A stretch of DNA of 29,149 nt from a virus: the IMG/VR virus record IMGVR_UViG_3300044675_001188, positions 1-29,149 of that record; one strand, given 5' to 3'. The notes beneath the pieces were generated by a model, which was not told where the DNA came from, did no database searches, and saw only the letters and a list, made by a program, of their open reading frames with translations. The stretch's first letter is position 1; every line of letters starts with the position of its first letter. The position numbers and the translations under genes were made by a program. This document shows, one piece after another, positions 1-29,149 of this stretch.

Positions 1-15
1 GTAGTTGTTGCTCAT
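1..15 (-). CDS. Start of a leftward gene cut by the left edge
   Basis: Read leftward, an ATG at 15 opens MSNNY and runs off the window. Just upstream on the same strand (about 22-30) lies AAGGGTGGG, a good ribosome binding site with five bases of spacing. This would be the next gene of the late block after the 418-residue protein. Only five residues are visible, so no function can be given. By position it could be a capsid or tail gene. Confidence 0.4.
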
Positions 16-42
16 AGCAACCCACCCTTCTATTCGTTGATT

Positions 43-96
43 AGTCGCAAGCCACAAGTCAATTCGGGGAAATTGGTTGGCTCTTGCTACCAGACT
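43..96 (-). other. Stem-loops in the gap before the left-edge gene
   Basis: The 123-base gap between the 418-residue gene and the left-edge gene can fold. CAATT (60-64) pairs with AATTG (71-75) around a six-base loop. GCAAG and CCA (47-54) pair with TGG and CTTGC (78-87), with a two-base bulge. AGTC (43-46) can close with GACT (93-96). No T-run follows on the leftward strand, so a simple terminator is unlikely. It may be a 5' leader or processing site for the next gene. A tRNA was considered and not supported. Confidence 0.35.
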
Positions 97-138
97 TATA
101 CACCCCACGGGGCTGGTCTATCCGTGTAGGGAATCTAT

Positions 139-1395
139 TTAGAACTGACCTGCTGAGGAACCTCTACGCAAGTATGTGGTTGATAATCCTGCTGCACCTA
201 CACCAGATGAACCCTGGAATTGTGCTTCTTCAGTAGCAACTAATTTTTCTTTCTTTCGTTTAGCAGATGCTAAGCCTTTAAAGGTTGCAGATTCTGCATC
301 TGCTTGAGTATATCTAGTGCCAGTCTCAGAATATATGTCACCAAGTTTAGCGGCGGTAGGTAATTCTTGTGCAATAGTTGAGTAACCAGCCTGTGCTTGT
401 TCTCTATTAATACCAAATCTAGCCAAGTCTTCAGCACTTGTAGCAGTTGCTGTTAATCCTTGACCAAGTGCTGCGCCACCAATTTCAGCAGAAACAGCCT
501 TCTCTTTAAGATTTACTAAAGCCTTCTTAGGGTCTAGGAAATACTGAACAAGGTCTGCTTCACCAATGCCATAGAATTGTTGGAATGCATTCTTAGTTGC
601 TGGGTCAGCCATCTTAACTCTATCTACTGCGGTAGATACTCTTTCAGTAAATTCAACAGCAGATATATCAGCACCAATAACATCAGCCATTGCTGATTGT
701 TTAATACTTTTATCTACACCAAAATAACTTTCAAGACCATATGATTTAAGAGTTTTAGTATAATCATCTTCTAGGGTTAGGTATTCAGCCTCAGTCAATA
801 CATTTAAACCAGCAGAACGCCTTAATTCATTTCCTCTAAATCTTGTAATATAAGCCTTGTTATATCTTGGGTCAGTCTTTAAGGCAAGGGTAGCCTCTTC
901 TGGCTCATACCCTTCCTTCATTAAAGTTTCTATAACTGAACTTAAATCACCTAAACCATATTGAGAAAATACTTGCTTAAGTATTGCAAAAGCATTTCTA
1001 GTATCTTTATCTATATCAACATTTTTATTACCACTAGCATCTCCACCAGTATTTACATTAGTATTTACATTAGTATTTCCTTTGGGAGTTACTTGTCCAG
1101 TATTTGGATTATATACATAACCAAGGTCCTCATATTGTTTTCTAACTTTTTCTGTTTGAACATCTATACCAGCATAGGCTTTTTCAAATGCTGCTCGTGT
1201 TTTTGGGTCAGATATCTGTGAAACTAAACTTCTTGATTCTTCATAAGTAGGTTTAGCAGTAATGGTTGGTAAAGGGACAGCCCCAGTTTTTATTATTTCT
1301 TGTGCCTTTGCTAGTCCAGTATCAGCCTGAACGGCTGCAAATGCATCTCTAACCGCTTTTTCTTCTGCGGACATTTTAGATTTTTTAGTTGCCAT
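139..1395 (-). CDS. Late structural protein of unknown fold (418 aa)
   Basis: No family is recognised. The N-terminus is Lys/Ala-rich, followed by a helical stretch to about residue 100 and a low-complexity Asn/Thr/Gly linker around residues 105-125 (a repeated NTNVNTGG-like unit). The long remainder is predicted mainly helical, and the end is Gly/Ser-rich (GSSGVGAAGL). There is no signal peptide or membrane segment. Its ATG overlaps the stop of the 556-residue gene by one base (TAATG), so the two are probably translationally coupled. As the last of three large proteins after the portal and protease, it could be an internal (ejection) virion protein. That role is inferred from position only. 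Confidence 0.6.
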   Translation of the reverse strand: MATKKSKMSAEEKAVRDAFAAVQADTGLAKAQEIIKTGAVPLPTITAKPTYEESRSLVSQISDPKTRAAFEKAYAGIDVQTEKVRKQYEDLGYVYNPNTGQVTPKGNTNVNTNVNTGGDASGNKNVDIDKDTRNAFAILKQVFSQYGLGDLSSVIETLMKEGYEPEEATLALKTDPRYNKAYITRFRGNELRRSAGLNVLTEAEYLTLEDDYTKTLKSYGLESYFGVDKSIKQSAMADVIGADISAVEFTERVSTAVDRVKMADPATKNAFQQFYGIGEADLVQYFLDPKKALVNLKEKAVSAEIGGAALGQGLTATATSAEDLARFGINREQAQAGYSTIAQELPTAAKLGDIYSETGTRYTQADAESATFKGLASAKRKKEKLVATEEAQFQGSSGVGAAGLSTTYLRRGSSAGQF

Positions 1396-3065
1396 TATGC
1401 TATCAATCCAAAGTTACGAAGAATACTATTGGCATATCCAGCAGCAGTTTCTAAAGCATTTGAAGTAGTACCCCAACGTGGGTCCTTCTTAAGAGCACGT
1501 TCAAAATCAGTCAAGTTCATCGCTCCTTTGTTTCCGTTATTCTTAAGTGCCATTTGAATAGTTGGATTTAATGTATCAATCTGTGCTTCAGGTATTTCTA
1601 ATATCTGCCTCATTGTATATTTGTAGTTAGCAGATAGGTCATCTAAGTCAACATTCTCAGATAAAACATCTGATAGGTTAGAATAAGTAGCCTTAGATAC
1701 AGCAAGTAGTTTTGCCTGAATTGCTTTAGTATCTTTTTCATTATTCTTTAATCCACTTGATACATACCGCAAAGCATCTTTATTAGATAAGGTTACTCCG
1801 TAACTCTTAGCATAGGCTAATACGTTATTAACATCTTGAGCAGCCTTGCTACCACCTTTTAATATTACATCAATGTCAGAACCATCAAGTGCCTTACCAG
1901 CAATATTACGTTGTAGTTGTAATATGTCTTCAGCATCTAATCGAAATTCTCCAGTAGTTACTTGTGAAGTACCACCAGAATCTGTTTCTTTAGTAGTAGT
2001 AACTTGAGCATTCTTTTTTTCTAACGCTCTTAGTTGTTTGTAATATTTTTTCTGTTCTTCATCTGTAGCGCCTCTACCTACATACTCTATAAAAAATCTA
2101 TTTAGGTCAGATTCTGCTTCATCTACTTTAGTTACAAATTCATCGTAAGATACTTTAGGTCCAGTTATGCTTGAATCTTTAAGGTCTTCTTGTACAAATT
2201 TAAAGAAAGATTTTGGGTTAATATTTTTATTTTGTTCTAAATCATTTACCATTGTTTTGGTATGTTTTTGCAAAGCATAAGCCAAGGCTTGGCCAAAACT
2301 AGTACTAGTAGTATCAAGTCTGTCATAATCAACTTGAGGAATTCTAAGACCAGCACCTCTTAGGTCATCAAATAAACCTTTTAATCCACGTGGAGATTTA
2401 ATAGAATCTTCTATAACTCTTTTTCTTACTCCATCAAAATTAGATGTAGAGGGCGCATAATCATTAACAAGTTGGCCAGGCTTATCTTTCATAAATAATG
2501 GAACTTTAGTTTGAGGTCCTATGTAAATATACTGTTGAACCTGACTATCACCTTCGGTGCCACTAACCCAACTACCACCATTATCTGGGTCAACTGTTAC
2601 CTTTAAACCCTTAGCATTAACATCTTTTACAAACTCATTATCACCCTCATATGGCTTAATGCCAGGAGTACCACCATCTGCAGTTGTTTGTGCATCTTCT
2701 AATGCTTTAATTTCTGTTTCTAGTTTTGTGGCTTTATCTCTTTCAAGAGTTTCTTCTGCTTTTTTTAATTGTTTCTTTTTATCTTCAATTTCTTTAGTTC
2801 TTTTTTCTTTGGTTTCAGCATCTTTTATATTAGTCAATTGAGTATCAATTAATTTTATTTCGGCAAGACGTGCGGTAACTTGAGCATCTAATCTGCTTAG
2901 TTCAGCCTTTGCTACGTTGTATCTTTTAACAGCACTTGGCCTATCATCGTCATCCCAAATAGCCATATCCCTACGTTGCAAATCCATACTTGCAGCATCA
3001 CGAGAATTTAATGCTTTAAGACCTCTTTGTTTGTCTCTTAAATCACGTTCTGTTAATTCAGCCAT
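1395..3065 (-). CDS. Late structural protein with N-terminal coiled coil (556 aa)
   Basis: No family is recognised. Residues about 1-130 are strongly charged and helical, with long Lys/Glu heptads typical of coiled coil (DKKKQLKKAEETLERDK). A short globular segment with Gly/Asp turns follows at about 135-210, then a long helical region to the C-terminus. No export signal or membrane segment is visible. The start overlaps the stop of the 1724-residue gene as TAATG, with AAAGGAT just upstream as ribosome binding site. Size, position and helical make-up would suit an internal core or ejection protein, like the T7 gp14/gp15/gp16 set. No residue-level match to those was seen. Confidence 0.6.
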   Translation of the reverse strand: MAELTERDLRDKQRGLKALNSRDAASMDLQRRDMAIWDDDDRPSAVKRYNVAKAELSRLDAQVTARLAEIKLIDTQLTNIKDAETKEKRTKEIEDKKKQLKKAEETLERDKATKLETEIKALEDAQTTADGGTPGIKPYEGDNEFVKDVNAKGLKVTVDPDNGGSWVSGTEGDSQVQQYIYIGPQTKVPLFMKDKPGQLVNDYAPSTSNFDGVRKRVIEDSIKSPRGLKGLFDDLRGAGLRIPQVDYDRLDTTSTSFGQALAYALQKHTKTMVNDLEQNKNINPKSFFKFVQEDLKDSSITGPKVSYDEFVTKVDEAESDLNRFFIEYVGRGATDEEQKKYYKQLRALEKKNAQVTTTKETDSGGTSQVTTGEFRLDAEDILQLQRNIAGKALDGSDIDVILKGGSKAAQDVNNVLAYAKSYGVTLSNKDALRYVSSGLKNNEKDTKAIQAKLLAVSKATYSNLSDVLSENVDLDDLSANYKYTMRQILEIPEAQIDTLNPTIQMALKNNGNKGAMNLTDFERALKKDPRWGTTSNALETAAGYANSILRNFGLIA

Positions 3066-6000
3066 TAGTATCCTTTGTATGCTTTAGCGGTATAGGTATC
3101 ACGGGAGTAGTAACCAAGAATTGATTTAAAGATTGCTCTGCTTGCTTCCGTTAAGATAGCATCTCCAGAACTTAAACTTGCAATTAAGTTTTCTAATTCA
3201 TCTCTAAAACTTCTTTTAATATCAGCAAAATTATCTGCCTCACGAATTGAAGCATCATTAGATAAAGACACAAACTGACGAATTCTTGATGTAGCCATTG
3301 CTAGTCTTTGACGTGTTCCAACTGGCATACTAATAGATGAATCTTTAATCATCTCTTCAAGGTTAGACAACATATTTAATTCTGTTGCTACCTCATTACC
3401 ACCAGCCACAAGGGTTGCTTCTAGTAATGGATTAGATGCTTTAAGTAATGCACGTCTTCTTGTTGAGTCAGCAATCTTTGCTTGACGAGCACTAATACTA
3501 GGTGTTGACTTTAAGAATTCTTTTTCTTCTTTACCAATATCATAGTAAGCCTGTTTATCTTTAGCCACCAAAACATCTAGATAGTATCTTTCTAAAGATT
3601 TATCTTCTAGTAATCCTGCTGCTTCTAGATAAGCATAGGTTGGAGCATCAAACTCTCCCGTATGCGGGGCTAGTATCCATGCTGCTTCGCCATACTTTTT
3701 AACATTAGTTTCGTTTTGTATAGCCCATGATTTAACAGCCTTAGTCTTTTGAATAACTACATTGGTCTGCTTTTCATTACGAGCAACGGTATAGATTAAC
3801 TTACCTGGATTCTTACCAACGAATGTAGCAACTGCTAACTCATATGGGTCTTGAATATCACCCTTATATTTCTGAGTTACTGCATTTACTAAGTCATAAA
3901 ACTCTGGACGCAATCCAGTTATACCCACCTCTTTAAGGTAGTCTGGAACGTTAATACTCTCCTGCATAGATGGTGCTATTGGAGAGAACAATCCAATAAT
4001 AGAACGCATTACAACCACATTGTGAGCAGATATTCTAATTTGTTTTAGGTAGTTATACTTGTCTTCTGCTGTTGCATTAGGACCTAAGTACTTAGCCATT
4101 TGCTCATCGGTATTAAAGGCTTGATTATAAGCAATAGCCTGCATTGCTGCAGTTGATTCTTGCCTATCCTTTTCATCTTTAGGTACAAAGGAATATAACT
4201 TCTGTAATGATGAGGGAACTAAAGCACGCATTACCGTCATACCATCGCCTATATCACCCAATGCATAGTTATCTAATTCTTCAGATAACTCTTTTGTTGC
4301 TGGTACTTTACCTAGTAAAGCCTTCATAGTAAGTACGCTTAATGCACCAATTGGTCCTGAAAGAGTAGGCATACCAGCATCTGGGCTGAATGAAGGGTTA
4401 GCCAAAGTTAATCTAAATGTAAATTCATTAAACTTTGGTTGTTTAAAACTTTCCTCGCCTGGTCCTAAAGCACGAACCGCTTTATCTACAACACCAAATA
4501 TAACATTATCTGTTGGCATCATGATATATGGTTCGCCATTGTTATCTTTATATACACCGCCAGCAGCCTCTAGACCAAGATGCATCAATCGCATACGGTA
4601 TAGAACTCTTGGTGCTACATCTTTTAGACGATAAACTCTGCGCCAAAAATCCTCAGTAGCACGGTAGTAACGACCAGTATTACGAACCGCTACAGCAAAA
4701 TTAGTTCTAACATTAGGGTTATCAACAAACTTTAATATTTCATCTGCTGCTTCTTGAACAGATATTTCTGTTATAAGTTTCTGAGCATGCTGTCTTGTAT
4801 CTTCAAGAATCTCGCCCTGAACTTTTTCTCCAATGACTTTACCTTTATCTTTATATTCGGCTAACTTATCAAGATAAAGTTTTCTAGCCATTTGTTTTTC
4901 CGCTTCAGCATACTTCTTGCGAACATCTAAGTATTTAATCATTACTATTGGCTGACGTAAGATACCAGTTACTTGGTTATCCATTAATTCCATCATATTA
5001 TTACCAAGTTTTTGATAAGCATTTTCCATATCAGAAATTCCTGGTCCTTCAAGGGTGGTAAATAGTTTACCTTTAGGTTGGAATCCTTTAGTTAATTCTT
5101 CAAACTCTTCAAAGGTTATACCCTGTGCTGCTGTTTGGGCTTTACTACCTATAGTTTTTCCAGACTCAATTTCTTGTCTTGCTAAATCATCATAACCAGA
5201 TTTAAACCTATTGAATAATGCTTCGTTAAAGTTATCTGCACTACCATGAAAAGTCTGACGCATATCTAAAAGAATACGGTCTATTAAAACTTCAGCAATT
5301 TCCATATCATCTAGTCCCTGTAGACGTAGAGCACTAGTATGGGCTGTCATACCCAAGAAACTCTTTAATGCTTCTGCATCTTTAACTGAGTGTGTAATTT
5401 TTACACCCAATGTAGGTATAATATCTTCATCAAATCTAGTTAATAAATCTGTATTTTTTGATAGACCTACTTGTTCTAGTAAAGAGATTTTAGCACCAGA
5501 ATAATCTCTTGCTGTTCTTAATCCATTACTTAATACAAAACTACCAACTGGATTAAAATAAAAATCTTCGGCAATACCCTTATTGTTTCTAGTATTACCA
5601 TAGAAACGTTGAACAAAGTTTTCAAAGTGGACCAAAGATACACCACGACCAGCAAGGGCTTGAAGTGAATCTAACTTTTCTGTGTCTATTCTTCTACCAG
5701 TTTTACCTTGAACCAAGTCTGGGAAAAGACCTATGGCTACATCTAAATTACTCATGTCAACTAATTGCTCGGCTACTTCAGCAGACTGTCTTCCAACAAG
5801 GCTTGCACCTGCAGCAATAGACCTAGTGCCTGCTGTTAGGTATTGTGAATTTAAAGTTAATGCTTGAATTAATAACTGAACTTCTTCGTCATTTAATTTA
5901 CCTTTAAGTTTTTCTGCTCTAGATAAAGGTCCTTTTTTAGGCTTGCCAGTTACCTCATCTATTCCACGATTTAATGCTTGTGTAATATATTCAGCCTGAG

Positions 6001-8239
6001 CAAACTTACGCTCTAAAGATGATAACTCTTCAGGTAGTTTTTCATTTCTTGCAGCATAATCTGCAATTATTTTTAATCTTGCGTCTTTGTCATACATATC
6101 TGCAGGAGTAGGTCTGCGTAATTTTCTAGCAATCTTTACTCTTAACTGCTCACCACTCTTAGAACCTGAGTATGCTGCTGCAATCCTACCCATTCTATGA
6201 CCTTTGCGGTCTATGTATTGTAATAAATCTTTAGCAGGGGCTGTAAGGTAGTAAATAAAACCTTCATCAATAGCGCTTCGTATACCCAAACGTGGGAAGA
6301 GTGTAAAGATGGACCAAAAATTAACTATTCCAGTTGATAATGCACTGCTAGTAGCACCCTGAAATAGACCAGAAATTAATTTACCCTTGTTTGCTTCATA
6401 GGCATACTGTGCTAACTCTTGATAATCAAGGGTAGATATAGCACCACGCTCTTGCGATGGATGAATAATGCCCATTGAATCAAATTTTGTTACGTTATCT
6501 TCTAATTTAATGCCAGACTTAGATACAATGTCTTCAAATCCTATTGGAACATTTAGTTTCTCAGTTACTGCAACACCAACCGAAGTACCATACTTTGCAT
6601 CAAGAGTATTCTTTATATATAAGGCACCCTTTTCGGTTCCTTCAATTCCCAAACGTTGCATAATTGCAACATCAAGGCTGCGAAGCATAGCAACTTGGTC
6701 GTTTGCATCAGAGTTAATAAATTTAACAGTTAAAGCCTCTGATAAATCCTTTGGTAATACTTGACGTGCAGTATTTCTAAAAACATCTGCACTCTTAATT
6801 GACTGGCTTCTATCGGTAACATTAAGTTTAATCTCTTGATTTTGTGGAGTGCGTGCTAAAAGAAGAGAAACACGTTCTTTAAGGTTTTTACGGCTAAATC
6901 TTGTAAAGTCTATTATTTCTGAACCTATTAAATCAGCCTCACGAGTAGAGCCTGCCTTAACAAGAGACTTAGATATTTCCTCAACTGACTGAGCAATTTC
7001 TTTAGTAGTACCAGATGAAGGATTTAAGAAATTACTTAATGCCTTTTGAGCACCAAAAGTTAGTCTACGTTGATTACGTGCAGTTGCTATACCATTGCGG
7101 AAGAATTGAGCACCGCTAACCCTACCAGCCATAAACATGGAAAGATTTTCAACATTGGAAAAAACTGTTTGAGCACGACTAGCATTAACAACATTGTTTC
7201 TTTCTAAAAAATCAATAGCCTCATCATTGTTGTAGCCAGGAAAACGTCTTTTAATATCATTACGTATTCCAATTTTAGCAATTGTATCTGTTTCATCATT
7301 AAGTCTTTTAACAGCAGGACCAAGTTGGTCATCCCATAATTTAACTACATCTTTATTATCCTGAAATATATCTTTAACTCCAGCAACACCAAACTGCTCA
7401 ATAGTTTTACGCATTTGAGTACCAGTTTGATTCTTAAGACCAAACGCTGCTGCTTTAAGAACGGCAGTTGCTCCACCAGTCATCCAAGTTAATGGGTCGG
7501 CAGCAATTTGATATATAAAATCTATAGGACCAGAAACACCTTGAACTCCAGTTGCACGTGCTACATCTCTACCTGGAGATACTTGTGCATTCTTAACGCC
7601 ATCCATTACTTGTTGGAATGACTCTGGATTATTGTATGCTTCTTCTAAAGCATCTAATAATTTTTCATTTATTTGACCACCAGCACTGGCAATAATCTCA
7701 CCTGGTTTTTTACCAGCAATTAAACCTTTTGCTATCTCTACTTTTTCAACACCAAAGTAATCTGCAGCCTCATTTAATGAAGTTTGGTCATAAACTCTAC
7801 GACCATCCCAAGCATCACTAAATGACTCTTTGGTAAATAAACCTTCACCCTGTGAAGCCTGACGTGCTAGCAAATAAGGTGTATTGATTACTCTATTAAA
7901 AACACCAGCAGTTTTAAATAATAAAACTAATGGACTCTTAAGAACATTAAACCCAGTCTTAATTGCTCCAGTAAGATAATTGCTAGCCCCTGGTTCTGCT
8001 AGTTGATAATCTGATTCTGGAAATAAAAACTTTAATTTTTCTTGTGCACTGGGGTCTAAGTTATTAAACTCTTTACGAGCATCATCAATTCTTAATGTAT
8101 TTAATTTTTTGTTTTTTTCAACAGTCCAACTAAACTGCTCTAGTTGCCCACCTTGGTCCATAGGTATATTTGCTGCTTTAGCAGCAGCATAAAGATTTGG
8201 GCTAGCCTTGGCTACTATTGGATTAAGACGATATGCCAT
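3065..8239 (-). CDS. Giant late virion protein (1724 aa), possible ejection protein
   Basis: This is by far the largest gene, taking up almost a fifth of the window. It is mostly helical and charged. A few hydrophobic stretches stand out: about residues 90-120 (LKSPLVLLFKTAGVF), about 240-265 (around AADPLTWMTGGATAVL), and a longer one near 640-680 (STGIVNFWSIFTLFPRLG). No catalytic motif of a transglycosylase, protease or RNA polymerase was recognised. It lies two genes after the portal and is coupled to both neighbours by TAATG overlaps. In podoviruses such giant proteins are usually inner-core proteins ejected with the DNA, and in siphoviruses they are tape measures. The lack of tape-measure-like repeats and the nearness to the portal favour an ejected internal protein, but this is inference. 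Confidence 0.65.
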   Translation of the reverse strand: MAYRLNPIVAKASPNLYAAAKAANIPMDQGGQLEQFSWTVEKNKKLNTLRIDDARKEFNNLDPSAQEKLKFLFPESDYQLAEPGASNYLTGAIKTGFNVLKSPLVLLFKTAGVFNRVINTPYLLARQASQGEGLFTKESFSDAWDGRRVYDQTSLNEAADYFGVEKVEIAKGLIAGKKPGEIIASAGGQINEKLLDALEEAYNNPESFQQVMDGVKNAQVSPGRDVARATGVQGVSGPIDFIYQIAADPLTWMTGGATAVLKAAAFGLKNQTGTQMRKTIEQFGVAGVKDIFQDNKDVVKLWDDQLGPAVKRLNDETDTIAKIGIRNDIKRRFPGYNNDEAIDFLERNNVVNASRAQTVFSNVENLSMFMAGRVSGAQFFRNGIATARNQRRLTFGAQKALSNFLNPSSGTTKEIAQSVEEISKSLVKAGSTREADLIGSEIIDFTRFSRKNLKERVSLLLARTPQNQEIKLNVTDRSQSIKSADVFRNTARQVLPKDLSEALTVKFINSDANDQVAMLRSLDVAIMQRLGIEGTEKGALYIKNTLDAKYGTSVGVAVTEKLNVPIGFEDIVSKSGIKLEDNVTKFDSMGIIHPSQERGAISTLDYQELAQYAYEANKGKLISGLFQGATSSALSTGIVNFWSIFTLFPRLGIRSAIDEGFIYYLTAPAKDLLQYIDRKGHRMGRIAAAYSGSKSGEQLRVKIARKLRRPTPADMYDKDARLKIIADYAARNEKLPEELSSLERKFAQAEYITQALNRGIDEVTGKPKKGPLSRAEKLKGKLNDEEVQLLIQALTLNSQYLTAGTRSIAAGASLVGRQSAEVAEQLVDMSNLDVAIGLFPDLVQGKTGRRIDTEKLDSLQALAGRGVSLVHFENFVQRFYGNTRNNKGIAEDFYFNPVGSFVLSNGLRTARDYSGAKISLLEQVGLSKNTDLLTRFDEDIIPTLGVKITHSVKDAEALKSFLGMTAHTSALRLQGLDDMEIAEVLIDRILLDMRQTFHGSADNFNEALFNRFKSGYDDLARQEIESGKTIGSKAQTAAQGITFEEFEELTKGFQPKGKLFTTLEGPGISDMENAYQKLGNNMMELMDNQVTGILRQPIVMIKYLDVRKKYAEAEKQMARKLYLDKLAEYKDKGKVIGEKVQGEILEDTRQHAQKLITEISVQEAADEILKFVDNPNVRTNFAVAVRNTGRYYRATEDFWRRVYRLKDVAPRVLYRMRLMHLGLEAAGGVYKDNNGEPYIMMPTDNVIFGVVDKAVRALGPGEESFKQPKFNEFTFRLTLANPSFSPDAGMPTLSGPIGALSVLTMKALLGKVPATKELSEELDNYALGDIGDGMTVMRALVPSSLQKLYSFVPKDEKDRQESTAAMQAIAYNQAFNTDEQMAKYLGPNATAEDKYNYLKQIRISAHNVVVMRSIIGLFSPIAPSMQESINVPDYLKEVGITGLRPEFYDLVNAVTQKYKGDIQDPYELAVATFVGKNPGKLIYTVARNEKQTNVVIQKTKAVKSWAIQNETNVKKYGEAAWILAPHTGEFDAPTYAYLEAAGLLEDKSLERYYLDVLVAKDKQAYYDIGKEEKEFLKSTPSISARQAKIADSTRRRALLKASNPLLEATLVAGGNEVATELNMLSNLEEMIKDSSISMPVGTRQRLAMATSRIRQFVSLSNDASIREADNFADIKRSFRDELENLIASLSSGDAILTEASRAIFKSILGYYSRDTYTAKAYKGY

Positions 8240-8652
8240 TAGTATCCTTCGTCAGTTAGACTTCTGTATATTAACTCAGCCTCACCAGATGGGTCATATT
8301 GAATTAAATTTCTAATTACTTCTTGAATTGTATATGATGAATTAGGTAGTCTTGGCTTTACCTCTGAACCAGCACCTGCTCCTATATCAACTCCAGTAGT
8401 AATGGGTTCTGAAGGACGTGCAGTAGGGGCTAACAATGGTGTTGGCATCTCCATTTGCGGTACAGGATTGCCAGCCATAGGTGCTGCTACTTGGTTGTCG
8501 TAATTCTGTTGTCCTTGTCCGTATGGTAGTCCTGCCATGTAGGTTGCGGGTTGTGTTGGACCCCCGTCAGTACGTTGACTAAGAGCGCCAGGGCCTGATA
8601 CTGGGGCTGGGTTATTCGGTTTTCTATATCCACCTTGCTCCATCATTGACAT
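8239..8652 (-). CDS. Small Pro/Gly/Gln-rich late protein (137 aa)
   Basis: No family is recognised. Residues 1-95 are of low complexity and probably disordered, rich in Pro, Gly, Gln, Met and Ala (QGQQNYDNQVAAPMAGN). The last 35 residues (from about SSYTIQEVIRNLIQYD) look like a compact helical tail. The gene sits between the proteasome-like protease and the 1724-residue protein. Its stop overlaps the next ATG by one base. A disordered arm with a short helical end would suit a scaffold-like or connector accessory protein, but nothing in the sequence proves this. Confidence 0.55.
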   Translation of the reverse strand: MSMMEQGGYRKPNNPAPVSGPGALSQRTDGGPTQPATYMAGLPYGQGQQNYDNQVAAPMAGNPVPQMEMPTPLLAPTARPSEPITTGVDIGAGAGSEVKPRLPNSSYTIQEVIRNLIQYDPSGEAELIYRSLTDEGY

Positions 8653-8660
8653 AATATCTC

Positions 8661-9230
8661 CTACTTAGTAAATTGTGTTTTAACATTTGCAGTACCACCG
8701 CACCACACATTGTATTCAATTGCTATATTGATTGCTTTCTTTGCCGCACCAGATGCTTTAGCATGAGTTTTAGTTTCAGACTCTAGTACTGCTAACGCAC
8801 CAAGGGCTAAGGTTCCACCAGAACCTATTGCATATAAACCTTTGTCATCTCGCATATATCCATAGTCATCACTAACTTGATATAACCTACCATTAAAACA
8901 AACTAATGCATCCCAACCTGAATCATCATCATTCTTTGTTTTAGGTGTTGGGTCGTATCCGCCATCTATTATGGTTTGCTTCATAGATGGTAATACTCTA
9001 ATCATCATAAATCTATCTGGGTCTTGCGTCTTGATTACCTTTGGTGGTTGCCATAGGTTATTAAGAATATCTCCTACAATTGCATCACCTGCAACTGCAA
9101 TTAGATACTCACCAATCTTGACTATCTTGTCGCATCCCTTGGCTACATATGGTCTGTCTTGATATGAGGTTACAGTATCTGCGCCTAATACAGCCCAGCC
9201 TTTACCTTGTATTCCAACTATTGCTGTCAT
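8661..9230 (-). CDS. HslV/proteasome-beta-like Ntn-hydrolase, candidate maturation protease
   Basis: The 189-residue protein has the plan of the proteasome beta/HslV family. If the initiator Met is removed, Thr2 becomes the N-terminal nucleophile (TAIVGIQGKGWAVLGADT). The conserved Asp falls at family position 17, and a Lys in CDKIVKI lies at about position 34, near the expected catalytic Lys33. A typical GSGGTLALGAL strand-helix motif appears in the C-terminal half. The length fits HslV (about 175 aa). No HslU-type ATPase or proteasome alpha subunit is visible in the window. It lies directly after the portal, where many phages carry the prohead protease, so capsid maturation or degradation of a scaffold is a reasonable guess. 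Attack on host proteins is an alternative. GGTGGGGGA precedes the ATG as ribosome binding site. Confidence 0.75.
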   Translation of the reverse strand: MTAIVGIQGKGWAVLGADTVTSYQDRPYVAKGCDKIVKIGEYLIAVAGDAIVGDILNNLWQPPKVIKTQDPDRFMMIRVLPSMKQTIIDGGYDPTPKTKNDDDSGWDALVCFNGRLYQVSDDYGYMRDDKGLYAIGSGGTLALGALAVLESETKTHAKASGAAKKAINIAIEYNVWCGGTANVKTQFTK

Positions 9231-9245
9231 TGTCCCCCACCTTAG

Positions 9246-10994
9246 TTATCTTCTTACTACTGTCCTTGCACTAGCACTTGCCCTACCACCTGCACTTAGA
9301 CTAGATAAAAGACTTTGCAATCCACCACCTTGTGGTGGTTGTGAAGGTAAGCCTCCTACTGGACCTGCGGGAGCAGGGGACGTTTGCTCAACCATTTGTT
9401 CGGTACCAGCAGGAGGTAATTCTGGGGTAAAGATATCTTCAATCGCATCTTCAATTGATATTCCCTTTTGACGGGCTTTAATTACTTGTGCGATTTTCTT
9501 TACGATATCAGATGCATCCCCACCTGATGCTGCTAGTTGTGGAATTGCTTGTGTGTATGCCTGTAGTGAACCTACTAATGCATTACGCATTTCTTCCACT
9601 TCAATTTTTTCTTGTTCTTGGGTTACGTTAATACCAAATGGTAGTTCACGCATAGCCATATCTTTAGAAATTAATTTACCGCCAAGTGCTTGTAGCATGA
9701 AGATAAGTCCCTGTGCTGGGTTAAGACCAGCAAGCATGCCATAACGAACATCGGCTGAGTAGTCACCCTTAATATCTTTTGAAGGTGTGTACTCTAAAGA
9801 GTACGGAGAACCAGCATCAACACCACGAATTGTTTTAACAAAATTAAATAATGTTTCATCCATCTCGAAACAGACAGAGATAACATCTTTAAGAGCAGAA
9901 GCAAAGATTGCTTGGGCTGATTTAACCTGTGTATCAAAGCCACCCATAAGCGCTTGAACGCCTTGTCCCGTGACTATTGATGCATCTATGTTTCCAGTTC
10001 TTGATTCTGGATAACGTGTACCAGTACGCAACTCATTAAGTAATACTTGTTGCTCAGTGAACGCACCTGGTGGAATATTTAAATCTACACGGCGCACACC
10101 TGCTGGTGAGTTGGTGCGGATGATTGCATCTCCACCCAACTGTAGTTCTTGAACATCGCCTGGTACAACAATTGGTGCCTGTACTGATTTCTCTGCTGCT
10201 TCCATCGCAAGTAATGCGAACCTATTACGAAGTAGTTGGATACCTAGTACGTCATCAAATTGACCACGCATCTCACCGTCTAGTGATGGACGCTTTGCCA
10301 CCACAACTTGCATTTTACCAAGTGGGTTTTTGACTTGAGATAAAACTAGATTATTCCGTGATGGAATAAAGATGGTTGATTGGTCTTTATCGTAATAACG
10401 AATAAGGTCAATACGTGCATCTAGGTTCTGCTCATAACGGTCAGCACCTAATAGTTGAATCTCAAACTCAGGATACTGTGCAACCAGTTCCGCAAGTGTA
10501 AGTGAGTATTTCTTTGCAAAGGCAATACAACGTCCGTAGCGGTCAAACTCTGGGTAAGCCCCAATCGGACTTTCTATTCGGATACGTGGTAGCCCTGCTT
10601 CTTCGTCTAATTCAACAATGAATGGGACGAAACCAAATGTGATGTATTGGTCTGCACCTTGATACATCTGTACTTGTAAATCTGAATTACTAAAATAATT
10701 TGTTGCAATACGTGTGCGCTTGTCAGCAAAGACTCTTGCTCTATCTGATACTTGATTTGCTGCAGAACAATTTACTGCTGGCAGTGGAGCCATTACCTCT
10801 GATAGGTCACGAGCAACAATGTCAATAAAGTTTGCTACTACGTTAGCGTCTACACCCTCTGGAAAAAACTCAGGGTATACCTGTGATATCTGTCCTTTAC
10901 GCACAGCAAGTACATCTAGTTGTCTACGGTCTCGGTCTACTGAACGTGAACGTAAAGATTCTACTCTTGCAGATATTTGGCTTACTGATAACAA
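9246..10994 (-). CDS. Phage portal protein
   Basis: The 582-residue protein would form the dodecameric ring at the capsid vertex through which DNA is packaged and ejected. The evidence is length, position after the terminase, and overall character. There is a helical N-terminus, then a mixed region (around YFSNSDLQVQMYQGADQYITFGFVPFI, cited here by its QMYQGADQYI core), and a helical segment with ALKDVISVCFEMDETLF as in stem/wing portal domains. The C-terminus is disordered and Pro/Gly/Gln-rich, with a basic tail. The start is TTG at 10994, placed by AAGAAAGG in the end of the preceding gene. That gene's stop directly abuts the TTG. No ATG closer than this keeps the conserved N-terminus. Confidence 0.85.
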   Translation of the reverse strand: MLSVSQISARVESLRSRSVDRDRRQLDVLAVRKGQISQVYPEFFPEGVDANVVANFIDIVARDLSEVMAPLPAVNCSAANQVSDRARVFADKRTRIATNYFSNSDLQVQMYQGADQYITFGFVPFIVELDEEAGLPRIRIESPIGAYPEFDRYGRCIAFAKKYSLTLAELVAQYPEFEIQLLGADRYEQNLDARIDLIRYYDKDQSTIFIPSRNNLVLSQVKNPLGKMQVVVAKRPSLDGEMRGQFDDVLGIQLLRNRFALLAMEAAEKSVQAPIVVPGDVQELQLGGDAIIRTNSPAGVRRVDLNIPPGAFTEQQVLLNELRTGTRYPESRTGNIDASIVTGQGVQALMGGFDTQVKSAQAIFASALKDVISVCFEMDETLFNFVKTIRGVDAGSPYSLEYTPSKDIKGDYSADVRYGMLAGLNPAQGLIFMLQALGGKLISKDMAMRELPFGINVTQEQEKIEVEEMRNALVGSLQAYTQAIPQLAASGGDASDIVKKIAQVIKARQKGISIEDAIEDIFTPELPPAGTEQMVEQTSPAPAGPVGGLPSQPPQGGGLQSLLSSLSAGGRASASARTVVRR

Positions 10995-11222
10995 TTATTT
11001 GCCTTTCTTAAGATACTTATTTGTATCTATCGGCTTTCCAGTTTTTCTTTCAATTTCTTTAAATGTTTTTTTCTTAAGTTTTGCAATAAATTCAGGAGAG
11101 GCTCTACCACCACGCTCTGCTAATTCTTTTTCTCTTTTAGCCTCAGCACCACGAATTTGATAAGTCTTTTGCTTGTTAGTTAATTTCTTAACACCCTTGA
11201 TTATTTTTTTAGGATTAGCCAT
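10995..11222 (-). CDS. Small very basic late protein (75 aa)
   Basis: This is a Lys-rich, helical protein with a strongly positive charge along its whole length. It starts MANPKKIIKGVKK, very like the MANPIKLVKAVKK start of the 106-residue protein two genes upstream, so the two may be paralogous or share a targeting or binding signal. No known domain is recognised. It is the last of four basic proteins between terminase and portal and ends directly at the portal's TTG start. Binding of DNA or of the acidic portal/terminase surface is a reasonable inference. Confidence 0.65.
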   Translation of the reverse strand: MANPKKIIKGVKKLTNKQKTYQIRGAEAKREKELAERGGRASPEFIAKLKKKTFKEIERKTGKPIDTNKYLKKGK

Positions 11223-11815
11223 TATCTACTACGTCTATTTCTTTTTTCTACTTGCTTAACTTTCTTTTCTGCTGTTTTAATTTCTCGTAATGCTTTAATA
11301 ACTCTACGGTCTGCTTCTTGTTGTTGCACTTTAAAAGCAAGTGGATTTACTCCACCAGTATTATAATCACGCTTACCTACTTCACGTAAAATACTAGTTT
11401 CTAATTTTGATAAAGGCTTTGGACGTGGCTCACGCTCTTCTATCTTAGAACTAGATTTTAAACCTGCTGGACGATTCTTAGGTCCAGGTGGATTAATTGG
11501 TCCAGTATATTTTTTACCTTTACGTTCAGGAACACCAGTTCCTTCTCTAACTGCTCTATTAATTCTTTCTTGATAAATACTACGCTTGCCAGGAGGTGGT
11601 GTAATTTTTTTAACAGAAAGGTCTCTAGGAACTTTTGTTGGTCTAGTTGGAATAGTTCCGCCAGAACGTTTAAGAGCACTCATGCCACCAATAGGTTTAC
11701 GTGCTTCTCTAGCAACCTCACGGGCTTCTCCACGAGGAATCTTTGCTACTTTTTTCTTAGCAATATCAGCAAGACGTTTCTTAGCAATGATGCTTGCAAT
11801 CTTTGAGACAGCCAT
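11222..11815 (-). CDS. Basic, Pro-rich late protein (197 aa)
   Basis: The protein is rich in Lys, Arg and Pro, with a basic helical N-terminus (IIAKKRLADIAKKKVAK), a proline-rich disordered middle (residues about 60-130) and a charged helical C-terminus ending in KRNRRSR. There are no Cys and no enzyme motifs. The ATG overlaps the stop of the 70-residue gene by one base. The composition resembles histone-like or nucleoid-type proteins and some virion DNA-binding proteins. A role in DNA packaging or condensation is inferred from charge and position only. Confidence 0.6.
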   Translation of the reverse strand: MAVSKIASIIAKKRLADIAKKKVAKIPRGEAREVAREARKPIGGMSALKRSGGTIPTRPTKVPRDLSVKKITPPPGKRSIYQERINRAVREGTGVPERKGKKYTGPINPPGPKNRPAGLKSSSKIEEREPRPKPLSKLETSILREVGKRDYNTGGVNPLAFKVQQQEADRRVIKALREIKTAEKKVKQVEKRNRRSR

Positions 11816-12027
11816 TATCTACCCATATTCTTATAAGTCTTACCTACAAACCTTGAACCCTTTTTAACAATACCACCTACTGCACGAGTGGCTTTAGCCC
11901 ATGGCACTGCATACATAGCAGCATCTCCTATGGTTTTAGGAATAAACAAATCGGAAAGTACTGGAGCAACTGGAGATGTTTTAGATTTTTTAAAAGCACC
12001 AGGTGCCATCTTCTTAGACTTAGCCAT
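11815..12027 (-). CDS. Small basic late protein (70 aa)
   Basis: The N-terminus is Lys-rich (MAKSKKMAPGAFKKSK). A short hydrophobic/amphipathic middle follows (around SDLFIPKTIGDAAMYAVPW), then a basic C-terminus (GKTYKNMGR). It is coupled to both neighbours by TAATG overlaps. No family is recognised. It could be a minor virion protein with a membrane- or portal-binding helix. It is kept as a real gene because of its tight fit in the operon. Confidence 0.6.
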   Translation of the reverse strand: MAKSKKMAPGAFKKSKTSPVAPVLSDLFIPKTIGDAAMYAVPWAKATRAVGGIVKKGSRFVGKTYKNMGR

Positions 12028-12347
12028 TACTTCATACCCTTTGGCCAGTTAACTTTACTTCCCATACTTCCACCACGGACACGATTGGGGCGAGCAGGCT
12101 TTGAAAGTTTAAGCGCATTTTCTGTACTTATTCCAAAAGTGCCACTCTTTTTACCTGTATCCTTTGCAAATTGATTATATGCTTCGTCCCAATATTGATA
12201 ATTCTTTTTTTCTTTATCATGTAAAACACTTTTAGAACCAGATTTAATTTTATTAGCAGCCTTAAGTCCACGCTTGTTTGCATTAGATGCAGATTTCTTT
12301 GCTGCTGCTTTCTTAACTGCTTTAACTAACTTGATTGGATTTGCCAT
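12027..12347 (-). CDS. Small basic late protein (106 aa)
   Basis: The first 45 residues are Lys/Ala/Ser-rich (MANPIKLVKAVKKAAAKK) and resemble the lysine-rich tail of a histone H1-like protein. The second half has a short mixed segment (NYQYWDEAYNQFAKDTG) and a basic Gly/Arg end. It shares its N-terminal pattern MANPxKxxKxVKK with the 75-residue protein before the portal. It is the first gene after the terminase, separated from it by nine bases. The function is unknown. DNA binding is inferred from composition. Confidence 0.6.
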   Translation of the reverse strand: MANPIKLVKAVKKAAAKKSASNANKRGLKAANKIKSGSKSVLHDKEKKNYQYWDEAYNQFAKDTGKKSGTFGISTENALKLSKPARPNRVRGGSMGSKVNWPKGMK

Positions 12348-12356
12348 AGTGCGTCC

Positions 12357-14249
12357 TTATCCGTATTGTTCGGCCCATTGTTCTGAAAAGGCTTCATCTA
12401 GGTTGATTGTGTATCTTTGTGCTGACTGTGCTCTAGTTGTCCATCTGTTAGATGAAAACTTTTGCAAATGATTTGTTTGCTGCATGAACTCCCGTGCTCT
12501 AAGCACAGCAAACCATAACGCCATAACGCAGTCAGTCTTGCCCCTGCTATTAGGTTTCCAAGTTATCAACTGCTGAGTAAGGGACTTAAGTCCTTCAGAG
12601 TCAGTAGTAGATGGTAGTTCAATCATATTATTCTTTTGGAACTTCTCTTCTCGCATGGTTCCAAATAGGGTAGACATAGATGCTACACCGAATGCTGCGT
12701 CCCACTTATTTTTGTTAGTAACATGAGATTCAAGTCTTACACCATACATACCAAGCCATTGCCGCAAGTCATCATCTAATGAGTATGCCTTCTGGTGGGC
12801 GTTGATTTCTACTCTAAATTCTTGTGGCTTGTATTTCAATACAAGTTCTTCTATCGTACTTCGAATTTTTTGGGGAGTAGGTTCTGCCATGTTCACGCAG
12901 TCTAAAACATATATCCTAGAATCTATTCTGTTGTAAGTGATTACAACAAATGCTGCGTGGGCTTTATCTCCCATGGCAGGGTCAAATCCAATAATTGTGT
13001 AACCTTCTACCGCAGTCGGATGTCCCACGCCGCCTTGGCGCAATGGACCTTTTCTGCGTTGACCGTTGGTACTACCTTGCACCAAAGCGGGTGGGAAGAT
13101 GGAATCTTCTTCGACATCCTCCTGCTGATATACCAAGGCCCATGTTGATGGTGTTACCTCACTACGTCTTCTCTTTAATGCTAAGCCATCCCATTTCGGG
13201 AAGAGTCCTTCTTCGTCAGGTTCTTCAGAATCCCCATCCCAAGGAACATCCGATTTAGGCCAGAGCGTCTTCCAGTCTTTAGGGTCTTCCGAATACTCAA
13301 GAACAGCAGGCATGCCCATATAAGTAAAAGGGCTTTTACCACCAGACCAGTGCTTGGTCTCACGGAGTTCTTTGTAGAAGTCTTGCGCTGCAATTCGTGT
13401 CCCTACGATTAGTAACTTACCATTTTTACCCAGACGGGTAATAACTTCTTTTTGTAGCCAGTTGATTTGCTTTTCCCATTCATGGGCGTTGGCTGTTGTA
13501 ATACAGTCATCAAGAATGATGAGGTCAGCACGTGCTCCATAAATCTGCCCACCCATACCAAGTGCTTGGATGGTGGGGTCCTTCTCGCTAGAATTTCTAG
13601 CATCGCTCCCAAGGTAAACGGTGTCAACTCGCCAAGTGTCTGAATCTTCTTTCCAACCACCTTCAGGGCCAAAAGTTGTTTGCAACTTTAACCAGCGTGG
13701 ATGGGAGAGTCTCTGCTTGATGGCGTACACGAATTCACGTGCCTTGACCAGCGTTTTAGAAACCACGATAATGCGGATATTTGGATTGAGAGCGATACGG
13801 TATGTGGAGTAGTTTACGGTGACTACGGTACTCTTGGCGTGCTCAGGTGGCACGTTAACCAATAGACGGGCTGGGTCACCCTTTTCGTAAACCATACTAG
13901 GGTGGAGCCACGAAGGCTCTCTATCCTCTAGTAAGTCAATCCAATCTTGATGGTGTGGAAATAATCTTTGATTTAAGAATATCTCAGAAAACTGGGGGAA
14001 ATCTATTTCCTCTTTTGGGATACCTAGGGCTGCTAAAGAAGCATCCTTTGCGGTGGCTTTAGCCTCTGTCAGGTCGGCTGCAAATTTTTTGTCCCTGAGC
14101 ATCCAGATTCTGACGGTGTCTGGTTTCTTGCCACACATCTCCATAGCCTTATGGACAGAGTGGCCTTCGGCCACCAAGGCTAGAACTTTAGCCTTTGCTC
14201 CTGCCATAGCAAGAGATTTAGGGTTAGTACCCCCCTTTTCAAAACTCAT
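12357..14249 (-). CDS. terL: Terminase large subunit with N-terminal helix-turn-helix
   Basis: This is the motor and nuclease that cuts and pumps phage DNA into the prohead. Residues about 15-65 form a helix-turn-helix segment (AEGHSVHKAMEMCGKKPDTV), like the DNA-recognition part of a small terminase subunit. The ATPase carries a Walker A variant, VPPEHAKST, near 133-141 and Walker B LIILDD near 243-248. The RNase H-like nuclease domain starts at GFDPAMGD with a likely metal-binding Asp near 423. The length of 630 aa is long for a TerL, explained by the added N-terminal domain. ATG at 14249 has AGGA in good position. By eye this gene is richer in G+C than the genes downstream of it. No separate small terminase is visible in the window. 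Confidence 0.93.
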   Translation of the reverse strand: MSFEKGGTNPKSLAMAGAKAKVLALVAEGHSVHKAMEMCGKKPDTVRIWMLRDKKFAADLTEAKATAKDASLAALGIPKEEIDFPQFSEIFLNQRLFPHHQDWIDLLEDREPSWLHPSMVYEKGDPARLLVNVPPEHAKSTVVTVNYSTYRIALNPNIRIIVVSKTLVKAREFVYAIKQRLSHPRWLKLQTTFGPEGGWKEDSDTWRVDTVYLGSDARNSSEKDPTIQALGMGGQIYGARADLIILDDCITTANAHEWEKQINWLQKEVITRLGKNGKLLIVGTRIAAQDFYKELRETKHWSGGKSPFTYMGMPAVLEYSEDPKDWKTLWPKSDVPWDGDSEEPDEEGLFPKWDGLALKRRRSEVTPSTWALVYQQEDVEEDSIFPPALVQGSTNGQRRKGPLRQGGVGHPTAVEGYTIIGFDPAMGDKAHAAFVVITYNRIDSRIYVLDCVNMAEPTPQKIRSTIEELVLKYKPQEFRVEINAHQKAYSLDDDLRQWLGMYGVRLESHVTNKNKWDAAFGVASMSTLFGTMREEKFQKNNMIELPSTTDSEGLKSLTQQLITWKPNSRGKTDCVMALWFAVLRAREFMQQTNHLQKFSSNRWTTRAQSAQRYTINLDEAFSEQWAEQYG

Positions 14250-14275
14250 AGTCCTGTCCCGTTTTCATTAGTTGT

Positions 14276-14357
14276 AACAGTTCTTAAGTACAGTCTGTAA
14301 CGCAAGTCCCCCAAGGACTTGCTACTGTTAAAAACAGAAACAGTCTCTATACTGTTT
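14276..14357. promoter_or_regulatory. Cluster of ACAGT/ACTGT inverted sites upstream of the terminase
   Basis: Within 82 bases the word ACAGT or its complement occurs repeatedly: AACAGT at 14276, ACAGTCTGT at 14290-14298, CTGTT-AAA-AACAG at 14325-14337, and a perfect inverted repeat AAACAGT-CTCTAT-ACTGTTT at 14338-14357. The last contains TATACT (14349-14354). Such clustering just ahead of the late operon suggests operators for a dimeric regulator controlling leftward, and perhaps rightward, transcription. No convincing -35/-10 pair was found on the leftward strand. Confidence 0.4.
14302..14322. repeat. Perfect 8-bp hairpin inside the operator cluster
   Basis: GCAAGTCC (14302-14309) and GGACTTGC (14315-14322) are perfect inverted repeats around a five-base loop. 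No T-run follows on either side, so a terminator is unlikely. It lies between two ACAGT/ACTGT elements and could be a protein binding site or an RNA hairpin in the 5' leader of the terminase transcript. Confidence 0.5.
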
Positions 14358-14556
14358 AATCCGTCCAAAGGCCTAAAACGGACACTTTTATTTAAAGTAT
14401 TTTTTTATTAGCCCAAAAATCAGTATAAAATAGGACAAAAGGATACTGGTATGGGGGATATACCTTGTACGGGAAAATCTTTATTGCTGATACATATACT
14501 ACTTCTACTCTCCATTAATCACTCTGGGGTCAATACGACTCAGCCTACATCACATA
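14358..14556. other. Non-coding divergent region: AT-rich stretch and possible rightward promoter
   Basis: This stretch has no credible gene. About 14385-14437 is very AT-rich, with a long T-run and TATAAAAT, and could be an easily opened origin or promoter region. TATACT at 14495-14500 is a possible -10 for rightward transcription, but no good -35 lies 16-18 bases before it. GGTAT/ATACC form a small inverted repeat near 14448-14465. An 11-base word matching the core of T7-type promoters (AATACGACTCA) is at 14532-14542. Confidence 0.3.
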
Positions 14557-14802
14557 CAGGACCTGGTTGTCCTGATTAGAGAGACGCTGAGCGGATAGCA
14601 GTCTTCGGCGCAGGCCATTAGTAAATGGGCGCCTCAGTTAATAATAAATTTCGTGCTGACATGGCAGTAAAGCCCATGGAAAGACTGGGCTTGACAGCCA
14701 TGTAATGTGGGACTTGTTGTTAGTAAATAACTAATAACCGCATGGGATTTTCCCCTGCGCTTAGTGCTAGGGGAAAAGTCCCCTAGTGTAAAGGAGATAA
14801 TC
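14557..14802 (+). ncRNA. Highly structured leader RNA before the SSB-like gene
   Basis: Six hairpins follow one another. (1) CAGGAC/GTCCTG, 14557-14574. (2) GGCGC-CCATT with AGTA loop and AATGG-GCGCC, bulge AGG, 14607-14633. (3) Outer ACATGGC/GCCATGT and inner AAGCCCA/TGGGCTT, 14659-14703. (4) GTTGTTAGT/ACTAATAAC, nine pairs with one G-U, 14716-14738. (5) CGCA-GGG/CCC-TGCG, 14739-14759. (6) CTAGGGG/CCCCTAG, 14767-14786, ending three bases before AAAGGAG. TTTTCCCCT (14748-14756) can also pair perfectly with AGGGGAAAA (14769-14777). That pairing excludes hairpins 5 and 6, as expected of a switch. No known riboswitch class was recognised. A replication origin or DNA-level structure is an alternative. 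Confidence 0.55.
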
Positions 14803-15105
14803 ATGAATAAGTTCTCATTTGAGAATGCCCGTGTTAACAAGGTCTGGGATAACAAGAACCGTTTTAATCTTGGTATCCTTGACAGCAGAGCAGTTGCTCA
14901 ACCAGACGGTTCCTACCAATCCGTCTTCGTTGCTTCCCGCATCGTGACTACTGCTAACCCTGACCACCTTGAGTTCATCCGCAAAAATCTTGTGGATACC
15001 TCAGACGCAGTGGTCAACATCAGTGGTTACATGGAAACCAAGGCTGGCAAAAAGCCTGGCACTTGGTATGACAACCTCGTAATCACAGACATCGCACTGG
15101 CCTAA
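14803..15105 (+). CDS. Probable single-stranded DNA-binding (OB-fold-like) protein
   Basis: The 100-residue protein is beta-rich with alternating hydrophobic residues. Its C-terminal half (VNISGYMETKAGKKPGTWYDN, quoted to 20 residues as VNISGYMETKAGKKPGTWYD) has the strand-loop-strand look of SSB-like OB folds. It would coat single-stranded DNA during phage replication. It lacks the acidic C-terminal tip of bacterial SSB. ATG at 14803 is chosen over an in-frame GTG at 14764 because AAAGGAG (14790-14796) fits it, and the GTG lies inside hairpin 6. It is the first gene of the rightward replication block, directly behind a structured leader. The identification is by pattern only and could be another small OB-fold protein. 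Confidence 0.55.
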   Translation: MNKFSFENARVNKVWDNKNRFNLGILDSRAVAQPDGSYQSVFVASRIVTTANPDHLEFIRKNLVDTSDAVVNISGYMETKAGKKPGTWYDNLVITDIALA

Positions 15106-15117
15106 TAAACCAGCCTG

Positions 15118-15606
15118 ATGACATCATTTGCTTTGTCATCTTCTACGCAGTCCTTCTCATGCTCACACGAGAATCCAGCCACTTGGTTGGATACTCGTGA
15201 TGAGTATTGCGTAGAATGTAATCTACTTCAAGAAGGTTCTAGTGTGGAACACGCACTAAACTTTCAACAGATTAATAGGAGTGAGCAGGAGTCAGAACCT
15301 GCTCAATCCGTTAACACACCTGATGAGAAAGGGTATGGCCATCAATGGACTAACCGTGATGGCGAATACCTAGAAGGTGTATACGATATAACCAATCGTC
15401 TTCCCAGTTGGTTATTCCTTGGCAAACATGTCTTCCCTATGTTTGAACCAGATGAGATGACTGCTTATCTGGCTCTTCCATCATGGGCAGTGGTATGTAA
15501 TAGGTGCCACTACCAAATCAATAAGTATATGGGATGTCTAACTTGTGAAGTATGTATCACAACATACTCATGGTCTGGCATACCATTTAACTACAAAATA
15601 GTATGA
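15118..15606 (+). CDS. Protein with two Cys-rich, probably zinc-binding clusters (162 aa)
   Basis: No family is recognised. An N-terminal cluster has Cys15, His17 and CVEC (31-34). A C-terminal cluster has CNRCH (127-131) and CLTCEVC (140-146). Both have the spacing of zinc ribbons. The middle is acidic (residues about 50-75) and then aromatic, without membrane segments. It starts 12 bases after the SSB-like gene with only a weak ribosome binding site, so it may be translated by coupling. A probable terminator follows. A regulatory or nucleic-acid-binding role is likely but unproven. Confidence 0.6.
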   Translation: MTSFALSSSTQSFSCSHENPATWLDTRDEYCVECNLLQEGSSVEHALNFQQINRSEQESEPAQSVNTPDEKGYGHQWTNRDGEYLEGVYDITNRLPSWLFLGKHVFPMFEPDEMTAYLALPSWAVVCNRCHYQINKYMGCLTCEVCITTYSWSGIPFNYKIV

Positions 15607-15612
15607 CAAATG

Positions 15613-15656
15613 GCAAGGTGGGGTTATTGCCTCACCTTGCTACCAAAAATTTTTTT
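15613..15656 (+). terminator. Probable rho-independent terminator
   Basis: GCAAGGTG (15613-15620) pairs with CACCTTGC (15633-15640), extended inward by two or three pairs. A seven-T run follows at 15650-15656. The run starts nine bases after the stem, with an A-run between, which weakens the call. A second perfect hairpin, TTTGCG/CGCAAA (15659-15674), follows at once. Together they may end or attenuate the first rightward transcript. Confidence 0.5.
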
Positions 15657-15714
15657 ATTTTGCGGGACCGCAAAGTAGGTTCATTGGATAACTACGAGTC
15701 GAACAGGAGTATGT

Positions 15715-15870
15715 ATGTATCTAGATACAGGAACAATGATAGGTATTATGATAGCCCTTATTGCTAGCATCTTGACCATTGGATATAGCATCTATATAAT
15801 CAAGACACAGAACGAAATCATTCAGCGCATGAGTGATGTATCTGCAACCAGACGCAAGATGGAAAGGTAG
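15715..15870 (+). CDS. Tiny single-pass membrane protein (51 aa)
   Basis: ATG at 15715 follows AGGAG with five bases of spacing. The protein has a short N-terminus, one hydrophobic segment (residues about 8-29, MIGIMIALIASILTIGYSIY), then a charged helical tail ending RRKMER. It resembles many tiny phage membrane proteins of unknown role (spanin-, holin- or host-membrane-modifying). It opens a run of four very short, mostly overlapping genes leading into the transglycosylase. Confidence 0.6.
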   Translation: MYLDTGTMIGIMIALIASILTIGYSIYIIKTQNEIIQRMSDVSATRRKMER

Positions 15871-15876
15871 ATAGCA

Positions 15877-16041
15877 ATGAGAACAGAACAAGAACTACTT
15901 AGAATCAAAGAAGCATTTGCCCTATCAACAATGGACATGCTTGATGTATTTGACGAGTTGCTTGCAACAGGCAGGCTATATGTAAACGATGAGCCAACAG
16001 TTAATGACCTCGCCAAAAATCAGGATGAATCCAATGCTTGA
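15877..16041 (+). CDS. Small acidic protein (54 aa)
   Basis: The ORF opens with ATG at 15877, six bases after the preceding stop. The protein is acidic and helical (MDMLDVFDELLATGRLYVND), without Cys or membrane segments. The 3' end overlaps the next gene. A weak AGATAGCA precedes the start, so coupling to the tiny membrane gene is likely. No family is recognised. It is supported by its fit between neighbours more than by its own signal. Confidence 0.5.
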   Translation: MRTEQELLRIKEAFALSTMDMLDVFDELLATGRLYVNDEPTVNDLAKNQDESNA

Positions 16042-16219
16042 CGAGGATACTCCCCAATGGGAGCACACCGTTTGGATTCTAGCCAAAGTTAGGTGCCGAA
16101 CCACACATATAAATATAGATACAGCAGGTGACGAAGCCCTTGATGACCCATCAGAGTGGCATGTGTTAGAGTTTGATAAGGGTGTTAAGCACAGCCAAGA
16201 GATTGTAAGGGTGAAATGA
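16025..16219 (+). CDS. Small acidic protein (about 64 aa)
   Basis: The core reads WEHTVWILAKVRCRTTHINI followed by an acidic segment (DEALDDPSEWHVLEFD). This looks like a small compact alpha/beta protein. Three in-frame ATGs are possible: 15989, 16025 and 16034. AGGA at 16022-16025 would serve 16034 best, while 16025 gives a short overlap with the previous gene. The stop overlaps the next start as ATGA-type coupling. The function is unknown. Confidence 0.55.
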   Translation: MNPMLDEDTPQWEHTVWILAKVRCRTTHINIDTAGDEALDDPSEWHVLEFDKGVKHSQEIVRVK

Positions 16220-16314
16220 TTGAACAAATCTTTGCAAGTTCATACCTCACAACGACACAATCCTGGACATTCTTATTACTCTTTGGATATATCACATGGA
16301 GGTTTATTAGATGA
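16216..16314 (+). CDS. Tiny membrane protein (32 aa)
   Basis: The ORF starts inside the previous stop (AAATGA) and its own stop lies inside the next start (AGATGAAG). This four-base ATGA overlap at both ends is typical of coupled genes. After a polar N-terminus it has one hydrophobic segment (residues about 17-30, SWTFLLLFGYITW) and a short basic end. Its size alone makes the call uncertain, but the double coupling argues for a real gene. It could assist the secreted transglycosylase that follows. Confidence 0.5.
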   Translation: MIEQIFASSYLTTTQSWTFLLLFGYITWRFIR

Positions 16315-16730
16315 AGAGATTGTTAGCAGGGTATTTAAGTTGGCTACTAGCGTTCTTATCAATACCATTCTTTCCCAGTCCAGCATACGCAGTAGCAGTA
16401 GCAACACAATTGCAAAACAACTGCATAGACACATCTACCTGGACACCACGAGTAGCCAAGGCATACGCCAAAGCCTTGATGAAATGGGAGTACCCACATT
16501 GGAACAGGTCTGAATACACAGCACTAGCAAAACTTTGGGGTAAAGAATCTGCCTGGAAACACACAGCAGATAACCCTGAGTCTACTGCTGGTGGAATCCC
16601 ACAAATATTAGGGCTTGACCCTAAGACACCAGCCCCGCTTCAGATTGAGCGGGGGCTGGCGTATATCCAACACCGCTACAAGAAACCATCAGTTGCATGG
16701 GCACATTGGCGTGCAAATGGGTGGTACTAA
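16311..16730 (+). CDS. Secreted lytic transglycosylase-like protein
   Basis: It would cleave the glycan strands of host peptidoglycan outside the membrane. Residues 1-27 form a signal peptide (KR, hydrophobic core, then SPAYA before the likely cut). The SLT-type catalytic domain shows LWGKESAW with the likely catalytic Glu near 79, then NPESTAGGIPQIL, and ends with the actinobacterial-style AWAHWRANGWY. The mature domain is small (about 110 aa). It lies in the early/middle block, far from the lysis cluster at 25023-25741. That suggests a role other than final lysis, for instance wall opening, superinfection exclusion or a virion-associated lysin. Confidence 0.82.
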   Translation: MKRLLAGYLSWLLAFLSIPFFPSPAYAVAVATQLQNNCIDTSTWTPRVAKAYAKALMKWEYPHWNRSEYTALAKLWGKESAWKHTADNPESTAGGIPQILGLDPKTPAPLQIERGLAYIQHRYKKPSVAWAHWRANGWY

Positions 16731-16751
16731 ACCAACAACTAAAGGAGATAT

Positions 16752-17180
16752 ATGGCACGAGGTAATGGCAGGACAATCAATGTAAAATTACCCACAGCAA
16801 AGGTAATTACTGCATTGCAACAAGCACTAGCCAAGTTAGAACTTGACTACAAATCACAGGATGAAGCCGAAGTAAAGTATCAAAAGGCTACAGAAAAATG
16901 GCGCAAAGATGTTATCAAGTTTGCAATTGATAACATATCAAAAGCAGAAAACATACGCACTACTTATCGTCAATGGAATGGCAATCTTAATGTTGATTTT
17001 GATTTAGCAATTAAAGAGAATGCACTTCCAAAAGAACCAGAGCGTGAGTTTGAAATAATGCATGCTAGTACTTACAATGAGATGAAGGAAGAAATGTCAA
17101 ATGCCATTCGCATCCTTCAACTCACTGATGAGAAAACGGTATCAACATCTACTTACAATTCAATAGCCAGGTATTTGTAA
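16752..17180 (+). CDS. Hypothetical helical protein (142 aa)
   Basis: AAAGGAGATAT precedes the ATG. The protein opens with a basic, beta-like stretch (RTINVKLPTAKVITAL) and continues with long charged helices, probably partly coiled coil (about residues 20-75). No Cys, signal or known motif is visible. The gene is followed by a hairpin before the DUF4192-like gene. The function is unknown. Confidence 0.6.
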   Translation: MARGNGRTINVKLPTAKVITALQQALAKLELDYKSQDEAEVKYQKATEKWRKDVIKFAIDNISKAENIRTTYRQWNGNLNVDFDLAIKENALPKEPEREFEIMHASTYNEMKEEMSNAIRILQLTDEKTVSTSTYNSIARYL

Positions 17181-17186
17181 CAAGTC

Positions 17187-17215
17187 GGGCGTCTGCCAAT
17201 AGGGGCAGCACGCCC
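17187..17215 (+). promoter_or_regulatory. GC-rich hairpin just before the ribosome binding site
   Basis: GGGCGTCTGCC (17187-17197) pairs with GGCAG-C-ACGCCC (17204-17215), eleven pairs with one bulged C. AAAGGAG starts six bases later. There is no T-run, so it is more likely a stability, processing or translation-control element than a terminator. Confidence 0.5.
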
Positions 17216-17233
17216 TCTAACAAAGGAGATACA

Positions 17234-17782
17234 GTGATAGATACAGACTATGACCTACTTCGCAGTGAAGTAAAGTCCGAGTTGATTAATCAAGAAGGTA
17301 AGTACAATCCAAGTGACCGTGATACTAATGTTCGTATTGTTGAGGACATTCGTAAAGCAATTGACGGTATAGCAGATGGTGTTATACCATCAGCCACACA
17401 CATAGCAGAAGTAGCAATTGCAACCAATGCTAACCTACAAATCCGTGACTTTATGATGGGTGTTCAACAAGAAAAAGATATCAACTATGTAGGTGAATAC
17501 ATATCATTACTTGGTAATGTTATTGTCAAAGACAAAGCAATCCCATTAGCCACAGTATTTTGTGGATACTTATATCAAACTGAAGACACAGAACTAGCCA
17601 AAGAAATGTTGGTTGATATACTAACTCTTGACCCAGAGTATCCATTAGCAAAACTATTAAGCCGAGTATTCTTGGCTGAGTGGCCAGCAAATGAGTTTGC
17701 TAAAATGGCACAACAACTACACTCTAAAGTTGTTGATACTATCTACGCAATAGATACTGAGGAAGTAACCAATGACAACTGA
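17234..17782 (+). CDS. DUF4192-like protein (182 aa)
   Basis: The start is GTG at 17234, with AAAGGAG six bases upstream. The C-terminal half matches the recalled pattern of DUF4192, an actinobacterial and actinophage family of unknown function: a helix PLATVFCGYLYQ, then ELAKEMLVDILTLDPEYPLAKLL and a short Pro-containing end. The N-terminal half is helical and acidic. It overlaps the DUF932 gene by 11 bases. The assignment is from memory of the family pattern and is only moderately certain. The biochemical role is unknown. Confidence 0.55.
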   Translation: MIDTDYDLLRSEVKSELINQEGKYNPSDRDTNVRIVEDIRKAIDGIADGVIPSATHIAEVAIATNANLQIRDFMMGVQQEKDINYVGEYISLLGNVIVKDKAIPLATVFCGYLYQTEDTELAKEMLVDILTLDPEYPLAKLLSRVFLAEWPANEFAKMAQQLHSKVVDTIYAIDTEEVTNDN

Positions 17783-18758
17783 TACTCTCATACACGGAGC
17801 CGTACGCAAGAGCGCATGGCACAAAGCAGGCGTAGCAGTAGAGGCTACATCAGCCAGTGAGGTAGCCAGTCAAGCAGGATTAGACTGGTCAGTATCATTG
17901 CATGATATCGAGGCTAACTATCAAGTGCCAGGTAACGAATCAGTTAATCGTATACCAATTGATAACAAGAAAGCAGTTATTAAAACCATGCCAACAGGTG
18001 AGACATCAGCCATTGGCGTAGTAGGTAACCGCTATAAAGTATTTCAGAATGCAGAAATCTTTGGTGCATTAGATAACTTAATTGATTCTAGTGGACTTAG
18101 ATACGCAGCCGCAGGTGAGTATGATGGTGGTGCAAAAGTCTGGATGCTAATGGAAACTCCAATGGAGATGACCATTGCAGATGACCCGCACTCAGCCTTC
18201 TTACTAGCCAGGACTAGCCACGATGGCAGCAGTTCAGTCATAATTAAACCAGTGATTGAGCGTTTGTTTTGTATGAATCAAATCAATAAGATATACAAGA
18301 ACAATAACAAGTATACTTACAGTTTAAATCATACAAGCAATGCAATGCTATCAGTGTCAGAGATTGCCAACATCATACGATTAACCTATGATATGGCTAA
18401 TGATTACACCGCATTGGCAGATACATTACTTGATAGAAAAGCAAGTCATGAGCATGCTAAAAATTATTTCAAGCGTGTGTTCCCACTACCTAGTAAGATA
18501 GAGGAAGCACCGTATCATTTGTTATCAACAGGTGAGAAGAAACAATTTACCAATGCAATCAATGCTAGAACTAAATCATTTGATATCTATGCTACCTCTC
18601 CTACACAGGAGAACATACGGGACACAGAGTTCGGTATGTGGCATGCAGTTATAGAATGGGCTGACTACAACGCTAAGGGTAAGAACTTAGCAGTTAGCAC
18701 AATGGCTGGCCGTAATGATAGTATTAAAACTAAAGCCCTAGAATTACTAGGCGTTTAG
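17772..18758 (+). CDS. DUF932 family phage/plasmid-like protein
   Basis: The 328-residue protein shows the typical family features. It has a Trp-rich opening (KSAWHKAG), the central signature GVVGNRYKVFQNAEIF near residues 80-95, a beta-rich core, and a helical C-terminal region with Lys/His-rich segments. Family members occur in phages and plasmids next to replication or recombination genes, but no activity is established. The start overlaps the preceding gene and GAGGAAG provides a ribosome binding site. It probably belongs to the replication/recombination set that follows. Confidence 0.8.
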   Translation: MTTDTLIHGAVRKSAWHKAGVAVEATSASEVASQAGLDWSVSLHDIEANYQVPGNESVNRIPIDNKKAVIKTMPTGETSAIGVVGNRYKVFQNAEIFGALDNLIDSSGLRYAAAGEYDGGAKVWMLMETPMEMTIADDPHSAFLLARTSHDGSSSVIIKPVIERLFCMNQINKIYKNNNKYTYSLNHTSNAMLSVSEIANIIRLTYDMANDYTALADTLLDRKASHEHAKNYFKRVFPLPSKIEEAPYHLLSTGEKKQFTNAINARTKSFDIYATSPTQENIRDTEFGMWHAVIEWADYNAKGKNLAVSTMAGRNDSIKTKALELLGV

Positions 18759-18771
18759 AATAGGAGATAGA

Positions 18772-19224
18772 ATGACAATGTACTATACAGAACTAGATGG
18801 TACTGAACCAACAGTATCTACACAGGTAGGTGGTATTAAGTATACCTTTACCAATGAATCGCTTACTAAATTAATAGAAGAAAAAGAACAACTTAAAATA
18901 GAACTAGCACAACTTGAACGCAAGTTTAGAAGTGCTCGCTTTGATGTAAGAGAATTCTTTCAATCTAGATATGAAACAGATAGTGATGAGATTGTATGTG
19001 AAGTAGACGATGTTAATAATTTACTTATAAACCTAGAAACTGAAGCGTTAACTAGGTCTTGGTCAGCAACAGTCACTATCACAGCCACAGTTACAGGTAT
19101 AGAAGCACCTAATGCAGAAGCAGCCCAAGAAATTCTTGATGATGCTTTTGAGGTTAACCTAACGGTTGATGGTGATGTATGGGTAGATGATGTATCAATT
19201 GAATCAGTACACGCTGAATCATAA
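18772..19224 (+). CDS. Hypothetical coiled-coil/beta protein (150 aa)
   Basis: After a short beta-like N-terminus, residues about 30-60 form a strong coiled coil (LIEEKEQLKIELAQLERKF). The C-terminal half is acidic and rich in Thr/Val strands (SATVTITATVTGIEAP). No known domain is recognised. AGGAG precedes the ATG. The gene ends 16 bases before the leader of the exonuclease gene. The function is unknown. Confidence 0.6.
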   Translation: MTMYYTELDGTEPTVSTQVGGIKYTFTNESLTKLIEEKEQLKIELAQLERKFRSARFDVREFFQSRYETDSDEIVCEVDDVNNLLINLETEALTRSWSATVTITATVTGIEAPNAEAAQEILDDAFEVNLTVDGDVWVDDVSIESVHAES

Positions 19225-19240
19225 TGTGATACACTAATCT

Positions 19241-19293
19241 TGGGTGCCCTGGTTTCGGCTATCTCCTTTCTCAGGGCAACCCATAAAAGGAGA
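19241..19293 (+). promoter_or_regulatory. Possible RNA switch: hairpin whose loop is complementary to the ribosome binding site
   Basis: TGGGTGCCCTG (19241-19251) pairs with CAGGGC-A-ACCCA (19272-19283), eleven pairs with one bulge. Its 20-base loop contains TCTCCTTT (19262-19269), a perfect complement of AAAGGAGA (19286-19293), the ribosome binding site of the exonuclease gene (ATG 19296). Either the two structures exclude each other, or a pseudoknot forms if only the inner six pairs of the stem are kept, leaving an eight-base connecting loop. Both would hide the site. The loop also resembles the 3' tail of 16S rRNA. Confidence 0.5.
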
Positions 19294-19295
19294 AC

Positions 19296-20060
19296 ATGAC
19301 ACAAGAAATAGATAGAGATAGATACGGCAGACCATTGATAGTGCCACCCAAAGGTGGCAAACCAGTGGCCTATACACGAGCAACTACAATAGCCAATTCA
19401 TTAGATGATGCATCAGCATTAGTAGCATGGAAAATGCGGATGGCTGCGATAGGTTTAACAACCAGACCAGATATATTATTATCTATTACTGCAGCACAAG
19501 AAGATAAGATGGCAGTTAACTCTTTGATTGAAGATGCTATGCAAGTAGCAGGCGCAAACAAAGCAGCCAACATAGGTACAGCAATCCATTCATTTGCTGA
19601 ACGATTAGATTTAGGACAAGACTTAGGTGTAGTACCAGATGAATGGGCACCAGATATAAAAGCATATGAACATGCAACTAAGATTCTCAACAATAAGTTC
19701 ATCGAACAGTTTAGTGTGTTAGACAAATACAATATTGCTGGCACACCAGACAGAGTTGTTGAGTATAAAGGCGAGTTATTTATTGCAGATATTAAGACTG
19801 GTCGCATAGACCATCCAAGTAATATCGCAATACAGTTAGCAATCTATGCTAACGGCTTGCCGTATGATGGTGCCACGGCAACCCGTGGTACATGGGGCGA
19901 AGTAAACAAAGATAAGGCAATCATTATCCATCTACCCGCAGGAACAGGCACGTGCAAGTTAGTGTGGATAGATATTAAAGAAGGCTGGAAAGGTTTACAA
20001 TTAGCCATGAAAGCAAGAAAGTGGAGAGACCAGAAAGGTTTAACCACTTCATTTGAATAG
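19296..20060 (+). CDS. RecB/Cas4-like PD-(D/E)XK exonuclease
   Basis: This is probably a DNA end-processing nuclease for phage recombination or replication. In the 254-residue protein the motifs appear in the family order: GTAIH near 94-98, GTPDRVV with Asp near 152, IADIKTG with the catalytic Asp165/Lys167 pair, and a Gln-containing helix QLAIYAN near 180. No Cys cluster is present, so it is not an iron-sulfur Cas4. The leader carries a possible translation switch. It is followed after seven bases by a gene that may act with it, as exonucleases and annealing or ssDNA-binding proteins often do. Confidence 0.82.
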   Translation: MTQEIDRDRYGRPLIVPPKGGKPVAYTRATTIANSLDDASALVAWKMRMAAIGLTTRPDILLSITAAQEDKMAVNSLIEDAMQVAGANKAANIGTAIHSFAERLDLGQDLGVVPDEWAPDIKAYEHATKILNNKFIEQFSVLDKYNIAGTPDRVVEYKGELFIADIKTGRIDHPSNIAIQLAIYANGLPYDGATATRGTWGEVNKDKAIIIHLPAGTGTCKLVWIDIKEGWKGLQLAMKARKWRDQKGLTTSFE

Positions 20061-20067
20061 GAGAAAA

Positions 20068-20520
20068 ATGAGTAGCACTGAAGCACCAATCAGTATCAAT
20101 CTCAAAACAGCAGGAGGCACACAGATAACTCTGCGTGCAGAAACAGCAGACCAATTTGCTGACATGATTGCACAGGGTATACATGTTATAACCGATGCAG
20201 TTACTGAAGTAGAACTAGCAGTCAAAGGGACATCAGCAAACAAGCCGATGTCAGTAGCAGACATTGCCTCTAGTTTCAATGCAAACATAGCATCCACAGA
20301 ATCAGGTGGAGAAGAAACAGTAGAAGATAAATGGGGTAACACTTGGGTATACAACAAGCCAGGTGCACCATCATGTGAACGTGGTGTCATGGTTCTTAAG
20401 TATGGCAAAGCACAGGCAACTGGCAAACCATACAAAGCATTCTATGACCCAGCAGCAGGTCCTCGTTGGACTGGGCCAAAAGTTCCAACAGAACTACGTA
20501 CTAAGCCAATCTTTGCTTAG
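20068..20520 (+). CDS. Hypothetical protein beside the exonuclease (150 aa)
   Basis: ATG at 20068 follows AGGAG. An earlier in-frame TTG at 20053 lies before that site and is rejected. The N-terminal half is beta/helix mixed. Residues about 95-150 form a basic, aromatic, beta-like domain with WGNTWVYNKPGAPSCERGVM and YKAFYDPAAGPRW, resembling small DNA-binding end domains of SSB-like phage proteins. Only one Cys is present, so a zinc ribbon is unlikely. A role as ssDNA-binding or annealing partner of the exonuclease is a guess from position. Confidence 0.6.
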   Translation: MSSTEAPISINLKTAGGTQITLRAETADQFADMIAQGIHVITDAVTEVELAVKGTSANKPMSVADIASSFNANIASTESGGEETVEDKWGNTWVYNKPGAPSCERGVMVLKYGKAQATGKPYKAFYDPAAGPRWTGPKVPTELRTKPIFA

Positions 20521-20533
20521 TATTTTATAGTAA

Positions 20534-20564
20534 ATGGGGGCTGAGTCGTGGTGCCAGCCCCCAT
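20534..20564 (+). promoter_or_regulatory. Perfect 10-bp hairpin before the helicase ribosome binding site
   Basis: ATGGGGGCTG (20534-20543) pairs perfectly with CAGCCCCCAT (20555-20564) around an 11-base loop. AAAGGA follows seven bases later. No T-run is present, so an intrinsic terminator is unlikely. It may control translation or mRNA stability, as proposed for the similar hairpins ahead of three other genes in this block. Confidence 0.55.
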
Positions 20565-20582
20565 CTACAGTAAAGGAAAACA

Positions 20583-21401
20583 ATGAAAACATTAATTAGA
20601 AGTGTTAACAATACAAATGTAGGTGGCGAACCTTTACCTGCCGTCTTTAAAGTATTTGAAAATGCAGGAATGATATTACGTAGAGCAGAGGTAACGGTAA
20701 TAGCAGGCACCCCAGGTGCAGGTAAGTCATCAATTGCCTTAGCAATTGCAGCCAAAACTAAACTGCCAACTCTTTACTTTAGTGCAGATACCAATGCACA
20801 CACCATGGCAATGAGATTGATTGCTATGACTGGTAACATCAGCCAGCAACAAGCAGAACAACTAATTAAACGTCAGCCAGAAAAAGCAAAAGAAGTATTA
20901 GCCAATGGTAATCATTTGTTTTGGTGCTTTGAATCCAGCCCAACACTAAAAGATTTAGATGAAGAAGTATCAGCATTTGAAACCATTTGGGGCAAGAGCC
21001 CAGCACTTATAGTTGTAGATAATCTTATGGACATAGCAATGGATGGACACGATGAGTTCGGTGGTATGCGTGCAGCCATGAAAGAACTTAAGTATCTAGC
21101 CAGAGATACAAACGCAGCACTACTTGTATTGCACCATACCAAAGAAGGATATGAAGGTAGTCCGTGTCAGCCAAGGTCGTCAATCCAAGGGCTAGTCAAT
21201 CAGATACCAGCAATGGTATTAACTATTGGTCAAATGAAACAAGCAGATATGAATTACTTATGCGTTGCTGCAGTTAAGAATCGCTATGGCAAGGCTGACC
21301 AAACAGGTAACAACTATGTTACTCTTGCATTCAACCCAGAATCTATGTATCTAGATGATGTTATGATTCGTTATATGCCACAGCAACAGGAGTTTGAATG
21401 A
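20583..21401 (+). CDS. RecA/DnaB-fold ATPase, probable replicative helicase core
   Basis: The 272-residue protein carries a Walker A motif, AGTPGAGKSS near 41-50, and a Walker B strand, ALIVVDNLMDI near 141-151. A later strand, AALLVLHHTKE, is typical of DnaB/RepA-like hexameric helicases and related AAA_25 ATPases. It has no N-terminal DnaB domain, so it is a minimal helicase core, shorter than DnaB (about 450 aa). With the split primase a few genes downstream it would form the replication motor. A RecA-like recombination or loading ATPase cannot be excluded. Its stop overlaps the resolvase start by four bases. Confidence 0.78.
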   Translation: MKTLIRSVNNTNVGGEPLPAVFKVFENAGMILRRAEVTVIAGTPGAGKSSIALAIAAKTKLPTLYFSADTNAHTMAMRLIAMTGNISQQQAEQLIKRQPEKAKEVLANGNHLFWCFESSPTLKDLDEEVSAFETIWGKSPALIVVDNLMDIAMDGHDEFGGMRAAMKELKYLARDTNAALLVLHHTKEGYEGSPCQPRSSIQGLVNQIPAMVLTIGQMKQADMNYLCVAAVKNRYGKADQTGNNYVTLAFNPESMYLDDVMIRYMPQQQEFE

Positions 21402-21739
21402 GCAATCCACGCAAAGCAAAGGGTTCCAGCGCAGAAAGAGATGTAGTTAATTGGTTAAAGAAATGGTACCCATATGTAGAGCGTAGGATTGCAGGTGCAC
21501 ACTTAGATAAAGGAGACATAGCAGGAGTTAATGGTGTAGTTATAGAGGTAAAAAACCACAGAAAGTTAGACCTATCCGCATGGGTAAAAGAACTAGAAGT
21601 AGAAATTCAAAATGATAAAGCATGGACAGGTGTAGTCATACACAAACGAACAGGTAAAGGAGATGTAGGAGAATGGTATGCAACGATGCCAGCAAAAATA
21701 TGGATAGAATTAATTAGGAAGATTAATGGACAAACATGA
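21398..21739 (+). CDS. Hjc-like Holliday junction resolvase
   Basis: A 113-residue nuclease with the archaeal/phage Hjc plan: a basic start with KGSSAERDVVNWL (Glu near 13), KGDIAG (Asp near 40), then VVIEVKNH with Glu50/Lys52 forming the PD-(D/E)XK active site. It would cut branched DNA during recombination or packaging. ATGA overlaps link it to the ATPase before and the primase zinc-finger gene after. A general VRR-NUC-type nuclease is the alternative. Confidence 0.75.
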   Translation: MSNPRKAKGSSAERDVVNWLKKWYPYVERRIAGAHLDKGDIAGVNGVVIEVKNHRKLDLSAWVKELEVEIQNDKAWTGVVIHKRTGKGDVGEWYATMPAKIWIELIRKINGQT

Positions 21740-22067
21740 TGTATCTGCCTACTTAGCACACGTAGGCGCCACCCTGCCAGCAGTGGGGCATGGTTGGCGC
21801 AAGATGAAGTGCCCATTTCACGGAGATAAACACGCATCATCAGCCGTTAACTACGAAGAAAATAGATTCAAATGTTTTGGTTGTGAAGCACAAGGTGATG
21901 TATATGATTTAATAATGTATAAAGAAGGAGGTAATTATATTGAGGCTATCAAATTCGCAGAGAGCATATCTCTTGCAGGCAACAGACCAGTACGCAAAGG
22001 ACCTGCATCTGGCAACAGAGTATCTTTCAACTCGGCATCTATCGGTAGAAGAGGGCAGAAGTTTTAG
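21726..22067 (+). CDS. Primase zinc-finger (CHC2) protein, overlapping the TOPRIM gene
   Basis: The 113-residue protein has the CHC2 zinc-binding domain of DnaG-type primases: CPFHGDKHASS with Cys29/His32, then FKCFGC with Cys50/Cys53, then the helix YIEAIKFAESI that normally ends this domain. The last 30 residues are basic and disordered. The catalytic TOPRIM part lies in the next reading frame (+1) and overlaps by 128 bases. It may be a separate zinc-finger subunit that recognises initiation sites, or the N-terminal part of a frameshift-fused primase. Confidence 0.78.
   Translation: MDKHDVSAYLAHVGATLPAVGHGWRKMKCPFHGDKHASSAVNYEENRFKCFGCEAQGDVYDLIMYKEGGNYIEAIKFAESISLAGNRPVRKGPASGNRVSFNSASIGRRGQKF
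21925..21931 (+). promoter_or_regulatory. Near-perfect ribosome binding site inside the zinc-finger gene
   Basis: AAGGAGG (within AGAAGGAGGT) lies eight bases ahead of TTG at 21940, the first codon of the TOPRIM gene. It is stronger than most sites in the window and supports internal initiation of a separate TOPRIM protein. Such internal sites can also stimulate frameshifting. Confidence 0.65.
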
Positions 22068-22572
22068 CCTAGGTGTAGTAGCAAACCCATTGCCAGGACA
22101 CGAGGTATATAAAAATAGGTTAGCAATCCCTTACATAACACCATCAGGTGTGGTTGATATCAGGTTTAGAAGCATGAACAATCACGAAGACCCTAAGTAT
22201 ATGGGTGTACCTGGGGCTAAGACTACAATGTTTAATGCACAGATAGTATTAACAGCAGGTAGTTATGTATGTGTAACTGAAGGTGAGTTAGATACAGTAG
22301 TGCTATCAGTTAAGACAGGTCATCCATCAGTTGGTATACCTGGAGTTAATAACTGGAGGCCATACTATGCAAAGATACTAGATGATTTTGAAACAGTAAT
22401 TGTATTAGCAGATGGTGACAACGCTGGCTTAGAGTTTGGTAAGAGACTAAGCAGAGAACTACATAATGTTAATCTCTTACAAATGCCAGAAGGACACGAT
22501 GTTAACAGTATCATTGTGCAAGAAGGAAAGGAGTGGATAGATGAGCGAATTCGAAAATGCTTGGGCAACTGA
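21940..22572 (+). CDS. Primase TOPRIM-domain protein
   Basis: The 210-residue protein has the catalytic core of a DnaG-like primase. An N-terminal helical part (ATEYLSTRHLSVEEGRSFSL) matches the start of the DnaG core. The TOPRIM motif CVTEGELDTVVL carries Glu114, and VIVLADGDNAG carries Asp158/Asp160 for metal binding. It lacks its own zinc finger, which is encoded by the overlapping upstream gene, and lacks a fused helicase. The start is TTG at 21940 behind a strong ribosome binding site. The split falls at the domain boundary, arguing for two functional proteins rather than damage. The end overlaps the next gene by 32 bases. Confidence 0.8.
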   Translation: MRLSNSQRAYLLQATDQYAKDLHLATEYLSTRHLSVEEGRSFSLGVVANPLPGHEVYKNRLAIPYITPSGVVDIRFRSMNNHEDPKYMGVPGAKTTMFNAQIVLTAGSYVCVTEGELDTVVLSVKTGHPSVGIPGVNNWRPYYAKILDDFETVIVLADGDNAGLEFGKRLSRELHNVNLLQMPEGHDVNSIIVQEGKEWIDERIRKCLGN

Positions 22573-22852
22573 CGAAGATTTTTGGGAGTTTGTTGGAGAC
22601 AATAGAAAGTTAGTTGGCATAGCAATATCAAATGGTCAAGGACTAGACATTCTTAATGCACTTAAAGATATCTATACAACAATAGAAAAAGAACCAGAGA
22701 GTGCTATGCGTATGCTTACACTACTGGGTACAGTTATATATGCCAGCAGCATAGGTGAAGGTAAACAATTTACAGATGAGATACAAGTAGTATCAGCAAT
22801 GGAACAATTCGATAGCAGTATGAAGGAGATGTTAGATGAAGAATCCAAATGA
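22541..22852 (+). CDS. Hypothetical acidic helical protein (103 aa)
   Basis: The ATG follows AAAGGAG with seven bases of spacing. The protein is acidic and mainly helical (DILNALKDIYTTIEKEPESA), without Cys, signal or known motif. It overlaps both neighbours. Its place between primase and the DUF1599-like gene suggests the replication block. The function is unknown. Confidence 0.6.
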   Translation: MSEFENAWATDEDFWEFVGDNRKLVGIAISNGQGLDILNALKDIYTTIEKEPESAMRMLTLLGTVIYASSIGEGKQFTDEIQVVSAMEQFDSSMKEMLDEESK

Positions 22853-23117
22853 TGTTGATGTAATACTCAACGAACTGCGTAGTATTATGATGAAGAAGCA
22901 GGAAGATTACGGACCTTTAAATATAGCCCTTGCCCCTGGCGGTGCTATGAATGGGCTGAGGGTTAGGATGTATGACAAACTGGCTAGGCTAAATAACATG
23001 GCTGGTAAGGACGCCACGCCCAATTTTGAATCAATAGAAGATACCCTTATAGACCTGGCTAACTATGCAATAATAGGACTATTGGTACAAAGAGGACAGT
23101 GGGAAGGCATTAACTAA
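22836..23117 (+). CDS. DUF1599-like (nucleotide-modification-associated) protein
   Basis: The 93-residue sequence carries the pattern recalled for DUF1599: MMKKQEDYGPLNIALAPGG, then RMYDKLARLNN, and IEDTLIDLANYAIIGLL at the end. The family is linked by comparative studies to phage nucleotide or DNA modification and resembles the all-helical MazG-type nucleotide pyrophosphatases. The activity is not established. No other base-modification gene is visible in the window. AAGGAG precedes the ATG, and the gene overlaps the previous one by 17 bases. Confidence 0.7.
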   Translation: MKNPNDVDVILNELRSIMMKKQEDYGPLNIALAPGGAMNGLRVRMYDKLARLNNMAGKDATPNFESIEDTLIDLANYAIIGLLVQRGQWEGIN

Positions 23118-23120
23118 CGA

Positions 23121-23786
23121 ATGAATCAAGAGTGGGTACAAGAGTATGATTTGCTTGTGTCTACGCTTGGCATGGAGTATTCCAGAAAATATTCTATAGT
23201 TGAACCTTCAGATATAAAACAGATTTTATGGATGTGGTTTGTTACCCATCCAAATAAATATACAGAATGGTCCAAGTTACCACCCAAAGATAAAGAAAAA
23301 CTAATTGCAAAGTCATTGCGTAATGCTGCTCTTAAATATTGTGAGCAAGAAAAAGCCCGTAAGTTTGGTTACGATATGGTTGACCTGTACTACTATGACC
23401 CATCAGTTATCGAAGCATTTTTGCCATCTATCCTGGCGGATAGTTATGAGATACCTAGTAAAATACAAGACCTTAACTTTAAGTTTGGTAAATCAGGAGA
23501 AGTAACAGACGGAAACAATTGGTTAGTTCTCAGGTCAGATATAGAAAAAGCATTCAACAAGTTAGCAGAGGCTAAACAAAATATTTTAAGGCTAAAATTT
23601 ACAACAGATAACTACGAGTGGAATGACTTAGCCAAAGAATTAAACACATCTGCTGATGGTGCACGCAAGAGAGTTAGCCGTGCAATTAACTCTTTGATTA
23701 GAGTACTGGGTGGATGGCGTACTTACAACGATACAGATAACTTAGAGGCTAAAGAAGAAGAAGAAGAAGATGACACAAGAGCCTAA
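23121..23786 (+). CDS. Sigma-factor-like DNA-binding protein
   Basis: The 221-residue protein has a helical, aromatic N-terminal half (IKQILWMWFVTHPNKYTEW) that could correspond to sigma region 2. The C-terminal helix-turn-helix is like region 4: AEAKQNILRLKFTTDNYEWN, then LAKELNTSADGARKRVSRAI. A highly acidic tail ends the protein. It could redirect host RNA polymerase to phage late promoters. No clear ribosome binding site lies close to the ATG, so coupling to the DUF1599-like gene, four bases away, is likely. A general helix-turn-helix regulator is the alternative. Confidence 0.65.
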   Translation: MNQEWVQEYDLLVSTLGMEYSRKYSIVEPSDIKQILWMWFVTHPNKYTEWSKLPPKDKEKLIAKSLRNAALKYCEQEKARKFGYDMVDLYYYDPSVIEAFLPSILADSYEIPSKIQDLNFKFGKSGEVTDGNNWLVLRSDIEKAFNKLAEAKQNILRLKFTTDNYEWNDLAKELNTSADGARKRVSRAINSLIRVLGGWRTYNDTDNLEAKEEEEEDDTRA

Positions 23787-24009
23787 AGAAATAAAAGATT
23801 TATTTAAAAAAGATTACAGCAATGCTATGGACCTACGTGGTAATCCCATTGGAGATATATGTGTATGTGGTTCACAATTATTTACAGCAATAGTAGCCTT
23901 TGAATCTGGCGAGATAGCATTTTACTTTTTAGATGGTGAGTGTGTAGACTGTGGCTCATTGGTAACTCTACCCACACCAATAGATGATATAGGAATGGAT
24001 TGTATGTAA
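23770..24009 (+). CDS. Small zinc-ribbon protein (79 aa)
   Basis: ICVCGSQ and ECVDCGS supply two Cys pairs about 25 residues apart, the classic zinc-ribbon plan, with beta-strand residues between. The N-terminus is Lys/Asp-rich and the C-terminus hydrophobic/acidic. It overlaps the sigma-like gene and ends at the TAATG start of the next small protein. It is likely a transcription- or nucleic-acid-linked accessory. No named family is recognised. Confidence 0.65.
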   Translation: MTQEPKEIKDLFKKDYSNAMDLRGNPIGDICVCGSQLFTAIVAFESGEIAFYFLDGECVDCGSLVTLPTPIDDIGMDCM

Positions 24010-24170
24010 TGCCCTACTATGATTTTGAGTGCAAGATATGTACTAAAGTAGAAGAAACAAATGATTCTGCTGCACCATTCTGTGACTCTTGCGGAAATCT
24101 TATGACTCGTATATGGTCCTCTACACCAGTACATTTTAAAGGAAGTGGCTTCTACTCAACAGGAGGATAA
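24009..24170 (+). CDS. FmdB-family zinc-ribbon protein (53 aa)
   Basis: A short gene starting in a TAATG overlap. It reads MPYYDFECKICTKVEE, then FCDSCGNLMTRIW, and ends VHFKGSGFYST. This matches the FmdB/CxxC-CxxC-SSSS zinc-ribbon family (Cys8, Cys11, Cys25, Cys28). The conserved start MP-Y-E and the ending FKGSGFY are characteristic. Members are small regulatory-type proteins of unclear role. AGGAGG near its 3' end probably serves the next small gene. Confidence 0.75.
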   Translation: MPYYDFECKICTKVEETNDSAAPFCDSCGNLMTRIWSSTPVHFKGSGFYSTGG

Positions 24171-24171
24171 G

Positions 24172-24294
24172 ATTAAAAGACTACGTCATCTATTTTGTTT
24201 TAATTATATGTGGAAAGTAATAGACCCAAGTAAATCTTTATGGCATCTTAAGTGTACTAGGTGTGGTTATCAAGAGGTGATTAATCTTGATTGA
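24172..24294 (+). CDS. Tiny zinc-ribbon-like protein, possibly with an ATT start
   Basis: An open frame ends at 24294 with LKCTRCGYQEVINLD, a typical half zinc ribbon, preceded by an aromatic stretch containing one more Cys (FCFNYMW). AGGAGG at 24161-24166 points to an ATT codon at 24172 (40 aa). The first ATG, at 24208, has no ribosome binding site and gives only 28 aa. ATT is a rare but known start. The gene overlaps the start of WhiB. It is plausible but not certain. Confidence 0.4.
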   Translation: MKRLRHLFCFNYMWKVIDPSKSLWHLKCTRCGYQEVINLD

Positions 24295-24571
24295 TTACCC
24301 AACATGGAAAGATATACCAGCATGCACTGGTATTGATGTAGAGATATTCTTTACCGAAGAAAGAGGTAACTATCCACACTTTGATTATATTAAAAAGATG
24401 TGCAACACTTGCCCAGTACGAGTCCAATGCCATACTTATGCAATAGACAATCTAGTGCAAGGAATATGGGCAGGAACTACCATGGAAGAAAGGAATAAAT
24501 ACAGAAGTAAGCACGGGATAGTTGGTAAAACAGTTGTTCCTATGTCTGTATTTAATAGTAACTATGAGTAA
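24287..24571 (+). CDS. whiB: WhiB-family iron-sulfur transcription regulator
   Basis: The 94-residue protein has the four WhiB cysteines: Cys13, and CNTCPVRVQC with Cys39, Cys42 and Cys48, which bind a 4Fe-4S cluster. These are followed by the turn GIWAGTT near 59-65, where GVWGG is usual, and the charged ERNKYRSKHG. WhiB proteins act with the main sigma factor and are restricted to actinobacteria and their phages, so this is the best host indicator here. Phage versions can reprogramme host transcription or block superinfection. The start is TTG at 24287, with AGAGGTGA upstream. The gene lies next to the sigma-like and zinc-ribbon genes. Confidence 0.9.
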   Translation: MIDYPTWKDIPACTGIDVEIFFTEERGNYPHFDYIKKMCNTCPVRVQCHTYAIDNLVQGIWAGTTMEERNKYRSKHGIVGKTVVPMSVFNSNYE

Positions 24572-24947
24572 ACTATCTGACTTTGATTTAGACTTATCAG
24601 TTGGGCACGAAGGGGAATCCCTAGTCAATCAACTACTTACCAATGGTAAAACCATTGAGGTTAAGACAGACCTTAAATGGAAGAACACAGGCAACCTATA
24701 TATAGAAACAGTATGTTGGTCACATAACAATGAAGAGTGGTATCCATCTGGTATCTCTGCAACTAAGGCTGCATATTGGGCGTTTGTATTAGAAGGAACT
24801 GTATTAATAGTACCTATAGAACATCTTAAGCATGCCTTAACTTTGTATGGACACCCAATTACATGTAACATACCACCCAATCCGTCAAAGGGTTATCTGA
24901 TACGACCAGATAAAATCCTGCAAGTAATACAAGAGTTGGCTAAGTAG
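24564..24947 (+). CDS. PD-(D/E)XK-like nuclease-fold protein (127 aa)
   Basis: An ATG at 24564 overlaps the WhiB stop by eight bases. An upstream in-frame start at 24522 inside WhiB is not favoured. The sequence has GHEGESLVNQLL with Glu16/Glu18, then TIEVKTDLKW with Glu32/Lys34 and TGNLYIETV, the usual core of a PD-(D/E)XK fold such as phage endonucleases or restriction-like enzymes. The C-terminal half is mixed alpha/beta. The target is unknown. It is the last gene of the rightward block. Confidence 0.65.
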   Translation: MSKLSDFDLDLSVGHEGESLVNQLLTNGKTIEVKTDLKWKNTGNLYIETVCWSHNNEEWYPSGISATKAAYWAFVLEGTVLIVPIEHLKHALTLYGHPITCNIPPNPSKGYLIRPDKILQVIQELAK

Positions 24948-24975
24948 AAGGGGACTGCTTAGAAAACAAAAAAGA

Positions 24976-25006
24976 CCCCCGCTCCAGTAGTAATACTGGG
25001 CGGGGG
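24976..25006. terminator. Strong bidirectional terminator between converging operons
   Basis: CCCCCGC pairs with GCGGGGG, and inside it CCAGTA (24984-24989) pairs with TACTGG (24994-24999), with one bulged T and a GTAA loop. An A-run lies before (24968-24973) and a T-rich run after (25008-25018), so it works in both directions. It separates the rightward block (ending 24947) from the leftward lysis genes (ending 25023). Confidence 0.9.
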
Positions 25007-25022
25007 ATTCTTTTATTTATAA

Positions 25023-25211
25023 CTACTCGCTTCCACGGCCAAACTGTGTGGCTGATGGGTCTAACCATTTAAGAACTGGGCCTGCAAGTCCTGCTAGTGC
25101 TGCTGCACCTAGTTGCTTAGGGTCTGTAATTCCAGTTACATACAGTGCAACTACCGCTGCTGCTGATGCTCGGAACCAACTTATTACTACCTGCTTGAAC
25201 TGTTCGTTCAT
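25023..25211 (-). CDS. Holin-like small membrane protein (62 aa)
   Basis: Read leftward, it has a short polar N-terminus and one clear hydrophobic segment (ISWFRASAAAVVALYVTGI, residues about 10-28). A second, weaker one (LGAAALAGLAGPVLKWL) is followed by a polar end. AAAGGAG with good spacing precedes the ATG. It lies directly after the endolysin gene, as holins usually do, and would make membrane pores that release the endolysin. The call rests on size, topology and position. Confidence 0.65.
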   Translation of the reverse strand: MNEQFKQVVISWFRASAAAVVALYVTGITDPKQLGAAALAGLAGPVLKWLDPSATQFGRGSE

Positions 25212-25222
25212 TTATTGCTCCT

Positions 25223-25741
25223 TTATTTGGTATTACTATGCACCTTACAACAGGTACAAACTAGAGGTTTTACTATTGGATAAGGTTTCTTTGCTGGTAT
25301 TGGTGTAATAGATGCAACCAATGTTGCTAATGGATTAGGTTGATTCATCCACCAAAACCAAGGTGATGTGTCATTTGCTGACCCATCATTAATAGAAATA
25401 TGCAAATGTTTATTATGTTGATTGCTACCAGTGTATTTACGGTTGCCTTCTTTAGCCTTTTCTTTAGACCAAATCTTTCCCTGAAATATTAGGTACTTAA
25501 CCCTTGCATCTTCTTTTAACTTTTCAAATATTTCAACACAGTCAATGCCATTCTTAGGGTCATGGGTTAAATCAACTGCATACCCTGTGTTATGGTCAGA
25601 GGTTGGGCTTGCTTTAAGATGAGCAGCAGATGGTAGTAAACCATCTGATAGTTTATTTCTTGTTGGTTTAATTGCTGTTGCTTGACGTAGTACTGCTATT
25701 GCAGCAGGTGTCGCTTTCTTTGCATTCATATTGACATCCAT
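25223..25741 (-). CDS. M15/LAS-like zinc peptidase endolysin
   Basis: The enzyme would cut the peptide part of host peptidoglycan at lysis. The zinc site is visible: SDHNTGYAVDLTHD with His50 and Asp57, and KHLHISI with His114, in a small LAS-type domain. The C-terminal tail after residue 130 is Pro-rich and ends in CTCCKVH, which may bind metal or the wall. ATG at 25741 is taken. A second in-frame ATG at 25729 overlaps the stop of the small gene before it (ATGA) and may be the true start (168 aa). There is no signal peptide, consistent with holin-dependent release. Confidence 0.8.
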   Translation of the reverse strand: MDVNMNAKKATPAAIAVLRQATAIKPTRNKLSDGLLPSAAHLKASPTSDHNTGYAVDLTHDPKNGIDCVEIFEKLKEDARVKYLIFQGKIWSKEKAKEGNRKYTGSNQHNKHLHISINDGSANDTSPWFWWMNQPNPLATLVASITPIPAKKPYPIVKPLVCTCCKVHSNTK

Positions 25742-25824
25742 CCCTGATATTCAGCCTCTGGATTATCCATCAGCCATTGTTGTCTTAATTTATTCTGGTG
25801 TTCCCAATCAATATCGTTACTCAT
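25726..25824 (-). CDS. Tiny protein overlapping the endolysin start (32 aa)
   Basis: Read leftward, ATG at 25824 opens a 32-residue frame (MSNDIDWEHQNKLRQQWLMD) whose start overlaps the end of the previous tiny gene. Its stop overlaps an in-frame ATG of the endolysin as ATGA. The double overlap suggests a translated coupling peptide. It is polar, without motifs. It may be real, or merely a translational bridge. Confidence 0.4.
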   Translation of the reverse strand: MSNDIDWEHQNKLRQQWLMDNPEAEYQGWMSI

Positions 25825-25984
25825 CGTTAGAGTTTCGCAATGGATAAGTGATAGCCCAGACTATTAAGGTTAATATAATTGCATAACCAACTACAGTCTT
25901 AGCAGAGCCAGTCAATACAACCCAAGCAATAAACATACCTAGCAAGGTCCATAGTTGTTGGACCATATCTTTTAGTACTTTCAA
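25817..25984 (-). CDS. Small two-segment membrane protein (55 aa)
   Basis: A TTG start at 25984 overlaps the stop of the secreted repeat protein and has AAAGGAG six bases upstream, inside that gene. An internal ATG at 25966 lacks such a site. The protein has two hydrophobic segments (LWTLLGMFIAWVVLTG and VVGYAIILTLIVWAITY) linked by a short Ser/Lys loop, typical of phage holins or antiholins. It could be a second holin-type protein of the lysis cluster. Confidence 0.55.
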   Translation of the reverse strand: MKVLKDMVQQLWTLLGMFIAWVVLTGSAKTVVGYAIILTLIVWAITYPLRNSNDE

Positions 25985-27219
25985 GGTTTTCTCCTTTTGT
26001 ATAACTTAATGTTGTCATTTGATGGCAGGCTAGTACCTCCACTTATAGGTGTAGGTGTGGCTGTTCTAGCAGCGGAAGTTACGGCTACTGCATTAACAGC
26101 AGCCTGAGTAGCAATAACGGAAGCAATGATTGTATTCTCTGATTCTGTTCTTTCTTCTTCAGACATATCAGCACCTATGTTTGACAGAGCAGTAAGTACC
26201 TCTGCTGGATTATCAAAAATTGCAGAGATTAACTCTGCTGGATTCTCTAATAACTGTAGGGCTACTACCGTGCCAGCCTCAAGCACTACACCATTGTCTA
26301 ATTGAACTGGTGTTTCAGGTGCAAGGGTTTCTAATTCAACTTCATTTGCCTGTACAACTTCTTCTACAGGTGGTGCTTCTTCTTCAACAGGTGGCTCTTG
26401 TTCTTCCATAGGTAACTCTTCAGCCTCTACAGGTGGTTCCTCAACTGGAATAGGTGGTTCTTCCACTTCCTCAGGGGGTTCCTCAGCCTCTATAGGAGGC
26501 TCTTCTGCCTCTACTGGAGGCTCTTCAGCCTCAATGGGTGGTTCTTCTACTTCTGCTGGAGGCTCAGGCTCTACAGCAAGGGGAGGAATAACAATTGCAG
26601 GGGGTTCAGGTGCTACAACAGGAGGCTCAGGAGCAGGGATTGGTGCTACTGGAGTACTGGTATCTACTGTTGCTGTAGTTCCATCAACTGTTGAAGTGTT
26701 AGTATCAACTACTACAGTACTTGTATCAACTACTACTGTACCTGTATCAACCACAACAGTAGAGGTATCTCTAGGTGGTATCAAGTTACTACTTAAAGTA
26801 TAAGTTCCTATTGGTCTTTGACCACCAACTACATAGTCATAAGATGTAGCACGGATTGTATAGGTGTCAGCATTTAATACACCACTAAGTGCAGATGCAA
26901 AATAATTATTTTCAGAGTTATGGTTGCTATCATCATCACCCCTTATGGGGTTAGCGGTAGTGCTATCAGCAACGCCACGATATAACCATAGCCAAGAATC
27001 TACCCAAGACACACGCTCTACTGTTACTGAGTCAACTACTTCAAATCGTGGTCCAGTAGTAGTAGTAATTGTGTAGGCTGTTGTTGTATCTACTTGAACT
27101 ACTACATCTACATAGGCAGTTGTAGCATCAAGATTAATGATTACATCTTCGGCACTAGCAGGAGTTGGTATAAAGAGTAGGCTAATCCCTATTACTAAGG
27201 AGTAAATAAATTTGGTCAA
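25981..27219 (-). CDS. Secreted protein with two seven-residue repeat stalks (412 aa)
   Basis: Residues 1-23 form a signal peptide (MTKFIYSLVIGISLLF, then PTPASA before the likely cut). Residues about 24-148 form a beta-rich domain of PPC-like character, with GDDDSNHNSENNYF and NADTYTIRATSY. There follow a Thr/Val repeat (DTSTVVV units, 151-192), a Pro-rich linker and an acidic EEPPxEA repeat (about 225-288). A helical segment and a basic end (YKRRKP) complete it. No LPXTG anchor or C-terminal membrane helix is seen. The start is TTG at 27219, without a clear ribosome binding site and overlapping the upstream gene. Host-surface exposure or virion decoration is inferred. Confidence 0.7.
   Translation of the reverse strand: MTKFIYSLVIGISLLFIPTPASAEDVIINLDATTAYVDVVVQVDTTTAYTITTTTGPRFEVVDSVTVERVSWVDSWLWLYRGVADSTTANPIRGDDDSNHNSENNYFASALSGVLNADTYTIRATSYDYVVGGQRPIGTYTLSSNLIPPRDTSTVVVDTGTVVVDTSTVVVDTNTSTVDGTTATVDTSTPVAPIPAPEPPVVAPEPPAIVIPPLAVEPEPPAEVEEPPIEAEEPPVEAEEPPIEAEEPPEEVEEPPIPVEEPPVEAEELPMEEQEPPVEEEAPPVEEVVQANEVELETLAPETPVQLDNGVVLEAGTVVALQLLENPAELISAIFDNPAEVLTALSNIGADMSEEERTESENTIIASVIATQAAVNAVAVTSAARTATPTPISGGTSLPSNDNIKLYKRRKP
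26356..26547 (-). repeat. EEPPxEA heptad repeat in the secreted protein
   Basis: About nine copies of a seven-residue unit, EEPP(I/V)EA and variants such as EEPPIPV, EELPMEE and EAPPVEE. The DNA shows matching 21-base periodicity with drift between copies. A Pro/Glu-rich tract like this is usually an extended, stiff spacer. Confidence 0.85.
26644..26769 (-). repeat. DTSTVVV heptad repeat in the secreted protein
   Basis: Six seven-residue units (DTSTVVV, DTGTVVV, DTSTVVV, DTNTSTV, DGTTATV, DTSTPVA) encode a Thr/Val-rich tract. It has the same seven-residue period as the neighbouring EEPP tract, but a different composition. It could be an O-glycosylation-prone or beta-like stalk. Confidence 0.8.
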
Positions 27220-27385
27220 TACGGGTTTCCAATCGGGTAATGCGTCCCTCTAGGTTATGTCCCCCGTTGCCATCAGGTTTAAGTTCTGACAGATAATGTT
27301 TTACTAACCATCTAATTGAACCAGCAAAACTGGCTACAATAGTTGCGACTGCTACCGCTAAGCCAGCCCAATCTGTGCTACTCAT
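27182..27385 (-). CDS. XhlA-like small membrane protein with coiled coil (67 aa)
   Basis: The N-terminus has one membrane segment (WAGLAVAVATIVASFAGSIR). A basic turn, a Gly/Asn linker and a short coiled coil follow (LEGRITRLETRIDQIYLLL). This is the plan of XhlA/holin-accessory proteins in phages, but reversed in order compared with XhlA, so the comparison is loose. Its 3' end overlaps the secreted protein gene by 38 bases and its ATG overlaps the stop of the tail gene. Confidence 0.6.
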   Translation of the reverse strand: MSSTDWAGLAVAVATIVASFAGSIRWLVKHYLSELKPDGNGGHNLEGRITRLETRIDQIYLLLSNRD

Positions 27386-29148
27386 TATACGGTCCTAATC
27401 GTAATCTCAATTACGCCTCCGAATCCATCAAACCTTCTGTCTGGTGGAGTCATGCGAGTAAATAAGATTTGTTCAATAATTACTTGACGAGTTTCGCCAG
27501 TAGTTAGGTCTTGCCAGGTAACAACATCGCCACCTTCTTCTATGTTTTCTAATATTTGTAATCTTTGTAAGGCTGAACCTTCATAGCCAGATATTACATT
27601 GTATCTATCTGTCTCTATATCAAAACAATAAACAGGAAACTTTAAGTTTCTTTGTCTAGGCGTAGCAATAGTAGCCTTGGCCTGATAACCCTTAAATATA
27701 GGACCAGTTGATGTAGTACTTGAATCACGATTAAATGTAAATTTATATGCTACATATTCTTGTGCAATTTGAGGCTGAGATGTAGTTACCTCAACAGCAG
27801 TTACTCCTGCTTCATAGGTAATGTGGTCGTATGGAACATCATTTTTATCTATAGTTGCTAGCGTTAATGAACCTTTAGTAAAGTCACCACGTGCTAATAG
27901 ACGCTTAAAATTCTTAGGCTCAAGGGTGCCATATCTAATATAACCTGTAGTTATATAACCAGTTGTGGCTAAGACTGAGGTTGATTGAATAGCAATACCA
28001 TTGCTACCTGATGTAGTAAATGCTATCTGATTTGAGTTACCTACAAAATTTACAGTAGTAGCGTAGCCAGTAGCCCCATCTAGGTAGGTATCTTTGGCGT
28101 AAGCAAATCGTAATGTCTCAAGTTCGTTACCTAAATCAATTCTATATAGCCCAGCATAACCATTAATAGAACCAGTTACCCACGCAAACCTATCTCTAAA
28201 TGCAAAATCTAACCCAGTATTGGCTGCTTCAATAATTAATGGACCATAAGATAGGTCTCCATTAGTATCTGATATCGTAGCAACACGGACACCTTTGTTA
28301 GTACCGATTAATAGATATCCTAAATAAGATTCAATTTTATGGGGATACTCACCGCTAGGTAGTTGTGCTGCAACTATACCTGATGTAAGAGTTGGCATAA
28401 CGCCAGCAGTACTTAAAGTAAACTTATAAATAGCACCACTAGTACCAGAATAACCAGCAACATAGATAGCAGAGCCACCCTCTGATATAGATGTCCAAGT
28501 CCAGTCAGCATTAGGATGCGTGTAGGTAGCAGTAGGTAAAGTGTGGGTAGAACCTTTAGCATTAGTTAATTCATAAATAGATGCACCAATACCAGCAACT
28601 AATCGTTGCTTAACCCAACCTAATACAACATCGTCCTCACCAGTATTGTAATAACGAGAGTAACCTGCAGTAGGTGTAGCAATAGGACCTGTATAGATAT
28701 GGTCATTGTCTGCTATAAAAAGATGAGAACCATCTGTTGCAATATCAAGGATTGCAGTATCTAAAGGTGTTCCTATACTAGTTACATGTGTATAAGCAAC
28801 TGCAGTACCAGCAGATGTGTAGTTATTAATAGTTGTACTTGTTGGAATCCAGCCAAGCAGTTTATCTGTAGAACCATCTACAATAGATAAAGATTTATAT
28901 ACACCGCTAGTTACACCGCTAAGATTGGCTGTTTCTTTAAGTAAGGTAACCTCACCTTTAGTCCAGACATCTACATTGTTACTATCTGTAAATCTATGTG
29001 AGACTATCTCACCAGCAGATGGGTCATAGAACTTAATACCAGTACCATTATGAAAGGATGATTGGCTTCTTAGCCACCAGCCTGTAAGTGATTGCTCACC
29101 TGGCTCTTGGTTATTATCAAATTGTTCTTTACGGTATGGCGCAGTCTG
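27385..29148 (-). CDS. Beta-rich tail protein, cut by the right edge
   Basis: The frame is open from the right edge to 27385 (587 residues seen), so the true start lies outside the window. The ATG at 28398 is internal. The sequence is Gly/Thr/Tyr-rich with repeated short strands (GYSGTSGAIYKFTLST, TDGSHLFIADNDHIYTG), the look of a beta-propeller or beta-helix tail protein. The C-terminal part reads like a receptor-contact or baseplate domain (DVVTWQDLTTGETRQVI). It likely serves host recognition or tail assembly. No named family is assigned. Confidence 0.7.
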   Translation of the reverse strand, partial: QTAPYRKEQFDNNQEPGEQSLTGWWLRSQSSFHNGTGIKFYDPSAGEIVSHRFTDSNNVDVWTKGEVTLLKETANLSGVTSGVYKSLSIVDGSTDKLLGWIPTSTTINNYTSAGTAVAYTHVTSIGTPLDTAILDIATDGSHLFIADNDHIYTGPIATPTAGYSRYYNTGEDDVVLGWVKQRLVAGIGASIYELTNAKGSTHTLPTATYTHPNADWTWTSISEGGSAIYVAGYSGTSGAIYKFTLSTAGVMPTLTSGIVAAQLPSGEYPHKIESYLGYLLIGTNKGVRVATISDTNGDLSYGPLIIEAANTGLDFAFRDRFAWVTGSINGYAGLYRIDLGNELETLRFAYAKDTYLDGATGYATTVNFVGNSNQIAFTTSGSNGIAIQSTSVLATTGYITTGYIRYGTLEPKNFKRLLARGDFTKGSLTLATIDKNDVPYDHITYEAGVTAVEVTTSQPQIAQEYVAYKFTFNRDSSTTSTGPIFKGYQAKATIATPRQRNLKFPVYCFDIETDRYNVISGYEGSALQRLQILENIEEGGDVVTWQDLTTGETRQVIIEQILFTRMTPPDRRFDGFGGVIEITIRTV

Positions 29149-29149
29149 T

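Follow-up and report, generated by a model that had tools for sequence, protein, structure and literature searches.

A hairpin row with two mutually exclusive pairings before the ssb gene of an uncultured phage: a possible two-state translational leader

To our knowledge, translational self-control of phage SSBs is known mainly from T4-like and filamentous phages. The target RNA of M13 gp5 is of another form than the element described in the following. According to the excerpted text of PMC535899, T4 gp32 binds a structured 5' element and spreads from there over a less structured RBS, the target RNA of this gene 32 operator diverges between T4 and RB69, and M13 gp5 is an mRNA-specific translational repressor. 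Two further systems are comparable, as far as excerpts of the respective papers go. The STAXI motif is a structured RNA near ssb and other DNA-handling genes (Weinberg 2010, PMC2864571), and HK022 put provides stem-loops in early phage transcript leaders (PMC9378689).

Here, we analysed a window consisting of a whole virus record of 29,149 bases, whose terminase gene is read leftward from 14249 and whose first gene in the opposite, rightward direction opens at 14803. The initial annotation had called the latter gene SSB-like. Its 100-aa product had no match at E 0.001 in either Pfam or PHROG. In the case of its AlphaFold model (mean pLDDT 73.7), all 12 Foldseek matches at E<=0.001 were SSB structures, with Rim1 (E 2.1e-4) and E. 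coli SSB (E 8.9e-4) on top, and named phage SSBs were also among the structural matches in the viral library. Therefore, the label was right. Among phage records, no relatives were found of the window SSB, of the window leader DNA or of the second-group SSB described below, and GTDB genomes yielded no relatives either. Terminase relatives among phage records reached 59% identity, and because 29 of these 93 records were Streptomyces phages, we infer an actinobacterial host. One record, OX376640 (L085), held neither an SSB homologue nor the motif in its 11-kb stretch. As a separate observation, the - strand of OX376640.1 at 1-3300 carries repeated hairpins between small genes, e.g. CCCCGC..GTTCGAGAC..GCGGGG, which by eye resemble a tRNA acceptor and T arm without the remainder; ARAGORN detected no tRNA in this hairpin stretch.

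The features of the leader, with the evidence for each, are the following.

14495..14500, + strand: TATACT, candidate -10 box of a putative early rightward promoter (GATACATATAC, invariant across 31 aligned SSB-type leaders)
14557..14574, + strand: H1, six-pair hairpin, not conserved (fold, leader alignment)
14581..14605, + strand: H2, hairpin with a bulge, part of the shared 5' module, CTG..CAGTC (fold)
14607..14633, + strand: H3, hairpin GGCGC/GCGCC, likewise in the shared 5' module (variable pair, module count)
14659..14703, + strand: H4, long hairpin with internal loops; at least three types replace one another, the window having type I (alignments)
14716..14738, + strand: H5, nine-pair hairpin, structure kept and sequence variable (two-sided changes, G.U)
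14739..14759, + strand: H6, 5' hairpin of state B, CGCA.GGG..CCC.TGCG (alignments)
14744..14782, + strand: state A, GGGATTTTCCCCT / AGGGGAAAA(G)TCCC as a long bulged hairpin, GCGC/GTGC at its apex (incompatible with H6 and H7)
14767..14786, + strand: H7, the state B hairpin CTAGGGGA AAAG TCCCCTAG, ending 3 nt before the Shine-Dalgarno sequence (alignments)
14769..14773, + strand: AGGGG, strand common to states A and B (three-strand covariation)
14790..14796, + strand: AAAGGAG, Shine-Dalgarno (SD) sequence (AAAGGAGATA in 44 of 44 SSB-type loci with upstream bases shown)
14803..15105, + strand: first rightward gene, modelled SSB-fold protein of 100 aa (AlphaFold and Foldseek)

The TATACT box is a candidate only, since no sigma-70-type promoter match was obtained in 14200-15200 and other relatives carry GATACTACACTG or similar at this site.

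A row of six hairpins had been described in this region. All of the stems were present, and seven were counted (H1-H7). The details given for the row agreed with our folds: the nine-pair stem is H5, H2 is bulged and H4 has internal loops, and H7 stops three bases short of AAAGGAG. Likewise, the pairing of TTTTCCCCT (14748-14756) with AGGGGAAAA (14769-14777) is exact and wipes out the last two hairpins, H6 and H7. Folded as RNA, 14557-14802 showed an MFE of -95.8 kcal/mol (z -5.5), and folded as DNA a z of -6.9, with 0 of 200 shuffles as good in either case. When windows were slid along the + strand across 29 kb, three of 579 were equally stable, the hairpin region itself among the three. Strands of 6 nt that are perfectly complementary to sequence both upstream and downstream were located at four sites of the + strand and two of the - strand of the window, 14769 included; as shuffles contained on average 0.3 and at most 2 per strand, this three-strand arrangement is uncommon but not unique in the window. 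Altogether, the hairpin row is real and, H1 excepted, conserved. Elsewhere, around 15101-15400, the next gene (15118-15606) begins with sequence as foldable as the leader (MFE -99.1 for 15151-15396), and CTACGCA..TGCGTAG may close a large fold in the coding sequence there.

SSBs of the window type were present in 46 IMG/VR loci (82-100% identity over the best segment), and the 20-base H7 motif in 45 viral stretches. In 38 distinct leaders, H6, H7 and the SD were nearly invariant; within this type H6 and H7 showed no two-sided change and G.U changes only. H5 showed two-sided changes at five of its nine pairs (alignment A2, 27 rows). For the H5-H7 structure on A2, 98.8% of cells were paired, compared to at most 50.5% when the structure was slid, and the covariation score was reached by 0 of 500 shuffles. 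Compensatory changes in relatives, which the initial annotation had proposed to look for, are present in these five pairs of H5 as well as in the variable pair of H3, in H4 type II and in states A and B, all described below.

The strand was judged from the imperfect pairs. In 25 of the 27 rows, the non-Watson-Crick cells of H5-H7 comprised 66 G.U at nine pair positions and no A.C (27 and 0 for H5 alone); one invariant G.U end pair of H7 provides 25 of the 66, the remaining 41 lying at eight pairs. The two rows left out, L002 and L005, were misplaced by MAFFT, and both form H5 in their own register. Because these departures are G.U only and never A.C, the pairing pattern of H5-H7 is pointing to a + strand RNA, in a test whose structure came from a program that allows G.U. 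A permissive strand-symmetric test, with one wrongly extracted row (L010) included, gave GT 28/AC 1 for H5, GT 15/AC 1 for H7, 1/1 for H6 and 14/15 for H3, and was reversed for H4 type I (AC 5/GT 1). H3 and H4 showed no G.U excess, and the upstream part H0-H4 no strand bias. The MFE of the whole leader was better on the + strand in 34 of 36 distinct window-type leaders and better on the - strand in 11 of 12 leaders of other relatives; leader z-scores displayed no consistent preference. Whole-leader folding energy was rejected as a strand test as its signs conflict between relative groups, so that the strand is called only from G.U versus A.C in H5-H7.

A second pattern scan retrieved 46 stretches which, with 17 of the 45 H7-motif stretches not among them, make 63, and an SSB homologue lies directly downstream in 63 of 63. 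These include a second group of SSBs, about 36% identical to the window SSB (36% for L209, 34-38% for a set of five). Its ssb starts 1115-1616 bases from the terminase (among the best 80 of 401 terminase relatives), is preceded by an ORF of 128-158 aa (eight examined) and has a hairpin with a UCCCCU..AGGGGA core immediately before its SD. Judged from these gene orders, the element follows ssb and not the operon start. Among the same best 80 of 401, 44 loci had an SSB HMM match; 38 of them contain the core by pattern and two more, L189 and L191, by the H7 motif. The remaining four, L194-L197, lack the core and have an unrelated hairpin GTAGTAGGA..TCCTGCTAC at the equivalent place, and their SSB is 61% identical to that of the window.

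A new covariance model from phage leaders, another check suggested at the outset, extended this distribution. The model R1, built from the window type and the second SSB group and run on 48 sources, located the element before further ssb or possibly SSB-like genes: L155, L164/L165 and L174 (E 7e-11 to 2e-10), L208 (E 1e-8, downstream SSB 44% identical to the window's), L188, L192 and L199 (E 1e-7 to 2e-6) and, weakly, L207 (E 0.11). All matches inspected were ahead of a small gene; since R1 includes the SD itself, the weakest ones are not to be over-read. On larger phage records, R1 matched at E<=0.1 in 14 of 14, and the best match was the described element by position in 13, the record of L207 having the weak one only. 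The SSB HMM misses both the L155/L164/L165/L174 and the L188/L192/L199 gene families, and profile comparison of the L188/L192/L199 protein with the window SSB returned no match. In the model of the L192 protein (pLDDT 65), SSB structures held ranks 1 and 3-9, none significant, the best being the small SSB of Mycoplasma pneumoniae (E 0.018), and the L174 protein showed DUF3217 at E 0.0055, below Pfam's cut-off. An SSB-like nature of both families is weakly supported.

Weaker second R1 matches were seen about 2-2.7 kb downstream in several records. In the window, this match (17188-17239, E 0.07) is ahead of a conserved 182-aa gene (17234-17782), with a hairpin GGGCGTCTGCC..GGCAGCACGCCC at 17184-17217 directly before its SD; the gene product has DUF4192 similarity below Pfam's cut-off. 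In all nine orthologues fetched (L270-L274, L276-L279), AAAGGAG closely follows a hairpin whose sequence varies, GGGCGUC..GACGCCC being the usual form. Given these hairpins and the unrelated one in L194-L197, hairpins ahead of SDs may be widespread in these phages rather than a switch specific to SSB. A second weak R1 match was also noticed on the - strand of L174 (711-771), before a gene that by eye resembles the window's 15118 gene.

The core of the leader is, on the alignments, the alternative pairing. AGGGG has its partner either in the upstream strand (state A) or in the downstream strand (state B, hairpin H7), and the state A helix is extended by GGGA (14744-14747) with TCCC (14779-14782), G14778 being bulged. 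In a 23-row alignment of the window type and the second SSB group, 92.4% of state A cells were paired compared to at most 60.0% when slid, and 97.3% compared to at most 60.9% for the extended state B helix; columns 29-48 were C-G in 12 rows and A-U in 11. The wider alignment A7 has 15 distinct rows from five clades. Here, state A was 96.1% paired (at most 68.6% slid) with two-sided changes at three of seven pairs, and state B 85.2% (at most 56.3% slid) with two-sided changes at two of nine, the covariation score being reached by 0 of 500 shuffles for both. Only cells paired, cells changed and covariation score were above shuffles on A7; the number of pairs with two-sided change was not (64 of 500 for state A, 389 of 500 for state B). 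Where the shared strand differs, both of its partners differ with it: CCCCU/AGGGG/CCCCU in the window versus CCCUU/AAGGG/CCCUU in L188/L192/L199. This three-strand covariation belongs to one clade and consists of G to A in column 28 with C to U in columns 12 and 41. Both exclusive helices are therefore conserved with compensatory changes, except for weak columns of state B on A7 (27/42 unpaired in eight of 15 rows, 26/43 in seven of 15).

The third strand was also compared to chance. The state B hairpin was stronger than with mononucleotide-shuffled 3' flanks in each of six clades tried, with p between 0.002 and 0.091, in segments cut by hand once the pairings were known: 0.002 for the window, 0.023-0.060 for three second-group rows, 0.091 for L208, 0.031 for L174, 0.054 for L192 and 0.035 for L207. 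Calculated energies of the window at 37 C were -26.6 kcal/mol for state A and -26.5 kcal/mol for state B, most of the SD being unpaired in either state, and in 12 window-type rows the two lay within 6 kcal/mol. For the second SSB group, the calculation favoured state A by 3.8-11.3 kcal/mol across its 11 rows, so the elements of this group may be plain hairpins. From 37 to 8 C, A minus B in the window moved only from -0.1 to +3.0 kcal/mol, i.e. a weak thermometer.

Upstream, the leader is of a different, modular character. The divergent regions of 78 of the best 80 of 401 terminase relatives were examined; in several, the terminase is 97-99% identical and the gene order nevertheless different. 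Among these best 80, 67 had at least 430 nt upstream; the block GTACGG(G)AAAATC is present in 65 of them and the H3 module in 59, the latter missing from L146, L155, L164, L165, L173, L174, L175 and L200. Because 39 of the 59 carriers have no window-type H7 motif, the H3 module is part of the operon's 5' end and not of ssb. From the end of the GTACGG(G)AAAATC block to the first ORF there are 308-654 nt in 11 other relatives (end points set by hand). In 26 distinct sequences, the H2 CTG/CAG was invariant (26 of 26) and the variable pair of H3 was G-C in 20, C-G in four and unpaired in two. The alignment of this 5' module leaves out 22 entries (seven window-type, nine of the L146/L155/L164 kind, six truncated or divergent) as well as L018 and L206; the H3 module count was made independently of it. 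The H2 sequence also occurs ahead of other first genes, H3 reads GGGC/GCCC in L194-L196, and H1 has an A.C in L001 and a different sequence in many relatives. In the case of H4, cassettes are swapped between unrelated stems (38 distinct leaders aligned): type I had 84 of 84 cells paired (six rows), type II had 157 of 160 (98.1%) with two-sided changes at five of 16 pairs (10 rows), and type III is found in L018. H2-H5 is thus part of a modular early-operon 5' leader. Two candidates were rejected by reading, namely a short ORF (ATG..TAA) in H4 type I, broken in L024 and absent from type II, and a CTCTCC close to the 5' end, a would-be anti-SD that L021, L022, L024 and L080 have lost.

Other leaders of this group also attracted attention. 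L131, L133, L142, L150, L188 and L192 have hairpin-rich early leaders of 524-650 nt with a better fold on the - strand, and Rfam gave no match in the members scanned. A three-way-junction-like block TTGTCAAATCGCC..GGCGATT..TGACAA is common to leaders of this type and occurs also in L018, L138, L157 and L171. The L164 leader is very strongly structured (z -13.5 on the + and -16.5 on the - strand) and has nested inverted repeats; the divergent regions of L164, L155 and L174 differ from the other leaders. Upstream of the terminase, a hairpin GCAAGTCC/GGACTTGC at 14302-14322 has compensatory versions GTTC/GAAC and GCCC/GGGC in relatives. Early leaders in this uncultured phage group thus comprise several hundred structured bases, none reaching an Rfam threshold.

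The alignments show that both pairings exist, covary and are kept before very different SSB genes and small genes that may be SSB-like. The RNA is real, conserved and probably regulatory, and a switch for the amount of SSB is probable because related viruses keep both foldings though the proteins are very different. More specifically, we regard it as an even call whether 14739-14796 is a cis-acting two-state translational leader of ssb, probably under autogenous control. In one fold, the purine strand AGGGG would pair with the pyrimidine strand upstream, and the resulting long bulged hairpin would, in the window, keep the 7 nt ahead of the SD unpaired; in the other, its partner would be the pyrimidine strand downstream, in the window forming a stable hairpin that ends within 3 nt of the SD. 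The two folds would then set the initiation of ssb translation, state A being the presumed permissive and state B the presumed restrictive one, and by analogy with T4 gp32 the regulator would most likely be the SSB itself. A translation- or transcription-controlling switch had been put forward in the initial annotation. A switch-like + strand RNA by the RBS is supported for H5-H7, with covariation, G.U only and both pairings kept across divergent SSB genes. No terminator-like site (GC hairpin and U run), of the kind an attenuator would need, was located in 14200-15200, and the element stays with ssb behind other ORFs, and for these reasons translation control fits better than transcription control. 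An independent structured phage RNA, also mentioned there, was unsupported for H5-H7, which reach the SD without a terminator.

Some of the same observations suit other explanations. The hairpin could serve processing or stability, as an RNase III type cut or protection site between cistrons that leaves a stable 5' end by the SD, the second pairing being a by-product of C-rich strands. Bulged hairpins stand right before the SDs of the 182-aa early gene and others too, L194-L197 retain a hairpin of different sequence, and state A is energetically dominant in the second SSB group, all of which such a site would explain. A third complementary strand would, however, be superfluous for it, whereas the downstream strand follows the changes of the purine strand and forms a hairpin that beats its shuffled flanks (p 0.002-0.091) in each clade tried; we consider this explanation unlikely, though it is the chief competitor. 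A two-state switch could also answer to another operator, i.e. a phage or host protein, a small RNA, a metabolite, temperature or co-transcriptional folding alone. This agrees with the near-isoenergetic states in the window group, with the modular leader upstream and with similar hairpins ahead of another early gene, and becomes quite improbable in view of the SSB homologue behind 63 of 63 motif-bearing stretches and, for temperature, of the small shift of A minus B on cooling.

Two further explanations take the row as a whole. As an early-transcript antitermination leader of the HK022 put type, the hairpins would modify RNA polymerase where the early operon begins. Put RNA is described, in the excerpt of PMC9378689, as two stem-loops in early phage leaders, and the presence of the H3 module in 59 of 67 relatives (among the best 80 of 401), of which 39 lack a window-type H7, would suit such a function. 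H6/H7-type elements, however, precede ssb even behind other ORFs, and terminator-like sites in 14000-29149 were not clearly above shuffles (13 versus a mean of 9.9, sd 3.5, both strands), making this reading very improbable. Least probable of all, to the point of being nearly discounted, is a DNA element, single-stranded or cruciform, in the interval from terminase to early genes, i.e. a replication origin or packaging site. A single-stranded DNA origin had been named from the start as the main alternative, and the divergent intergenic region beside the terminase, the DNA fold (z -6.9), the missing G.U excess of H3/H4 and a few A.C changes noted by eye in the relatives' H0 agree with a DNA element. 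For H5-H7 it is disfavoured by G.U-only departures, by direct adjacency to the SD and by the location between cistrons before ssb in relatives; for H0-H4 the lack of strand bias stands.

Returning to the two-state translational leader, a broader generalisation can be offered only tentatively and is rather doubtful. The element might represent a new class of leader RNA in uncultured phages, in which three strands (pyrimidine, purine, pyrimidine) form a switch directly before SDs. Its tie to ssb function would be close enough for it to persist while the SSB gives way to OB-fold versions that look unrelated; looser forms ahead of other early genes would make up a small regulon, and the switch would come last, on the 3' side, in a modular structured leader of at most some 650 nt.

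In line with the earlier remark that no known class was recognised, Rfam gave no match at gathering thresholds for the window and 20 relatives, and permissive scans of three stretches gave weak unrelated matches only. No covariance model of a known Rfam riboswitch or leader, or of STAXI, matched; STAXI is presumably among the 4227 Rfam models used. No tRNA or tmRNA was detected in the window, and the open-licence full texts listed for ssb leader control and phage structured RNAs included none on the element. Control through a phage ssb leader is a known idea, and the RNA architecture found here was matched to no described family. STAXI, as given in the excerpt of PMC2864571, is a tandemly repeated pseudoknot, and no such repeat was seen here. 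HK022 put, in the excerpt of PMC9378689, is an RNA of about 70 nt with two stems acting on RNA polymerase, whereas the present element follows ssb and not a promoter; an early leader position independent of the next gene was found for the H3 module and not for H6/H7. M13 gp5 is alike in being an SSB-type protein that represses a specific mRNA (PMC535899, in part).

The closest likeness in position is to the T4/RB69 gene 32 operator, where, in the excerpt of PMC535899, a structured element 5' of a phage ssb RBS is followed by a less structured RBS region. The element described here likewise lies in a phage ssb 5' leader next to the RBS (63 of 63 stretches, SSB fold). The T4 operator is a pseudoknot of about 28 nt with UUAAA/UAAA repeats (PMC535899, in part), whereas here two exclusive nested hairpins share one purine strand. 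The consensus folds are nested hairpins by programs that do not predict pseudoknots, and instead of UUAAA/UAAA repeats in the RBS a single UAAA is found between H7 and the ATG (14787-14802). In a further difference from T4, the model of the window protein shows an OB-fold SSB resembling E. coli SSB and Rim1, and the phages are uncultured. If the two-state reading is true, these phages would have a second, structurally different solution to phage SSB self-control in the form of a compact RNA switch.
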